Assembly: GCA_020247395.1 (NCBI GenBank)
Contig: JADCJC010000020.1
Coordinates: 1 to 56,530, forward strand
From: Rhodocyclaceae bacterium
Lineage (GTDB): Bacteria > Pseudomonadota > Gammaproteobacteria > Burkholderiales > Usitatibacteraceae
DNA length: 56,530 bases
Reading direction: 5' to 3'
Shown here: positions 1 to 56,530 of the stretch, piece by piece
How positions within the stretch are numbered: position 1 is the first letter of the stretch
How the letters are laid out: each line of letters starts with the position of its first letter
Notes under the pieces: model-generated
What the model was told of the DNA's origin: nothing
Seen by the model: only the letters and a program-made list of their open reading frames with translations
Database searches by the model: none
Position numbers and translations under genes: made by a program

Positions 1-146
1 CAATAAAAACCGTCGCGAGCGGGTGAAGTTGGCAGTGAGGAGCAGACACGTACCCAGTGTACGGCGAGCACCGGAACTGACAGATTCCGCCCGCGCAGTA
101 GGTTTTTAGAAGTTCCCAGATTGCCAATAACTCAGGGGCGCGCCGT

Positions 147-1394
147 ATGCCGACGATGATCTTCACCAATGCACGTGTGTTCGATGGTGTCAATGCGGAT
201 TGTGCTGACGGTATGGGTGTGCTGGTTGCGGATGGGCTGATTCAGGAAGTCTCCCGCCAGCCGCTCAGAGCCGCAGATGCGCTGGTCATCGACGTTGCGG
301 GAAAAACGCTGATGCCCGGCATGATCGATGCGCACATCCATGCCTTCGCCAGTGATGTTTCGGTCGCAACCATAGAGCGGTTGGGCGAAACCTATCGCGC
401 CGCGCACGCGGTGCGGATGTTGCAGCACGCGCTGAACTGCGGCTTCACCACCGTGCGCGATGTCGGCGGGGGTAACTACAGCCTTCACCGCGCGATCACC
501 GACAAGATGTTTGAGGGGCCGCGATTTTTCTATTCCGGCAAGGCGCTGTCGATGACGGGCGGCCACGGCGACTTTCGCCAGATTGAAGAGCGACCCAACT
601 ATCAGGCGCTGTGCGCGTGTTCGGGCGGCGTATTCAACGCCCTGTGTGTGGTCGCAGATGGTGTCGACGAGTGTTTAAAGGCGGTGCGTGAAGAGTTACG
701 CCAAGGCGCGCACTGCATCAAGATTATGGGATCGGGTGGTGTGGCCTCGCCCACCGATCCGATCTGGATGAATCAATATCGCGAAGACGAAATCCGCGCC
801 ATCGTTGGCGAGTGTGTTGAGCGGCGCACCTACGTCTCCGCACATTGCCATCCAGCAAGCGCGATTCGTCGCTGTGTTGAATTTGGCGTGCGTACGATTG
901 AGCATGGCACGCTGATTGATGCACAGACTGCCGCGTTTGTCGCCGAGCGTGACGCGTATATCGTACCGACCATGATCACCATTGAGCAACTGGTGAAGAT
1001 GGGGCGCAAGTTGGGGTTCCCGCCGCAGAGCCAGGAGAAGATGGACATCGCTTGGAACGGGGCGATCGCCGGGCTGGACGAAATGCGCAAAGCCGCTGTG
1101 AAGGTCTGCTTTGGTACTGACCTGCTCGGCAGTCTTTACGACCAGCAATGCCGCGAATTTGTCTTGCGCAGCGAGGTGTTTACGCCGCTGGAGATATTGC
1201 GGCAGGCGACTTCTGTGAGTGCCGAGATGATGATGTTAGAGAACAAACTCGGCTGCATCAAACCCGGCGCACACGCGGATCTTTTGGTGGTTGATGGTGA
1301 TCCGCTTAAAGATATCGGGCTGCTGGCGGAGAGTGGAAAACACTTGAAGGTGATTGTGCGCGGAGGTGAACTAATCAAACACCAATTGGCGTAG
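147..1394 (+). CDS. Metal-dependent amidohydrolase (imidazolonepropionase/Xaa-Pro dipeptidase-like)
   Basis: A 415-residue amidohydrolase-superfamily enzyme with no signal peptide, so probably cytoplasmic. The whole metal site can be read: the DAHIH motif gives His63 and His65, then the bridging lysine Lys192, His233, His253 and Asp325. This HxH-Lys-His-His-Asp set is typical of the binuclear zinc group that contains Xaa-Pro dipeptidases, imidazolonepropionase-like and aryldialkyl hydrolases. The N- and C-terminal beta strands of the small composite domain are present (MIFTNARVFDG at the start, PGAHADLLVVDGDPL near the end). The ATG is preceded by GC-rich sequence without a good Shine-Dalgarno. 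It converges with the downstream FrnE-like gene, so it appears to be a single gene or the last gene of an operon lying outside the window. The family is sure; the substrate (cyclic amide, dipeptide or carbamate) is not predictable. Confidence 0.9.
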   Translation: MPTMIFTNARVFDGVNADCADGMGVLVADGLIQEVSRQPLRAADALVIDVAGKTLMPGMIDAHIHAFASDVSVATIERLGETYRAAHAVRMLQHALNCGFTTVRDVGGGNYSLHRAITDKMFEGPRFFYSGKALSMTGGHGDFRQIEERPNYQALCACSGGVFNALCVVADGVDECLKAVREELRQGAHCIKIMGSGGVASPTDPIWMNQYREDEIRAIVGECVERRTYVSAHCHPASAIRRCVEFGVRTIEHGTLIDAQTAAFVAERDAYIVPTMITIEQLVKMGRKLGFPPQSQEKMDIAWNGAIAGLDEMRKAAVKVCFGTDLLGSLYDQQCREFVLRSEVFTPLEILRQATSVSAEMMMLENKLGCIKPGAHADLLVVDGDPLKDIGLLAESGKHLKVIVRGGELIKHQLA

Positions 1395-1399
1395 GCGGC

Positions 1400-2077
1400 C
1401 TACTTGCTGCGGCCGGTGTACGCCACTTCCGCTGTGTCCGCGGCAATGCGCCGAATCGCATTTTCAAAAACGTCCGCAGGAAGGCCGCCTTGCAACAGAT
1501 GCCGGTCATTGATGATGATTGCGGGCACGGCGTTAATCCCGTTGTCATGCCAAAACTGCTCGGCCTGTCGCACCTCGTTGGTATACATCGGTGAATGGAT
1601 CACCTGTTCCGCGCCGATCGGGTCAAGACCAACCTCGCGGACCAACTGCATCAGCACATCCGGGTCGGCCGGATTTAGCCCTTCGCCGTGATAGGCCCGC
1701 AGCAGCGCATGTTTCAGCGCGCGCTGCTGCGATTTACCGGTAAGTGCGTCCTGATCCGCCGCCCAGAGCAATAAACGGTGCGCGTGAAAAGTGTTCCAGA
1801 TACGACCGCGCTCGCCAAAGGCAAATCCCACCGCCGCGCCGCGCTCGCGCAACGTGTCGCGCGCGCCTTGCAGTTGTTCAGGCGTCATGCCGTACTTTTT
1901 GGCGAGGTACTCGCCGGTGTCGACCCCTTCGGCCGCCATGTCGGGATTCAACTCGAAGGGCTGCATGTACAGCGTCACCGGAATATCGTCGCCGATCGTC
2001 TTCAGTGCCGTTTCAAGGGCATTTAGACCAACTGCGCACCAGGGGCAGGCGATGTCAGAGACGAAATCGATTTTCAT
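1400..2077 (-). CDS. FrnE-like DsbA family oxidoreductase
   Basis: A 225-residue thioredoxin-fold protein of the DsbA/FrnE (2-hydroxychromene-2-carboxylate isomerase-like) group. The first strand leads directly into the redox motif CPWC (Cys11 to Cys14). The helical insertion (about residues 65-150, with the family block FGERGRIWNTFHAHRLL) and the cis-Pro strand NAVPAIIIND near residue 185 are both in place. There is no signal peptide, so it acts in the cytoplasm as a thiol-disulfide oxidoreductase or isomerase. FrnE homologues have been linked to oxidative-stress tolerance; the natural partner is unknown. The gene stands alone, convergent with the amidohydrolase, and its upstream region contains three 12-bp tandem units. 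Confidence 0.92.
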   Translation of the reverse strand: MKIDFVSDIACPWCAVGLNALETALKTIGDDIPVTLYMQPFELNPDMAAEGVDTGEYLAKKYGMTPEQLQGARDTLRERGAAVGFAFGERGRIWNTFHAHRLLLWAADQDALTGKSQQRALKHALLRAYHGEGLNPADPDVLMQLVREVGLDPIGAEQVIHSPMYTNEVRQAEQFWHDNGINAVPAIIINDRHLLQGGLPADVFENAIRRIAADTAEVAYTGRSK

Positions 2078-2117
2078 ATTGGCAAAGAGTTTTTGTTGAG
2101 GCAGACCTAAAGCCGGA

Positions 2118-2153
2118 GTTTAAGGCAGAGTTTGAGGCAGAGTTTGAGACAGA
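2118..2153. repeat. Three 12-bp tandem units
   Basis: Three adjacent 12-mers read GTTTAAGGCAGA, GTTTGAGGCAGA and GTTTGAGACAGA. Partial related sequence continues on both sides (AGGCAGACC before, AGACC after). The block starts 41 bases upstream of the FrnE-like start codon, where a promoter or leader would lie. It could be an evolving microsatellite or a repeated regulator site. Confidence 0.6.
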
Positions 2154-2370
2154 CCTTGGGCGGAGACAGTTTACGTTTGAATCTACCGGAACGGATCAGC
2201 CTAAGGCAGCGTTCGGCGTACGCATTTGTGTTAATGACAAAAATGCAAGGCTAGCCAATTGACGCGTCAACAAACGATTGGCCGCCGATAATCGCGCCGA
2301 TGCTGTTAAGCGTGCCGTCGTGGCAGCCGGTATCGGACGCCATTCTGTAACAACCGCCGCGCACAGTTTG

Positions 2371-4956
2371 TTATGGAAACGCGACATAGATCCAGACGGG
2401 ATTAAACACGGGTGTGCCATCGGCATTACGCGGCGTCGATGCATCAACGACGGTGGCATTGTGCAGCGGGCTCAACCCCGCAGCGTTCGCTGGAGGATCG
2501 GCGTTGGTGGTGAGCTGGCGCGAGTTGTTGTACGGTGGGGCAGCAATATCCACCGAAACAGCGCCGCCAAATGCTGCTAGTCCTAGGGCCTGCCAATTGG
2601 GTGTGATCCGCGAAGCGTACGGCACAAGGGGATCGCGTAAATGGCTAAATCCATACTGGCGCGCGGCAGATGTGGTGTTCGGCCGCGATGATATCCACGT
2701 TGCCGGTTGTTGCGTGGCATTGCGCCAATCACCCGGCGAAGAAAACTGCACGGCGCGATCCATGGTGTAGAGCTTTGCCATCATGCCCGCATGGCCGCCA
2801 CCTTGTGAATGGCCTGCCACGGTAATCTTTGCCCAAGCCGGTTGTCCGGCAAGCAAATACTGCCCCCAGCCTTCGTTGGGGAACTGTTGGTTCAAGTAGG
2901 CGAGCAATGAGACTAGCCGTCCGACGATGGCGTTATTGGAATTCACATCAACTTTGCTGCTGAGATTTACCCCAGTGATCACTTCCTCGCGCGCCTTGCC
3001 GTGGCAATCGAGATCGGCGTCGTCATTACACAACGAGCCGATGGCGTCTTCGTTCGGGTAGGTCAGCCCGATCGCGTGATATCCGCGATTCGCACCGGTT
3101 CGCAAAATCAAACGATAGTTCTGCGCGACCGCGCCGGTACCCGGCAAGAAGACAAACAACTTGTTAGCCCATGTCGCGTTATTGGCGGGATTGATCGCGT
3201 AGTGCGCTTCATTTGCGAGGCTAATCGCCGCATCGGTGATGGAGGGTACCACCGCCCTTTCGGCGGATATGGGTGGGGGACCATAGTAGGTGTCGCCGTT
3301 ACCACCCGCTTCAAACACGGTGAAGGCGATGGGGGCCGAGCCCGCGTTGTCAATGATGGTGGGAGCGGTGAAGCCGCTGGCATTATTGAGCAGCCACAGT
3401 GTCAGCGTGCCATCGGCGCGACGCCAAACAACGTCTGCGACGCCGTTGGCATCGAAGTCACCGGCAGCATAAAACTTCCAGGTCGGATCGGAGGGGAGGA
3501 GATTGAGGTCACTGGTTGCCAGCGCGAGTGAGGTTGACGTACACGAGGCGTTGGGATCGTCGGGGTCACCAGCGAAGGGGGGAAGACTCAAGCCCACACC
3601 CGTCATCGTCTTAATCATGACTTGTCCGGTGGCCGGGTTGCGCATCAGGATATCGCCACGCCCACTGCCGGAGAAGTCGCCAACTTTAATGGCCCGAAAT
3701 CCCGTTGGGATACTTCCTGCGGAAAGATTGGCGCAGGTCCGATTCGGAGTTGCCATCAGCACACGAATCTGATTGTCCGGGCTGATGTAAACCATGTCCG
3801 CCGCGCCGTTGAGGTCAAAGTCACCCGTACCCAACAGCGTCCAGTCTAGCGGCGCGCCACCACGTTTGCGCACGACTGGTGTTTGTGTGCCGTTATTGAA
3901 CCAGATGTAGGAGACCCCCGTGTCGCGCGGGTCCGGGGCAAGGTAGCGCCAAACGATATCGCCTGCACCGTCGCCATCAAGGTCGCCCGTAGCTTGTACA
4001 TCCCACACTTGTTTAACTTGTCTCCAGAGACGTTCGGTGGATCGCTGGAAATCCGTCCAGATCCGGACATCACCAAACTGGGTTTGGCTGCTGTCCAAGA
4101 AAACCAAGTCTGACTTGCCGTTGCCGTCAAAGTCGGTGGCGGCAACCAGTCTGAACTTGGCACCCGGATCATCTTGGGCGGTGAATTGAAACTGGTTGTT
4201 GATCAGGCGGCCGACGCGCATTTGTGGCGTTGCCAGACTGGTGTTGCGTAACACAATGTTCTGTCGGCCGTTGCCGTCAATGTCGATGACTCCCGGCTTG
4301 ACGTTGCTGCTTTTTATCACGGCGGTCTGTACCAACGATAGATTCGCTTTTTGAATCCCAGCGCCATTGGCGGGCACGCTGGTCAACGGCAATTCACTAA
4401 ACGCGCCGCCGGCATTGACAATTGGCAGCGAAGCGATGGAATCCACCACCGCCATACTCTCCGGAGCCACCAGACCGAACACCGTGAAACCGCCGTTCTG
4501 GCCATCAAGAATTGACGCGTTGTTGGCGAGGTTGATAAACCATTGTGAGGTGGCGCTATTAGGATCGCCGCCGAGTTTTGCCATGGCGATGGTGCCGCGC
4601 AGATTGGAGCGCGAGGCACTGAATTCGTTTTGGATCGGAGGCCGCGCCGGTATGGTAGCAACCGAGGTGTTGCCCCCCACCCAAGTGTATCCACCGCCTT
4701 GAATGATAAAGCCGGGCACGCTGCGGTGAATCAACGAATCGGTGTAGGCACCGCTACGGACATAGGCCAGAAAGTTGGCGACGGTGATGGGGGCAGCCGT
4801 GTCGTAGAGGATGATGTCGATGGCACCTTGCGTGGTCTGTAGCCGAACCGTGGTGGCATTTGCGTAGGGAATCAGCCAGGCCGCCAGGATCGTGGCGATT
4901 AAGACATAAAAGCGGTTTAATGCACTGCGGCGGCGTTGTTCAGTTGGCTTCGGCAT
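2371..4956 (-). CDS. Exported cyclophilin / FG-GAP repeat / alpha-beta hydrolase fusion
   Basis: An 861-residue three-part protein. Residues 1-34 form a signal peptide (an arginine-rich n-region, then a hydrophobic stretch ending in YANA). About 36-190 is a cyclophilin-type peptidyl-prolyl isomerase with the HRSVPGFIIQGG core (Arg79, Phe83, Gln86) and the SQWFINL strand. About 205-560 holds at least six FG-GAP/VCBS repeats with calcium-loop signatures such as DIDGNG, DFDGNG, DLDGDG, DFDLNG, DFSGSG and DFDANG, probably a beta-propeller. About 590-861 is an alpha/beta hydrolase resembling the BPSS1187-type family, with nucleophile Ser717 in GHSQGG. It is likely periplasmic or surface-located. 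The start ATG has a GGAGA Shine-Dalgarno, and the gene is divergent from the downstream reductase. Each part is familiar, but the combination is unusual: it may fold or bind a partner while hydrolysing an ester. The frame is continuous, so this is a real fusion in the assembled sequence. Confidence 0.88.
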   Translation of the reverse strand: MPKPTEQRRRSALNRFYVLIATILAAWLIPYANATTVRLQTTQGAIDIILYDTAAPITVANFLAYVRSGAYTDSLIHRSVPGFIIQGGGYTWVGGNTSVATIPARPPIQNEFSASRSNLRGTIAMAKLGGDPNSATSQWFINLANNASILDGQNGGFTVFGLVAPESMAVVDSIASLPIVNAGGAFSELPLTSVPANGAGIQKANLSLVQTAVIKSSNVKPGVIDIDGNGRQNIVLRNTSLATPQMRVGRLINNQFQFTAQDDPGAKFRLVAATDFDGNGKSDLVFLDSSQTQFGDVRIWTDFQRSTERLWRQVKQVWDVQATGDLDGDGAGDIVWRYLAPDPRDTGVSYIWFNNGTQTPVVRKRGGAPLDWTLLGTGDFDLNGAADMVYISPDNQIRVLMATPNRTCANLSAGSIPTGFRAIKVGDFSGSGRGDILMRNPATGQVMIKTMTGVGLSLPPFAGDPDDPNASCTSTSLALATSDLNLLPSDPTWKFYAAGDFDANGVADVVWRRADGTLTLWLLNNASGFTAPTIIDNAGSAPIAFTVFEAGGNGDTYYGPPPISAERAVVPSITDAAISLANEAHYAINPANNATWANKLFVFLPGTGAVAQNYRLILRTGANRGYHAIGLTYPNEDAIGSLCNDDADLDCHGKAREEVITGVNLSSKVDVNSNNAIVGRLVSLLAYLNQQFPNEGWGQYLLAGQPAWAKITVAGHSQGGGHAGMMAKLYTMDRAVQFSSPGDWRNATQQPATWISSRPNTTSAARQYGFSHLRDPLVPYASRITPNWQALGLAAFGGAVSVDIAAPPYNNSRQLTTNADPPANAAGLSPLHNATVVDASTPRNADGTPVFNPVWIYVAFP

Positions 4957-5061
4957 TCGGTATCTCCGCGTATGTCCCGCGCACGCTTGGTTGCGGCAAG
5001 TTTACAAAGCTCCTAGTTTACGGGTTGGGGGACGTGCGATGAAAACCGGCTCGTGTAGAAT

Positions 5062-5073
5062 TTGTCCGGACAA
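5062..5073. promoter_or_regulatory. Perfect 12-bp palindrome, possible operator
   Basis: TTGTCCGGACAA is a perfect inverted repeat ending 19 bases before the chosen ATG of the reductase, inside the divergent region between the fusion protein and the reductase. Its position would suit a TetR- or MarR-type repressor overlapping the promoter or leader. No such regulator gene is adjacent. Confidence 0.35.
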
Positions 5074-5092
5074 CTTTATTCGACTGCGAAAT

Positions 5093-6175
5093 ATGCCGAG
5101 CGCCTTTCCTGTTATTAGCACCCAAGTCGTTGTTGCGGCTTTCCCAGTTGGCATGGTCAAAGCCAGTGACATGACCGTTGTGCAAACTGCGCTGCCACCC
5201 CTCGCTGACGGGCAGGTGCTAATTGAAACCGAATACCTTTCGCTTGATCCGGCGATCCGATATTGGCTCAACCCGACAGATACCTACGTACCCGGTGCCA
5301 AGATTGGCGAACCGGTACGCTGTTTTGCGGCGGGCCGTATCAGCGCATCGCAACATCCCGACTTTGTTGTTGGTGATGTTTGCAGCGGTCTGCTGAATGC
5401 ACAGTCGCACGTGATTTTTGACGTGATCGAAAGCGCCAAGATTGGCATGGGGCTGACCCGCTGTGATCTTGGCTTGGGGCCGCTGTCACAGCACCTCGGC
5501 GTGTTGGGCATGCCAGGGATGACGGCATATTTTGGTTTACTGGAGCGCGGCAAACCAGTTGCGGGCAATAGCGTGTTTGTTTCGGCCGCGTCGGGTACGG
5601 TCGGTGCCACGGTCGGGCAAATTGCCAAACTCAAAGGTTGTCGGGTTGTTGGTAGTGCTGGTAGTGCGGAAAAATGTCGTTGGCTGGTCGAAGAGATGGG
5701 CTTTGACGCGGCGTTTGATTACAAGTCTGAATCGGCGGCGGTGGCGTTGAAACGTCTTCAGCCGAACGGGGTGGACGTTTACTTTGATAATGTCGGCGGG
5801 GACACGCTCGACGGCGTGTTGCTGAACCTAGCCCGCGGGGCGCGTGTGGTGCTCTGCGGTGCGTTATCGATGTACAACACGCAGTGCCACGAAGGTGGTA
5901 ACGCCGGGCTGCGCAACTACATGAAGCTCATCATGGCGCGGGCGACCATGAATGGCATCGTCGTATTTGATTTTTTTCCGCAGTGGCCTCAGGCGACTGC
6001 AGAGATTGCCGGTTGGCTGAAATCCGGCCAGCTGCACGCCGCCGAGCATATCGAAGTCGGCATCGAGAAGTTTCCGCAGGCGCTGGTTGCGCTCTTTGCC
6101 GGCGCGCACAAGGGTAAACAGTTGGTGCAGGTCGTGCCCAACCAACGAGCGCCCGGCCTGGCGGCGGCAACGTGA
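5093..6175 (+). CDS. Zinc-independent NADP-dependent oxidoreductase (CurA/PTGR-like MDR)
   Basis: A medium-chain dehydrogenase/reductase of 360 residues. I use the ATG at 5093 because family similarity begins there (FPVISTQVVVAAFPVG); the open frame extends back to 4991 but that part looks like leader. The catalytic domain has the block EYLSLDPAIRYWL seen in 2-alkenal/prostaglandin reductase relatives, with no zinc-ligand cysteine cluster. The Rossmann domain shows SAASGTVGATVGQIAKL and later YFDNVGGDTLDGVLL. It should reduce activated C=C bonds with NADPH in the cytoplasm. The stop codon overlaps the GTG of the next gene (GTGA), so the two are translationally coupled. Family confident, substrate unknown. 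Confidence 0.9.
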   Translation: MPSAFPVISTQVVVAAFPVGMVKASDMTVVQTALPPLADGQVLIETEYLSLDPAIRYWLNPTDTYVPGAKIGEPVRCFAAGRISASQHPDFVVGDVCSGLLNAQSHVIFDVIESAKIGMGLTRCDLGLGPLSQHLGVLGMPGMTAYFGLLERGKPVAGNSVFVSAASGTVGATVGQIAKLKGCRVVGSAGSAEKCRWLVEEMGFDAAFDYKSESAAVALKRLQPNGVDVYFDNVGGDTLDGVLLNLARGARVVLCGALSMYNTQCHEGGNAGLRNYMKLIMARATMNGIVVFDFFPQWPQATAEIAGWLKSGQLHAAEHIEVGIEKFPQALVALFAGAHKGKQLVQVVPNQRAPGLAAAT

Positions 6176-7002
6176 TCACGCAGAACTTCGGCAGTTTCGA
6201 CGGTGTAAAGCTGCATTACCGCGAGGTTAATCGGGCGGAAGGTGGAGAAGCGGGCGTGCCACTGGTGTTGTTACATCCGTCACCCAAGAATTCGGCCATG
6301 TATCTGCCGCTCATGGCGCAGTTTCCTGCCTCGCAGCACGTGATTGCGCTCGATACCCCGGGCTACGGCCTCTCCGAGCCCTTGGCGGCGCCGGTTGAAT
6401 CGATTGCCGATTATCTGCCGGTCCTTCGCTCATTTTTTCAGCGGGTGGCGGGATCGCGTTTCAAGCTGTACGGATCAGCCACCGGCGCGCAACTTGCAAT
6501 CGGTTACGCCAATTCGCATCCTGGCGACGTTGTGCATTTACTGCTGGATAACGCGGCGCATTTTGAGGATGCCGAGCGCGACGCCATTCTCGCGAAGTAT
6601 TTCATCGACATTAAGCCTGTTGCGGATGGTTCACATCTGGCGAGGCTGTGGCAAATGTGCCGTCAATCGTTGCAGTACTTTCCCTGGTACGAGACCAACG
6701 ACGCACACCGGTTTCGCACCACTGAGCCAAGTGCGGCGGAGGTACAGGCGGCGATAAACGAGTATTTGTTGGCCGGTCCGCAATATGCCGAAGCCTACAA
6801 AGCGGCCTTCCAGTACGAGCGCGTGGAGCACTATCAGTCCCTACGTGTTCCCACAACGTTGTTTCGCTGGCGGGGGTCTTTGCTGCTAAAAGAAATTGAC
6901 CAGCTGCTGTGCTTCGCACTACCGCCATGTATTCGCGTGGTTGACGTTGCGCCAGCGATGAGTGACCGGTATGAGGCAATCGTGGCGGCCGCAGGCGGTT
7001 GA
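6172..7002 (+). CDS. Alpha/beta-hydrolase fold protein, probable pseudo-hydrolase
   Basis: A 276-residue alpha/beta-hydrolase-fold protein that begins with GTG inside the stop codon of the upstream reductase. The fold markers are clear: LVLLHPSPKN before the oxyanion region, then ALDTPGYGLSEP. At the nucleophile elbow, where GxSxG is expected, the sequence reads GSATG (Gly101-Gly105), placing Ala103 at the serine position. I also see no histidine in the last 40 residues, where the catalytic His normally sits. Either it is a non-catalytic partner of the coupled reductase or it belongs to a divergent subgroup with another mechanism (Ser102 or Thr104). The frame is intact and codon use matches neighbours, so it is unlikely to be decaying. 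Confidence 0.8.
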   Translation: MITQNFGSFDGVKLHYREVNRAEGGEAGVPLVLLHPSPKNSAMYLPLMAQFPASQHVIALDTPGYGLSEPLAAPVESIADYLPVLRSFFQRVAGSRFKLYGSATGAQLAIGYANSHPGDVVHLLLDNAAHFEDAERDAILAKYFIDIKPVADGSHLARLWQMCRQSLQYFPWYETNDAHRFRTTEPSAAEVQAAINEYLLAGPQYAEAYKAAFQYERVEHYQSLRVPTTLFRWRGSLLLKEIDQLLCFALPPCIRVVDVAPAMSDRYEAIVAAAGG

Positions 7003-7026
7003 GTACCCGCCTTGGAAAGTCGAGGA

Positions 7027-7070
7027 TTGACGGGTGTTTTCAAGCAAAAAGTGCTGGAAACGCCCGCCAA
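7027..7070. repeat. REP-like palindromic element, copy 1
   Basis: An imperfect hairpin: left arm GACGGGTGTTTTC, loop AAGCAAAAAGTGCTG, right arm GAAACGCCCGCC. It lies in the convergent gap between the alpha/beta-hydrolase gene and the response regulator. The same arms and loop recur at 12181, and more diverged in reverse orientation at 45475 and 53429. A 3' position between convergent genes suits a REP element, which may also serve as a transcription stop or mRNA stabiliser. Confidence 0.7.
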
Positions 7071-7102
7071 TAAACAACCTTTTAAGTCGGTCCAAGTCGC
7101 CT

Positions 7103-7858
7103 CTACAGTCCGCGAAATTGAGACTGATGCACGCGAGACACTTCAAGCCTGTCGGCGAGACCCTTGAGTTTGATGCTCATCTTCTCGGCCTCGTCCCGCA
7201 CGACCGAGTCGATGCTCCGAACGTTCACCAATGTGCTGCGGTGGATCCGCCAAAACATATCGGGATCGAGCTCCGTTTCCAGTTCCGAAAGTGGTTTACG
7301 GATGAACGCCTCGCTGTTCAGCGTTACGATCCGCGTGTATTTGCTGTCGGATTGGACATAGACGATTTCCTCAACCATCACGAATCGCACTTGCCTGCCG
7401 ATACTGGCTTGGATGAACTTCAGATATCGGGGGGTTTTTGCATCGGACTGATGTAGCGATTGGGCGACGCGCTTGGGGGCGCCCGATGTCGAAGTCTGAT
7501 CGGCCAGCCGCTGTTTGAGTCGCAGAATAGACTTTGCCATTCGCGCCACCCGAATCGGCTTCATCACGTAGTCAATTGCTCCTTGGTCGAAGGCTTGTAT
7601 GGCATGGTCATCGAAGGCTGTCACAAAAACGACCATGGTATTGGTTGAGATTTGTTCGGCGGCTTCGAGCCCGCTCATGCGCGGCATCTTGATATCGAGA
7701 AAGGCAATGTCCGGCGCGTGTTGCTCGATTTCATTGAGCGCCGAGACACCGTCCGCACATTCCGCGACGATTTCGAGCTCTGGCCAGATTTCGGCGAGTG
7801 CGTCTCGAAGTTCATCGCGGAGTAGGGGTTCGTCGTCGGCTATCACGGCTGTGGTCAC
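7103..7858 (-). CDS. LytTR-family response regulator
   Basis: A 251-residue two-component regulator. Residues 1-120 are a receiver domain with acidic pocket Asp8/Asp9, phosphoacceptor Asp55 (in AFLDIKMP), the conserved Thr in FVTAFD and the Lys in YVMKPI. Residues about 150-251 form a LytTR DNA-binding domain (VQSDSKYTRIVT, then HRSTLVNVRSIDSV). It starts with GTG. The gene lies 37 bases downstream of its cognate histidine kinase, so the pair is LytS/LytR- (AlgR/AlgZ-) like. LytTR proteins usually bind direct repeats and control secreted or cell-surface functions. The target is not evident here, although the first gene of the operon is an exported protein. Confidence 0.95.
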   Translation of the reverse strand: MTTAVIADDEPLLRDELRDALAEIWPELEIVAECADGVSALNEIEQHAPDIAFLDIKMPRMSGLEAAEQISTNTMVVFVTAFDDHAIQAFDQGAIDYVMKPIRVARMAKSILRLKQRLADQTSTSGAPKRVAQSLHQSDAKTPRYLKFIQASIGRQVRFVMVEEIVYVQSDSKYTRIVTLNSEAFIRKPLSELETELDPDMFWRIHRSTLVNVRSIDSVVRDEAEKMSIKLKGLADRLEVSRVHQSQFRGL

Positions 7859-7895
7859 AATTTCGCTCCTGCTAGATCGGCCAAAATGGCGGTGG

Positions 7896-9026
7896 TCATT
7901 GTTCGAGTTCTTTCTTCGCCGCTGTATTCAACACCGCCGGGATGGAGAGCGTCGCCACTACGCCGGTCGGGACATTGGGGCTGATTTCGAGAGAGGCTTC
8001 TGCGCCGTAAAGACTGCGCAAACGCTCACGAATATTGATTAAGCCGATGCCTGTACCCGGTGTGTTCGCGCGGCCGAAACCAATGCCAGTGTCGGCGACA
8101 CACACGCGCAGACAGTCGCCAGTTGGTATGGCAATAACCTCGGCGCTGATCGTGATTTCACCTGGCTCGGCCGACGGTTCGAGTCCGTGTTTGACGGAAT
8201 TTTCAACCAGTGTTTGCAGCAACATCGGCGGGAAGCTGAGGCCTGCGGTGTCGTCACTCAGATGCACCCGATAGCGTAGTCGATGGCCCATGCGGATTTG
8301 CATGATCGACAAGTAACTCGTTGACAGGGCAACTTCGCGCTCCAGCGTGGAGTGGCTTTGGCGCATCCTTGGCAGCGCCACATGCAAATAGTCGCAGAGA
8401 TGGTCAAGCATGTCGCGAGCCCTATCGCTGTCACGCTTGATCAATGAGCGCACGTTTGCCAGCGTGTTTAACAGGAAGTGAGGTTCGATCTGCGCCTGTA
8501 GCAGCCGTAGCTGGGCTTCCGCCGCTTGTTTGGCGCTTTCCTGGCGCTGGCGCTCCATCGCCTGCTGCGCACGCACGGCAATCGCGCGTTCGGAGCGGAC
8601 GAAATCGCGAACCATCAGCGTCCCGCACGACATGACTCCGAAGGCGAGCGCGGGCCACCAGTGAGGCATCAAGAAAGACCAGCGGAATGTCCCCATGCCG
8701 ATCACTTCAAACCAGATGAGACTGCCGAGAAAGGCACCCAACGCAGAGCCGAGTACGAGCGCGCCAACCGCCAACCGAATTTCCGCACGTGCTCCTTTGC
8801 GGCTGTTGAGTAAGGTAAGCGCTACCGAGGCTGAGGCATAACCCAACCAAAGTTGGAGTGCCATGAGCAGCCACTGCTGGGCCGCATAGATGTAAAGCGC
8901 TGCGCCGACCAGTAAACCGGCTAGGGTGGGCCAATGGACCAGCTGCGAGAAAGAGAACTGCGCCAGCATGCCGCTCGGCGGGGCCGCCTGGGGTTTCACC
9001 AGATAGTGATAGAGCCGGTGATTCAT
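7896..9026 (-). CDS. LytS-like membrane sensor histidine kinase
   Basis: A 376-residue kinase. The N-terminal half holds four predicted membrane spans (about residues 30-145), with no large periplasmic sensor. A coiled linker rich in Gln, Glu and Arg (about 150-178) leads to the His_kinase domain, with phosphoacceptor His183 in EPHFLLNTLANV. The ATPase domain shows the N-box NSVKHG and the G-boxes DTGIGFG and GTGIGLINIRERL. The start overlaps the stop of the upstream exported-protein gene by four bases, so the three-gene unit is translationally coupled. With so little outside the membrane, the signal may be sensed in the bilayer or through the small exported protein. Confidence 0.94.
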   Translation of the reverse strand: MNHRLYHYLVKPQAAPPSGMLAQFSFSQLVHWPTLAGLLVGAALYIYAAQQWLLMALQLWLGYASASVALTLLNSRKGARAEIRLAVGALVLGSALGAFLGSLIWFEVIGMGTFRWSFLMPHWWPALAFGVMSCGTLMVRDFVRSERAIAVRAQQAMERQRQESAKQAAEAQLRLLQAQIEPHFLLNTLANVRSLIKRDSDRARDMLDHLCDYLHVALPRMRQSHSTLEREVALSTSYLSIMQIRMGHRLRYRVHLSDDTAGLSFPPMLLQTLVENSVKHGLEPSAEPGEITISAEVIAIPTGDCLRVCVADTGIGFGRANTPGTGIGLINIRERLRSLYGAEASLEISPNVPTGVVATLSIPAVLNTAAKKELEQ

Positions 9027-9586
9027 CTTGCCTTGCCGGTCGGCGGTGGAGGGGGTAAGGGATCTTGCTCGCGTTTAACGGCCATCGGCAACAGCTGCGG
9101 AAGCATCATGGAGATTGTGCCACTGCCCTCCAAGGCTATTCCACCAAATATGGTTGAGGCATCTTCAGGCACGTCGACCGTAACCACCAGCGTTACCCAG
9201 TCGCTGGTGCCTTTTAACGGACGGTCCTCCATGTTGTCGGCTCGCCAACCCACCTGGTCCGGCTTATCCACTCGGAGCCACAGGCGTGCTGTATCGGAAA
9301 CATTCTCAACTTTTACCAGCGCGAACAGGCCAACGGTCTTGCCGCGCACGCCATCCAACGGAAAATTGAATCGTGCTGCGACGTACCCGGGGGCCGCCGA
9401 GCTACAGCGTAGCGTCACCGGGCGAGGAGACGTCAGGGATGGGCGTTCGCCCGCAAATGCTTTGCAGTTGGCGGTATCGGCACGTGTGCTCGACCAGCGC
9501 CAGCCGTCGGGCAAAGGCTGCTCGCCGCCCCATTCCTGGGCTGCCCAAGCGATCAGGCACGCTAATAGAAGAATCAAAACACGCAC
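9023..9586 (-). CDS. Small exported protein with a jelly-roll-like domain
   Basis: A 187-residue protein with a short signal peptide (MRVLILLLACLIAWA). The rest resembles the beta-sandwich segment found attached to some erythromycin-esterase, S41 peptidase and AraC-like proteins: FALVKVENVSDTARLWLRV, then DNMEDRPLKGTSDWVTLVV and VPEDASTIFGGIALEGSGTI. Such domains look like carbohydrate-binding modules. The C-terminus is proline-rich (DPLPPPPPTGKAR). It is the first gene of the histidine kinase/response regulator operon, overlapping the kinase start, so a role as extracytoplasmic ligand-binding or accessory sensor is plausible. That role is inferred from context only. Confidence 0.75.
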   Translation of the reverse strand: MRVLILLLACLIAWAAQEWGGEQPLPDGWRWSSTRADTANCKAFAGERPSLTSPRPVTLRCSSAAPGYVAARFNFPLDGVRGKTVGLFALVKVENVSDTARLWLRVDKPDQVGWRADNMEDRPLKGTSDWVTLVVTVDVPEDASTIFGGIALEGSGTISMMLPQLLPMAVKREQDPLPPPPPTGKAR

Positions 9587-10307
9587 TTTGGCCAGTAACC
9601 GATGATGAGGCGAGGTGTAAGGATAGACGAGACGCGTGCTGCTTGAAACTATTGCGGGATAAGCTGCGGTTTAACGCGACGAGCAGTGCGCACTGTTGCG
9701 GCGGGCTGACTTAACCCCTTAGTTGGCCAACGTGGCTTCGAGTTTGGGTGCTGTGCCAACATCGTAACAGTTCAGCGACCGGCGTAGCGAACCCGCTAAC
9801 GCCCGGTTAGCAAGGGCTTGACGCCAACGGTATGAAAGGCTGGGACGATCAGCTCGGACGAAGAAGAAAACTGACGCACAGCAAAAGTAATGAAGCAAAA
9901 GCGCGCGATCACCACGCGCAAAAAAAAGCAGCGGTAGTCGCGGTGCCCGCGAGAACTCCTTCGCCGCGAGGTTCGCTGCCGCCATGGCGCCCTTTCGACT
10001 GATAAAGCCCCCCTGCATTGATGCCCTGAAGCAGGGTTAACTGTTACAAGCGCAAGAGAGGCGAGGGCGAGAGTGGTCTCTCGCGTGTTTAATTCGCCGT
10101 AGTCGCCTGACCCATGGAGGACGCGTCTAGTGAAGACAAAGGCGCATCGGCCGGTCGGCCGCAATACGCGGCGGTCAGTGTAACGGCCACAGTCCGGACT
10201 GCACATTCCGCAGCTCATCGCGCTTTTGCTCAAGTTCGTCTAATGTGGATTGAGCGTACTCGCACTACTGCGCAAACTCGCACCACCCCTCGGACTTGAG
10301 TCGGCCA
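9587..10307. other. Long non-coding stretch with hairpins
   Basis: About 720 bases without a convincing gene. It must hold the promoter of the minus-strand kinase operon and that of the plus-strand exported-protein genes. Visible structures are a perfect GCTAAC-N5-GTTAGC palindrome near 9796-9812, a GC-rich hairpin followed by eight A residues near 9914-9940 (a possible terminator if read on the minus strand), and the hairpin GCGAGAG-TGGT-CTCTCGC at 10067-10084 followed by GTGTTT. Short open frames here have biased, low-complexity translations and no recognisable family. Confidence 0.4.
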
Positions 10308-10946
10308 ATGAAGCTGCGTTCTATTGCTGCGATTGTTTCAACGTTACTGGCGGGTGTTGCCAGCGCAGCCGTCGCTGCACCCGTGTCCGGCGACTTTTCG
10401 ATCGCATCGCCAATCATCATCGGCCAGAATCAAATCGCAGTGGATTTTGGGGCGGAGCGCGTCGTCACGCTGCCGGAATCGGTCAGAGCGAAACCCGTGG
10501 TGATCGGCAGCTGGGATAGCCATACCGATGTTGATCTATTCAAAACCGCAACGATCCGCGGGATCGCTTTTGATAAAGATGCGAATCCGACGACATCTCT
10601 GGTGCGCGTAATGGGCGAGGCGGCCCCGCGTATGGTAAGTTTGACGCAATACATGAGGGGTTCGCTTGACCTGCGCGCCGCGATCGACCCTCAAGCTGCG
10701 CGTGCGCTCATGCAAGCAGAGGTAGATCAGTCCCAAGAGGATTTGTCGACACCCACCATGTGGGCGCACGGCACGCACGTCGCTTACCCGCGTGAAAGCG
10801 TCTTGTTTCGGTCTGCGCACGATTTTTCTCTCGGGCAAACAAGTGTGCTGGTCGGCAAAGCAGGGTACGTGGCAGGCGAGAAGTCTGCGATGAGGAGCAA
10901 GCCGCTTTTTTTATTCAAAATAAGTTTGGAGAGTCGAGATGCCTAA
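10308..10946 (+). CDS. Exported protein of unknown function
   Basis: A 212-residue protein. I use the ATG at 10308 because a classic signal peptide starts there (MKLRSIAAIVSTLLAGVASA, cleavage after AAVAA); the open frame begins at a TTG four codons earlier. The mature part has no motif I recognise; it is rich in beta-forming segments (IIIGQNQIAVDFG, KPVVIGSWDS) and has no cysteines. Its 3' end overlaps the start of the YCF48-like gene by eight bases, so the two are co-translated and probably act together in the periplasm or outside the cell. Confidence 0.72.
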   Translation: MKLRSIAAIVSTLLAGVASAAVAAPVSGDFSIASPIIIGQNQIAVDFGAERVVTLPESVRAKPVVIGSWDSHTDVDLFKTATIRGIAFDKDANPTTSLVRVMGEAAPRMVSLTQYMRGSLDLRAAIDPQAARALMQAEVDQSQEDLSTPTMWAHGTHVAYPRESVLFRSAHDFSLGQTSVLVGKAGYVAGEKSAMRSKPLFLFKISLESRDA

Positions 10947-12111
10947 AATTCAAGTCAATACTGCCCGCGCGTTGATGGCCGGAGTCGCCGCCTGTGCCTT
11001 GTCTGTTGCCCTTCCCGGACGTGCGGTTGGAAGTAGCGGAGCTTCCCCAGCGCCGAGTTTGGCCCAGCGCAGCTACATCGTAGAGGCAACCACAACTTGG
11101 CAGAAACTAAACACGGTTGCCTATCGTGGGAAGCAAGACGATATATCGTTCATTGACGATAAGACCGGCTGGTACGGCAACGGCGCGGGAAAGCTCTACC
11201 GTACAACCGACGGCGGGCTCACCTGGCAAGAGCAGTTATCCAAGCCGGGTACTTTTGTCAGAACGGTGGGCTTTGTTGATGCTCAACGGGGCTTTATGGG
11301 CAATGTTGGGACGGATTACTACCCGGGGGTAACAGACACCAATCCTTTGTACGAGACGCGGGACGGCGGCGTGACCTGGTCTGTTGTTCCGCAAAGCCGC
11401 ATCACGGGACCCGCAGTGAAGGGGTTGTGCGCGATTGACATCCTGAAAAAGCAATCGATTTACCAGGGCGTCTTGCAAGAGCGCACCATTATTCATGCCG
11501 CAGGACGTGTTGGCGGCCCCGGCTTCGTCATGCGCTCGCTGGATGGCGGCGAAAGCTGGAAGGTGCTCGACCTCAGCCAGCAGGTTGGGCCGATTCTCGA
11601 CATTAAATTCTTTGACGAAAACAACGGCCTAGTTTTTGCTGGCACCGACGCCAGCGTTGAGAAATCCAACGCACTCATTTTGCAGACTCGTGATGGCGGC
11701 GCGACGTGGAAGAAAGTCTACCAGTCGACACGACCGTTCGAAATCACCTGGAAGGCGTCGTTTCCCTCGAATAAAACCGGCTATGTCACTATTCAGAGCT
11801 ATGACCCCGACAAATCGGTATCCAAGCGCGTGGTTGCCAAAACGACTGACGGCGGAAACACATGGCAAGAGATCCCGCTAGTGGATGATTACGCAGTGCG
11901 GCAATTTGGTATTGCTTTTGCAGACGAGCAAACCGGCTGGGTTGGCACATCAACTACCGGATTTCAAACGGTTGACGGCGGCGCGACTTGGTCGCGTGTG
12001 GAGATGGGGCGCGCGGTCAATAAAATCCGTCTGATACCTACTGACGGGGGACTCGTTGGCTACGCAATTGGTGTGGATATTCACAAACTAAGCATCGCCA
12101 AACGGCGATAA
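10939..12111 (+). CDS. Exported YCF48/sialidase-like beta-propeller protein
   Basis: A 390-residue protein with a signal peptide (hydrophobic stretch ALMAGVAACALSVALPGRA). The mature part is a repeat protein with six Asp-box signatures: TTDGGLTW, TRDGGVTW, SLDGGESW, TRDGGATW, TTDGGNTW and TVDGGATW. Blocks such as FIDDKTGWYGNG and FADEQTGWVG precede them. This is the pattern of YCF48-like and BNR/sialidase-like propellers, which in non-photosynthetic bacteria are usually exported binding or scaffold proteins. No glycosidase catalytic residues could be assigned. The start lies within the end of the preceding exported-protein gene. Confidence 0.85.
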   Translation: MPKIQVNTARALMAGVAACALSVALPGRAVGSSGASPAPSLAQRSYIVEATTTWQKLNTVAYRGKQDDISFIDDKTGWYGNGAGKLYRTTDGGLTWQEQLSKPGTFVRTVGFVDAQRGFMGNVGTDYYPGVTDTNPLYETRDGGVTWSVVPQSRITGPAVKGLCAIDILKKQSIYQGVLQERTIIHAAGRVGGPGFVMRSLDGGESWKVLDLSQQVGPILDIKFFDENNGLVFAGTDASVEKSNALILQTRDGGATWKKVYQSTRPFEITWKASFPSNKTGYVTIQSYDPDKSVSKRVVAKTTDGGNTWQEIPLVDDYAVRQFGIAFADEQTGWVGTSTTGFQTVDGGATWSRVEMGRAVNKIRLIPTDGGLVGYAIGVDIHKLSIAKRR

Positions 12112-12387
12112 GTTCTGTCGGCCTGGCGGAATGTTGAGAGGCAGCACGGCTAACAGGGGGCATCCAAAAACGTCTTTACTTGGCGGGCATCTTCAGGCAA
12201 AAAGTGCTGGAAACGCCGGCCAATTGACGACTTTTTGTTAGAAATCTTGCATCTGTTGTCCACCAGCTCTTACCTGCAGGGCTTCCTCGCGTGGTAGGTG
12301 TTGCGGCCACGGCAGCGGCGAGAAACAAAGGCGCAACCTTTCTGGTAGTCTTCTGGGTTGAAAACTTTATGAGGAATTGATTCCAAC
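12112..12387. other. Intergenic region upstream of the S9 peptidase
   Basis: A 276-base gap holding REP copy 2 and the leader of the S9 peptidase gene. A plausible Shine-Dalgarno (GAGGAA) lies 12 bases before its ATG. I see no gene in it. Confidence 0.6.
12181..12221. repeat. REP-like palindromic element, copy 2
   Basis: Left arm GGCGGGCATCTTC, loop AGGCAAAAAGTGCTG, right arm GAAACGCCGGCC. Arms and loop match copy 1 at 7027 in the same orientation, with the loop core GCAAAAAGTGCTG identical. It lies downstream of the YCF48-like gene. Confidence 0.72.
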
Positions 12388-14394
12388 ATGACCTACCAGC
12401 GTCGTTCCACACCTCTAATGCGCTTCCTGCCGCTGTTGGCAGCATGCCTTGTGACGTTCGGCGGTGCAGCCGCCAATATCGCCAGCGCGCAGGACGCCGT
12501 GCTTCCACCTCCCGCCGCACTGGTGATGGAAAATGTCCCCGCCGTGCCAGCAAGTCTGGCTGCACAAGTCGCGAAGTACACGGAGTTTAAGCCGACTAGT
12601 TTCACCGGTTGGCACCCAACCAAGATGGAAATGCTTCTCTCCCGGCGTCACAAGAACACGCCGCAGATTTACCGTCTCACCAAACCGGGCGGCCAAATGG
12701 AGCTGCTGACAGATTACTCCGAGCCGGTGCGTAGGGCGTCGTATTTGGCACCCGAAGGCAAGTCGTATGTGTTTGGCAAGGACACCGGCGGCAATGAAGT
12801 CGTGCGTATGTATCGCCGTGAGTTTGGGGCTGCTGACGCGATTCCCCTCACGCCGGAGGGACTGCGCGTCGGTGGTGTGGCGGTCACCAAAAATGGCAAT
12901 CAAATGGTGTACACCACCGTACCGGTGAATCGCCAAGGGTCTGCAGACAAGATCAATACTACGTTGTGGATCACTGACCCGCTAAAACCCGAGGCAGTCA
13001 AAAAGTTGGCAGAGTTTGAAGGCGGCGGCTGGTTTGGATTCAATTTTTCGCCGAACAACAAACAACTTGTTTACCAAGAATACGTTTCGGCGAACGAGAG
13101 TTACCTTTGGTTGTTTGACATCGCCACCGCCAAGTCGCGCCGTCTCACTGAAAAGGACGGCAAAGAAACCGTTGCCTACAGCGGCGCGCAGTTTAGTCAG
13201 GACGGCAATGGTGTGTATACGATAACGGATCGCGGCAGTGAATTTCAGCGTCTGAACTACATTGATCTTGCTACGGGCAAACACACGGTACTGACGGGCG
13301 ACATCCACTGGGATATCCAAAGTGTTGACTTATCGGACGATGGCAAGATGATTGCGTTTGTTGCCAACGAGGACGGCAACAATGTACTGCGCCTAATGCG
13401 TACCTCCGACCACAAGCTGACGCCATCGCCGAAATTGCCGCTGGGTACTATCAGCGGTGTTGATTGGCATCGTGACAGTACCCATCTGGCGATGAACGTG
13501 ACGTCCGCTACCAGTCCGTCCGAAATTTACTCGGTCAACATCAAGACTAACGAAGTCACGCGCTGGACGACACACGAGGTGATGCAGGTTGATGCGGCGA
13601 AGTTTGTCGAGCCCGAGTTGATTCGTTGGAAGTCGTTTGACGGTCGCATGATTTCCGGTTTTCTTTATCGCGCACCTGCTGGCAAGTTCCCAGGCAAGCG
13701 TCCGGTGTTGGTCAATATCCACGGTGGACCGGAGGCGCAGTTTCAGCCTGGCTTCATGGGCCGCAACAACTACTTCACCGATGAAATGGGCATTAGCCTC
13801 ATTTACCCGAACGTGCGCGGCTCAAGTGGGTACGGCAAGTCGTTCTTGAAGCTCGACAACGGCATGTTGCGCGAAGATTCTGTCAAGGACATCGGTGCGT
13901 TGTTTGATTGGATCGCTACACAAAAAGACTTAGATGCAAGCAAGATCGCCGTCACCGGCGGTAGCTACGGTGGTTATATGTCGCTCGCCGTGTCGACGAA
14001 CTATTCGGATCGTATTGCCGCTGCTATCGATATCGTCGGTATCTCAAACTTTGTCACCTTCCTCGAGAAGACTGAAAGTTATCGTCGTGACCTGCGTCGT
14101 GTTGAATACGGCGACGAGCGCGATCCGGAAATGCGCAAGTTCATGGAGAAAATCGCACCGCTCAACAACGCCTACAAGATCAAGAAGCCGTTGTTTGTGG
14201 TGCAAGGCAAGAACGATCCACGCGTGCCATACCAAGAGGCGGATCAAATTGTTGCTACAGTGAAGAAAAACGGCACGCCGGTCTGGTATATGACGGCTTT
14301 GGACGAGGGACACGGCTTTGCGAAAAAAGCGAACGCCGATTACCAGTTCTTTTCGACCATTACGTTCCTCAGCAAGTATTTGCTGGGCAAGTAA
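12388..14394 (+). CDS. S9 family prolyl oligopeptidase-like serine peptidase
   Basis: A 668-residue exported peptidase. The signal peptide covers about residues 1-34 (ends NIASAQ). Residues about 60-400 form the seven-bladed propeller that restricts access to short peptides. The C-terminal alpha/beta-hydrolase domain has the catalytic triad Ser526 (GGSYGGYM), Asp610 (GKNDPRVP) and His642 (DEGHGF). The HGGPE oxyanion motif near residue 450 is typical of the acylaminoacyl-peptidase/DPP-IV-like branch. It probably trims peptides in the periplasm. The gene is monocistronic and followed by a clear terminator. Confidence 0.95.
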   Translation: MTYQRRSTPLMRFLPLLAACLVTFGGAAANIASAQDAVLPPPAALVMENVPAVPASLAAQVAKYTEFKPTSFTGWHPTKMEMLLSRRHKNTPQIYRLTKPGGQMELLTDYSEPVRRASYLAPEGKSYVFGKDTGGNEVVRMYRREFGAADAIPLTPEGLRVGGVAVTKNGNQMVYTTVPVNRQGSADKINTTLWITDPLKPEAVKKLAEFEGGGWFGFNFSPNNKQLVYQEYVSANESYLWLFDIATAKSRRLTEKDGKETVAYSGAQFSQDGNGVYTITDRGSEFQRLNYIDLATGKHTVLTGDIHWDIQSVDLSDDGKMIAFVANEDGNNVLRLMRTSDHKLTPSPKLPLGTISGVDWHRDSTHLAMNVTSATSPSEIYSVNIKTNEVTRWTTHEVMQVDAAKFVEPELIRWKSFDGRMISGFLYRAPAGKFPGKRPVLVNIHGGPEAQFQPGFMGRNNYFTDEMGISLIYPNVRGSSGYGKSFLKLDNGMLREDSVKDIGALFDWIATQKDLDASKIAVTGGSYGGYMSLAVSTNYSDRIAAAIDIVGISNFVTFLEKTESYRRDLRRVEYGDERDPEMRKFMEKIAPLNNAYKIKKPLFVVQGKNDPRVPYQEADQIVATVKKNGTPVWYMTALDEGHGFAKKANADYQFFSTITFLSKYLLGK

Positions 14395-14422
14395 GCGCCG
14401 ATTAAGAATTAGTTGTTCATTG

Positions 14423-14462
14423 AAAACGGCTGTTGCGGATGACCGCGGCAGCCGTTTTTGTT
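14423..14462 (+). terminator. Rho-independent terminator of the S9 peptidase gene
   Basis: The stem AACGGCTG pairs with CAGCCGTT, with an inner GCGG/CCGC helix, followed by TTTTTGTT. It begins 29 bases after the stop codon. The convergent nitroreductase gene ends at 14553, so the hairpin could also help transcripts from that side. Confidence 0.85.
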
Positions 14463-14552
14463 GGTATGCTGCCAGTGCTCACGATTGATGTAGCAGCGAC
14501 GGCCTCGGCATGAGCTGAAACACTGCATGGGCGTGTAGATCGGCACTGGTTG

Positions 14553-15710
14553 TCAGACACTGCGGATGTGTGCTTCCATCCCGCGCCTTGGGGAAGGTTC
14601 AATCGCCGTGCCATATCCCAACCGTGCCCACATTTGTACCGTCTCTGCCCTTGCCGACGCACCAACAAGATCGTGAAACTTTCTGTACTCGCCCACCTGT
14701 TCGGGATATTCCTGCAGGGCTTGTGACAACGGGTGCATAGAGAGTCCGACTGCCGCCGCGGCGAGTTGCGCACGGACATAGGCGCGCCCGACGTTGACTT
14801 GAGTCGCGCGGCTGTTATTGGCGGTCGATAACCAAAAAAATGCGTTGGTTGAATTTAAGCTGGTTTGAAAATCCGCAAGCTGCGTGGTGATCGCCACGTC
14901 ATCAGCGGCAGGTGCCTTGGTGCGATCAAACAGACCGATTGCCGCCATCACTCTAGGCATCAACTTGTTGACCGATATCCCGTCGCGGTACTCGGCGATT
15001 TCTGCAGGTCCAACTCGCACCACTCGTAGCGTTTCCATCATGGTTCGCGGTGTCACCACTTCAATGCGATACGCATCCATGGCGATTCGTCGATGCTGGT
15101 CGCATAAATCAGGCGTGCTGCTGTCGATGAAGCCGACCCGTGTGTCAAACCCGGCGACACTCTCGGCAATGGCTGCCATCGCGCTGGGGGGTACTGCTAA
15201 AGGCAGGTAGGCATCCCGGTTAGTGCGCCGCCGTACAATTTGTGAAAACAACGGGTCGGCATTGATGTCGGCGGCTTTCCGCAGGCGGATTCGTGCCGTG
15301 GGCTGGCTTGATGCTTGCATTAGGTTGAATTCGCCGTTTGGAAAGAGAGTGATTTCAGCAGCCAGCCCGCGCTCCTTGGCTGCAATTACAAGCAGTTCCA
15401 AGAAAGTGCCCTGACTGATCATGCTTTGTCGGCCGAACGGATCGGTCTCTGGTAACAATCGAGACGAATCGCAGTAGAGGGTTATCTCATCCGACGTCCT
15501 CAAATCCACCAACCACGACTGTAGGTTGTGGGCGTTAGGCGCGAGAATGGCGTAACTGAGAATCCACTTGCGTGGATCCGACTCGTTCACTGGCCCCTTC
15601 CAAGGCGCGACCGCGACGTCGGGCAGTTGAGTGCTACACCCGCTGGCAGCGGACGTGGCAGCGAGCACCACGCCACCGCCGACAAGTTGGATGAATGAAC
15701 GCCGGTTCAT
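14553..15710 (-). CDS. Acg-type nitroreductase-fold flavoprotein with Tat/lipobox-like leader
   Basis: A 385-residue member of the Acg-like FMN-binding nitroreductase group. I use the ATG at 15710 because the leader MNRRSFIQLVGGG starts there; the RR-S-F pattern suggests Tat export, and the following ASGC could be a lipobox. Family blocks include ILSYAILAPNAHNLQSWLV near residue 45 (FMN contact), VRRRTNRDAY near 155 and a late ARLGYG motif. Acg-like proteins bind flavin but often lack a demonstrated reductase activity. It is the last gene of a four-gene minus-strand operon headed by the NmrA-like reductase, 33 bases after the DUF3313 lipoprotein. Confidence 0.85.
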   Translation of the reverse strand: MNRRSFIQLVGGGVVLAATSAASGCSTQLPDVAVAPWKGPVNESDPRKWILSYAILAPNAHNLQSWLVDLRTSDEITLYCDSSRLLPETDPFGRQSMISQGTFLELLVIAAKERGLAAEITLFPNGEFNLMQASSQPTARIRLRKAADINADPLFSQIVRRRTNRDAYLPLAVPPSAMAAIAESVAGFDTRVGFIDSSTPDLCDQHRRIAMDAYRIEVVTPRTMMETLRVVRVGPAEIAEYRDGISVNKLMPRVMAAIGLFDRTKAPAADDVAITTQLADFQTSLNSTNAFFWLSTANNSRATQVNVGRAYVRAQLAAAAVGLSMHPLSQALQEYPEQVGEYRKFHDLVGASARAETVQMWARLGYGTAIEPSPRRGMEAHIRSV

Positions 15711-15743
15711 GTTGTTTTTGCTTTTTGACCTTTCTCGCACGGA

Positions 15744-16373
15744 CTAGCTGCTGGCCTTCGCACCGGCCGGGACATTACCTTGCAGCAGCTCGGCCAAAGA
15801 CTTAGCGTGGTCCGTCATCACCAGTTTGGCTTGCCCAAGTTTTGAGAATGCGCCCGAAAACTGCACAAATTTGCCCTGCGCGGCAACCGACATGGCCGCA
15901 ACACGTTCGCCTGACGGGGACTTCAGCTCGAATTCGACGGCCGCACCGCCTTTATCTACCGGCAGAAGGAGCAGCACTGTTGACACAACATTGCCGGCGA
16001 CACTCGAAGTACGCACATCGGTGATAGTTGCCCGTAGTGAGTGCGAATTGCCAGATGGCGTTTCGACGACCTTGTAAGTCTCCTTCAGGGATGTGACTAG
16101 CTGTCTGCGAAGTTCATCGGTCAGTTCCTGGCGCTCATCGGCGGACAGAGACTCTTTTGCGTCAGGCGCAAGCATAACGCCTACATCAGCGATGTGAATT
16201 TCGGTCTGAATCTTGACCGGTGCCTTGAGGAAATGTCGCGAACCGTCGCTACCGGTGCGCAGCTCGGCGGACGAACCGAGCGTGGACTGGGTTGGGGCAA
16301 TCGAGCTGCACGCTGCAAGCACACTGACGGTTATAACGGCTAGCCCGCGTTTTACAAAATGATGAGTAAACAT
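15744..16373 (-). CDS. DUF3313-like lipoprotein
   Basis: A 209-residue lipoprotein. I use the ATG at 16373: it gives a proper signal (MFTHHFVKRGLAVITVSVLAAC) with lipobox LAAC, while the open frame reaches back to 16436 without one. The mature protein resembles DUF3313: a short N-terminal linker, then IHIADVGVMLAPDAKESLSA, a helical ELRRQLVTSLKETY segment and beta strands ending in a small helical tail. The lipoprotein is probably in the outer membrane or periplasm; function unknown. It lies between DUF4386 and the Acg-like gene with spacings near 32 bases, consistent with one operon. Confidence 0.85.
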   Translation of the reverse strand: MFTHHFVKRGLAVITVSVLAACSSIAPTQSTLGSSAELRTGSDGSRHFLKAPVKIQTEIHIADVGVMLAPDAKESLSADERQELTDELRRQLVTSLKETYKVVETPSGNSHSLRATITDVRTSSVAGNVVSTVLLLLPVDKGGAAVEFELKSPSGERVAAMSVAAQGKFVQFSGAFSKLGQAKLVMTDHAKSLAELLQGNVPAGAKASS

Positions 16374-16404
16374 GGTGACTCCTTCGACTAAGTTGGATTG
16401 AAAA

Positions 16405-17181
16405 TCAAGACCGTTGCGAGGTACTGCTATCGGCAATTGAAAGCGATGTCGGCACCGCTTCGTTGCTGGGTTGTGTGCGAGCCTTAGCGCACATCAGCAT
16501 TCCCAGTGCGACCACCCAGATCAGCCCGGCCGGATTGGTGAATGCCTGAATAACAGCGATGTTTGCTTCAAAAATTCTTGCGCTCGCGATGACGAGACCA
16601 GTGCCGGTCAGGATGCCCATCGCGCTGACCAACGACGCCTTCCAGCTTGCGCTGAATCGGCGCAGCAACACGAAGCCCACACTCGTCATCCAGATGCCGC
16701 TCACCAATTGCACACCGAGCAACTCGCCCACCGAGCCAGCGTACCCATTGAGTGCTGTGTAAGACACTTCGAGCATGCTGCGTGTTTCCGCTGTTGTCGC
16801 CGCAACGTACTGCGAAGCCAACGTCGGCATGGATACTAACCAACGCACAATGCCAAGTATTTTCAGTACCGCGCCGGCGGCACCAAAAAAAGTGATGGTG
16901 TCTGCGACGGCATGGCTGACACTTGCGGCGATGAATCGCTCGCGTAACGCAAATGCGACTGGGATCAGCGCGAGAGAGGAAAGCAGGTAGCAGGTATAGC
17001 CGAACATCATCGGCATTCGATTGGCATCAATGCGGGGAAGTACGACTGAAGGGGGTTCGCGCAGAACGCTCGGCCAGCCTATCGCCTGGCCGAGCACAAC
17101 TATCGTGACCGTGAAGAGCGTGGCAGCGACGAGGGCAAAGATGCCGCCGAATGGTTGATGAATGGATGCGTGGGTTCGCAT
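16405..17181 (-). CDS. DUF4386-like integral membrane protein
   Basis: A 258-residue membrane protein starting at the ATG at 17181 (MRTHASIHQPFGGIFALVAA). The open frame continues upstream to 17424, but that part overlaps the preceding reductase gene. Six hydrophobic segments are visible (for example VAATLFTVTIVVLGQAIG, YLLSSLALIPVAFAL and PAGLIWVVALGMLMC), in the pattern of DUF4386 proteins. No catalytic motif is seen. It starts 20 bases after the end of the NmrA-like gene. Confidence 0.82.
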   Translation of the reverse strand: MRTHASIHQPFGGIFALVAATLFTVTIVVLGQAIGWPSVLREPPSVVLPRIDANRMPMMFGYTCYLLSSLALIPVAFALRERFIAASVSHAVADTITFFGAAGAVLKILGIVRWLVSMPTLASQYVAATTAETRSMLEVSYTALNGYAGSVGELLGVQLVSGIWMTSVGFVLLRRFSASWKASLVSAMGILTGTGLVIASARIFEANIAVIQAFTNPAGLIWVVALGMLMCAKARTQPSNEAVPTSLSIADSSTSQRS

Positions 17182-17200
17182 GTTCCAATTCCGGTAATAG

Positions 17201-18261
17201 CTAGCGGGATGCGCTCGCGGCGAGGCGCGGTGAAGCCTGCGTCCTTTTGGCAGTAGCGCGACCATAGCCGAGAGTTTCGATTGAGGTTTGAACTGCGACA
17301 TCCAGAGGCGTGTGCGTGAGATTGGGTAACAAATCAGCCATAGAGATGCTTTCGACGGCGTGCGGCACCCGCCACAGGTACGACATCCGGGCAAGCTCGC
17401 GCCACATCGGGTTGACCACACCAATGATACGAATCACCGACCACGGCATGCTCGAACGTTTGAAGCTGCCACCAGCGATATTCAGTCGCTTTGCGGCTGC
17501 CTCAACGCTGTCGAGCAATTCTTTGCCGTTGATGTTATGGCCGGCAAAGTGAATTTTTTTAAACGAACCGAGGGCGGAGGCCGTTGCTGGCGTGTAGTGC
17601 CGCATGACCGGGGCGTTCAGGTTGCCGGCGAGGTCGAGTTCGGCGAGGCCGACAAACGCCCGCGCCAAATCTGGCAGGTAGGCCCAGGCGTGGACGACAT
17701 CTGTCGGGCCCGGGTAAACAAGTTTGCCGCTCTTGATGGACTTGACGATCGCTTGGTCGAACCAGTTGCCTGTACCGCTTCCAAAAAATCCCCGGCGCGA
17801 ATCACCACCCCGCGCAGTCCGCGCTGTATGCGCTTTTGCATTTCCTCCTCGAGCGCCTCGCGTTGCTTGCCTTTTTTTGTTGTTGGTCGTTGCATCGTGC
17901 TTTCGACAAGTCGCGCCGGCATTTTTTCGCCGAATCCATAAACGTTCGCTGGCAGCATAAACAGCGCGCCGAGACGTTCGGCGATACCCATGCCTTGGCG
18001 CGCCAGCGGCAGCAGCTTTTCATCCCATTCTGTGTACGAGGGATTAACCGCGTAGACCACAATGCTGGCATCACGCGCGGCGCTGGCGACCGCTTCGGTA
18101 TTGGACATGTCGATGCCGAGCTGGCGCGCCTGTGGCGGCAGGTTTTCGATCGGGCGTCTTGCCTGCGCCAAAACCTGCCAGCCCGCAGCGACGAAAGCTT
18201 CCAGTACGGCGCGCCCCAGCCGACCATTGGCTCCCAGAATGAGTGCGGTTCTTGATTGCAT
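17201..18261 (-). pseudogene. NmrA/SDR-like NAD(P)-binding reductase interrupted by a frameshift
   Basis: An atypical short-chain dehydrogenase or NmrA-like protein split over two frames. The first part (start ATG at 18261, MQSRTALILGANGRLGRAVL with the Rossmann glycine motif) runs normally to VVIRAGDF. The family pattern then expects FGSGTGNWFDQ; that sequence is present but in another frame, continuing to LARAFVGLAELDL and the stop at 17201. The switch falls in a run of six A (17783-17788 on the plus strand); seven would restore one frame of about 354 residues. So this is either a single-base deletion in a homopolymer, a sequencing error, or a phase-variable gene. It is the first gene of the operon and divergent from the LysR gene, its probable regulator. 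Confidence 0.85.
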
Positions 18262-18321
18262 GCCGATTTCCTTGGTGAAGTTGATGTCGCGAACTTTGCG
18301 CGTTTGCGAGGTATTCGACAA

Positions 18322-18351
18322 TTGCTTAAATTTGTAACTGAGATATACAAT
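18322..18351 (+). promoter_or_regulatory. Promoter of the LysR-type regulator gene, possibly leaderless
   Basis: A -35-like TTGCTT (18322-18327) and a -10-like TACAAT (18346-18351, spacer 18; or TATACA at 18344, spacer 16). The start codon ATG lies only five bases after TACAAT, so the transcript would start at or within a base or two of the ATG, leaving no room for a Shine-Dalgarno. The A/T-rich block TTAAATTTGTAA inside it could be a LysR binding site for autoregulation and control of the divergent operon. Confidence 0.5.
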
Positions 18352-18356
18352 TCTGC

Positions 18357-19247
18357 ATGGATAAGAACAACTTCGACTGGACTCTCGTCAGAAGTTTTTT
18401 GGCGGTGCTCGATGCCGGGAGTCTGATGGGGGCCGCCAAAAGACTCGGTGCACAGCAGCCGACGCTGTCGCGTCACATTGCCGAACTTGAAGCCCAATTG
18501 GGCTCGCCGCTGTTTGAACGTACTGGTCGCGGAGTGCTGCCGACCGCCGTTGCGCTGCGTATCGCCGATGCGGCGCGTGAGATGGAAGGCGGGGCAGCGG
18601 CGCTTGGGCAGGCACTCGACAGTCAGCGCAATGACACCGTGGGAACAGTACGCATTTCGGCAAGCCAACTCGTCGCCACGTTGGCCTTGCCGTCGCTGAT
18701 GGCCGATTTTCAGCGGGAAGAGCCAGGCATTCAGATTGAAGTCGTGGCGTCTGATGCCATTACGAATCTATTGCGTCGTGAGGCGGATATTGCGATACGA
18801 ATGGTGCGGCCATCGCAGTCGTCGTTGGTAACGAAGAAAATCGCCGACGTGACGATCGTGGCATGTGCTCATCGCTCGTATCTTGAACGTGCGGGGACAC
18901 CGAAGCGACCGGAAGACCTGTTCGCACATCGCCTGATTGGTTTTGACCGAGATGACGGCATCATCCGCGGCTTCGCGACGATGGGGCAGACGGCGACAAA
19001 GGAAAATTTTGCGATTCGGACGGACGACACCGTCGTTATTGGGCAGATGATCGCGGCAGGCTGCGGGATTGGCTTCGCAGCGACCTACGCTTTGCGTCAC
19101 TGGAACGGTGTCGTCGCCATATTGCCAATGCTCAACATTCAGCCACTGCCTTGTTGGCTTACGGTGCATCGAGAGATTCGTGGCAGCGCGATTGTTCGCC
19201 GGGTTTATGACTATCTTGGCAAGAGGCTGCCAGCAGCGCTGGCCTGA
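18357..19247 (+). CDS. LysR-type transcriptional regulator
   Basis: A 296-residue LysR regulator. The N-terminal winged helix reads FLAVLDAGSLMGAAKRLG followed by QPTLSRHIAELEAQLG, and the effector domain covers about residues 90-296 (DIAIRMVRP and GIGFAATYAL are typical). It is cytoplasmic. The gene is divergent from the four-gene operon beginning with the NmrA-like reductase, with under 100 bases between them. By the usual LysR logic it regulates that operon and itself. The effector is unknown. Confidence 0.95.
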   Translation: MDKNNFDWTLVRSFLAVLDAGSLMGAAKRLGAQQPTLSRHIAELEAQLGSPLFERTGRGVLPTAVALRIADAAREMEGGAAALGQALDSQRNDTVGTVRISASQLVATLALPSLMADFQREEPGIQIEVVASDAITNLLRREADIAIRMVRPSQSSLVTKKIADVTIVACAHRSYLERAGTPKRPEDLFAHRLIGFDRDDGIIRGFATMGQTATKENFAIRTDDTVVIGQMIAAGCGIGFAATYALRHWNGVVAILPMLNIQPLPCWLTVHREIRGSAIVRRVYDYLGKRLPAALA

Positions 19248-19303
19248 ATGTTTCATGGCCCTCGTTCGCTTGGATTTGAACGCGCCCCGACGAAAGGTTC
19301 AGG

Positions 19304-19795
19304 CTAGTGCGGCTCACGCTTGGGCTGCCACAGCTGCACCATTTCCAGATAAGTGAATGACGCCGACCAACCGATGAGGACAAAGCCGGTCAGAGCTTCC
19401 GTTCCAGCGAGGAATCGGATTGGACCAGCGGGGGAGAGGTCACCAAATCCGACCGTGGTAAAGACCGTCGCGGAAAAATAAACGTGGTCAAAGATGCTTG
19501 GGCTGACTGCGCCGGAAATGCTGCCGGTTTCAGTCCAGAGCAGCAGGAAATGATAGGCCAGCCCAAAGAGCCAAATCTCTACAATGTGTAGCAGGATCAA
19601 CGACAGGACGGCGTAGAGCACCACCCTTCGTTTGGTGCCGCCAACGCGCCCCACCCGCCCCAAACGGTTGCTAAACCAAGTTAGCCCCTCAAAGTGGGTA
19701 AGCGCGGCAAGAACAACGGCGAGTACCGTAGCGCCGACAACGGCAAGATTGGCTCCCCAGTTTGTGTATTCCGCAAGATGGCTGACAGTCCCCAT
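19304..19795 (-). CDS. Two-TM potassium channel-like protein
   Basis: A 163-residue membrane protein with an ion-channel pore module. There are hydrophobic segments near residues 15-33, 60-85 and 130-150. The pore loop before the last span carries the selectivity filter TVGFGD, preceded by VYFSATVFT. I choose the ATG at 19795 over the TTG one codon earlier. TVGFGD is the potassium-channel filter (TVGYGD in many). No cytoplasmic RCK/TrkA domain is attached, so gating is unclear; tetramerisation is expected. The gene is convergent with the LysR gene and apparently monocistronic. Confidence 0.88.
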   Translation of the reverse strand: MGTVSHLAEYTNWGANLAVVGATVLAVVLAALTHFEGLTWFSNRLGRVGRVGGTKRRVVLYAVLSLILLHIVEIWLFGLAYHFLLLWTETGSISGAVSPSIFDHVYFSATVFTTVGFGDLSPAGPIRFLAGTEALTGFVLIGWSASFTYLEMVQLWQPKREPH

Positions 19796-19887
19796 CAATT
19801 CAGGCTAGCATAATTGCATTGCGCTCGTTTGATCTAGCGCAGAACTAAAGCCTCTTCATTTTTTCGTCAACAAGGACATTTCAATCC

Positions 19888-20568
19888 ATGAGTACCATCT
19901 CTCCGCCGCTCGCGGAGTTGATCCAACTTGTGACGGCCAGATTTCCCGCACTAGCACGTTTGCCATCGGCCACACTCGCGCAAACGATTTCATCGGCGCA
20001 CTTCCAACAGTTATCGGCTGGTGATCAACTGTTTTCGCCGGATCACCCTTGCGGCGGATTTCCGCTGTTGCTGGAGGGGCGGGTGCGGGTGGCGCGCGAG
20101 GCCACCAACGGTCGCTCCATCACGCTGTATACGGTCGAAGCCGGCGAGCTTTGCATTGCCTCCGCGCAGGCGATGTTCCAGCGTCCCGGAATCTTGGCCA
20201 ATGGTTATGCAGAGACCCCAATTATGGTCCTAGTATTGAGTCCAGCTGCCGTGGACAAGCTGCTTGCTACGGACGCGCAGTTCCGAAAGTTTTTCTTTGG
20301 ATTGATCAGTGAGCGGCTGTCAGATCTGATGCTCGCCGTCGAGGCCATCGCCTTTCTGAAGCTCGACCAGCGTATCGCGCGTTTGCTCGTCGAGCGTGGG
20401 CCGCGGGTGGCGATGACGCACCAAGCGATCGCTGAGCAGCTTGGTGTGGCCAGAGAAATGGTGTCGCGTGTGATGCGCGGCTTTTCCGAGCGCGGCTGGA
20501 TTGCCCAGTCCCGCGAAGCCATTGAGCTTACTGACGTTGTAGCGTTGGATGAGGTTTCGCAGGGGTAG
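19888..20568 (+). CDS. Crp/Fnr family transcriptional regulator
   Basis: A 226-residue regulator. The cyclic-nucleotide-like beta-roll covers about residues 30-130 (FPLLLEGRVRVAREATNGRSITLYTVEAGELC) and a helix-turn-helix lies near 172-200 (MTHQAIAEQLGVAREMVSRVM). Cysteines occur near positions 54 and 89 but there is no N-terminal Fnr-type [4Fe-4S] cluster motif, so sensing by thiol chemistry or by a small ligand is possible. It sits directly upstream of the persulfide dioxygenase-like gene in the same direction, so it is the likely regulator of the reactive-sulfur genes that follow. Confidence 0.93.
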   Translation: MSTISPPLAELIQLVTARFPALARLPSATLAQTISSAHFQQLSAGDQLFSPDHPCGGFPLLLEGRVRVAREATNGRSITLYTVEAGELCIASAQAMFQRPGILANGYAETPIMVLVLSPAAVDKLLATDAQFRKFFFGLISERLSDLMLAVEAIAFLKLDQRIARLLVERGPRVAMTHQAIAEQLGVAREMVSRVMRGFSERGWIAQSREAIELTDVVALDEVSQG

Positions 20569-20591
20569 AGGCGACCGCGTCCATTGCCTCA

Positions 20592-20605
20592 GTAACAAAC
20601 GTCAC
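20592..20605 (+). promoter_or_regulatory. Candidate Crp/Fnr-type operator
   Basis: GTAAC-AAAC-GTCAC is a near-perfect inverted repeat (half sites GTAAC and GTGAC differ at one base) in the 91-base gap between the Crp/Fnr gene and the sulfur operon, 54 bases before the chosen ATG. On the complementary strand it reads TGTGACGTTTGTTAC, close to a CRP-like site. Position and neighbour make the Crp/Fnr protein the obvious ligand; binding is inferred. Confidence 0.45.
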
Positions 20606-20659
20606 AGACCGCCGACGCAAAGCGGCGCAGAATGAATGCCTCACTTTATGGAGACGCAC

Positions 20660-21700
20660 ATGATTCTGCAACTATTTGACCAAGACTCTTCGACACTCAC
20701 CTATATTGTCGCCGACGCCGCCACGCGTGAGGCTGCCATCATCGACCCGGTATTGGGGCAACTTTCGCGTGATCTTGGCGAGATTGAGCGACACCGACTC
20801 ACGCTGCGCTGGATACTGGACACGCATGTTCATGCTGATCACGAGACCGGTGCAAACGCGTTGAAGTCGGTCACTGGAGCTTGGAGTGCGGTTGGCGCGG
20901 CGTGTGAATCGGTAGGGCACGATCGAATGCTGGTGGATGGTGACGTAATCGAAATCGGTTCGACAAAGATTGGCGTGATCGCGACTCCTGGGCATACGCC
21001 GGGGAGCATGACGTTTCGCGTCGATGGCAACGTGTTCACCGGCGATGCCCTATTGATTGAAGGCTGCGGTCGTACCGACTTCCAGAATGGCAGCAGCGAC
21101 GATTTGTTCCACAGCGTGACCCAGCGTCTGTTTACGCTGCCAGCCACTACCGTGGTTTGGCCGGGCCACGACTATCGCGGACGCGCGAGCTCAACGATTG
21201 GCCACGAAAAAAACCACAACCCGCGCTTTGCAGGTAAAGACCTTGACGCGTTTCGGAAGATTATGGCCGGTCTGCATCTCGCGCCACCTAAACATCTGGA
21301 AAAAGCGGTACCGGCGAACCGCTCGGGTGGCGCGTTACATGCGGGCGAGCCAGTGCTGCCGATGATCAAGCCGGCGCAGTTTGTCTTGCAGTTTGATCCC
21401 AAGCTTGACACGCTTGTCGATGTGCGGGATTCTGTAGATGCCCTATCTGAACCGATCAAGAATGCGGTTTGCCTGAGTGCGACTGAGATACCGAAGATGC
21501 AGGTGCTCGCGGCCAATGCACGCACGCTCTATGTTTTGTGCCGTTCCGGGCGGCGTTCGCTTGTCGCCACCGAGGCGCTGGTGAAAGCCGGGGTCACCAA
21601 TGCTTGTAATATCACTGGTGGTGTTCTTGCGCTGAACGCGACTCGATCCCCTCAAGGGACTGGAGCCACTGCGACTCGAGCGGCAGTGGCTCATGGTTGA
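20660..21700 (+). CDS. Persulfide dioxygenase-like metallo-beta-lactamase fused to a rhodanese domain
   Basis: A 346-residue protein. I choose the ATG at 20660 because GGAG lies seven bases upstream; earlier ATGs at 20636 and 20648 lack this. Residues 1-245 form a metallo-beta-lactamase domain of the ETHE1/Blh type: THVHADHETGA (His56, His58, Asp60, His61), TPGHTPGSM, GCGRTDFQNG and WPGHDYRGR. ETHE1-type enzymes oxidise glutathione persulfide to sulfite with one iron. Residues about 255-340 form a rhodanese domain with active-site Cys294 in LCRSGRRS. The fusion would couple persulfide oxidation with sulfur transfer, for example to thiosulfate. It overlaps the downstream YeeE-like gene by eight bases. 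Confidence 0.92.
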   Translation: MILQLFDQDSSTLTYIVADAATREAAIIDPVLGQLSRDLGEIERHRLTLRWILDTHVHADHETGANALKSVTGAWSAVGAACESVGHDRMLVDGDVIEIGSTKIGVIATPGHTPGSMTFRVDGNVFTGDALLIEGCGRTDFQNGSSDDLFHSVTQRLFTLPATTVVWPGHDYRGRASSTIGHEKNHNPRFAGKDLDAFRKIMAGLHLAPPKHLEKAVPANRSGGALHAGEPVLPMIKPAQFVLQFDPKLDTLVDVRDSVDALSEPIKNAVCLSATEIPKMQVLAANARTLYVLCRSGRRSLVATEALVKAGVTNACNITGGVLALNATRSPQGTGATATRAAVAHG

Positions 21701-22145
21701 CTCTGTTTGGTCTATCTGGCTGAGTGCCGCCATCGGCGGTGTGCTGGTTGGTATGGCCAGCGGTGGCCTGATGTTATTCAACGGGCGTATCGCAGGCATT
21801 TCCGGCATATTTCACCAAACTGTGGCCGGTTCCCGCGAGGCTTGGCGATGGACGTTTCTCGCCGGCCTGGTTTTGGCCGGTGTGATCGCGGCGCTGTTGT
21901 ACCCGTCGCTGTTACCGGCGGCCCCGATGCCGGTATCGTCTCCAGCCGTCGGCGGTACGCTAAAGCTTGTCGCGGCGGGGCTGTTGGTCGGTTTTGGTAC
22001 GCGTATGGGGAGCGGCTGTACTTCGGGGCATGGCGTGTGTGGGCTGGCTCGATTTAGCCTGCGCTCGTTGGCGGCAGTGGTGACGTTTTTATCCGTCGGC
22101 ATCGTGGCCACTTTTCTCATCGGGGTCGTCGGCGGGCGCGCATGA
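21693..22145 (+). CDS. YeeE/YedE-family sulfur transporter half, N-terminal type (PmpA-like)
   Basis: A 150-residue membrane protein with four hydrophobic segments. It carries the conserved cysteine motif GSGCTSGHGVCGL of YeeE/YedE proteins, whose TsuA member transports thiosulfate through a chain of cysteines. It is about half the length of full YeeE proteins and is followed by the second half with an ATGA overlap, so the two probably form one transporter. It follows the persulfide dioxygenase-like gene with an eight-base overlap, supporting movement of a sulfur species such as thiosulfate. Confidence 0.9.
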   Translation: MVDSVWSIWLSAAIGGVLVGMASGGLMLFNGRIAGISGIFHQTVAGSREAWRWTFLAGLVLAGVIAALLYPSLLPAAPMPVSSPAVGGTLKLVAAGLLVGFGTRMGSGCTSGHGVCGLARFSLRSLAAVVTFLSVGIVATFLIGVVGGRA

Positions 22146-22588
22146 GACAGCTCTCGTCTCCTATTGCCGGACTGGTACTGGGCTTCATTTTCGGTATCGG
22201 CTTGATTGTTTCCGGGATGGTGGATCCGGCTAACGTGAAAGCCTTCTTGGATATCACAGGCCAAACCTACGGCGCTTGGCGGCCGCAACTGCTGGCCGTG
22301 CTCGGTGCAGGCGTGATGGTGACCACCGTGATCTACATACTGGCCAAGCGGCGCAAGCACCCATTGGTGGAAGCAGGGTTTCATTGGCCGCACGCGACCG
22401 TCATTGATCGGCAATTGATTGTCGGCTCGGCGTTGTTTGGTGTGGGCTGGGCACTGGCGGGGTATTGCCCAGGCCCGGCTCTAGTGGCCTTGGGATCATT
22501 CTCGTCGGATGCGGTGATCTTTGTCGTGGCGATGGCGGCGGGCGGCTCTTTACAACATATCTTGCAACATAAATTGGCGCCACGTTGA
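22142..22588 (+). CDS. YeeE/YedE-family sulfur transporter half, C-terminal type (PmpB/DUF6691-like)
   Basis: A 148-residue membrane protein, partner of the preceding half. Hydrophobic segments lie near residues 8-28, 45-65, 93-113 and 118-138. Conserved blocks are FGIGLIVSGMVDPANVKAFLD near the N-terminus and GWALAGYCPGPALV, whose cysteine matches the sulfur-relay cysteine of the family. The start overlaps the upstream stop by four bases and the stop overlaps the next start (TGATG). Confidence 0.9.
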   Translation: MRQLSSPIAGLVLGFIFGIGLIVSGMVDPANVKAFLDITGQTYGAWRPQLLAVLGAGVMVTTVIYILAKRRKHPLVEAGFHWPHATVIDRQLIVGSALFGVGWALAGYCPGPALVALGSFSSDAVIFVVAMAAGGSLQHILQHKLAPR

Positions 22589-22956
22589 TGGGCTATCTTG
22601 ATGATCCGCGTGTGTTGTTCGCCGCCGAGCGCACCTTGCTTGCGTGGCAGCGAAGTGGGCTCGCGCTAATGGGATTCGGTTTCGTCGTGGAGCGATTCGG
22701 GTTGTTCATGCGCATGGTCACCGGGCAGGCACCGAGCCACGTTGATCGGGCGTTCTCGCTATGGCTGGGTGTGGCGCTGCTTTGTATGAGTGCGGCGGTG
22801 ATGGGCTTTGCGGCTGTGCAGTTTCGTACTGTTGTTCAACAACTGGGCGCTGGCGAAATTCCTGCGGGTTATGCACCCAATGCGGCGGTTTGGCTGAATG
22901 GCGTGCTTGCCGTGACCGCATTGGCGCTCGCCACGTATTTTGTCGTGAGCGGTTAG
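22588..22956 (+). CDS. DUF202/YidH-family membrane protein
   Basis: A 122-residue inner-membrane protein with three hydrophobic segments and the DUF202 signature DPRVLFAAERTLLAWQRSGLAL. I use the ATG at 22588, joined to the previous stop as TGATG, rather than the TTG at 22585. YidH-like proteins have no firmly known role. Here it is translationally coupled to a sulfur-handling operon, which suggests an accessory role in that module. Confidence 0.85.
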   Translation: MGYLDDPRVLFAAERTLLAWQRSGLALMGFGFVVERFGLFMRMVTGQAPSHVDRAFSLWLGVALLCMSAAVMGFAAVQFRTVVQQLGAGEIPAGYAPNAAVWLNGVLAVTALALATYFVVSG

Positions 22957-23506
22957 TGCAAAGTAGGACGGTTTCAATCAGTTAGTGCAACACAATCTTG
23001 TGAAGTCTACAACGGCGTGTTGCGATGAAACGTGCAGTCGGTTGGTATAAGACGATGGATTTAGCGGTTCGAGAAGAGATTAGTCGAGAGTTGGCAATGG
23101 GTAGGGATCCGGCGCAGATTGCGCGTCAGGTCGGTTTTGCGCCATCCTCGGTCAGTCGCGAGATTCGGCAACACGATGTTGCCGAGGTTGGCCATCGCGC
23201 CCATTGGGCACAGTCCCGCGCCGATGATGCTGGCAAGCGGCGCGGTCGATGTCGCGCCACGCACGATGGGGTTGATCCGCAGTATCGGCTTTGGCGCGCC
23301 TACGGTCAATGACGGCAAAATGAAGTTACGATCCAGAGAAGGTCGCAGCGGAGTCTTGGTTTAGGTGTTCGGCACACGATTGTGATTCAAACCCACGAGT
23401 ATTGATGAATTTGCGTCTAAACTGGTTCTAGCATGCCCCGTTGATGGCAACATTTGCCTCTGCAGCGGCGGCAGCGTCCTGAACGTTATGGAAAATTGAA
23501 CAGAAA
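22957..23506. other. Intergenic region with an IS30 remnant
   Basis: A 550-base gap between the sulfur module and soxB. It contains the truncated IS30-like N-terminus (listed separately) and then unassigned sequence. On the minus strand around 23160-23318 a translation reads PSLTVGAPKPILRINPIVRG and continues with glycine-rich text; it looks protein-like but I cannot assign it. No intact gene is supported. Confidence 0.5.
23025..23312 (+). pseudogene. IS30-family transposase N-terminal remnant
   Basis: The first 50 codons or so encode the helix-turn-helix of IS30 transposases: LAVREEISRELAMGRDPAQI followed by ARQVGFAPSSVSREIRQH. After SREIRQH similarity stops abruptly and the remaining 45 residues do not look like a transposase; the DDE catalytic domain is missing. 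No terminal inverted repeats could be matched. It is a decayed insertion sequence whose 3' part has been replaced by unrelated DNA. Confidence 0.65.
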
Positions 23507-24760
23507 ATGCGCAATCGCTACTCCGCTGGAAATTTGATCGGTGCGGCCATCGGTGGCCACAAAGACTGGGCACCCGCTTGGCTAGATGTGGACCCAAAGC
23601 CGCGATACGATGTGATCGTCATTGGTGGTGGTGGCCATGGCTTAGCGACGGCTTATTACCTTGCAAAGAATCATGGTATGACGAACGTTGCCGTCGTTGA
23701 GGCAGGGTGGATTGGTGGCGGTAACACTGGTCGGAATACAACCGTGGTGCGCTCAAATTATCTGTACCCCGAAAGCGCGCGCCTTTATGATTTTTCCGTT
23801 CAGCGCTATGAATCGCTGTCAAAAGACCTTAACTTTAATGTGATGTTTAGCCAGCGCGGAGTTATCACTCTGGCGCATTCTCGCCACGACCTCGACGCCC
23901 AGGAACGCTGGACCAATGCGATGTTATGCAATGGTATTGACGCGGAGATGCTCAACGCGCGTCAAGTCCAAGAATGTGAGCCGCGTCTGGACATTAGCAG
24001 CAGGGCGCGATACCCAATTCTTGGCGGCTTCATCCAACGGCGGGCCGGATCTGCGCGCCATGATGCCGTCGCGTGGGGTTACGCGCGCGGAGCATCGGCG
24101 CTCGGCGTCGACATAGTGCAGCAGTGTTCGGTACTCGATTTCATCAAGAAACATGGCCGGGTCGTTGGTGTCAAGACTAGCCGGGGTGAAATTCGCGCCG
24201 ACCGCGTGGCCATGGCAGTCGCCGGCCACTCTTCCGTGTTGGCCAACCTTGCAGGATTTTCGCTGCCGGTGACAAGTTATGCTTTGCAGGCGATGGTGAG
24301 TGAGCCGGTCAAGCCGGTACTCAAAGCAGTTACGCTATCGCCGGCGCTGGGCGCTTACTGGAGCCAGTCCGACAAGGGTGAGGTGGTGATCGGCGGTGCA
24401 CTCGATCACTTTCCGTCGTATGCGCAGCGTGGCAGTTTTGCGATCAATCAGCAGGCCATCGCGGCGACCGTCGAGGCATTCCCCTCGTTGGGACGCCTGC
24501 GGCTGTTGCGTCAGTGGGCGGGCATTGTCGACGTTGTTAAGGACTCGAGTCCGATCATCGGTGCTACCCCCATTCCCGGCTTGTACATCAATTGTGGCTG
24601 GGGGACGGGCGGTTTTAAAGCCATCCCGGTGGGAGGTTGGATACTCGCGCACGTGCTGGCCACCGGCCAAAATCATGAACTTGCTGAAGCGTTTCAACTC
24701 GCCCGTTTTCACACCGGGCGTTTGATCGATGAAGCGGCTGCTTCCGGCATCGCCCACTGA
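23507..24760 (+). CDS. soxB: Sarcosine oxidase, beta subunit
   Basis: A 417-residue FAD protein: NRYSAGNLIGAAIGGHKDWA at the N-terminus is typical of SoxB, followed by the dinucleotide-binding strand VIVIGGGGHGLATAYYLAKN and the RNTTVVRSNYL block, where the flavin is covalently attached in family members. The GTGGFKAIP stretch near residue 365 is also conserved. SoxB oxidises sarcosine to glycine and formaldehyde equivalents within the SoxBDAG complex in the cytoplasm. It is the first gene of the sox operon, starting at the ATG at 23507. Confidence 0.96.
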   Translation: MRNRYSAGNLIGAAIGGHKDWAPAWLDVDPKPRYDVIVIGGGGHGLATAYYLAKNHGMTNVAVVEAGWIGGGNTGRNTTVVRSNYLYPESARLYDFSVQRYESLSKDLNFNVMFSQRGVITLAHSRHDLDAQERWTNAMLCNGIDAEMLNARQVQECEPRLDISSRARYPILGGFIQRRAGSARHDAVAWGYARGASALGVDIVQQCSVLDFIKKHGRVVGVKTSRGEIRADRVAMAVAGHSSVLANLAGFSLPVTSYALQAMVSEPVKPVLKAVTLSPALGAYWSQSDKGEVVIGGALDHFPSYAQRGSFAINQQAIAATVEAFPSLGRLRLLRQWAGIVDVVKDSSPIIGATPIPGLYINCGWGTGGFKAIPVGGWILAHVLATGQNHELAEAFQLARFHTGRLIDEAAASGIAH

Positions 24761-24774
24761 GGAGCGAGTTATAA

Positions 24775-25053
24775 ATGATGCAATTGCAATGCCCATTTTG
24801 TGGATATCGCCCTGAAAACGAGTTCGACTGCGGTGGTACCACGGCGATCGCACGCCCGCCGATCGACTGCAGTGATGAGGTGTGGGGAGACTATCTTTTC
24901 TTTCGCGTGAATCCGAAGGGGCTTCACGCCGAACGCTGGCGACATACATTTGGTTGCGGCCAGTGGTTCAACGTCGTTCGCGACACGGTCACGCATGAGG
25001 TGAGCGCCGTTTACCGCATTACTGAGTCGCGGCCACGCGCGCTCGATCCATGA
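24775..25053 (+). CDS. soxD: Sarcosine oxidase, delta subunit
   Basis: A 92-residue zinc-binding subunit. Zinc ligands are visible in LQCPFCGYRPENEFDCGG and in the HTFGCGQWFN block. It starts 14 bases after soxB with a GGAG-type Shine-Dalgarno and overlaps the soxA start (ATGA). It has a structural role in the heterotetramer. Confidence 0.95.
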   Translation: MMQLQCPFCGYRPENEFDCGGTTAIARPPIDCSDEVWGDYLFFRVNPKGLHAERWRHTFGCGQWFNVVRDTVTHEVSAVYRITESRPRALDP

Positions 25054-27956
25054 GCGGCTACCGCCTGTCTGCACCCCACGGCGCATGGATTGATCGCTCA
25101 CGCACATTGCAATTCGATTTTAATGGCGCAGAAGTTAGGGGATTTGCCGGCGACACGGTTGCCTCCGCATTACTCGCGCAAGGCATCGTTCATGTTGGGC
25201 GCAGTTTCAAACTGCATCGACCGCGCGGCGTATTCAGTTGCGGTTTCGAAGAGCCAACCGGGCTAGTAGATATTGGTGCCGGGCGTTACAGGACGCCCAA
25301 CACCCGTGCCACGGATATCGCTGCCGCAGATGGCATGACTGCCAAACCGGGCAACGCCTGGCCGAGCCTTGCTGTGGATCTTGCGGCCATGAATAGCAAG
25401 TTCGCCGCACTGACGCCCGCTGGTTTCTACTACAAAACATTTATGTGGCCGGATTGGCATTTGTTTGAGCCGGCCATCCGTCGCATGGCCGGTCTTGGTG
25501 TTGCAGCGGATGGTCCAGACCCTGACCGCTACGATGAGGTCTCACAGCAAGTAGAAGTGCTCGTCATCGGTGCGGGTGCGGCGGGATTGCAGGCAGCGTT
25601 GTCAGCAGCGCAGAGTGGCCGACAGGTTCTGTTATTGGAAAGTGGGGCGCACTCTGGAGGCTGGCTGGCGAGCCAGTCGCTACAGGGCGACGCGAGCGCA
25701 ACACATCGGCTCGATGACTTGACCCGTCAGCTCGCCGCAGCGGGAGTGTCGTTACGCGTGAATTGCACGGCGCTAGGACTCTACGATCACCAGTTGGTCG
25801 TGGCACTGGAGACGGTCGACGATGTCACCGTGCGGGAGCGGCTGTGGAAGATTCGCGCTGAACGCATCATCCTCGCCACGGGCGCGATCGAGCGACCGAT
25901 GTTGTTCCCGGACAATGACCGGCCGGGAGTCATGCTCGCCAGCGCAGTGGAGCGCTATGCGACACACTTTGGTGTTGCTTGCGGCAAACGTGTCGTGATC
26001 TCGACCGCCTGCGATAGTGGCTACGCGGTGGCGGCGTCATTGCAGGCCGCAGGCATTGAGTTGGCTGCAATCGTCGATTATAGGGAGGCGAGCGCGGAGG
26101 ACGCCCCGACTGGCGCTAAGGTCTTTCGCGGCAGCAGTATTGTGGCGGTGAGTGGATCACGTGCCATTAATCGCGTTGGCGTCGCCGCAAACCGCAGCGG
26201 TAATTTGCAAACCATTGATGCAGACTGTATCGCGAGTGCAGGTGGCTGGACGCCCGCAGTTAATCTGTACTCGATGGCGGGCGGCAAACTGCGATGGGTT
26301 GAGGACGCATCGATGTTTGTACCTGGCCTCACGCTCAAGGGCATCGAATCGGTTGGGGCATGTGCAGGTGCGTTTGAACTGGAACTCGCACTGGATCACG
26401 CCGGTGCGACGGGGCGTGGAAACGCGGCTCCCGCGCCCGTCGGCGGTCTCGGCATTGTGCCCGCCAGAAATACACCTACACCTATAGCCTTGGCGATGCT
26501 CGGCCGTCGCCCCGGAAAGATATTTGTCGATTTACAAAACGACGTATGCGTTGATGACATCGAGCTCGCTGCGCGAGAAAACTATCGCTCTGTTGAACAT
26601 CTCAAACGTTACACCACCATGGGAATGGCAACGGACCAGGGTAAAACCAGTAACGTCAACGCGCTGGTGTTGATGGGGGAACTGACGGCGCGAACGCCTG
26701 CCGAGGTCGGCACCACCAAGTTTCGACCACCGGTCAAGCCGGTTACGCTCAATGCCTTGGCCGCCGGACGAACTGGCGAGCGATATCGGCCACTCAAACG
26801 CATGCCTGGCCACACCTGGCACGAAACTAAAGGTGGCTTATTCGAGGAATTTGGCGGCTGGCTGAGGCCGGCAGCGTACTGCAAGAATCATGAAGAAATT
26901 ATTCCTGCGGCAGAACGCGAAGCGCTGCATGTACGAACACATGTCGGGATTTTTGAAGGCTCGCCGCTCGGCAAGATCGAAATTTACGGCCCCGATGCAG
27001 CAGCGTTTCTCGACCTGATGTACGTCGGTAGCATGTCGACACTCGCCATCGGTCAGGCAAGGTATGGCCTGCTACTGCGCGAAGATGGCGTAATTTTTGA
27101 TGATGGCATCGTCGCTCGCTTGGGAGAACAGCATTTCTGGGTAAATACTACGTCCGGTGGGGTGGATCGCGTCGCGTTGGCCTTTGAAGAATGGCAACAG
27201 TGCGAATACATCAATCATCGCGTGCTCATCACACCTGTCACATCATCGTGGGGCAACGTTACTGTTTCGGGGCCGAAGGCTTGGAAGCTTTTGGCGGCGG
27301 CTGGCTTCGACGAATCACTTGCCCCGACAAATATGAAACACATGACAGTTCGTGAGTTGGCGTACGGAGGGGCTAAAGTGCGAGTGATGCGCGCGAGCTT
27401 CAGCGGTGAGCTGGGGTATGAAATCAATCTTCCCGCGCCATACACGCAGTCATTGTTAGAGCGCCTCGGCGAAGTCGGCTGCGAGTTTGAGGCGAAGCCT
27501 TACGGGATTGAAGCGTTGATGGTGTTGCGAACCGAAAAAGGTTTCCTGCATCTGGGCGCGGACACCGATGGCACGACGCTCCCAGGGGACGTAGGCATGG
27601 ACCGCGGAATTGCAAAGAAGGCCGCGAACTTTGTGGGCCGACGATCACTGCTCAGACCCGCAGCCCTCGATGCCGATCGCATGCAGCTAGTTGGGTTGTT
27701 GCCGGTTGATCGAACGTCTCGATTGCCGACTGGCGCCCACATTGTCACGAAGCAGCCTCCGGCTCCGATTGACGGCTTCGTCACATCCAGTGCCTATAGC
27801 GCTGTTCTGGGAATGCCCGTGGCGCTTGCGATGCTCAAGCGCGGCTTCGCGAGGATCGGTGAGGTCATTACTTTGTTCCACCTTGGCCGTACATTGCGGG
27901 CGGAAGTCGTTAAAACGCCGTTCTTTGATCCGAAAGGAGAGCGGCTTGAAGGCTGA
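25050..27956 (+). CDS. soxA: Sarcosine oxidase, alpha subunit
   Basis: A 968-residue subunit. Near the N-terminus a 2Fe-2S-ferredoxin-like fold (residues about 15-100, FDFNGAEVRGFAGDTVASAL) is followed by the FAD/NAD domain with VLVIGAGAAGLQAALSAAQS near 170. The C-terminal third is a GcvT (aminomethyltransferase) domain that passes the methylene group to tetrahydrofolate (EALMVLRTEKGFLHLGADTD near 830). The length is usual for SoxA. It overlaps soxD by four bases, and soxG begins inside its last codons. Confidence 0.96.
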   Translation: MSGYRLSAPHGAWIDRSRTLQFDFNGAEVRGFAGDTVASALLAQGIVHVGRSFKLHRPRGVFSCGFEEPTGLVDIGAGRYRTPNTRATDIAAADGMTAKPGNAWPSLAVDLAAMNSKFAALTPAGFYYKTFMWPDWHLFEPAIRRMAGLGVAADGPDPDRYDEVSQQVEVLVIGAGAAGLQAALSAAQSGRQVLLLESGAHSGGWLASQSLQGDASATHRLDDLTRQLAAAGVSLRVNCTALGLYDHQLVVALETVDDVTVRERLWKIRAERIILATGAIERPMLFPDNDRPGVMLASAVERYATHFGVACGKRVVISTACDSGYAVAASLQAAGIELAAIVDYREASAEDAPTGAKVFRGSSIVAVSGSRAINRVGVAANRSGNLQTIDADCIASAGGWTPAVNLYSMAGGKLRWVEDASMFVPGLTLKGIESVGACAGAFELELALDHAGATGRGNAAPAPVGGLGIVPARNTPTPIALAMLGRRPGKIFVDLQNDVCVDDIELAARENYRSVEHLKRYTTMGMATDQGKTSNVNALVLMGELTARTPAEVGTTKFRPPVKPVTLNALAAGRTGERYRPLKRMPGHTWHETKGGLFEEFGGWLRPAAYCKNHEEIIPAAEREALHVRTHVGIFEGSPLGKIEIYGPDAAAFLDLMYVGSMSTLAIGQARYGLLLREDGVIFDDGIVARLGEQHFWVNTTSGGVDRVALAFEEWQQCEYINHRVLITPVTSSWGNVTVSGPKAWKLLAAAGFDESLAPTNMKHMTVRELAYGGAKVRVMRASFSGELGYEINLPAPYTQSLLERLGEVGCEFEAKPYGIEALMVLRTEKGFLHLGADTDGTTLPGDVGMDRGIAKKAANFVGRRSLLRPAALDADRMQLVGLLPVDRTSRLPTGAHIVTKQPPAPIDGFVTSSAYSAVLGMPVALAMLKRGFARIGEVITLFHLGRTLRAEVVKTPFFDPKGERLEG
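27935..27939 (+). promoter_or_regulatory. Shine-Dalgarno deciding the soxG start
   Basis: AGGAG within the soxA 3' end, six bases before the TTG at 27946. It supports a TTG start for soxG, since the nearest ATG (27987) is 41 codons' worth of bases away from any comparable signal. Confidence 0.65.
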
Positions 27957-28533
27957 AAATCTTCTCCAGTTACGGCGGCTGCAAATGAGTGGTGTCGCGC
28001 AACTCATTCCGCGTGCCACCGACAATTGTCAGGTTTCGGTTGTTGAATCGCAGCGCGTGATCTCGATACGCCATTTGCCTGATTGTGAGAATTCGGTGTC
28101 GCATTTCTTTGCCGGAGAAAATGCGCTACAACCCCCTCAGGCCGGCCACTTCGAAGGTAGTGACCCCTGGATGTTATGGCGTAGTCCGAACGAATATCTA
28201 CTGATAACGTCATCGGATGTGTTTGCCAACGATTCGCTTGCGGCGCTTCCCGCAACCCGAAACGCGCTTGCTTACGCATTAGATCTATCAGCAGGATATT
28301 TGATTGTTGAATTGCTTGGAGACGGCATTGTGGATGTACTGCCGCGTCTGCTTGACGCGAGTGCAATTCCGCAAGCCGCAGGTCGGTGCTGTCGAGCCCG
28401 CTTGGCAGAGATTGCGGTGATCGCGGTGAGATTGGCGGACGACCGAGTTTGGTTAGTCGCTGACCGTGCCAATGATCGCTATTTGATGCTCTGGATTGCC
28501 TACGCTGTGCAGGCCTCGGCACCGCGACCATGA
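27946..28533 (+). CDS. soxG: Sarcosine oxidase, gamma subunit
   Basis: A 195-residue protein with SoxG features: PDCENSVSHFFAGENALQPP, then DPWMLWRSPNEYLLI and a C-terminal FHLLWD-like position reading RYLMLWIAYAV. I choose the TTG at 27946, which follows a strong Shine-Dalgarno and overlaps soxA by 11 bases; the open frame extends much further upstream inside soxA only as a shadow. Gamma closes the BDAG set and binds the GcvT-like half of alpha. No folate-recycling gene (purU, fdhA) follows; the next gene is on the opposite strand. Confidence 0.88.
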   Translation: MKAENLLQLRRLQMSGVAQLIPRATDNCQVSVVESQRVISIRHLPDCENSVSHFFAGENALQPPQAGHFEGSDPWMLWRSPNEYLLITSSDVFANDSLAALPATRNALAYALDLSAGYLIVELLGDGIVDVLPRLLDASAIPQAAGRCCRARLAEIAVIAVRLADDRVWLVADRANDRYLMLWIAYAVQASAPRP

Positions 28534-28677
28534 AGTCGCCCATCGTCGCGTCAGGGGCGGACGCGGTTTACGCGCTGTTTACCGGAGTTGCGCCTAGCAG
28601 GTGCTGAGCTGCCGTAATCGTGACTTGCGACGGTCTCCAGACTCCTTTCAAGGGGGGCGCAGCTTCTACAAATGTGG

Positions 28678-30789
28678 TCAGCGGTTGTTTTCCTTGGTGG
28701 TGCTTAACGCAGGCCACAGCTCGAAGCGCCGCAGCAGTGGCATTGGGTCAGGATCATGCCCTGCAAAGCTGCGAAAGGCAGCTTCCGCCGCCACGCGATG
28801 GCCGACGCTTAGGATCTGATCGATCCAGGCTTTGGAAGTCGCCGCGTCGTAGATCCCGTCTGGCGATTCTTCAAACGTTCTAACGGCATCGGCTGCCATC
28901 ACATCGGCCCATAGATACGAGTAGAGACCTGCAGCGTAAGCGCCGACGAAGACGTGGGGGTTATGTGTGACGCGCATGATCACGTCCCATGCTTCGGGCA
29001 TACCCAGTTCGATCAACGTATCGTTTTCCACCTTTACCGGGTCAATTTGCTTGCCGCTGCCATCGGCCATCAAATGTAGGCGCAGGTCAACGATGGCCGG
29101 CATTAGGTAATCTGGATTGAGGCTAAAGGGACGATCGTATTTGAGCCCTTGTTCGATCCGGTCGAGCAATTCATTCGGCATCGGCTCGTCCGTCAGGTGA
29201 TGGTGCGCGAAGCGATGCAGCAGCTCTGCGTCGCGCAACCAGCGCTCATTGATTAGGGCAGGTAGCTCGACGAAATCCCACGCCACATGCTGACTGCCTA
29301 GAGATACATAGGCCGACGTACAGTGCAACATATGCAAAGCATGACCAAACTCGTGGAAGAACACATTGGCGTACTCCCAAGGCAGTAGGGCAGGCTGGCC
29401 GTGTGGCGGCGCTGGAAAAGTTGAATAGATTGCGCTGATCGGCAGCACCCGCCCAGCAAAACGCTCTGCCTCACGGTACTGCATCTGGTAGGAGCCGTGG
29501 CTTTTACCCTGGCGGTTGAAGAGGTCAAAGTAGAGAACGCCTATGGCCTCAGAGGCGCGATTGACTGCATACACGCGTACGCTGGGGTGGATCAACGGCG
29601 CATCGGCAATCGGCGTGAAGCTGAGGCCATGCACGCGACCTGCGGCCCAGAACATTGCCTGCAATACGTTTTCTAATGGGAAGTACGCTTTGACAGCGTC
29701 GCCGTCCAAACCAAAACGTTGCCGCCGCAGCTTTTCGGCGTAAAACTGGCGATCCCACGGTGCGAGGGGCGCACTCGCGGTGCACTCGTCGGCGCTTTGG
29801 TCGGCAATCGCTTGATAGTCGGCAAGCTGCGCGCACGCCATTGGCTTAACGCTGGCCCAGGTTTGCTCCAACAGCGATAGCGCGGCTTGCGGCGTACGCG
29901 CCATCCGGTCGGACAGCGCCAGATGGGCGTAGCTCGGGTAACCCAACAGCCGCGCTAGTTCTCCGCGCAACAATAGGATCTCCTGCGCGACGGGCTTATT
30001 GTCGTTTGCACTTCGGTTGTCGCCGCGATTGGTCCACATTCGCCAGACTTGCTCACGTAAATCGCGTCGGGTCGCCAAGGTCAGAAAAGGCCATACTGCG
30101 CCGCGCGTGTTGGGAATAGCCCAGACGCCGGGGCGGCCCATATCCGCGGCTGCTGCCGCCGCCGCTTGACGCAGCCGATCGGGCAGGCCGTCCAGCGCTG
30201 AGTCATCCTCGATTAACACCGCCTGGCGGCTCGCCTCTTCGATCAAGTTTTGGTCGTATTGCGAGGACAACGCCGCCAGCCGCCCACTGATCTGCGCTAG
30301 CCGCTTCTTGGCGGCAGGCGCAAGGCCCGCACCACGCCGTCGCATACGTTGGATCAGCACTGCCAACAGGCGCCGTTTTTCGTCCGTTAGCCGTGCTATC
30401 TCGTCGCTATTCCACACGGCGTTTAGCCTGGCAAACAAGCGCTCGTCATGTGCTATCTCATCGTCTAGCGCAGCCAGCAGGGGCGGCACCCTTTGTGCAA
30501 CTGTCGGCATGTTGCCAAGACTTTGGCTGTTGGCATACACGCGGAACACACACAGTACGCGCGCCAAGGCGCGACCTGAATCTTCCAGCGCTTCCGCCGT
30601 GTTTGCGAAGGTGGGGGGCGCATTATTTGAGGCAATGGAATTGACTTCAGATCTTTTCCATTCAATCGCAACGCTTATGGCTTCTTCCAACGCCGCGATA
30701 TCGACGTTTTCCAAGGGAGGTAAGCCGCCATACGGACCAGCCCACGGCGAAAGCAGTGATCGCGCTTTGTCGGAAAGTGTCACACTCAT
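28678..30789 (-). CDS. M3 family oligopeptidase (Dcp/OpdA-like)
   Basis: A 703-residue zinc metallopeptidase with no signal peptide, so cytoplasmic. The active site is FHEFGHALH (His479, Glu480, His483), and the third ligand lies about 25 residues on in WDFVELPALINERW. Length and the two helical halves fit thimet-type oligopeptidases, which cut short peptides of up to about 20 residues inside their tunnel. It is the last gene of the minus-strand block running from the TonB receptor; the preceding hydrolase gene ends 12 bases upstream. In that setting it would reduce imported peptides to small fragments. Confidence 0.95.
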   Translation of the reverse strand: MSVTLSDKARSLLSPWAGPYGGLPPLENVDIAALEEAISVAIEWKRSEVNSIASNNAPPTFANTAEALEDSGRALARVLCVFRVYANSQSLGNMPTVAQRVPPLLAALDDEIAHDERLFARLNAVWNSDEIARLTDEKRRLLAVLIQRMRRRGAGLAPAAKKRLAQISGRLAALSSQYDQNLIEEASRQAVLIEDDSALDGLPDRLRQAAAAAAADMGRPGVWAIPNTRGAVWPFLTLATRRDLREQVWRMWTNRGDNRSANDNKPVAQEILLLRGELARLLGYPSYAHLALSDRMARTPQAALSLLEQTWASVKPMACAQLADYQAIADQSADECTASAPLAPWDRQFYAEKLRRQRFGLDGDAVKAYFPLENVLQAMFWAAGRVHGLSFTPIADAPLIHPSVRVYAVNRASEAIGVLYFDLFNRQGKSHGSYQMQYREAERFAGRVLPISAIYSTFPAPPHGQPALLPWEYANVFFHEFGHALHMLHCTSAYVSLGSQHVAWDFVELPALINERWLRDAELLHRFAHHHLTDEPMPNELLDRIEQGLKYDRPFSLNPDYLMPAIVDLRLHLMADGSGKQIDPVKVENDTLIELGMPEAWDVIMRVTHNPHVFVGAYAAGLYSYLWADVMAADAVRTFEESPDGIYDAATSKAWIDQILSVGHRVAAEAAFRSFAGHDPDPMPLLRRFELWPALSTTKENNR

Positions 30790-30801
30790 CGAAGGGCCTC
30801 C

Positions 30802-31575
30802 TTAGCCCAGCGCTTGATCGAGAAACGCGCGCACTGGAGGGACCACCAATTCGGGTGCCATGCATACACCGTGACCCTGACCCGGCACCTCGTGTACGGT
30901 CCAGCCTTGCTTGACCAGCGCAACACGCTGCTCGCGGATGATCGAAGCGATGCGAATGGGAATTCCTGCTTCGACTAAGTCGCCATCGCCCCCGAAAAAA
31001 ACCATCTTCGAGCAACGGATGCGCGCCACCGCAGTTGCTTCGTGCCAGCTCAGCATACTGGCGTAGTAGGCCGCCCACTGGCGATACTGCTCCTTGGATC
31101 GGAGCACTTTCAGAGACGAGGGGTCAGGCTTAGCCTGCTTCAAACGCGTGGCTAGCAGGATGTCGTCGTAGGGTGCGCACAGCGGTGGCCAGCCGCCTAG
31201 AATGAGTGCACTGAGCCGGTCTGTGCGATCCGCAAGCTGTAATCCCACTGCCGCGCCCCAGGAGTAGCCCCAGTAGGCGAATCTATCGAAACCTGCCGCA
31301 GTGGCAACTGCCAACATATCGTGGCATACCCGCTCGGCAGTGAGATCTTCCGGCGCAATATCTCGGCTGCCGCCCACACTCGGGTAATCGACCAGCAGAA
31401 CGCGATAGCGATCAGTCAAGCGACCAAGATACCCAGCCAGTACCACTTGTAATTCCGGCCCAAAGATCTGCGTGAATGACGCCATCAAGGGCAAGCCAAT
31501 GAGCAGCGGTTTGCCCTCGCCATACACTTCATAAAACACCCCGCTGGCCGGATCAAGCGGCATTTGTCGTTTCAT
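30802..31575 (-). CDS. Alpha/beta hydrolase
   Basis: A 257-residue alpha/beta hydrolase without signal peptide. Nucleophile motif GYSWGA, the acid in GGDGDLVEAG and His in GQGHGVCM give a complete triad. Its start overlaps the end of the DUF885 gene (by 23 bases, or 11 if the second Met is used). It could be an esterase, thioesterase or peptidase of the proline-iminopeptidase kind; the sequence does not decide. Tight packing makes it part of the peptide-degradation operon. Confidence 0.88.
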   Translation of the reverse strand: MKRQMPLDPASGVFYEVYGEGKPLLIGLPLMASFTQIFGPELQVVLAGYLGRLTDRYRVLLVDYPSVGGSRDIAPEDLTAERVCHDMLAVATAAGFDRFAYWGYSWGAAVGLQLADRTDRLSALILGGWPPLCAPYDDILLATRLKQAKPDPSSLKVLRSKEQYRQWAAYYASMLSWHEATAVARIRCSKMVFFGGDGDLVEAGIPIRIASIIREQRVALVKQGWTVHEVPGQGHGVCMAPELVVPPVRAFLDQALG

Positions 31576-33274
31576 CCTGCTGCTCTCGACGCAGCCAGTC
31601 GCTAACTAGATCGTCCAAAACCGGCAGCGTCACTGCACCTGCGGTCATGACGGCCGTATGAAAGCGGCGATGCTGGAAGCGGGGACCGAGAACACTCTCG
31701 GCGCGCCGGCGAAGCTCGCGCAGCTTCAGGTTGCCCATTTGGTATCCCAGCGCCTGTGCGGGCAGCGCCGCATAGCGGTCCACCTCACCTTCAATGGTCT
31801 CGCGCGACAGCGTAAGTCGATCAGTCATGTACGCCACGGCGTGTTCCCGGCTCCAGCCTTTCACATGGATACCGGTGTCGACCACCAGCCGCACAGCACG
31901 CCACATCTCCATTTCGAGTCTACCGTAGTGTTCGTGCGGCGTGGTGTATACCCCCATCTCGATACCTAGTGTTTCACAGTAAAGCGCCCAGCCTTCTATG
32001 CACGCGGTGTACTTTACGGCACCATATCGGCGGAAGGCAGGGATACCGGACTGTTCATTTAGCAGGGCAAGGTGCATCAGATGGCCGGGCCAGCCTTCGT
32101 GCAGGACTAGCGCTGGGTGCAAGTAAGTCGGTGCCTTTGATGGCAGGCCGCTGATCCAGAAAATACCCGCAGTTGTGCCATCTGCTGCACTAGGCTGCGC
32201 GTATGCTGGTGGCATGCGCGCCGAAACGGCCTCGGCCATGCTCTGCACGCCATAGGTAATGCGCGGGATCAATCCAAAGAACTCTGGGATGCGGCGGTCG
32301 ACACGCTTACACAGTGCCTCAACACTTTGCCGCAAGGCAGCGGCAGATGGCGCGACGAACTGCGGGTCAGAGGCGAGGAAGGCGCGGTAGTTGGCAAGGT
32401 TGCCGTCAAATCCGGCGTTGGTCGCGACTGCAGCAATCTCTGCCTCGATGCGCTCGACTTCGGCCAGGCCAAGCGCGTGTATTTCCTCGGGTTCGATTGC
32501 CGTACTCGTGAAATGGTGCACCCACACGCGGTAATATTCTGCGCCAGCGGGGCCGTCAATACAACTTAATGTGTCCCGCGCGCCGCGTGCTAGCAAGCCC
32601 TCGAGGAAGTTTGCCCACGTGTGCAGTGCTGGCATCAAGGTCTCGCGGACAAGTGCCAACGCACGTGTCGCTTGGGTTTGTACCGCAGCAAGATTCGAGG
32701 GTGAGCGTTTGAATGGTGACAGCCATGCGGACGCTTCCGCCGGAGCGGCCAAGATACCGCGGGTATTGCCGGCGCCTGCCTTGAGTACCGCACGTGGGTA
32801 GCGATACCCGCGTGTATATCCAACTTCAATATTGGTCTGCACGTCGCGTAGGTAGGCGGGCAATGTGGCTAGGCGATCGACATATTGCACTGCAGTCGCC
32901 GCATCGCTCACGCTCGCGGAGTTTGCCCAAAACACCGCTGTAAAGTCGGGCCCGGCTGGAAACAGCCAGGGGCGCAAATGTGATTCCACAGCGTATTGGG
33001 CGCGAAGGCCTGATAACTCGCGCTTAAGTAGGGCGAGTGTTGCCTTTTCTTGTACCGTCAAGTCGCGGGCATCAATTTGTTCGGTGTCCGCGAGTAACTC
33101 GCCAGCATGCCGATTACGTCGCGCGTGGTCCTCCGCTGACTCGCGAAACAATACCGCATCGGGCAGTGCTATACCGGCCAAGGCTGCGGTGAGCGGAAGC
33201 TCTCTGCATTCAAGTTCCCAATAGCGCGCCGCCAATGCAGCCAAGCGCTGCGCCGGGCTTTCTAGTGTTGTCAA
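31553..33274 (-). CDS. DUF885 family metallohydrolase
   Basis: A 573-residue DUF885 protein, a family of likely zinc peptidases. The metal motif is HEGWPGH (His392, Glu393, His398), followed by a conserved Glu in IEGWALYCETLG. The N-terminal half is helical. No signal peptide. Characterised DUF885 members are few; peptidase activity on short or modified peptides is the usual suggestion. It overlaps both neighbours by four bases or more, so all three hydrolases are co-translated. Confidence 0.92.
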   Translation of the reverse strand: MTTLESPAQRLAALAARYWELECRELPLTAALAGIALPDAVLFRESAEDHARRNRHAGELLADTEQIDARDLTVQEKATLALLKRELSGLRAQYAVESHLRPWLFPAGPDFTAVFWANSASVSDAATAVQYVDRLATLPAYLRDVQTNIEVGYTRGYRYPRAVLKAGAGNTRGILAAPAEASAWLSPFKRSPSNLAAVQTQATRALALVRETLMPALHTWANFLEGLLARGARDTLSCIDGPAGAEYYRVWVHHFTSTAIEPEEIHALGLAEVERIEAEIAAVATNAGFDGNLANYRAFLASDPQFVAPSAAALRQSVEALCKRVDRRIPEFFGLIPRITYGVQSMAEAVSARMPPAYAQPSAADGTTAGIFWISGLPSKAPTYLHPALVLHEGWPGHLMHLALLNEQSGIPAFRRYGAVKYTACIEGWALYCETLGIEMGVYTTPHEHYGRLEMEMWRAVRLVVDTGIHVKGWSREHAVAYMTDRLTLSRETIEGEVDRYAALPAQALGYQMGNLKLRELRRRAESVLGPRFQHRRFHTAVMTAGAVTLPVLDDLVSDWLRREQQDETTNAA

Positions 33275-34467
33275 CGCGCGCGCTCCCGACGTGTAACGTC
33301 ATCAACACAAATCACATCTTTCATCACGCTGATTGTCCAATCTGGAATTTCATACACAAAATTGTGTCCCGCTCCCTTCGGCGCAACCACGCGATGCGAC
33401 TGGGTCGAGGTTGCGAGATAGCGCTCGCGGGTTGCGGCAAAGAAGCGCATCATACGTTGTGCGTTAGCCGTATTTTGTTGTCGGGTTTCGGGTAGGGCGG
33501 CAATGTCACCGTCTGCATCGTCACGCGGGCCGACCAGCCAAACCGGCAGATCACCGAGATCGCGATCGTACACAACAGTATCCCAAGCAACGGCAGCCAC
33601 ACCCTCAGGGCTCAGTTCGCGATAAATCGATGCTTGTGCAAAATAGCGGCCAGCGTTGGCTTCCACGTTGCGCACGTTCAACGCTTCTGCCCCCAACACT
33701 GCGCGCGTGGCGTCAATAGTCTTCGCATACGCCGGTGTCTGGCGCGCCTTGGCTTCAGATCGTTTTGCTAGATCGAGGCCGAACAGCTGCGCCATTCCGC
33801 CCAACCATGCTGCTCGGCGCATTTCCTTGAGGGCGCTCAAGCGCGGTCCAAAGGCTATGGTCTCAAGTGGAGTCGGGTCCAGCAGCACGAGTGTGTGTAC
33901 GAGATCTGGCCTGCGGCGTGCAATGTTTGCCGCCAGCAGGCCACCGAAAGAGTGCCCCGCCCAGACGAAGGGCCCCTTTTCGCCAGCCCGATCGAGAGCC
34001 AGCACCATTTCATCAGCTTCGCGCGCGGTGGTGCGCGGAAACGGGCCGGTGTCGCTCCAGCCTGTGCCGGGACGGTCGATGAGGATTGAGCGCGTCTCTT
34101 CTCGAAACGCACGGTGAAGATGATAGATGGCATATCCACTCGCGTGGCCACCGGCAAACCACACGACAGGCGGTCGGTTTGGACGCAGTGTCCCCTCTGC
34201 CAGCAGGTGAACGTGGTAGCCACCAAGATCAATCATGCAGCCGGGTGGAGGGTAGGCGCGGCGCGCCGTCGCCAATACGGCCAGGTGCCTCAGCGAGGCA
34301 AGCGCGAGAATCGCGGCCAACGTGAAGCCGATCCACTGAATCAGCGTCCCGCCGCGTTGCGAGAAATTTGCAGCCACGAAAGTCGCGAGTGTAACAGAGA
34401 GGGCAATCAGTAGGCCGGCCCACTCGCGGCTGAAAAGCGACAACAATCTGTCACGCCATGCTTGCAT
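33271..34467 (-). CDS. Membrane-anchored alpha/beta hydrolase
   Basis: A 398-residue protein. Two hydrophobic segments (about residues 15-35 and 45-65) anchor it to the inner membrane and are followed by an alpha/beta-hydrolase domain: VVWFAGGHASG (oxyanion), RPGTGWSD, and GHSFGG with the nucleophile Ser near residue 180. A late HN-containing GAGHNFVYEIP carries the catalytic His. The catalytic domain is probably on one face of the inner membrane; the two-span topology suggests the cytoplasm. It overlaps the DUF885 gene (ATGA) and starts three bases after the MFS gene. Confidence 0.9.
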   Translation of the reverse strand: MQAWRDRLLSLFSREWAGLLIALSVTLATFVAANFSQRGGTLIQWIGFTLAAILALASLRHLAVLATARRAYPPPGCMIDLGGYHVHLLAEGTLRPNRPPVVWFAGGHASGYAIYHLHRAFREETRSILIDRPGTGWSDTGPFPRTTAREADEMVLALDRAGEKGPFVWAGHSFGGLLAANIARRRPDLVHTLVLLDPTPLETIAFGPRLSALKEMRRAAWLGGMAQLFGLDLAKRSEAKARQTPAYAKTIDATRAVLGAEALNVRNVEANAGRYFAQASIYRELSPEGVAAVAWDTVVYDRDLGDLPVWLVGPRDDADGDIAALPETRQQNTANAQRMMRFFAATRERYLATSTQSHRVVAPKGAGHNFVYEIPDWTISVMKDVICVDDVTRRERAR

Positions 34468-34470
34468 GGC

Positions 34471-35736
34471 TCAGGTGCCGGCGGGGGTGGTAATGGAATG
34501 CGTCTTGTGCCAATGGCGAAACTCAGGCAGCATCCACGCAGCCACTGCAGCACAAATGAATGCTCCCATCGATACCAGCAGTGCTACATCGTAGCTGCCA
34601 GTGCGGTCGTGCACCAACCCCATAAGCCAAGGTGCTGTGCCACTGCCGAAGGCGGTTGCAACCTGCTGCGTTGCGCTAGCACGTCCGAAGCTTTCAACGC
34701 TGAAATAGCGCCTTGCCAGAAAGACGGAAAGACTATGGTCGCCCGAATTGAATATGCCCAAGAGTAAGGCGGCTGCAATGATCATGCCGACACCGGGGCC
34801 AAAATAAATCATTACGGTGGCACCTAGCGGGGCGATGACAAACAGGCGGGCTAGCCGCGTCGCAGATGTGTGATCGATCAGCCATCCGGCCATGAGATTG
34901 CCGAAGAATCCACCAGCGCCGATCAGGCTCATCGCGGTTGCAGCTTGGGCGAGAGTCATGCCACGATCCTGCATCATGGCCGCGAAATGAACCAGGATGC
35001 CGGCTACCGCAAAGCCGAACAGCATGTTCCAAACCGCCAAGGTCCACCAGACACGGTCGCTCAAAAATGCGCGCATCGAGACAGGTAGTGGGGAGGAGGC
35101 GCTCGCTTCAACCGGCGTCCCCGACCCCGCGGGTAGTCCTGCGTTCGGTCGCTCGCGGACTAAGAACCAAGCTGCCAAGCCGCCGCCGATCAGACTCATT
35201 AGTGCCATCGCCATGAACGCCTCTCGCCAGCTGGCATGGGAGATCACTACACGGACGATCTGTGGATGGATCACAGCGCCCAACGTGACTAAGGCAAACA
35301 GTAGGCCTAGCGCCCGCCCAAAGGCCTTGTCGAACCAGGTTTGCAGAAGCTTGGACAGCGTAAGGAACGAGGCACCGCTCGCGGTGACGGTCATTACCAA
35401 ACACAATACATAGTAGACCCAGACGCTGCCGTGCATGAAACCAAACCCGGCAAGACTTGCCGACTGCAGCACGACACCCCACAGCACCAATGGGCGCAGC
35501 GGCACTTTGTCAATGATCCAGCCTACCAGTGGCAGGATGGCCGGTCCTACGATCGTCATCAGCGTCAGCGAGAAGGTGATATCGGCGCGCGACCAACCCA
35601 ACTCTTTCTGCATCGGCAGCATCAACAGGCCGAATGTCGAACCGTAGAGTGACGTGACACCAAAGATTGCGACAATGCAGCAGCCTGCCAGTACCCTCCA
35701 GCTGGTCGGCGAGTCGACTACCGGAGCGACGCTCAA
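34471..35736 (-). CDS. MFS transporter
   Basis: A 421-residue transporter with 12 predicted membrane spans and a typical MFS loop (DHTSATRLARL between helices 8 and 9). It resembles the oxalate/formate or monocarboxylate-like MFS group (LPMQKELGWSRADITFSLTL near residue 40). The start is TTG at 35736; no ATG lies near enough to give helix 1. It lies 80 bases downstream of the TonB receptor stop and three bases before the membrane-anchored hydrolase. By context it carries the receptor substrate, or a product of it, across the inner membrane. Confidence 0.9.
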   Translation of the reverse strand: MSVAPVVDSPTSWRVLAGCCIVAIFGVTSLYGSTFGLLMLPMQKELGWSRADITFSLTLMTIVGPAILPLVGWIIDKVPLRPLVLWGVVLQSASLAGFGFMHGSVWVYYVLCLVMTVTASGASFLTLSKLLQTWFDKAFGRALGLLFALVTLGAVIHPQIVRVVISHASWREAFMAMALMSLIGGGLAAWFLVRERPNAGLPAGSGTPVEASASSPLPVSMRAFLSDRVWWTLAVWNMLFGFAVAGILVHFAAMMQDRGMTLAQAATAMSLIGAGGFFGNLMAGWLIDHTSATRLARLFVIAPLGATVMIYFGPGVGMIIAAALLLGIFNSGDHSLSVFLARRYFSVESFGRASATQQVATAFGSGTAPWLMGLVHDRTGSYDVALLVSMGAFICAAVAAWMLPEFRHWHKTHSITTPAGT

Positions 35737-35816
35737 GCGGCAATCTCAGTTAAATGCGGCTCTACCACGATACGTTCGCGCTCAAGCTGAGACTTTCGGG
35801 ACATTCCGCGCCATGG

Positions 35817-38015
35817 TCAGTAGTCGTAACGCAGCGACACGGTCGCCGTGCGAGGGCGCTGTAGGAAGTATTGAGAGAACGCCCCCACGCCACCGGGTGC
35901 CCCGGTGATGCTGAGAACGCCTTTCTGATTGGTGACGTTTGATACGCCAGTTGCGAGCGTCCAGTTCGAATGGGCGAAGGTCAACCCGAGGTCCAGCGTG
36001 TTAAACGCGTCGGCAGGCTTGTTGCCCCCCAAGAACATCACGCGATCACCGACGTGCGTCCAAGTCGCATTCAAGCGGCCTTGGGTGTCAAGCGGACCGA
36101 CGAATTTTGCGTTGGCTTGAAGCGCAGCCTGTAGCCTCGGCGTGCCGGGCAAACGGGAGCCGGCCGCTGCCGTGATTGCAGTTCGACCAGATGGCACGTT
36201 GGTATCAGTGAGCGTCTTGGCATTGATGGAGGCTATTGAAGCTGCGATGTCGAAGGTTGTATCGATGCGGTAGCGCAGCGCCGCCTCCAGTCCTGTACTG
36301 CGCGCTTTGCCAACGTTGTCGATACCGGATTCGGGTAGCCGTCCATTGAGTTGGAAGTAGGTGAATTGCGCGTCTTTCCAGTCTTGAACGAAGGCCGTGA
36401 GGTCAATCTGTAGGCCTTTCGCAGGCGACAACCGAACGCCGGTCTCGTAGTTCCATAGCGAATCGGACTTGAACGCCCTGAACGGCGTTGTTCCATTAAC
36501 CCCACCATAGCGATAGCCTTGGGCCGCCAGCGCATACCAGAGCTGGTCCTGAGCAAACCGATACTTCAGTGTCAACTTGGGTGTGAAGCCACTGTCGCTG
36601 CCATTGGGGACGTCGATGTTGGACGGCGCACCGAAGTTCGTTCCGCGTTGCTGCGAGTTGGTCGTCGTGCGGTAATAGCGGCCACCGGCACCAGCGCTCC
36701 AACCGCTGCCAAAGGCGTACTCGGTGTCCGCGAAGGCGGCTTTCTCCGTGCCGCCACCGGTTGAGGTCAGATCGACCAGCGTGGTCAAGCCAAAAGCGCC
36801 CGAGGGATCGATCTGTTTAGCTGCACTTGAGCCCTTTTGGGTTTGGTAGAACACGCCGACGACATAGCTAAAGTTACCACCGGGGTTGCTGGCGATACGC
36901 AATTCTTGCGATGTCGCGTCGCTTGAGCCGGATTGGGGGCGATACACTTGTGGTACCACCACGCCAACGCTGGCGAAGAGTTCGGTGTCGTCAATGAGCC
37001 GTGAAAAGGTTGACTTAAGTCGACCGGTAATGGACGTTAGCGTGGCGTCGCCCAACTTCCAGTCAGCCGTTAAGCTATAGAAGTCTGTTGTACTACTCCG
37101 TGTTGAATTGTTTGGCGACGTGTGCTGTAGGCGTGTAGCGTCTGGAGATACACTGAAGGTGTCACCTTGCTCGGTCTTCTGGGTACTCAGTACTAGTGTG
37201 GCGGTCAGATCCTTTACTGGCCGCACGGTGATTAGGGCTCGGCCTCCGGTCTGGTGGACATCGTTGGCGTCCTGCTTCTTGGTGCCAAGGTTGTCGATGT
37301 AGCCAGGGTCCCGCCGGTCGAAGGCGACAAGGCGTACTCCAGCAACATCCTCAGAAAGCGGCGCGTTGATCATGCCATAGAAAGAGAACTTGCCATCGCC
37401 ATCCGATGCTTTAGCATATTCCGACTTGATACTGGCCTCAAAACTGTTCAGGCGAGGCTTGTTAAACAGGTAGCGTACGGCACCGCCGAGCGAACCCGAA
37501 CCGAACAATACACCTTGCGGGCCACGCAGCACTTCCACGCGGTCCAGATCCCAAGTCAATACATCCAATACAGTGCCTTTACCAGTAGCCGAAGCCAGCG
37601 GTACATCTTCAAGGTACAGGCCGGTTGGCCCCTGTTGGGCTCCGCCACCCTCGTTAGTGGTACTGGTGCCGATTCCTCGAATGGTAATGGTGTTGCTCGC
37701 AACATCACCTTTATTGAACTGCAACCCCGGGGCAAGCTTGAGAGTGTCTTCTTGGTCGCGAGCGCCTCGACGCTCAAGATCGCTGCCATTGAGAACGGTC
37801 ACTGTGCCCGCGACTTCCCTTTGGGACTCAGTACGTTTATTGGCGGTAACCACGATCGTTTCCACCGTCGGCTGTGTCGCCGGCGGCGGGGGAGGTGGCT
37901 GCTGTGCTGCGGTCGGTAGCGAGCCGACCATTCCCGCTGCCAACAAGGCGCGAACGATCATGTTTATGGCTGTCGGATTGACGGTATTGTTGGGGGAAGC
38001 CGTTTTTGTTGTCAT
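35817..38015 (-). CDS. TonB-dependent receptor
   Basis: A 732-residue outer-membrane receptor. Signal peptide (about residues 1-37) is followed by a polyproline stretch and the TonB box VETIVVTA, the plug domain (about 55-170, QREVAGTVTVLNGSDLERRG) and a beta barrel ending in the typical terminal aromatic (SLRYDY). No N-terminal signalling domain, so it does not use FecIR-type regulation. It heads a six-gene minus-strand block (receptor, MFS, hydrolase, DUF885, hydrolase, M3 peptidase) and has a candidate AraC site about 100 bases upstream. Substrate likely a peptide or peptide-like compound, by inference from the peptidases. Confidence 0.95.
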   Translation of the reverse strand: MTTKTASPNNTVNPTAINMIVRALLAAGMVGSLPTAAQQPPPPPPATQPTVETIVVTANKRTESQREVAGTVTVLNGSDLERRGARDQEDTLKLAPGLQFNKGDVASNTITIRGIGTSTTNEGGGAQQGPTGLYLEDVPLASATGKGTVLDVLTWDLDRVEVLRGPQGVLFGSGSLGGAVRYLFNKPRLNSFEASIKSEYAKASDGDGKFSFYGMINAPLSEDVAGVRLVAFDRRDPGYIDNLGTKKQDANDVHQTGGRALITVRPVKDLTATLVLSTQKTEQGDTFSVSPDATRLQHTSPNNSTRSSTTDFYSLTADWKLGDATLTSITGRLKSTFSRLIDDTELFASVGVVVPQVYRPQSGSSDATSQELRIASNPGGNFSYVVGVFYQTQKGSSAAKQIDPSGAFGLTTLVDLTSTGGGTEKAAFADTEYAFGSGWSAGAGGRYYRTTTNSQQRGTNFGAPSNIDVPNGSDSGFTPKLTLKYRFAQDQLWYALAAQGYRYGGVNGTTPFRAFKSDSLWNYETGVRLSPAKGLQIDLTAFVQDWKDAQFTYFQLNGRLPESGIDNVGKARSTGLEAALRYRIDTTFDIAASIASINAKTLTDTNVPSGRTAITAAAGSRLPGTPRLQAALQANAKFVGPLDTQGRLNATWTHVGDRVMFLGGNKPADAFNTLDLGLTFAHSNWTLATGVSNVTNQKGVLSITGAPGGVGAFSQYFLQRPRTATVSLRYDY

Positions 38016-38079
38016 GATGTCTCTCCTATTCAGATGGGATGGCCATACCGTGCTTGGCCGACGCGCTACCGGTCAAATG

Positions 38080-38085
38080 AGTATA
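38080..38085 (-). promoter_or_regulatory. -10-like element of the TonB receptor operon
   Basis: TATACT on the minus strand, 65 bases before the receptor start codon, with a poor -35 at the expected distance. A weak -35 fits an activator-dependent promoter with the AraC site upstream. Confidence 0.35.
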
Positions 38086-38117
38086 GGGCGCAAACAACGG
38101 ACTCGTTTTTGACGTTG

Positions 38118-38143
38118 CACCGAATATTTAGGCGGATTCACCG
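38118..38143 (-). promoter_or_regulatory. Candidate AraC operator upstream of the TonB receptor operon
   Basis: On the minus strand the first 19 bases read CGGTGAATCCGCCTAAATA. The divergent dipeptidase promoter region carries CGGTTGATTCGCCTAAATA on the plus strand: 16 of 19 positions agree without gaps, in the same orientation relative to the gene served. The site ends 103 bases from the receptor start. The AraC gene lies between the two sites. Confidence 0.5.
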
Positions 38144-38191
38144 AGGCAAGTTTGAGCGCTTTAGGACGGCTGGTGGCCTCAGGATACGCCT

Positions 38192-39304
38192 TCACATCCG
38201 CGCTGGAATTGGTCCAAGCGGCAGGCTGAATGGTGCACGATGTTGCCGATAATCCCGCGGCGACATACCAACGTGGCTACAAAATGCCGCAGCAAAACTG
38301 CTCTGGTGCTTGTATCCCACTCTTTCCGCGACTTGGGCGATGGTGAGCTTCGCCTGTAACAGAAGCTGCTGTGCCTCGCGCATTCGCCTTTCGAGACAAT
38401 ACTCGGTCATCGTTACACCGAATACATCTCTGAATACTGCCTTTAGCTTGTTCTGATTAGTGCCGATATCCCGCGCAAGTTTGACGAAACAAGGCGGCTT
38501 ACGGTAATCGCGCGCTAGCCGTTCAAGTGCCGAATTGGCCAATTCCACGTCGCGATGCCTATTTAGCGCACCACCTCGCAGCGAAGGGGTATGGTGCATG
38601 GCATCAAGCGTGAAGGCTACTAACTCGGCAAGACGTCCAGCGTACTGCACGACGCGAAGCTCACTTTCCAGCGGACTATCAATCGTGTCAGCAATCAGGC
38701 CTGCAATCCGATGATTAAGAGGGAACGACGCAATTCGGCCAGCTGCGCCTGAAGCCGCGAGTACTTCCCGCATAACCGCCGGTAGGTCCTCAACCCGCAA
38801 ATCGTACCGTGCGGCAAATGTAGACGCACGGAATACGGCGATGATTCCCTGCTGTCGCACACCTCCGACGATGTCTACGACCTGCATCCGGCCACCTGGC
38901 ACGCAGGCTAATGTCACTTCAGGTCGATTGAATATCATAGGCGCAGCACCTTCTACCTGAAAGGTTACATCGCAACAAAGCGATGCCCGCAATACAATCA
39001 GCGGTTCATCGTTATCGTAGCGCCAGCTCGCCGATGCGGGCAGGACACAGTTGACGACGGTAAGAATGACATCGTTGTCGGCAAATCGAACGACATCCGC
39101 TGTGCCGGCTCCGCCGGCTCGTGCGAGAAACTGCCGCACACCATTGCGCGCAAATCGTTTGAACTCCGTGTGCTCGGCTGTAGCGCGGAACGCCTCCTGC
39201 TCGAAATCAAGCGCCGACCAAGCGCCCGATTGCTTCCTCGCTCTGGAGGGCTTACGTTTGACGACGATGTTCGGCGATGATTGACCTAGGTGCCTGGACG
39301 TCAT
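38192..39304 (-). CDS. AraC family transcriptional regulator
   Basis: A 370-residue regulator. The ATG at 39304 is chosen (MTSRHLGQSSPNI); the open frame runs back to 39442 over the promoter region and beyond the dipeptidase start. The C-terminus carries two helix-turn-helix motifs of the AraC/XylS type: NKLKAVFRDVFGVTMTEYCL then LTIAQVAERVGYKHQSSFAA, with a final MSPRDYRQ. The N-terminal ligand domain is of unknown specificity. Placed between the receptor operon and the divergent dipeptidase, it is the natural regulator of both; the plus-strand site sits just upstream of its own ATG, allowing autorepression. Confidence 0.93.
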   Translation of the reverse strand: MTSRHLGQSSPNIVVKRKPSRARKQSGAWSALDFEQEAFRATAEHTEFKRFARNGVRQFLARAGGAGTADVVRFADNDVILTVVNCVLPASASWRYDNDEPLIVLRASLCCDVTFQVEGAAPMIFNRPEVTLACVPGGRMQVVDIVGGVRQQGIIAVFRASTFAARYDLRVEDLPAVMREVLAASGAAGRIASFPLNHRIAGLIADTIDSPLESELRVVQYAGRLAELVAFTLDAMHHTPSLRGGALNRHRDVELANSALERLARDYRKPPCFVKLARDIGTNQNKLKAVFRDVFGVTMTEYCLERRMREAQQLLLQAKLTIAQVAERVGYKHQSSFAAAFCSHVGMSPRDYRQHRAPFSLPLGPIPARM

Positions 39305-39305
39305 C

Positions 39306-39332
39306 CGGTTGATTCGCCTAAATAAATGGGTG
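39306..39332 (+). promoter_or_regulatory. Candidate AraC operator upstream of the dipeptidase
   Basis: CGGTTGATTCGCCTAAATA (39306-39324) followed by AATGGGTG. It matches the site upstream of the TonB receptor at 16 of 19 positions. A -10-like TAATAT follows at 39340. It starts one base upstream of the AraC start codon on the other strand. Confidence 0.5.
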
Positions 39333-39417
39333 TTTCGACTAATATACCTTGCCTTTGGGTGACGTAACATTAAGGCGATGAATTCACGCCGCTCGGCAAC
39401 GGACCCCGCGATGACTG

Positions 39418-40461
39418 ATGGCAAACCCACAAGAGTGTGCACATATGAGTTTGGTCACAACGTCCAACATTGAGATGACCAGCGCAGCGCAGGTGCTGCG
39501 CAACAGTATCGTTTGGGACAACCACGGCTGTATGCCGGTAATGCGTCCGCACAATACGTCTTTCTTGCCCCAGCTACAGCGCTATCGGGTAGCCGGTGTG
39601 GATGCAGTCATGCTCAATATCGGTTTTGGCGATATGGGCATCGAAGAGCACATTCGCACCCTCGCGAGCATTCGTCACTGGCTAAAATTGCGCCAGAGCG
39701 AATATGTACTCATCACGAGTGTCGATGATATAGAGCTCGCCCATCAAACTGGTCGGCTTGCAGTTGGTTTTGATATCGAGGGTGGAAACGCCATTGCCGA
39801 CCAACCAAGTTTGCTTCAACTTTATTACGACCTCGGCGTGCGGTGGATGCTGCTGGCCTACAACAACAGCAACCGCATAGGCGGGGGGTGTCAGGACGAT
39901 GACGGTGGTCTTACCTCGTTTGGAAGGGAAGTGATTACCGAAATGGAGCGTGTGGGCATGATCGTCTGCTGTAGCCATACGGGCCATCGGACCGCGCGAG
40001 AGGTGTTGGAAGTCGCTACCAAGCCAGTTATTTTTTCACACAGCAATCCGAGCGCATTGCATCCGCATCCGCGCAACATTCCCGACGATCTTATTCTTGG
40101 CTGCGCAGCAACCGGCGGGGTTGTGGGCATCAACGGGATTGGCAGCTTTCTCGGAACAAACGATAACACCAGCAAAACATTCGCCAGACATATTGACCAT
40201 GTCGTTCAACTCGTCGGCCCGCAGCACGTGGCCATCGGCCTTGATTACGTATTCGATACACAGGAACTGGATGACTATGTGGCGAAGATGGCCCACACGT
40301 TTCCGCCAGAACTTGGCTATGAAAAGGGTGTACGTCTGGTTGCACCCGAGCAGCTTGAAGAGGTTGTGGAGATCTTGCTCTCGTGGGGCTACTCCAAAGG
40401 CGACCTCGGTTCGATCTTGGGCGGTAATCTCATGCGTTTGGCAAGAACGGTATGGAAATAG
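39418..40461 (+). CDS. M19 family membrane dipeptidase homologue
   Basis: A 347-residue protein of the renal-dipeptidase (M19) family; starts at 39418 and 39445 are both possible, and similarity begins near residue 24. Metal-site blocks are WDNHGCMPV (usual HxD of the family), DIEGGNAI (bridging Glu), CCSHTGH and FSHSNPSAL (two His) and IGLDYVFD (Asp). In the first motif the aspartate of HxD is replaced by Cys, a substitution that could still bind zinc. M19 enzymes cut dipeptides, including ones with D-residues or dehydro-residues. There is no signal peptide, so it is cytoplasmic. It is divergent from the AraC gene and is followed by the deiodinase-like gene. Confidence 0.9.
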   Translation: MANPQECAHMSLVTTSNIEMTSAAQVLRNSIVWDNHGCMPVMRPHNTSFLPQLQRYRVAGVDAVMLNIGFGDMGIEEHIRTLASIRHWLKLRQSEYVLITSVDDIELAHQTGRLAVGFDIEGGNAIADQPSLLQLYYDLGVRWMLLAYNNSNRIGGGCQDDDGGLTSFGREVITEMERVGMIVCCSHTGHRTAREVLEVATKPVIFSHSNPSALHPHPRNIPDDLILGCAATGGVVGINGIGSFLGTNDNTSKTFARHIDHVVQLVGPQHVAIGLDYVFDTQELDDYVAKMAHTFPPELGYEKGVRLVAPEQLEEVVEILLSWGYSKGDLGSILGGNLMRLARTVWK

Positions 40462-40534
40462 CCATTCCCACAATTGCAGGCTAACGCCGAAATCGAGCTA
40501 CCCTGCAGTTTTCGCCGTGGAAAAACATCGCCTC

Positions 40535-40540
40535 AGGAGG
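40535..40540 (+). promoter_or_regulatory. Shine-Dalgarno deciding the deiodinase-like start
   Basis: A perfect AGGAGG five bases before the TTG at 40546. It fixes the start of the following gene at TTG rather than at the open-frame TTG at 40474. Confidence 0.8.
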
Positions 40541-40545
40541 CCGAA

Positions 40546-41250
40546 TTGAAACCGCACGATTCCATTCCCCTCAACTTCATCGAGTATCCTTCCGATGCCA
40601 TGCTTGAGCGTGCCAGAGGGTTTTACGCCGAGATGAGCGGACGACGCACTGTGCGGGAATTTTCCTCACGGCCGGTGGCCCGTGAGTTGATCGAAACATG
40701 CATACGCACTGCGGGGACCGCACCTTCTGGTGCCAATCAGCAGCCTTGGCACTTCGTGGTTGTGAGTGATGCGCAAATGAAGTCGCGCATACGATTCGCA
40801 GCTGAAGCTGAGGAAACCGAGTTCTATGAACGCCGAGCGACCGATGAATGGCTGGAAGCACTCGCGCCACTTGGAACCGATGCAGACAAGTCCTTTCTAG
40901 AAGTCGCCCCTTACCTTATCGCCATTTTCTATGAGGCCTACGGTTTCGATGATGCGGGCAAACGCATAAAACGCTACTACCCGATGGATTCGGTCGGTAT
41001 TGCCAGCGGGATGTTGATCGCGGCGTTGCATCACGCCGGGCTCGCCAGCCTCACACACACGCCAAGCCCAATGGCGTTTCTGAATGAAATCCTCGGTCGT
41101 CCGGATAACGAGCGTCCTTTCTTGTTGCTGGTGGTGGGGTATCCCGCCAATGGCGCGCGGGTGCCGAGTATCACGAGGAAACCACTGGCATCGATCGCAC
41201 ATTTTGTTGAACAACCGAATGTGGCAGCTTTATCGACTGATCAAACCTAG
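40546..41250 (+). CDS. Iodotyrosine deiodinase-like flavoprotein (nitroreductase superfamily)
   Basis: A 234-residue FMN protein starting at TTG 40546 behind a perfect AGGAGG. Most annotation would call it nitroreductase, but it aligns along its whole length with vertebrate iodotyrosine deiodinase recalled from memory: [29 protein letters not shown], a [10 protein letters not shown] segment, [18 protein letters not shown] and RKPLASI near the end. The active-site lid keeps Glu90, Tyr94 and Lys115 at spacings of 4 and 21, the same as human Glu157, Tyr161 and Lys182 that bind the amino-acid zwitterion. This points to reductive dehalogenation of free halotyrosine, or a related tyrosine derivative. 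It lies 84 bases downstream of the dipeptidase, co-oriented. Confidence 0.85.
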
Positions 41251-41336
41251 TAGGAAGATGCGGCACTCGCCGGATAAACGGCGGCTGTATGCAGCCTACA
41301 AAGTTTGGGCAGCCGGTTGGGTCAGGGATGGGTGGT

Positions 41337-41348
41337 TTCAGATCTGAA
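41337..41348. other. Palindrome downstream of the deiodinase-like gene
   Basis: TTCAGATCTGAA, a perfect 12-base inverted repeat flanked by GGGTGG and GTGAACC. The flanks resemble the REP copy at 45475 (GGGTGGTTTCA and TGAAG), so it may be a degenerate element or a transcript-end hairpin. Confidence 0.35.
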
Positions 41349-41444
41349 GTGAACCGGGCGTAGTCGGCTAAGTTGTGCGGTAAGTCAGTCAAACATCGGG
41401 TAACGGCCCCATAATTTAAGTTTACGCTTGATGCTTGCCCAGCC

Positions 41445-43040
41445 GTGCTGACCTTTGATAACCAATTCCGCCGCGAACTCCCTGGTGACCCCAACACATC
41501 CAATACGACGCGCCAAGTAAATGGTGCCGTGTGGTCGCCGGTGATGCCGACCCCGGTTGCCGCACCACGCCTCATCGCCTACTCGCAAGAGATGGCCAAC
41601 GAGTTAGGGCTGAGTACGGCGATGATGCAGAGTACAGAAGTCGTCAATGCGTTGGGTGGGAACGGCGTGTTTGCGGGCAGCGAGCCTTACGCCACGGTTT
41701 ATGGTGGCCACCAGTTTGGTCACTGGGCAGGGCAGCTGGGTGACGGGCGTGCGATCTACCTCGGTGAGGTTGTTAATGCTGCGGGCACGCGCCATGAGTT
41801 GCAACTGAAAGGCGCAGGGCCTACACCGTACTCGCGTCGTGCCGATGGCCGCGCGGTGTTACGTTCCTCCATCCGCGAATTTTTGTGTAGTGAGGCAATG
41901 TTTCACCTTGGTATTCCGACCACTCGTGCGCTGAGTCTGGTCGCGACCGGCGACAAAGTCGTGCGCGATATGTTTTATGACGGCAACCCCGAGCGCGAGC
42001 CCGGTGCGATTGTTTGCCGCGTCGCGCCGTCGTTCACACGTTTCGGCCACTTTGAAATTCACGCGGCGCGAAATGACGTTGCGCTGTTGAAGAAACTCAT
42101 TGACTTCACCATCGCTCGCGATTTTGTCGACATAACGCTGCCCACCGAACCGGTTGAACGAGTCGGGGAGTGGTTCGGTGTGATCGCTGAGCGTACCGCC
42201 GTGATGGTCGCGCACTGGATGCGCGTGGGCTTTGTGCACGGTGTGATGAATACCGACAACATGTCCATCTTAGGGCTAACGATTGACTACGGACCGTATG
42301 GGTGGATTGATAACTTTGATCCAGGCTGGACACCAAACACCACCGATGCAGAAGGCCGGCGCTACTGTTACGGTCGCCAGCCTGAGATTGCACGCTGGAA
42401 TTTGGAACGTCTCGGTTCGGCGTTGTTGATGGTGACCGATGAAGATAGTCAGGACGCTCATCACATGGGCGATTTGTTGACGGCGGGGATGAATCGGTAT
42501 GACGCCGCATTTGATCTCGCCACCCGAAATAATCTTGCCGGCAAGTTTGGCTTTGCCGAATGGCGTGAGGAAGACACCGCGCTCGTCAACGACGCGTATC
42601 GATTGCTGGTGGATGCGGAAGTCGATATGACTATTTTTTTTCGCCGCTTGGCCGAGGTTGGGGTAGCTCCCAAGGACGTGACTGCTGACCGCGCAACGAT
42701 GGCCGAGGCGTTCTACCGCGATGATCTTCGCGAGACCCACCAAGCCGCATTCGATGCGTGGATCGAACGATATCGTCATCGCATCGCTGAAGATGACTTT
42801 GCGCCGACCGATCGCGCCGCACGCATGGCGCAATTCAATCCAAAGTACGTGCTGCGCAACTATCTGGCGCAGGAGGCAATCGACCTCGCCACCGGGGGAG
42901 ACAACCGCATGGTGCTTGAACTGCTCGATGTGATGCGTCGGCCCTACGACGAACAGCCCGGCCGCGAGCGCTTCGCCGAAAAGCGTCCCGATTGGGCACG
43001 GCAAAAGGCAGGGTGTTCGATGCTGTCGTGTAGTTCCTAG
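41445..43040 (+). CDS. selO: Protein adenylyltransferase SelO (YdiU family)
   Basis: A 531-residue pseudokinase-fold enzyme. The start is GTG at 41445 (MLTFDNQFRRELPGDP, matching the family N-terminus). Family blocks include YGGHQFGHWAGQLGDGRA, ELQLKGAGPTPYSRRADGRA, HGVMNTDNMSI and DYGPYGWIDNFDPGW. SelO transfers AMP from ATP to Ser, Thr or Tyr of proteins in redox stress responses. The C-terminus reads GCSMLSCSS, where the eukaryotic protein has selenocysteine and bacterial ones usually Cys. It is about 190 bases downstream of the deiodinase-like gene. Confidence 0.96.
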   Translation: MLTFDNQFRRELPGDPNTSNTTRQVNGAVWSPVMPTPVAAPRLIAYSQEMANELGLSTAMMQSTEVVNALGGNGVFAGSEPYATVYGGHQFGHWAGQLGDGRAIYLGEVVNAAGTRHELQLKGAGPTPYSRRADGRAVLRSSIREFLCSEAMFHLGIPTTRALSLVATGDKVVRDMFYDGNPEREPGAIVCRVAPSFTRFGHFEIHAARNDVALLKKLIDFTIARDFVDITLPTEPVERVGEWFGVIAERTAVMVAHWMRVGFVHGVMNTDNMSILGLTIDYGPYGWIDNFDPGWTPNTTDAEGRRYCYGRQPEIARWNLERLGSALLMVTDEDSQDAHHMGDLLTAGMNRYDAAFDLATRNNLAGKFGFAEWREEDTALVNDAYRLLVDAEVDMTIFFRRLAEVGVAPKDVTADRATMAEAFYRDDLRETHQAAFDAWIERYRHRIAEDDFAPTDRAARMAQFNPKYVLRNYLAQEAIDLATGGDNRMVLELLDVMRRPYDEQPGRERFAEKRPDWARQKAGCSMLSCSS

Positions 43041-43116
43041 TCGGGTAGATCGTTCTGGCAGGTGATTTGCAATGAACAGTTGCCCGGCTTGTGAAAGGTA
43101 CGTGAGTTCGTCAGAA

Positions 43117-43132
43117 TCGGCCAAGAGCGGTC
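43117..43132 (+). repeat. Short intergenic motif TCGGCCAAGAGCGGTC
   Basis: One of five related short motifs lying just downstream of genes in this window (others near 44571, 54744, 55435 and 55805). Here it lies 77 bases after selO. Its nature is unknown. Confidence 0.45.
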
Positions 43133-43187
43133 CGCGCATCGCCGATGCTACTTCCCTTGACTCTACATCTGGATACCTGACGACAGA

Positions 43188-44570
43188 ATGATTACCCGAC
43201 CATTTCGGCCAGCAGCGCTGGCTATGCTTGCCGCCTTAACTATTGGTTGCCTCGACGTTATAGCGGCCTTGCCGTCTAACGTTGAAGCCGAAGCGCTGCT
43301 TCGAGCAAGGCTGATTGATAACGGCCTTGTAAAAGGCGTTGCGGTCGCGCTCGTAGACCAAAGCGGAATTCGCGTAGTCACATTAGGCGTTTCCCGCGAC
43401 GGCGTGCCACTCAAAGAGAGTGATCTGTTCGAAATCGGCTCAGTGACGAAGACCTTTACCGGCACATTGCTTGCGATCGCCATCGAGAGAGGCGAGGTTG
43501 CAGCCGATGACCCGGTTGAGAAGTATTTGCCGCAGGGAATAGCGCTGCGAGATCGCGAAAACGCGCCGATTCGTCTGGTAGACCTCGCAACGCACCGTAG
43601 CGGACTGCCTCGCCTCGCCAGCAACTTTAAGCCTAAAGACGGGCAAAATCCCTACGTGGATTACACCGAAGCGGATTTGATCTCTTGGGTAAAGTCCTTC
43701 AAGGCTGACAAGGTGCGCAACGACCAATATGCCTATTCGAATATTGGCTACGGCTTGCTCGGATACGTGCTCGTGCGCGCCGCCAAGACTGCTGACTACG
43801 CAAGCTTAGTCAGTGAGCGAGTTTTCAAGCCGCTGGGTATGAACAGCACAACGGCAGCTCCATCCGCGATGCGCAGTCGGCTTATTCAGCCGCATGACCC
43901 GAGCGGTCGCCCTGTTCCCGTATGGGACCTACCCACCGCCCATGCGGGAGCGGGTGCCATCCGCGCAACGGCGGGCGACATGGGGATTTACGTTCAAGCG
44001 CTGTCCGGCGCAACAACAACCTCGCTGGCGAATGCATTCGCTTTGGCGACCAAAGCTCGCGAGCAGGGGCCGAACCTCATCAATCCGATCGGGTTTGCAT
44101 TCATGCGCGTGCCGCTCGCGGAGCGTACGTTGATCAATCACGACGGTGCCACACTTGGCTCATCTGCCTCGCTGGTGGTGGACCCAAATGCCAAGGAAGG
44201 TGTGTTCCTTGTGGCTAACACCCAGGCCAAGCTAACGGAACTCGCCATCCATCTACTGGACAAGCGGATGCCACTTCCTGCGCTTGATCTTCCCAAGCAG
44301 ATCGCGGTATCTGCACAAACGCTTGCTCAATATGCCGGGACGTACAAGCTAACTGAGGCGATGTCAGTCACGGTCCGGCTGCGCGAAGGAAAGCTCACGG
44401 CGCAGGCCACAGGGCAGGGCGAGTTTGAGTTGTTCGCCGAAAGTCAGACTAAGTTCTTCGCGAAAGTCACGCCGCTTGTGATCATGTTCGCGGACGTCGC
44501 CGAAGGTAAAGCGCGCAGCTTCGTGCTCGAGCAAGGCGGTGCAAAACTAAGGGCTTCGCGAGTGGAATGA
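43188..44570 (+). CDS. Serine hydrolase, class C beta-lactamase family
   Basis: A 460-residue exported protein. The signal peptide covers about residues 1-27 (ALAMLAALTIGCLDVIAA). The beta-lactamase/transpeptidase-like motifs are SVTK (Ser85, Lys88), YSN (Tyr183-Asn185) and an HDG near 311 in place of KTG. About 100 C-terminal residues form the extra lipocalin-like domain often found in these serine hydrolases (QYAGTYKLTEAMSVTVRLR). The activity could be esterase, D-aminopeptidase or beta-lactamase; HDG makes it less like a classical beta-lactamase. It stands alone between selO and the cysteine hydrolase. Confidence 0.92.
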   Translation: MITRPFRPAALAMLAALTIGCLDVIAALPSNVEAEALLRARLIDNGLVKGVAVALVDQSGIRVVTLGVSRDGVPLKESDLFEIGSVTKTFTGTLLAIAIERGEVAADDPVEKYLPQGIALRDRENAPIRLVDLATHRSGLPRLASNFKPKDGQNPYVDYTEADLISWVKSFKADKVRNDQYAYSNIGYGLLGYVLVRAAKTADYASLVSERVFKPLGMNSTTAAPSAMRSRLIQPHDPSGRPVPVWDLPTAHAGAGAIRATAGDMGIYVQALSGATTTSLANAFALATKAREQGPNLINPIGFAFMRVPLAERTLINHDGATLGSSASLVVDPNAKEGVFLVANTQAKLTELAIHLLDKRMPLPALDLPKQIAVSAQTLAQYAGTYKLTEAMSVTVRLREGKLTAQATGQGEFELFAESQTKFFAKVTPLVIMFADVAEGKARSFVLEQGGAKLRASRVE

Positions 44571-44600
44571 GTCGGCCCAAAGCCGCTATCGGCGAAAGCT
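44571..44600 (+). repeat. Short intergenic motif, variant copy with inverted partner
   Basis: GTCGGCCCAAAGCCGC followed by TATCGGCGAAAGC. The first part matches the motif at 43117, and the whole can fold (GCCGCTATCGGCGAAAGC). It begins directly after the stop codon of the serine hydrolase. Confidence 0.4.
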
Positions 44601-44612
44601 TCTCAAGTTCAT

Positions 44613-44645
44613 CGTTTGATCCGCCGAATCAAATACAATTCGACG
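44613..44645 (+). promoter_or_regulatory. Weak third match to the AraC-type site
   Basis: CGTTTGATCCGCCGAATCAA agrees with the first part of the dipeptidase site at 11 of 13 bases and then falls off. It starts 105 bases before the cysteine hydrolase ATG, a spacing similar to the two better sites. Confidence 0.25.
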
Positions 44646-44717
44646 ACAACGTTTTTTGGCCTGCGCAACAAAACCGTGCAGGCCCCTGAACTCAAACATT
44701 AGGTGTCAAACTTCACG

Positions 44718-45326
44718 ATGACTACGGCACTACTTATCATCGATGTCCAGCGGGCTCTTTGCTCAGGCAAGTACAAGGCATTCAATGCCGAACGCGTAGT
44801 CGAGCGCATCAATCAGGTCTCAAACAAGGCGCGAGCAGCAGCAGCGCCCGTTGTCATCATTCAGCACGAATCGCAGGGCGGCGTACTAGACTACGGCACC
44901 GGGGGATGGAATCTTGCCGATGGCCTTGAGGTGAAGCCGACTGACCTCTACGTAAGGAAGTGCGCAACAGACTCCTTCCACAACACAAACCTTCAGGCGC
45001 TCCTGCACGCACGTGGCGTAACGCACCTGGTTATCTGCGGGTTGCAGAGCGAATTCTGCGTGGATACAACCACCCGCCGCGCTCTGGCACTGGGATATCC
45101 CGTCACGCTAGTGTCAGACGGCCACTCAACGGTTGACAACGGTGTTCTGTCGGCTGCTCAAATTTCGGCGCACCATAACGAAACGCTGGCAAACATTACC
45201 AGCTTTGGGCCTCGCGTCACCGCCACCCCTGCGGGAGAAATTCGCATGGTGGCCCATCCACTCGTTGAAGGTGAGGTCTTACAGCCTAGCATCATGCTGT
45301 CGGACGCCCCGCAGCTCAAACGTTGA
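44718..45326 (+). CDS. Isochorismatase-like cysteine hydrolase
   Basis: A 202-residue hydrolase. I use the ATG at 44718, so the first strand starts at MTTALLIIDVQRAL; the GTG at 44703 is the alternative. Catalytic residues of the family are visible: Asp9 in IIDVQ, Lys in YVRKCATDSF and the nucleophile Cys in ICGLQSEFCVDTT with a preceding non-proline cis bond. Likely an amidase for a small molecule (nicotinamide-, carbamoyl- or isochorismate-like). It is cytoplasmic and apparently monocistronic. Confidence 0.92.
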   Translation: MTTALLIIDVQRALCSGKYKAFNAERVVERINQVSNKARAAAAPVVIIQHESQGGVLDYGTGGWNLADGLEVKPTDLYVRKCATDSFHNTNLQALLHARGVTHLVICGLQSEFCVDTTTRRALALGYPVTLVSDGHSTVDNGVLSAAQISAHHNETLANITSFGPRVTATPAGEIRMVAHPLVEGEVLQPSIMLSDAPQLKR

Positions 45327-45650
45327 CGCCGCCTCTTACGGTCACTCGCCACGTACGCAACGGGTGAATAGCGAAAGTTCCACCGGCTGGTTGGTAGCCA
45401 CCGCGGTGGCCACGAGCGGGACATCCAAAAGCGCCTTCAGAGGCCGTCTGCACGCCGACAAAATCGCCTATCCATGGGTGGTTTCACGGCATTTGTTGTG
45501 AAGATACCCGCCCAATGGCGAGTTTTGTCTTTCGATTTGCACAGGGACGCCTTCATTCTTGATCACAAGGGTCCATGTTGCGCGATGGTTGGCTTCTACT
45601 CGGACACATCACCGCGCTTAGAATAGTGAATTGCCCTTAGAGCCCCGCCC
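45327..45650. other. Intergenic region with a REP copy
   Basis: About 320 bases between the cysteine hydrolase and the ABC exporter. It holds REP-like copy 3 (45475-45514) and the leader of the ABC gene. No gene is supported. Confidence 0.6.
45475..45514. repeat. REP-like palindromic element, copy 3
   Basis: Left arm GGGTGGTTTCAC, loop GGCATTTGTT, right arm GTGAAGATACCCGCC. Orientation is opposite to copies 1 and 2 and similar to copy 4 at 53429, with which it shares the GGCATTTATG/GGCATTTGTT loop. Confidence 0.6.
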
Positions 45651-47522
45651 TTGTTCTCCTACTTCGAAAAACTCGTCAATCCCTATCCCGAAGCGGAGCC
45701 CGGCCCAACGCCAAAGTCGTTCGGTGCGTTTATGTGGGCCGCCTCGAAAGGGCTGCGCCCGTATCTGCTTGGCATGACGCTTTGCACCGCCGCGATCGGG
45801 GTGTTTGAGGCTTATTTGTTCAGCATGTTGGGCGATGTGGTGGACTGGCTGGCGAAAGTCGAGCCGTCGCAACTCTGGACCGTGCACCGCAACCACTTGC
45901 TGATTTTGGCGGCGATCTTGATCGCTAGCCCGTTCGTGGCGGCGTTGCAAGCGCTGCTCAAGCATCAAGCGATGGCGGGCAATTTTCCGATGCTATTACG
46001 CTGGCGATTTCATCGCCACATGCTGAGTCAGAGCCTGAGCTTTTATCAGGATGAGTTTGCCGGGCGCGTCGCGACCAAGGTGATGCAGACCGCACTGGCG
46101 GTGCGCGATGTGTGGATGATCCTGGCCGATATTATGGTGTTTGTACTGATCTACTTTGTGACCATGATCGCCATTGTCGGCAACTTTGACATGTGGATCC
46201 TGGGACCGTTTTTATGTTGGCTGGCGCTGTATGTGGCTGCGGTGCGCTACTTTGTCCCGCGACTCGCAAAAGTAGCGCAAGAGCAAGCCGACGCGCGTTC
46301 GCTCATGACCGGTCGCGTGACGGATGCCTACACCAATATCGCGACGGTCAAATTGTTCTCGCACACGCAGCGCGAGGCAGGCTACGCCAAGTCGGCGATG
46401 CAAGACTTCATGGAGACGGTTTATCGCCAGTGGCGCATGATCACCGCATTTGAGGTCATGAATCAGACCTTGAGTGCGTTGCTCATCGGCTCGACTGCCG
46501 GTGTCACGCTCTGGCTTTGGACCAAAGGCGAAGTGGGTGTGGGTGCGGTGGCTGCGGCAACCGCGATGGCGCTGCGCTTGAACGGCATTTCACATTGGGT
46601 GATGTGGGAATTTGCCGCATTATTCGAACACATCGGCACGGTGCGAGACGGCATGACGATACTTTCGCGGCCACACAGCATTGTGGACCAGCCCGATGCG
46701 AAACCGCTGCAAGTCACTGCCGGCGAGATTCGATTCGAAAACGTAACCTTTAGCTACGGTGGCAAGCGTAAGGTGATTGATCGCTTAAACCTGACAATTC
46801 ATCCCGGCGAAAAAATTGGTTTGGTTGGCCGTTCCGGTGCGGGCAAATCCACCATCGTAAACTTACTGCTGCGCTTTTATGACGTCGGCAGCGGACGTAT
46901 CTTGATTGATGGCCAAGACATTGCCGGCGTGACGCAGGATAGCTTGCGCACCCACATTGGAATGGTGACGCAAGATACGTCCCTGTTGCACCGTTCGGTA
47001 CGCGACAACATTGTGTATGGCCGGCCGGATGCAACCGACGAGGACATGATCGCTGCGGCTAAACGAGCCGAAGCGCATGAGTTTATCCAGCAACTCACCG
47101 ACCCGAAGGGGCGGCAGGGCTACGACGCGCATGTCGGGGAACGTGGCGTGAAACTCTCCGGCGGGCAACGCCAGCGTATCGCCATTGCACGCGTGAAGTT
47201 AAAAGACGCGCCGATTTTGCTGCTCGATGAAGCGACCAGCGCGCTTGATTCCGAAGTTGAAGCCGCTATTCAGGCGAGCCTGTACAAACTGATGGAAGGC
47301 AAAACGGTGGTTGCCATCGCCCACCGTCTTTCGACCATTGCGGCGATGGATCGGCTCATCGTACTGGACCAAGGGCGCGTGGTGGAGACCGGCGATCATC
47401 AAAGCCTGCTCAAACAGGACGGGCTCTATGCACGATTGTGGGCACATCAGAGCGGCGGGTTCTTGGGTGACGCCCTGGATGAATCTGAACTGCAAGCAGT
47501 GGCGAAATACACCGCTGAATAA
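45651..47522 (+). CDS. ABC transporter, fused permease and ATPase (exporter type)
   Basis: A 623-residue half-transporter. The start is TTG at 45651 (MFSYFEKLVNPYPEAEP, a conserved N-terminus in this group). Residues about 40-340 hold six membrane spans. The nucleotide-binding domain has Walker A GRSGAGKST, Q-loop TQDTSLLHRSV, signature LSGGQRQR, Walker B ILLLDEATSALD and the H-loop AHRLST. It probably acts as a homodimer exporting a lipid, drug or peptide. The following minus-strand DUF7010 gene is convergent. Confidence 0.93.
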   Translation: MFSYFEKLVNPYPEAEPGPTPKSFGAFMWAASKGLRPYLLGMTLCTAAIGVFEAYLFSMLGDVVDWLAKVEPSQLWTVHRNHLLILAAILIASPFVAALQALLKHQAMAGNFPMLLRWRFHRHMLSQSLSFYQDEFAGRVATKVMQTALAVRDVWMILADIMVFVLIYFVTMIAIVGNFDMWILGPFLCWLALYVAAVRYFVPRLAKVAQEQADARSLMTGRVTDAYTNIATVKLFSHTQREAGYAKSAMQDFMETVYRQWRMITAFEVMNQTLSALLIGSTAGVTLWLWTKGEVGVGAVAAATAMALRLNGISHWVMWEFAALFEHIGTVRDGMTILSRPHSIVDQPDAKPLQVTAGEIRFENVTFSYGGKRKVIDRLNLTIHPGEKIGLVGRSGAGKSTIVNLLLRFYDVGSGRILIDGQDIAGVTQDSLRTHIGMVTQDTSLLHRSVRDNIVYGRPDATDEDMIAAAKRAEAHEFIQQLTDPKGRQGYDAHVGERGVKLSGGQRQRIAIARVKLKDAPILLLDEATSALDSEVEAAIQASLYKLMEGKTVVAIAHRLSTIAAMDRLIVLDQGRVVETGDHQSLLKQDGLYARLWAHQSGGFLGDALDESELQAVAKYTAE

Positions 47523-47537
47523 GTAATGCGTCGTGTC

Positions 47538-48077
47538 TTAGCTGGTTTGTGATTTAGCCCGCACCAGCAGCGCCGCGCCAAAAACGATCTCGATCACCGC
47601 GCCGGTGAATGCCGCGATATGCGGCGGCGCAGACAGGCTCACCAACAGATATGCCGCAGCGCCGAGCAGCCCACCGAGCAGCCAATAAAGTTTGGTGCCA
47701 TAGATGGTCGCAAACACCAAGTAACGTCCGCCGATGACCATCAACACCGCCGGGAAAAACCATTCCATGCGGTACAACGAAATAGCGAACGCGGCCGGCA
47801 GGCACATTAGCATCCAGATCGTGCTCTCCAACGCCAGACGCCCCAGCGCGTTTTGTTTGTCGTGTTTGCCCGCCGCTCCCAGCAAGCGGTCGAAAACGTT
47901 GGACACGGGAAAGATGAACGCGGCACCAATGAAGAGTGTCCACACAGCTTGTTTCGGTGTGGCATAAAAGGCAACCGCTGCTGCCGCGAGCCACACCATG
48001 CCGGAGGTGATGATGCCTGTCGCTCCCCAAAGATAACTACGGCGCATGTCTTGCTGAAACTCGGCGAGTGTATTCAC
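47538..48077 (-). CDS. DUF7010-like membrane protein
   Basis: A 179-residue membrane protein with several hydrophobic segments and the N-terminal block AEFQQDMRRSYLWGATGIITSG seen in DUF7010 members. The start is taken as the GTG at 48077, preceded by GGAGG at a spacing of seven; the open frame begins with TTG at 48098. Function unknown. It converges with the ABC exporter and is 45 bases upstream of the second TonB receptor stop. Confidence 0.78.
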   Translation of the reverse strand: MNTLAEFQQDMRRSYLWGATGIITSGMVWLAAAAVAFYATPKQAVWTLFIGAAFIFPVSNVFDRLLGAAGKHDKQNALGRLALESTIWMLMCLPAAFAISLYRMEWFFPAVLMVIGGRYLVFATIYGTKLYWLLGGLLGAAAYLLVSLSAPPHIAAFTGAVIEIVFGAALLVRAKSQTS

Positions 48078-48121
48078 TGGGCGGCCTCCGTCGTCCAATC
48101 AGTCTTGAGTAGGGTAGCGGG

Positions 48122-50494
48122 TTACAACTTAACTTCGAGCCCCAAGCGTACGTTGGGTTTTGACGGTGTATTGGTGCTGGTCACTGTGCGGCCAAATGCA
48201 TCGAAGTAGGTGTTTTCGTTCACCGATGATGGCTTAAGAATGTTTGAGAGTGTCAATCTCAGTTGCGTTTTTGGCGTCACTTTCCACAACGCATAGAGGT
48301 CGAGGTCGCGTTTGGCGGTCAGGTAGGCGCTTTGGTTGATGCCGGTGCGGACATCGCCGCCGCTGCGGAAACTGTACGAGCCGCCCGCGCTCACCACGCC
48401 ATTCTTCATGCGGTAATCGAGACCCGCAGTGCCGCTAAACGGTGTTTGCGCATCCAGACGATTGTTCGGCCCCGGAACGGAATCGACGGACGACCAGTTG
48501 CGATTCATGTTGATGCGGAAATCAATGCCGGGTGCCGAAGGATAGAACTTTTGAATCGGCACCTTGGTGTCAAATTCCAAACTCTTTGAAATTGCTTTTC
48601 CTTCATTTAGCGGTAGCTGTACCCATCTGCCGTCGATAAAACGCAAGCCCTGGCGGGTGTAGTCTGTTATGCGCCGAATCGCAAACGATAAGCTGGCCGA
48701 GGCTCCCTGTTCCCAAAATTTCTCCGCGGCTACATCGATGCCGGTGGCTAACTCAGGTCGCAAATCTGGATTGCCGCGGTAGTCTGGCGAGGTTGGCTTG
48801 TTTTCGATGGAGGTGAAGCGCCTCGGGATCAGTAACGGCGTGGGCGGCGCCTTATAGGTGCGTGTTAGCGCAAATCGCAATTGCTCGCCCTTACGATCCG
48901 GCAGCTTATACAACGTTTGAACTATCGGACTCAGCACACTTGAGCGATTCTTGATCGCGTTGTACGTGTCGCCTTGGCTCGTCGTCGTCAGGCTTTCCAA
49001 TCGCACGCCGAGATAGACCGACCAAAGCTTGGTGACATTCCATTCATCCTGCGCAAAGCCAGCGAGCTTGAGCACTCGGGCGTCAAAATTCTCGATCGAG
49101 TTGAACGACGGGATCACCGGAAATATGCCGGGGAACAGTTTGTCCTGTTGCGAAGAACGATCCTTGCGTTCGTTTAGGCCAGTATCCCAACCAGCAACAA
49201 GCGAGTGCCCTTCAATGAGAGGAGTGGAATACTTTCCCGAAAAGGTATAACCGCTGTCGGTGGCGGATGAGAGCCGGGTTCTATCGTAGTTTTGCTGATC
49301 GGTAGTATTGAAGCCCGATGAAAACCCGTCGGTTCCGCTTTTTCCGTAATAGCCCCCGAACTTGGTGTCAAGCTTTGCGCCGTCTGCAAGGTTGTGAACC
49401 CAGTTGAAGTCAATCTTTGAAAAATCGCTTTGGGATTCGAACCTGTTTGTGATTCGCGTCGATGGCACGGGAGTTCCCTCAACGACCGCGTAACGGTATG
49501 AGCCTGTGCTGTCTCCCCGGTTGACATTGAAGAAACTTGCCCAGGTAAAGGTATCTCCGCCCTTCAAGGTCCATACAAATCTATGACCGAGACCCGCGTT
49601 TTTCCACAAGCCCTTGCTGCTGCCTTCGTACGAGCGAAACAAAATGCGATTGTTGGAGGCATCGAACCCCGTCTCCGTGTTGGAGTATGGGTAACTGATG
49701 CGACTGAGATTGATGTAGCCGTTAACAGAATACGAGAAGTCGCCGTCCTTGTCAGAAACAATGAAGTTTGAGCTAGGATTTCGATAAAAACTTCCTTGCC
49801 CATAAACCAATCGGATCTCGCGTTGCGCAAAAGACACCTTTTTCTTCAAAACGATATTGATCGTGCCCGCAATGGATTGGGTACTAAATTCGGCGGTGGC
49901 AGCACGGATGATTTCGATCCGTTCGATCATCGTTGGCGAGAGCTGCTCGATCGTAAAACCCGGCGGCGCGCGCTCACCGTCGATCAAGATCTGCGTATAT
50001 CCATTGCCAAGCCCACGCATCCGAATACTGGTTCCTTGGACGGTGATTCCCGGCAGTCGCTTCAGCACATCGGCTAGCTGTGTATCACCAAACTTCATGA
50101 TCTCGGCACTGTTGACCACGATCTTGGTGGCGGTGTCGTCTTTACGTTCGTCGTAGACCTGACCGCTGGTGACTTCGATAGATTCGGTCTTTGGAGCGGG
50201 CTTTGTCGGCGGGGCAGCGTCCTTCTCGGTCTTTTCAGACTTATCAGACTTTTCAGTTTTGGCAGGCTCGCGCGTCGGTGGTGCCGCAGGAGTTTGCGCA
50301 GCGCTGTGGCCACAGCACATCGTGATAGCGGCGCAGAGGAGGCAACGTTTGGATAAAGTCACGCGGGTATTTATGGTTGAACGCAGTGCTGCTTTTGGTG
50401 GCAGTGCGAATACTACTTGGGCGATGGAGTAAAACGGAAGGAAAACATAAAGCACTCGTATAGAACGACTTTTGTGTGGCACAAAATCCCACAC
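48122..50494 (-). CDS. TonB-dependent receptor with charged N-terminal linker
   Basis: A 790-residue open frame for an outer-membrane receptor. The start is uncertain: the frame opens at GTG 50494, but a GTG at 50362 gives a more standard signal (VTLSKRCLLCAAITMCCGHSAAQ). Next comes a linker rich in Lys, Glu and Pro (TEKSDKSEKTEKDAAPPTKP), a possible TonB box (ESIEVTSG), a plug (about residues 120-225) and a barrel ending in LGLEVKL. The linker would span periplasm or peptidoglycan. It lies upstream, on the opposite strand, of the histidine phosphatase gene. Substrate unknown. Confidence 0.9.
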   Translation of the reverse strand: MWDFVPHKSRSIRVLYVFLPFYSIAQVVFALPPKAALRSTINTRVTLSKRCLLCAAITMCCGHSAAQTPAAPPTREPAKTEKSDKSEKTEKDAAPPTKPAPKTESIEVTSGQVYDERKDDTATKIVVNSAEIMKFGDTQLADVLKRLPGITVQGTSIRMRGLGNGYTQILIDGERAPPGFTIEQLSPTMIERIEIIRAATAEFSTQSIAGTINIVLKKKVSFAQREIRLVYGQGSFYRNPSSNFIVSDKDGDFSYSVNGYINLSRISYPYSNTETGFDASNNRILFRSYEGSSKGLWKNAGLGHRFVWTLKGGDTFTWASFFNVNRGDSTGSYRYAVVEGTPVPSTRITNRFESQSDFSKIDFNWVHNLADGAKLDTKFGGYYGKSGTDGFSSGFNTTDQQNYDRTRLSSATDSGYTFSGKYSTPLIEGHSLVAGWDTGLNERKDRSSQQDKLFPGIFPVIPSFNSIENFDARVLKLAGFAQDEWNVTKLWSVYLGVRLESLTTTSQGDTYNAIKNRSSVLSPIVQTLYKLPDRKGEQLRFALTRTYKAPPTPLLIPRRFTSIENKPTSPDYRGNPDLRPELATGIDVAAEKFWEQGASASLSFAIRRITDYTRQGLRFIDGRWVQLPLNEGKAISKSLEFDTKVPIQKFYPSAPGIDFRINMNRNWSSVDSVPGPNNRLDAQTPFSGTAGLDYRMKNGVVSAGGSYSFRSGGDVRTGINQSAYLTAKRDLDLYALWKVTPKTQLRLTLSNILKPSSVNENTYFDAFGRTVTSTNTPSKPNVRLGLEVKL

Positions 50495-50615
50495 TAGCAG
50501 GCGAATGTTGCATTATGGCTGGATCTTGGTGCGATTGATGCCTATGTGACTAGGCTGCTTGGCGAGCAATGGCACTTATCATTTAGGCCATCGTCACGGA
50601 AAATACGAGGAAAGT

Positions 50616-51251
50616 ATGCCCAAACAATGGTTTATGGAATATAACGTGCCGCCGCACTTCGTGCGGACAGCGGCCAGTCTTGCGCTACCACTGTTGATGA
50701 ATTCACAGACGTTGCCTGCCCAAACGTCGCAACCACAGGCGCCGACGGCGGCGCAATCCGAACTGGTCGTCGTCGTGCGCCACGCGGAGAAAGGGACGGA
50801 TGATCCGGTTGATCCAACTCTGTCGGCTGCGGGCGTGAAGCGCGCAGAGGCCTTGGCGGTAGCGCTGGCCAACGCGGACGTGGACGCCATTGTTACGACG
50901 CAGTTCAAACGCGCGCTGGCAACGGCTGCGCCGCTGGCAACCAAATTAGCGATCAAGCCGACGGTGCTTGCCGTAAAGCGTGGAGAAACCGCAGCGCACA
51001 TTGCCGAAGTCGTGGCGGCTGTACATGCTGCCCGCGCCGCTGGGAAGGGGACGATCCTAGTCATTGGGCACAGCAATACCGTACCACTGATCGTTAAGGC
51101 GCTCAGCGGCATTGCGGTGCCAAACATATGCGAATCACAACATGCGAACTTGTATCTTTTGGCGCTGGGTGTCAGCGACAAACTCCCCTCTCGTTTGGTG
51201 CAGAGCAGTTATGGCGACGCAGACCCGCCCGTTGCTACTGATTGTAAGTAG
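50616..51251 (+). CDS. Histidine phosphatase family protein
   Basis: A 211-residue exported phosphatase. I use the ATG at 50616, with GAGG upstream, which gives a signal-like N-terminus (FVRTAASLALPLLMNSQTLPAQ). The catalytic RHG motif reads VVVVRHAEKG, with phosphoacceptor His; a second Arg in TTQFKRAL and the late His in VIGHSNTVP complete the pocket. Likely a periplasmic phosphatase of the SixA/phosphoglycerate mutase-like kind. It is divergent from the TonB receptor and directly upstream of the large amidohydrolase. Confidence 0.9.
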   Translation: MPKQWFMEYNVPPHFVRTAASLALPLLMNSQTLPAQTSQPQAPTAAQSELVVVVRHAEKGTDDPVDPTLSAAGVKRAEALAVALANADVDAIVTTQFKRALATAAPLATKLAIKPTVLAVKRGETAAHIAEVVAAVHAARAAGKGTILVIGHSNTVPLIVKALSGIAVPNICESQHANLYLLALGVSDKLPSRLVQSSYGDADPPVATDCK

Positions 51252-51306
51252 TTTTGTTGCGGGCAAAAGTTATATGATAGTTATGCGTCTACTTACAGGG
51301 TGAGTT

Positions 51307-53403
51307 ATGAAAACAACAATTTCAAAATCTCTCAGCGCGGCAGTTTCGCTGGGGCTTGTTTGCTTCGGCAACACAAGCATCGCAGCTTCCAAATCCTCGG
51401 CACCCGTGGCCGCGCCGGTAGTGCATGTCATCACCATCCAAGGGCGGGTTGCGGGCAAGCAGACGGTGACAAAATTTGCCGACGGCAAGATCAAGACCGA
51501 ATTTAGCTACCGGGAGAATGGGCGCGGCCCAGACATTTTTGAGGACATCACGCTCGACGCCAATGGCCAACTGGCGTCGTTCACCGCGACCGGAAAATCC
51601 ACCTTCGGCGCGCCGATTGACGAGACCTTCTCGCGCAAAGATGGCAAGGCCGCGTGGCGCTCCAAGGCTGATGCGGGTGAGTCAGCCGCTGCCACGTCGA
51701 TGTACGTCCCGGTGGAGAGCAGCTTGGAGACGGGTGCCATCACGGCACGTGCGTTGCTGAAGGCCAAGGACAACAAACTCGAGGCGTTGCCAAGCGGGCA
51801 ACTTTCCATCTCGAAGATTCTCGATTCGACCGTCACCAACGGTAAGGTTAAGAAACCTGCGACTCTGTATGCCATCGCAGGATTTGGGCTTGAGCCAAGT
51901 TACGTGTGGATGTGGAAGACCGCCACACCGTCGACAGCGGGCATGTTGGGGGTGGTTTCACCGGGATTCTCGGCGCTCGAAAGTGGCTGGGAGGGTAATG
52001 CGGAAGCGTTGCTGAAGACCCAACTCGACGCCGACGGCATCACGCTGAAGAAAATGGCCGCGAAGTTTGTAAAGAAACCTGAAGGAGTCACCGTATTCCG
52101 GAATGTTCGCTGGTTCGACGCCGAAGCGGCGCAAATGCGCGGGCCGTCCGATGTCTTTGTCAATCGCGGCAAGATCGCCGCGGTGTATCCACCAAATTCC
52201 ATCATCCGCCAAGACGCAACCGTCATAGATGGTGCGGGGCGCACCCTGTTGCCCGGTTTGTTTGACATGCATGGACACACCAGCCCGTGGGACTCGGTGT
52301 TGCAGATTGCCGGCGGTGTGACCACGCTGCGCGATATGGGCAATGTCAACGAAGCACTGGCGGACCTGACCGCCAAAATCGATGCGGGCGCATCCATCGG
52401 CCCGCATATCGTACCGACTGGTTTTATCGAAGGCGACAGCCAATACAAAGCCAGCGGCGGCATTACGGTAAAGAGTGTGGACGACGCCAAACGTGCCATC
52501 GATTTCTACAGCCAGCAGGGCTTTCGCCAAATCAAGCTGTATAACTCGATGCGCCCCGATTGGATTGCGCCGATTACGGCCTACGCGAAAGAGCGCGGTA
52601 TTCGCGTCAGCGGCCATATTCCGGCGTTTATGCGTGCAGAAGAAGCAGTGCGTGCCGGGTTTGATGAGATTCAGCACATCAACCAAGTCATCCTCAACTT
52701 TCTGGTGAAGGACGACGACGACACCCGTACCTTGTTGCGCTTCTATCTGGTGGGTGACAACGCGAATCAGATCGACCTCGAGTCACAGCGGGTGAAGGAC
52801 TTCATCAAGCTTTTGGTTGAGCGCAAGACGGCGGTTGACCCGACCATGACCGCATTTGAAGCGATGTTCTTGCAACGCCAGGGTGCGGCCAATCCGTCAT
52901 TCAAGATGGTCGCAAACAATGTGCCGCCGACGATTCGCCGAGCATGGCTGACAAACTCGATGGATGTGACGGACAAGAACGAGGCAGCGTTCAAGAAGTC
53001 GTATCAAAAGCTGATGGATTTCGTCAAGCTGATGCACGACGCGGGAGTTCCGCTACTGGCGGGCACCGACGACATTGCTGGCTTCACTCTTCACCGCGAA
53101 CTTGAGTTGTACGTGATGGCGGGAATCCCGCCGGTGGAAGTGCTGAAGATCGCGACCTGGAATGGCGCGAAGTACTCGCAGGTGTTGGAGCGTACCGGTT
53201 CGATCGCCGTCGGTAAAGATGCTGACTTGATTCTGGTAGAGGGCGACCCCTCGAAGAACATCAGCGATATTCGCAAGGTTAGCTTAGTGATGAAGTCAGG
53301 GGCGATTCATTTCCCGACTGAGTTGTACAGCACGCTGGGCGTGAAGCCTTTTGTGGCTGCGCCGACGTTGACGCAAGTGAAGGCAGCCGCTGACGCGAAG
53401 TAA
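51307..53403 (+). CDS. Exported two-domain amidohydrolase
   Basis: A 698-residue exported protein. The signal peptide ends near residue 30 (TSIAAS). Residues about 40-240 form an N-terminal beta-rich domain of unknown role. The rest is an amidohydrolase barrel with metal ligands His322 and His324 (DMHGHTSPW), Lys410, His437, His457 and Asp588. This matches the binuclear dipeptidase/imidazolonepropionase-like type. It probably hydrolyses an amide or peptide in the periplasm. The GDPD gene follows without a gap: its first ATG is the base after this stop. Confidence 0.9.
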   Translation: MKTTISKSLSAAVSLGLVCFGNTSIAASKSSAPVAAPVVHVITIQGRVAGKQTVTKFADGKIKTEFSYRENGRGPDIFEDITLDANGQLASFTATGKSTFGAPIDETFSRKDGKAAWRSKADAGESAAATSMYVPVESSLETGAITARALLKAKDNKLEALPSGQLSISKILDSTVTNGKVKKPATLYAIAGFGLEPSYVWMWKTATPSTAGMLGVVSPGFSALESGWEGNAEALLKTQLDADGITLKKMAAKFVKKPEGVTVFRNVRWFDAEAAQMRGPSDVFVNRGKIAAVYPPNSIIRQDATVIDGAGRTLLPGLFDMHGHTSPWDSVLQIAGGVTTLRDMGNVNEALADLTAKIDAGASIGPHIVPTGFIEGDSQYKASGGITVKSVDDAKRAIDFYSQQGFRQIKLYNSMRPDWIAPITAYAKERGIRVSGHIPAFMRAEEAVRAGFDEIQHINQVILNFLVKDDDDTRTLLRFYLVGDNANQIDLESQRVKDFIKLLVERKTAVDPTMTAFEAMFLQRQGAANPSFKMVANNVPPTIRRAWLTNSMDVTDKNEAAFKKSYQKLMDFVKLMHDAGVPLLAGTDDIAGFTLHRELELYVMAGIPPVEVLKIATWNGAKYSQVLERTGSIAVGKDADLILVEGDPSKNISDIRKVSLVMKSGAIHFPTELYSTLGVKPFVAAPTLTQVKAAADAK

Positions 53404-54417
53404 TTGATGCAGCAGAGTCGTTTATTTACGGGCGTTTTCCGGCATTTATGTCTGAAGATGCCCGTCTTTATTGGGGTTTTGTTTTTTGCAGGGATGAGTG
53501 GCTATGCGTCCGTGACGGAAGTGCAGGGCCATCGCGGCGCGCGGGGCTTGCTCCCCGAAAACACGCTGCCAGCGTTTGCCAAAGCGCTTGAGCTTGGTGT
53601 TGATGTATTGGAACTTGATACCGGCATCACGAAAGATGGTGTGGTGGTGATCTCGCATGATCCTTGTCTTAACCCTGATTTCGTCCGTGATGCATCCGGC
53701 AATTGGATTCAGCCCACATCGAAGGACAACAAGTACGGTAAGTGTATCGTCGATCTGACGTTCGATGAGCTCCAGCGGTTTGATGTGGGGCGCATCCAGC
53801 CTAATACCGAATACGCCAAACGGTTTGCCACGCAGCAGCCGATTGATGGCACGCGTATCCCCACGCTTGCGGCGTTGTTTGCACAGGTTAAACAATCCGG
53901 CAACGCGCAGGTTCGTTTCAATATCGAAACCAAGCTCTCGCCGATGGCGCGTAGCGAAACCGTTTCGCCGCAAGTGTTCGTGGAGAAACTGCTTGCGGTG
54001 ATTCGCGAGAACGGCATGGCGTCGCGTGTGACCATCCAAAGCTTCGATTGGCGCACTTTACAAATCTGCCAACGACTCGCGCCAGATATTCCAACGGTCT
54101 ATCTGACGGCGCAACAAAAGTGGATGGACAACATCGGCGCAGGCAATCGTGAGGGATCAGCGTGGACGGCCGGGCTGAATGCGCGCGAGTTCGGCGACTC
54201 TGTGCCGCGCATGGTCAAGGCTGCAGGTGGCCAGATATGGTCGCCTCACTTTGGCGATGTCACACCCGCAAAAATCGCTGAGGCGCATTCATTGGGCTTG
54301 AAAGTTTCGGTGTGGACCGTGAACGAGCCAAAGGACATTCAGCGAATGCTCGACTGGAAGGTCGATAGCATCATCAGCGACTATCCTGATCGTGTGCTTG
54401 CGCTACGCCGCCGTTAG
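53404..54417 (+). CDS. Exported glycerophosphodiester phosphodiesterase
   Basis: A 337-residue enzyme. Catalytic residues of the family are present: His43-Arg44 (QGHRGARG), Glu52-Asn53-Thr (PENTLPAF), Glu70 and Asp72 (LELDTG) and His85-Asp86 (ISHDPCL). The late block VWTVNEPKDIQRML is also typical. It should release glycerol-3-phosphate from phospholipid head-group diesters in the periplasm. Start choice: 53404 gives a signal peptide with a positive n-region (about residues 1-36); 53458 would leave a hydrophobic stretch without charges. The part before residue 21 is encoded by REP-like copy 4, so the repeat supplies the n-region if 53404 is used. Confidence 0.94.
   Translation: MMQQSRLFTGVFRHLCLKMPVFIGVLFFAGMSGYASVTEVQGHRGARGLLPENTLPAFAKALELGVDVLELDTGITKDGVVVISHDPCLNPDFVRDASGNWIQPTSKDNKYGKCIVDLTFDELQRFDVGRIQPNTEYAKRFATQQPIDGTRIPTLAALFAQVKQSGNAQVRFNIETKLSPMARSETVSPQVFVEKLLAVIRENGMASRVTIQSFDWRTLQICQRLAPDIPTVYLTAQQKWMDNIGAGNREGSAWTAGLNAREFGDSVPRMVKAAGGQIWSPHFGDVTPAKIAEAHSLGLKVSVWTVNEPKDIQRMLDWKVDSIISDYPDRVLALRRR
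53429..53466. repeat. REP-like palindromic element, copy 4, inside a reading frame
   Basis: Left arm ACGGGCGTTTTCC, loop GGCATTTATG, right arm TCTGAAGATGCCCGT. In the GDPD frame it encodes GVFRHLCLKMPV, close to the translation of copies 1 and 2 on their minus strand (GVSSTFCLKMP). It falls at the 5' end of the gene, not between genes. Confidence 0.6.
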
Positions 54418-54602
54418 TCCATCAGCAAGGCAGGTCCGCTTGCGAATGCACGACGACACATATCTCTGTTTCACATTCAGCATGCGAATTCGTTCGTTTG
54501 CTGATCGTCTGCGCTTGGCTAGGATGTGGTTGTGGTTGCACGGCGTGCAAGCAGTGACTCTCCCAGCGCCGTGAAATCTCATTCTCCTCCGAGAGCGTTT
54601 TA

Positions 54603-54634
54603 ACGCGGTGTCCCTCCGTGCACCGCGTTTTTTT
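54603..54634 (+). terminator. Rho-independent terminator
   Basis: ACGCGGTG pairs with CACCGCGT across the loop TCCCTCCGTG and is followed by seven T. It lies 185 bases after the GDPD stop, so the GDPD mRNA has a long 3' region, or the terminator belongs to an unseen short transcript. Confidence 0.8.
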
Positions 54635-54743
54635 CGCCATGAACACTTGCTCCTCAGTAGTGAGTTGTTGGCATGGGGCGGGCGAACCAAGACAAAACTT
54701 GAAAAAAATGGCGCTCGACTGTAGCCTCTTGAGATTGGTCGAA

Positions 54744-54760
54744 TTCGGCCAATAGCTGCC
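54744..54760 (+). repeat. Short intergenic motif, variant copy
   Basis: TTCGGCCAATAGCTGCC, related to the motif at 43117, downstream of the GDPD gene and its terminator. Confidence 0.35.
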
Positions 54761-54811
54761 CATCCTGGACGTTGCCCAATTCCTCTCGAGTTGAGGGCTG
54801 GTTTCAGCTTC

Positions 54812-54840
54812 TTGACATCTGTATAGCGACGCTATACAAT
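54812..54840 (+). promoter_or_regulatory. higBA promoter with overlapping operator
   Basis: Consensus -35 TTGACA (54812-54817), a 17-base spacer and -10 TACAAT (54835-54840). GTATAGC-GAC-GCTATAC (54821-54837) is a perfect inverted repeat filling the spacer and overlapping the -10, the usual place for autorepression by a HigA antitoxin. The HigB GTG comes six bases after the -10, so the transcript would be leaderless. Confidence 0.75.
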
Positions 54841-54846
54841 GGCCTT

Positions 54847-55125
54847 GTGATCAAATCGTTCGCGCACAAAGGTTTACGAGAATTCTTTGAGTCTGGAAAG
54901 AAGGCAGGCATTCAGGCCTCGCATTCGACGCGACTCAGATTGCAACTCGCTAAGCTGGACAGCGCTAGCGGTCCGAATGACATGGCTTTGCCCGGCTGGA
55001 AGCTACACCCGCTAAAGGGCAGCATGAGAGGGCATTGGTCCGTTTGGGTTGACCAAAACTGGCGACTGACGTTTACCTTTGAAGGTGGGCATGCAATCGT
55101 GGTCGATTATCAGGATTATCACTAG
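54847..55125 (+). CDS. higB: HigB-like RelE-superfamily toxin
   Basis: A 92-residue RelE/HigB-fold toxin. I choose the GTG at 54847 (first residues IKSFAHKGLREFFESGKKAG); the open frame goes back to 54772 but through the promoter. Family features include the WKLHPLKGSMRGHWSVWV stretch with basic residues, and the C-terminal VVDYQDYH. HigB proteins cleave mRNA on the ribosome. It lies 11 bases before higA, toxin first, the normal higBA order. Near the recombinase at the window end, it may stabilise an accessory element. Confidence 0.92.
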   Translation: MIKSFAHKGLREFFESGKKAGIQASHSTRLRLQLAKLDSASGPNDMALPGWKLHPLKGSMRGHWSVWVDQNWRLTFTFEGGHAIVVDYQDYH

Positions 55126-55136
55126 GACAGAAAGCT

Positions 55137-55433
55137 ATGCGTATGCACAATCCCCCACACCCTGGCGAAGTACTGCGTGATGGCGTATTCGCTGATTCGC
55201 AAGTTACCGTGACCGAGTTTGCGAGCCGGATCGGCGTGACTCGGGTTGCCCTTTCTCGCGTGCTGAACGGCAAGGCGGGGGTCAGTGCAGATATGGCGGT
55301 CCGTCTCGCCGCTGCGCTTGGCGGCAGCGCCCAGTCATGGCTGCACCTGCAAGCCAATTTCGACTTATGGAACGCTGAGAAGTCGCTTAAGAAAGTTGTT
55401 TCGAAGATTAAGCCGCTGGAAGTTACAGCGTAA
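55137..55433 (+). CDS. higA: HigA-like antitoxin, XRE-type DNA-binding protein
   Basis: A 98-residue protein with the HigA N-terminus (MHNPPHPGEVLRDGVF) and a helix-turn-helix (TVTEFASRIGVTRVALSRVL). HigA neutralises HigB and represses the operon by binding inverted repeats such as the one in this promoter. Start at 55137 or the ATG two codons later. Confidence 0.93.
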   Translation: MRMHNPPHPGEVLRDGVFADSQVTVTEFASRIGVTRVALSRVLNGKAGVSADMAVRLAAALGGSAQSWLHLQANFDLWNAEKSLKKVVSKIKPLEVTA

Positions 55434-55434
55434 A

Positions 55435-55454
55435 CCGGCCAAGAGCGGCGGTTC
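55435..55454 (+). repeat. Short intergenic motif after higA
   Basis: CCGGCCAAGAGCGGCGGTTC begins right after the higA stop codon. It matches the motif at 43117 (CGGCCAAGAGCGG). Confidence 0.45.
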
Positions 55455-55534
55455 CCGATTCCTTTCTGATTTCATATTCAGGTCAGCTAAATAATCTGAT
55501 CTCGCGACCCCTCTACCATGTCCTAATTTCGATA

Positions 55535-55792
55535 GTGCCAGAATCCGTGCTCACACTTGTTTGTCCTAGGTGCTCAAATATTGTTCCGTACGGAGCAATC
55601 TTTGGAATAGTCCAACGCAAAGACGGCGCGCGTTGTGGCACCTGCCGAGCTCGCATGCAAAAGCAAGACCTGAGTGAAGAACAGATCCAAGCGCTTCAAG
55701 TAAAGCACCGGCAATATCTGTTGTGGTTCAGCGGGGCCTTCTTCGCGCTGATGTTGCTTTTAGTTGCAGCAGGCAACGCAATTTATGGATAG
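55535..55792 (+). CDS. Small zinc-ribbon membrane protein
   Basis: An 85-residue open frame with a possible GTG start (55535 or 55547). It has two CxxC pairs (LVCPRCSN and CGTCRARM), a likely zinc ribbon, a charged helix (EEQIQALQVKHRQ) and one C-terminal membrane span (FSGAFFALMLLLVAAGNAIYG). I do not recognise the family. The consistent pattern of ribbon plus span makes it a plausible real gene rather than a shadow. Confidence 0.55.
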   Translation: MPESVLTLVCPRCSNIVPYGAIFGIVQRKDGARCGTCRARMQKQDLSEEQIQALQVKHRQYLLWFSGAFFALMLLLVAAGNAIYG

Positions 55793-55804
55793 AGCGCGCC
55801 AGCT

Positions 55805-55826
55805 TCCGGCCAAGAGCCGTCCTTCG
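55805..55826 (+). repeat. Short intergenic motif after the zinc-ribbon gene
   Basis: Begins TCCGGCCAAGAGCCGTCC, a match to the motif at 55435 with one change in the core. It lies 13 bases after the stop codon. Confidence 0.4.
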
Positions 55827-55957
55827 CAAGCGCTTTTCGATTCGATGCGCTGAATCGTCTAATCGGTGGTTCCGTTGGCGTCGAGGTCGCGCCCTTGGTA
55901 CATAACGAGGTCTACGCTGCCTTCTGCCTAGGCGCGGCCAGACGGACTGATTCACGG

Positions 55958-56530
55958 CTACACCTCAGTCTGCTCCGCGATCTCAAGAGCATCATCAACT
56001 TCGATCCCGAGGTATCGTACGGTGCTCTCAAGTTTTGCGTGGCCAAGAAGCAACTGCACGGCGCGAAGGTTCTTCGTTCGACGATAAATGAGCGTCGCCT
56101 TAGTGCGACGCATCGAGTGCGTGCCGTAATTGCTCGGATCAAGCCCGATCTCGGTGACCCAGCCCTCAAAGATCCGCGCGTACTGACGCGTCGAGAGGTG
56201 ACCGAGCCGGTGCACGCGGTTCGGGAAAAGAAAATCGTCGCCCTTGAGACCGGCGTGCTGAATCCACTCTCCTACTGCCTCCCGAGTTTGAGGCGTGATC
56301 TCAAACTGGACCGTCCGCTTAGTCTTCTGTTGCATGATCATGGCTCGGGATGCCATTCGGTCCCCATGCTGAACATCTCGCACACGCAATTGCACTAGGT
56401 CACATCCTCTTAGCTTGCTGTCTAGTGCAAGGTCAAAGAGCGCCAGCTCTCGCACCCGATGACTCATTTGTAGCCGAATTCGAATGGCCCCGATGCCGCG
56501 CAATTTCAGTGGCACCTTCTGTCCAATTAG
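55958..56530 (-). CDS. Tyrosine recombinase/integrase, 5' end cut by the window
   Basis: At least 190 residues of a short phage-integrase-family protein. The catalytic set is complete: Arg in SKLRGCDL, HSMR in GTHSMRRTK, His in LLGHAKLEST and the nucleophile Tyr in VRYLGI. The frame is open through the window edge (LIGQK before the first in-window start), as expected for this compact integrase group of about 200 residues, so the true start lies outside. It may belong to an integrative element carrying higBA; no attachment site could be identified. Confidence 0.92.
   Translation of the reverse strand, partial: LIGQKVPLKLRGIGAIRIRLQMSHRVRELALFDLALDSKLRGCDLVQLRVRDVQHGDRMASRAMIMQQKTKRTVQFEITPQTREAVGEWIQHAGLKGDDFLFPNRVHRLGHLSTRQYARIFEGWVTEIGLDPSNYGTHSMRRTKATLIYRRTKNLRAVQLLLGHAKLESTVRYLGIEVDDALEIAEQTEV

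Follow-up and report, generated by a model that had tools for sequence, protein, structure and literature searches.

An iodotyrosine deiodinase-type flavoprotein encoded in a candidate locus for uptake and hydrolysis of a peptide-like compound in a Rhodocyclaceae bacterium

Introduction

The mlr cassette for microcystin degradation combines peptide import with stepwise hydrolysis. On plasmid pHR1a of Novosphingobium resinovorum, a putative catabolic locus encodes a TonB receptor, DPP IV, a DUF885 protein, an MFS transporter, aminopeptidase P and leucyl aminopeptidase. A plasmid locus of Variovorax paradoxus VAI-C encodes an M19 protein, a D-aminopeptidase-like serine hydrolase, an MFS transporter, an FAD oxidoreductase, RidA and an S9 peptidase.

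Structures of iodotyrosine deiodinase (IYD) include the mammalian entries 4ttb, 3tnz and 3gb5, and the bacterial entries 5ko7, 5ko8 and 5krd, which we take to be the Haliscomenobacter hydrossis enzyme (the PDB table labels 5ko7 only 'Nitroreductase'). We know of no established role for IYD in bacteria. A passage of PMC13078365 reports the enzyme from mammals to bacteria, and the reference list of PMC8076288 includes a dissertation on the H. hydrossis enzyme. Among the article titles listed by our searches of open-licence PMC, none reports a bacterial IYD within a peptide catabolic locus.

Results

Within the window, i.e. the whole 56,530-nt stretch of DNA that was analysed, we found the following cluster.

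28678..30789, minus strand: M3 metallopeptidase, nearest to peptidyl-dipeptidase Dcp (PF01432; PRK10280 397 bits, cut-off 944; HExxH zinc motif as HEFGH in the translation)
30802..31575, minus strand: soluble alpha/beta hydrolase (PF12697/PF00561)
31553..33274, minus strand: DUF885 putative metallohydrolase (PF05960 431 bits; HEGWPGH in the translation; 3o0y in PDB)
33271..34467, minus strand: alpha/beta hydrolase, membrane-anchored, with two N-terminal hydrophobic segments at residues 17 and 48 (PF00561)
34471..35736, minus strand: MFS transporter (PF07690)
35817..38015, minus strand: TonB-dependent outer-membrane receptor (PF00593 and PF07715)
38125..38143, minus strand: shared motif of the left arm, preceding the receptor ATG by 109 nt
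38192..39304, minus strand: AraC-family regulator (PF12833; ATG at 39304 from comparison with the sister-species locus L002)
39306..39324, plus strand: shared motif of the right arm, preceding the M19 ATG by 120 nt and the AraC ATG by 1 nt
39445..40461, plus strand: divergent M19-family amidohydrolase/dipeptidase homologue (PF01244 253 bits, cut-off 26; His-Gly-Cys replaces His-x-Asp)
40474..41250, plus strand: IYD-type FMN flavoprotein (118/211 identity to 5ko7; lid residues E114, Y118 and K139)

All nine genes of the initial annotation were present at the positions and with the families assigned there, apart from two starts. Because the sister species has 11-nt and 1-nt length changes upstream, the comparison makes ATG 39304 the most likely start of AraC (not 39442) and ATG 39445 that of M19 (not 39418).

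The pHR1a locus resembles the cluster in its homologues of the TonB receptor (27%) and the DUF885 protein (38%) and in grouping an MFS transporter with peptidases in a single stretch, but its regulator is of the TetR type, whereas the regulator here is AraC. Its 21.6-kb stretch gave no match at 1e-4 to the IYD, M19, M3, hydrolases, AraC or MFS of the window. The Variovorax locus shares an M19 relative (53%), an MFS transporter, a regulator and peptidases; in the 20 kb on either side, M19 was the sole match to the cluster proteins at 1e-4. Only distantly related catabolic loci in which the window IYD is unmatched also contain M19 relatives, or a DUF885 protein together with a TonB receptor, so peptidases of the DUF885 and M19 types are not tied to IYD generally. 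The mlr cassette, by its general description, is a functional parallel only, and we claim no homology.

The nearest PDB sequences to this flavoprotein of nitroreductase fold are IYD structures: 118 of 211 residues are identical to the bacterial structure 5ko7 (1.8e-72), and the mammalian structures follow at 2.8e-49 to 1.3e-48. Matches to the BluB-like 3eo8 (8.2e-7) and to BluB 2isj (8.7e-5) were far weaker. The lid residues Glu, Tyr and Lys (E114, Y118 and K139) also occur in 5ko7 and were kept in 88 of 88 aligned sequences, namely the window protein and 87 relatives picked by similarity; three more flavin-site residues are kept in the flavoprotein as well. In IYD the three lid residues hold the amino-acid zwitterion in the active site. 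BluB was the top NCBIfam match (53.7 bits, cut-off 150), and we rejected this identity because the PDB matches and lid residues favour IYD. Identity and lid residues support the initial assignment as deiodinase-like. Hence, by sequence, the flavoprotein is IYD-type, with halotyrosine dehalogenation as its predicted activity. Its gene, unlike those of the known IYDs, lies among genes for uptake and hydrolysis.

The M19 protein contains the PF01244 domain listed above. Near the N terminus, M19 proteins carry His-x-Asp as a metal-binding motif; this protein has His36-Gly-Cys38 instead. The Asp is missing in all seven aligned M19 rows, with H36, E121, H187 and H208 retained. Among six order-level relatives, one has His-Arg-Asp (L112) and the other five lack the His as well; the PDB alignments of the protein cover regions outside this stretch. 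Judged by these residues, the protein is a divergent branch without one canonical metal ligand. Since the Asp is absent, dipeptidase activity is not a safe prediction, so that of the M19 dipeptidase first proposed, the family stands and the activity is weakened by the altered metal site.

The best PDB matches of the M3 protein were 1y79 and 5l43. Residues 27-557 of the DUF885 protein span the full PF05960 model (1-532 of 532); such proteins are commonplace, with four in this genome. The named models nearest to the MFS transporter are lactate and bile-salt carriers, both far below cut-off (NF049980, 107 bits against 320; NF038246, 90 against 400). The small alpha/beta hydrolase (30802-31575) lacks a strongly hydrophobic segment in a hydropathy scan, which cannot exclude signal peptides because the receptor, necessarily exported, also scored none. 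Inspected by eye, the translations of M3, DUF885, the small hydrolase, M19 and IYD revealed no signal peptide.

Each arm is preceded by a copy of a 19-nt motif; the two copies show 84% (16/19) complementarity and have identical orientation towards their arms. A match of 16/19 between the two intergenic stretches was reached in 5 of 1000 dinucleotide shuffles. The sister genome has both sites, with the core CGCCTAAATA identical and with 2 and 1 mismatches to the degenerate pattern built from the two copies. Chance origin was rejected on the basis of the shuffles and this retention, and the common motif claimed before both arms is real. The pattern was found three times in the window against 0.04 expected (the third match has 2 mismatches and lies inside an ORF), and at up to 3 mismatches at 10 sites in the genome against 3 for a backwards control; these counts are partly circular, because the pattern derives from the sites themselves. 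Exact matches in the genome are these two sites only.

The whole set occurs in identical order in one other genome, that of a sister species in the same genus (G009, locus L002). Of the 80 nearest IYD loci, L002 alone has the set. This sole orthologous cluster found (n = 1) keeps the flavoprotein in place. Searches with the MFS transporter and the membrane hydrolase at E 1e-50 in 398 genomes of the phylum, with at most four candidates scored in the genomes listed, returned only the bacterium's own genome.

Between the window and the sister species, dN/dS of the nine genes ranged from 0.09 to 0.34. Synonymous divergence was 0.086 for M19 and 0.056 for IYD, whereas the remaining seven genes lay at 0.21-0.93. 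We dropped strong constraint on M19 and IYD as an interpretation, because their synonymous divergence is low as well; the low dS points to a recently exchanged tract. In a one-contig genome without the cluster (G003), the sequence joins window positions 22627 and 41445 directly. Of the DUF202 gene, G003 has just the beginning (read by eye), so the junction looks like a deletion in G003 and was not accepted as proof of insertion. Gain of the cluster by its carriers and loss in G003 are both possible.

Next to the cluster lies a sarcosine oxidase operon (23507-28533) that shares its distribution (2 of 13 genomes of the genus).

23507..24760, plus strand: soxB, sarcosine oxidase beta subunit, a presumed pathway member (TIGR01373 646 bits, cut-off 529)
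24775..25053, plus strand: soxD, delta subunit (TIGR01374 113.8 bits, slightly below the cut-off of 116.5)
25050..27956, plus strand: soxA, alpha subunit (TIGR01372 1114 bits, cut-off 1164)
27691..28533, plus strand: probable soxG, gamma subunit (TIGR01375 22.7 bits, cut-off 143.95; weak, located C-terminally in the ORF)

Of the heterotetramer subunits, soxB thus scores above its cut-off, soxA and soxD slightly below, and soxG gives a weak match only. The true start of soxG is probably near 27950; a Pfam search of 27922-28530 gave no match. Searched within the window, the motif pattern had no match at this operon. The operon is absent from the initial annotation.

Discussion

Our best reading, which we propose tentatively, is a catabolic locus, specific to this lineage, that breaks down a peptide-like compound and so releases free halotyrosine. 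As we infer the pathway, the TonB receptor would import the compound and the MFS carrier would move it, or fragments of it, into the cytoplasm. The two alpha/beta hydrolases, the DUF885 protein, the Dcp-like M3 protein and the M19 homologue, cytosolic or bound to the inner membrane, would cleave ester and amide bonds. The IYD-type flavoprotein would then reductively dehalogenate free 3-halotyrosine, and the resulting tyrosine would enter the ordinary homogentisate route. Homogentisate dioxygenase is encoded in this genome and also in G003, which has no cluster. An N-methylglycine unit of this compound may be the substrate of the neighbouring sarcosine oxidase, and the locus would be controlled by its own AraC regulator. 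The sequence names no substrate, and nothing marks it as halogenated or peptidic. Of the peptide uptake and breakdown regulon proposed initially, the uptake and hydrolysis locus with its common motif holds, and the M19 dipeptidase step is weakened.

Alternatively, IYD could be a housekeeping or detoxification enzyme for halotyrosine from hypohalous-acid damage, downstream of M19 by accident, in a cluster that serves an unhalogenated peptide. A passage of a 2022 paper (PMC9751292) speculates that dehalogenases may reverse tyrosine chlorination by hypochlorous acid. The cluster set accompanies only one of the 80 nearest IYD loci (L002), and the adjacent genes of other near IYDs are diverse, with PIF1 helicase (5/64), PEPCK (4) and Na/Pi cotransporter (3) the most frequent; M3, M19 and DUF885 were not among the families listed for these neighbours. 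Furthermore, IYD may be an ordinary gene relocated into the cluster, because it is the sole copy in the genome and groups with four IYDs of its bacterial family that are situated elsewhere in their genomes. Against this stand the 12-nt gap to M19 on the same strand, the motif in common with the import arm and the retention in the sister species. Two IYDs of the same family clade also adjoin genes of similar kinds: the one in G014 is followed after 28 nt by a TonB receptor gene, the one in G012 after 73 nt by an alpha/beta hydrolase gene. We consider this explanation unlikely.

Somewhat less likely still is a small amide or ester as substrate (e.g. an N-acyl or D-amino-acid derivative) instead of an oligopeptide. 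In that case the M19 homologue would be an amidohydrolase whose products, D- or N-methyl-amino acids, feed oxidases of the DAO type, for example sarcosine oxidase. In three of the nine M19-relative loci examined, a DAO-type FAD oxidoreductase is encoded close by, adjacent in Novosphingobium THN1 (L133) and Rhizobium (L136) and within 5 kb in Variovorax (L134). The Variovorax locus further encodes RidA and a hydrolase resembling D-aminopeptidase (137.6 bits, cut-off 443). Hydantoinase subunits in G382 and the weak similarity of the MFS transporter to small-carboxylate carriers fit as well. Yet the Dcp-like M3 and DUF885 proteins indicate peptides, DAO-type oxidases are common, and none was found in the other six loci (L135, L137-L141), where often one or two adjacent genes were typed.

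Cyanopeptolin-type depsipeptides can be halogenated and N-methylated, with N-methyl-chlorotyrosine. It is highly improbable that the block is dedicated to such a cyanobacterial compound, with an esterase opening the lactone, stepwise peptidolysis, sarcosine oxidase removing N-methyl groups oxidatively and IYD removing the chlorine reductively; if true, a bacterial IYD would thereby have a physiological pathway. No result of this analysis points towards cyanobacteria.

Returning to a peptide-like compound that yields halotyrosine, the spacing, the shared motif and the presence in two species suggest that IYD is tied to the uptake and hydrolysis genes. This offers a candidate role for a bacterial IYD that can be tested in the laboratory, as the final step in feeding on a halotyrosine-bearing compound. 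If true, it would be one route by which halogenated amino acids return to the carbon cycle.

Gene layout and shared motif

The nine genes of the cluster were confirmed as described in the initial annotation. The features discussed first are:

28678-41250, both strands: cluster of nine genes, with an AraC gene between its two arms
39445-40461, plus strand: M19-family homologue
40474-41250, plus strand: iodotyrosine deiodinase (IYD)-type flavoprotein
23507-28533, convergent with the left arm: sarcosine oxidase genes soxB, soxD, soxA and soxG (soxG match weak)

The left arm runs in the order TonB receptor, MFS transporter, membrane-anchored alpha/beta hydrolase, DUF885, small alpha/beta hydrolase and M3. 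Because these genes overlap or lie at most 80 nt apart, the arm is likely transcribed as a single unit. In the right arm, IYD follows M19 after 12 nt. No signal peptide was apparent by eye in M3, DUF885, the small hydrolase, M19 or IYD. A hydropathy scan found two N-terminal segments in the membrane-anchored hydrolase and none in those five proteins; it also found none in the TonB receptor, and is therefore blind to signal peptides.

The claim of one motif upstream of both arms was borne out. The motif is 19 nt long, and its copies agree at 16 of 19 positions, have the same orientation relative to their arms, and precede the ATG of the receptor by 109 nt and that of M19 by 120 nt. When the two stretches were shuffled 1000 times, an equally good match arose only 5 times, and the sister species (G009, same genus) retains both copies with an unaltered core. 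With up to three mismatches, the motif occurred at 10 sites in the own genome (three in a backwards control); only the two cluster sites were exact. The right copy stops 1 nt short of the AraC ATG, a position that would fit self-control by AraC. A third match (7239-7257, two mismatches) lies within an ORF.

Distribution and history of the cluster

Conservation of the gene set held in part: the cluster genes recur in order at the IYD locus of the sister species (L002), but at only this one of the 80 IYD loci. The M3 gene of L002 extends past the end of the stretch; a complete one is found in L148. Partial matches were a DUF885 homologue (34%) in L036 and a SelO homologue in L078. At the remaining 77 loci, many of them short contigs, no other window protein was matched at 1e-8.

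Among 61 genomes, own included, M19 exceeded 90% identity in the own genome and G009 alone (31-35% in five more), and DUF885 exceeded 80% in the same two, with any DUF885 at 1e-30 in 21. IYD was present in nine of the 61 genomes and in seven of the 28 of the family; the membrane hydrolase was present in two of the 28. Among 398 genomes drawn from the phylum, seven including the own had M19 at 1e-60 (best other, 47%). Of the 13 genus genomes (five at least 90% complete), two in each set carry soxA, and the carriers of the sox genes are the two cluster-bearing genomes. In the sister, a beta-lactamase-family protein adjoins soxB (L149:4191-5906).

In G003, a one-contig genome without the cluster, window position 22627 is joined straight to 41445. 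Since only the beginning of the DUF202 gene (22585-22956) survives there, this looks like a deletion. The short ORF after this gene (23025-23312) has a weak, sub-threshold HTH_38 match, perhaps an IS30-like remnant.

Between the two carriers, dS was 0.086 for M19 and 0.056 for IYD, compared with 0.21-0.93 for the other seven cluster genes and 0.72 for SelO. Nucleotide identity to the sister was 93-99% over 39.6-42.0 kb, 87-92% in the preceding 0.9 kb and 68-81% in the following 0.9 kb, inside SelO. This profile suggests that 39.6-42.0 kb is a recently exchanged tract. Another tract of 90-97% identity lies at about 14.2-19.8 kb.

Elsewhere in the window, a beta-lactamase-family serine hydrolase and an isochorismatase-family hydrolase (43188-45326) lie between SelO and an ABC transporter; neither was matched beside SelO in G003. 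One predicted protein (2371-4956) combines a cyclophilin domain with FG-GAP repeats, a seemingly unusual pairing. A second TonB receptor (minus strand) lies at 48122-53403 with divergent histidine-phosphatase-family and amidohydrolase-family ORFs.

The flavoprotein and its neighbours

The closest solved structure to the flavoprotein is the bacterial IYD-type 5ko7 (1.8e-72; 118 of 211 residues identical), followed by mammalian IYDs. Glu114, Tyr118 and Lys139 align with the 5ko7 lid triad; the same three residues occur in every one of the 87 relatives aligned, which were chosen for their similarity to the window protein. The gene is single-copy in the own genome (E 0.001). In a tree of 89 sequences, the window IYD clusters with L002 and four same-family sequences (support 99/93; bootstrap not settled); the IYD of G007, the fifth IYD-bearing family member besides the own genome and the sister, is placed elsewhere.

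IYD could also be a general or detoxification enzyme, downstream of M19 by chance. Same-strand genes adjoining other IYDs, counted from rough gene calls at the 64 of 73 loci that were usable, included PIF1 (5), PEPCK (4), Na/Pi cotransporter (3), GDSL lipase (3), GCS2 (2) and gamma-glutamyltranspeptidase (1); M3, M19 and DUF885 were absent among the 25 of 81 adjoining families listed. Against a housekeeping role only, a family typed as M28 peptidase lies within four genes of IYD at three loci. Among the IYD genes of the own family, the one in G014 is followed after 28 nt by a TonB receptor gene and the one in G012 after 73 nt by an alpha/beta hydrolase gene; that of G011 has an interrupted frame and adjoins an alanine dehydrogenase and a saccharopine-dehydrogenase-like gene.

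The M19 homologue

In a seven-row alignment, His36, Glu121, His187 and His208 are retained, while Cys or Gly replaces the Asp of His-x-Asp. Among six same-order relatives, L112 has His-Arg-Asp and the other five lack the His as well. A DAO-type FAD oxidoreductase occurs at three of nine M19-relative loci, adjoining in L133 (Novosphingobium sp. THN1) and L136 (Rhizobium) and within 5 kb in L134 (Variovorax); none was found in L135 and L137-L141 among the genes typed, often just one or two per locus. Because of these residue and locus findings, the 'M19 dipeptidase' of the initial annotation is a family name, and its function is putative. On plasmid pTHN (L133:15344-22329), an M19 relative (60%) lies with gamma-glutamyltransferase and MFS genes amid transposases; the oxidase there is nearest to N-methyl-L-tryptophan oxidase, under the cut-off.

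Proposed pathway and relation to known loci

In the proposed pathway, a compound would be imported and then, presumably after import, hydrolysed; the free halotyrosine released would be reductively dehalogenated, and the product would enter the homogentisate route. HgmA is encoded in the own genome, yet also in G003. We consider it probable that the substrate is peptide-like; a halogen in it is suggested solely by the kinship and residues of IYD. The chance that IYD works within this pathway seems slightly below even, and participation of sarcosine oxidase is rather unlikely.

IYD, M3, DUF885 and sarcosine oxidase are each of a known kind. The Novosphingobium resinovorum pHR1a locus likewise combines a TonB receptor, DUF885, MFS and peptidases, and a Variovorax paradoxus VAI-C plasmid locus combines M19, MFS and peptidases, but the IYD of the window is unmatched in both. 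None of the titles listed from the open-licence literature reported a bacterial IYD in a peptide catabolic locus. The novelty resides in the combination of genes, as a variant of known loci.
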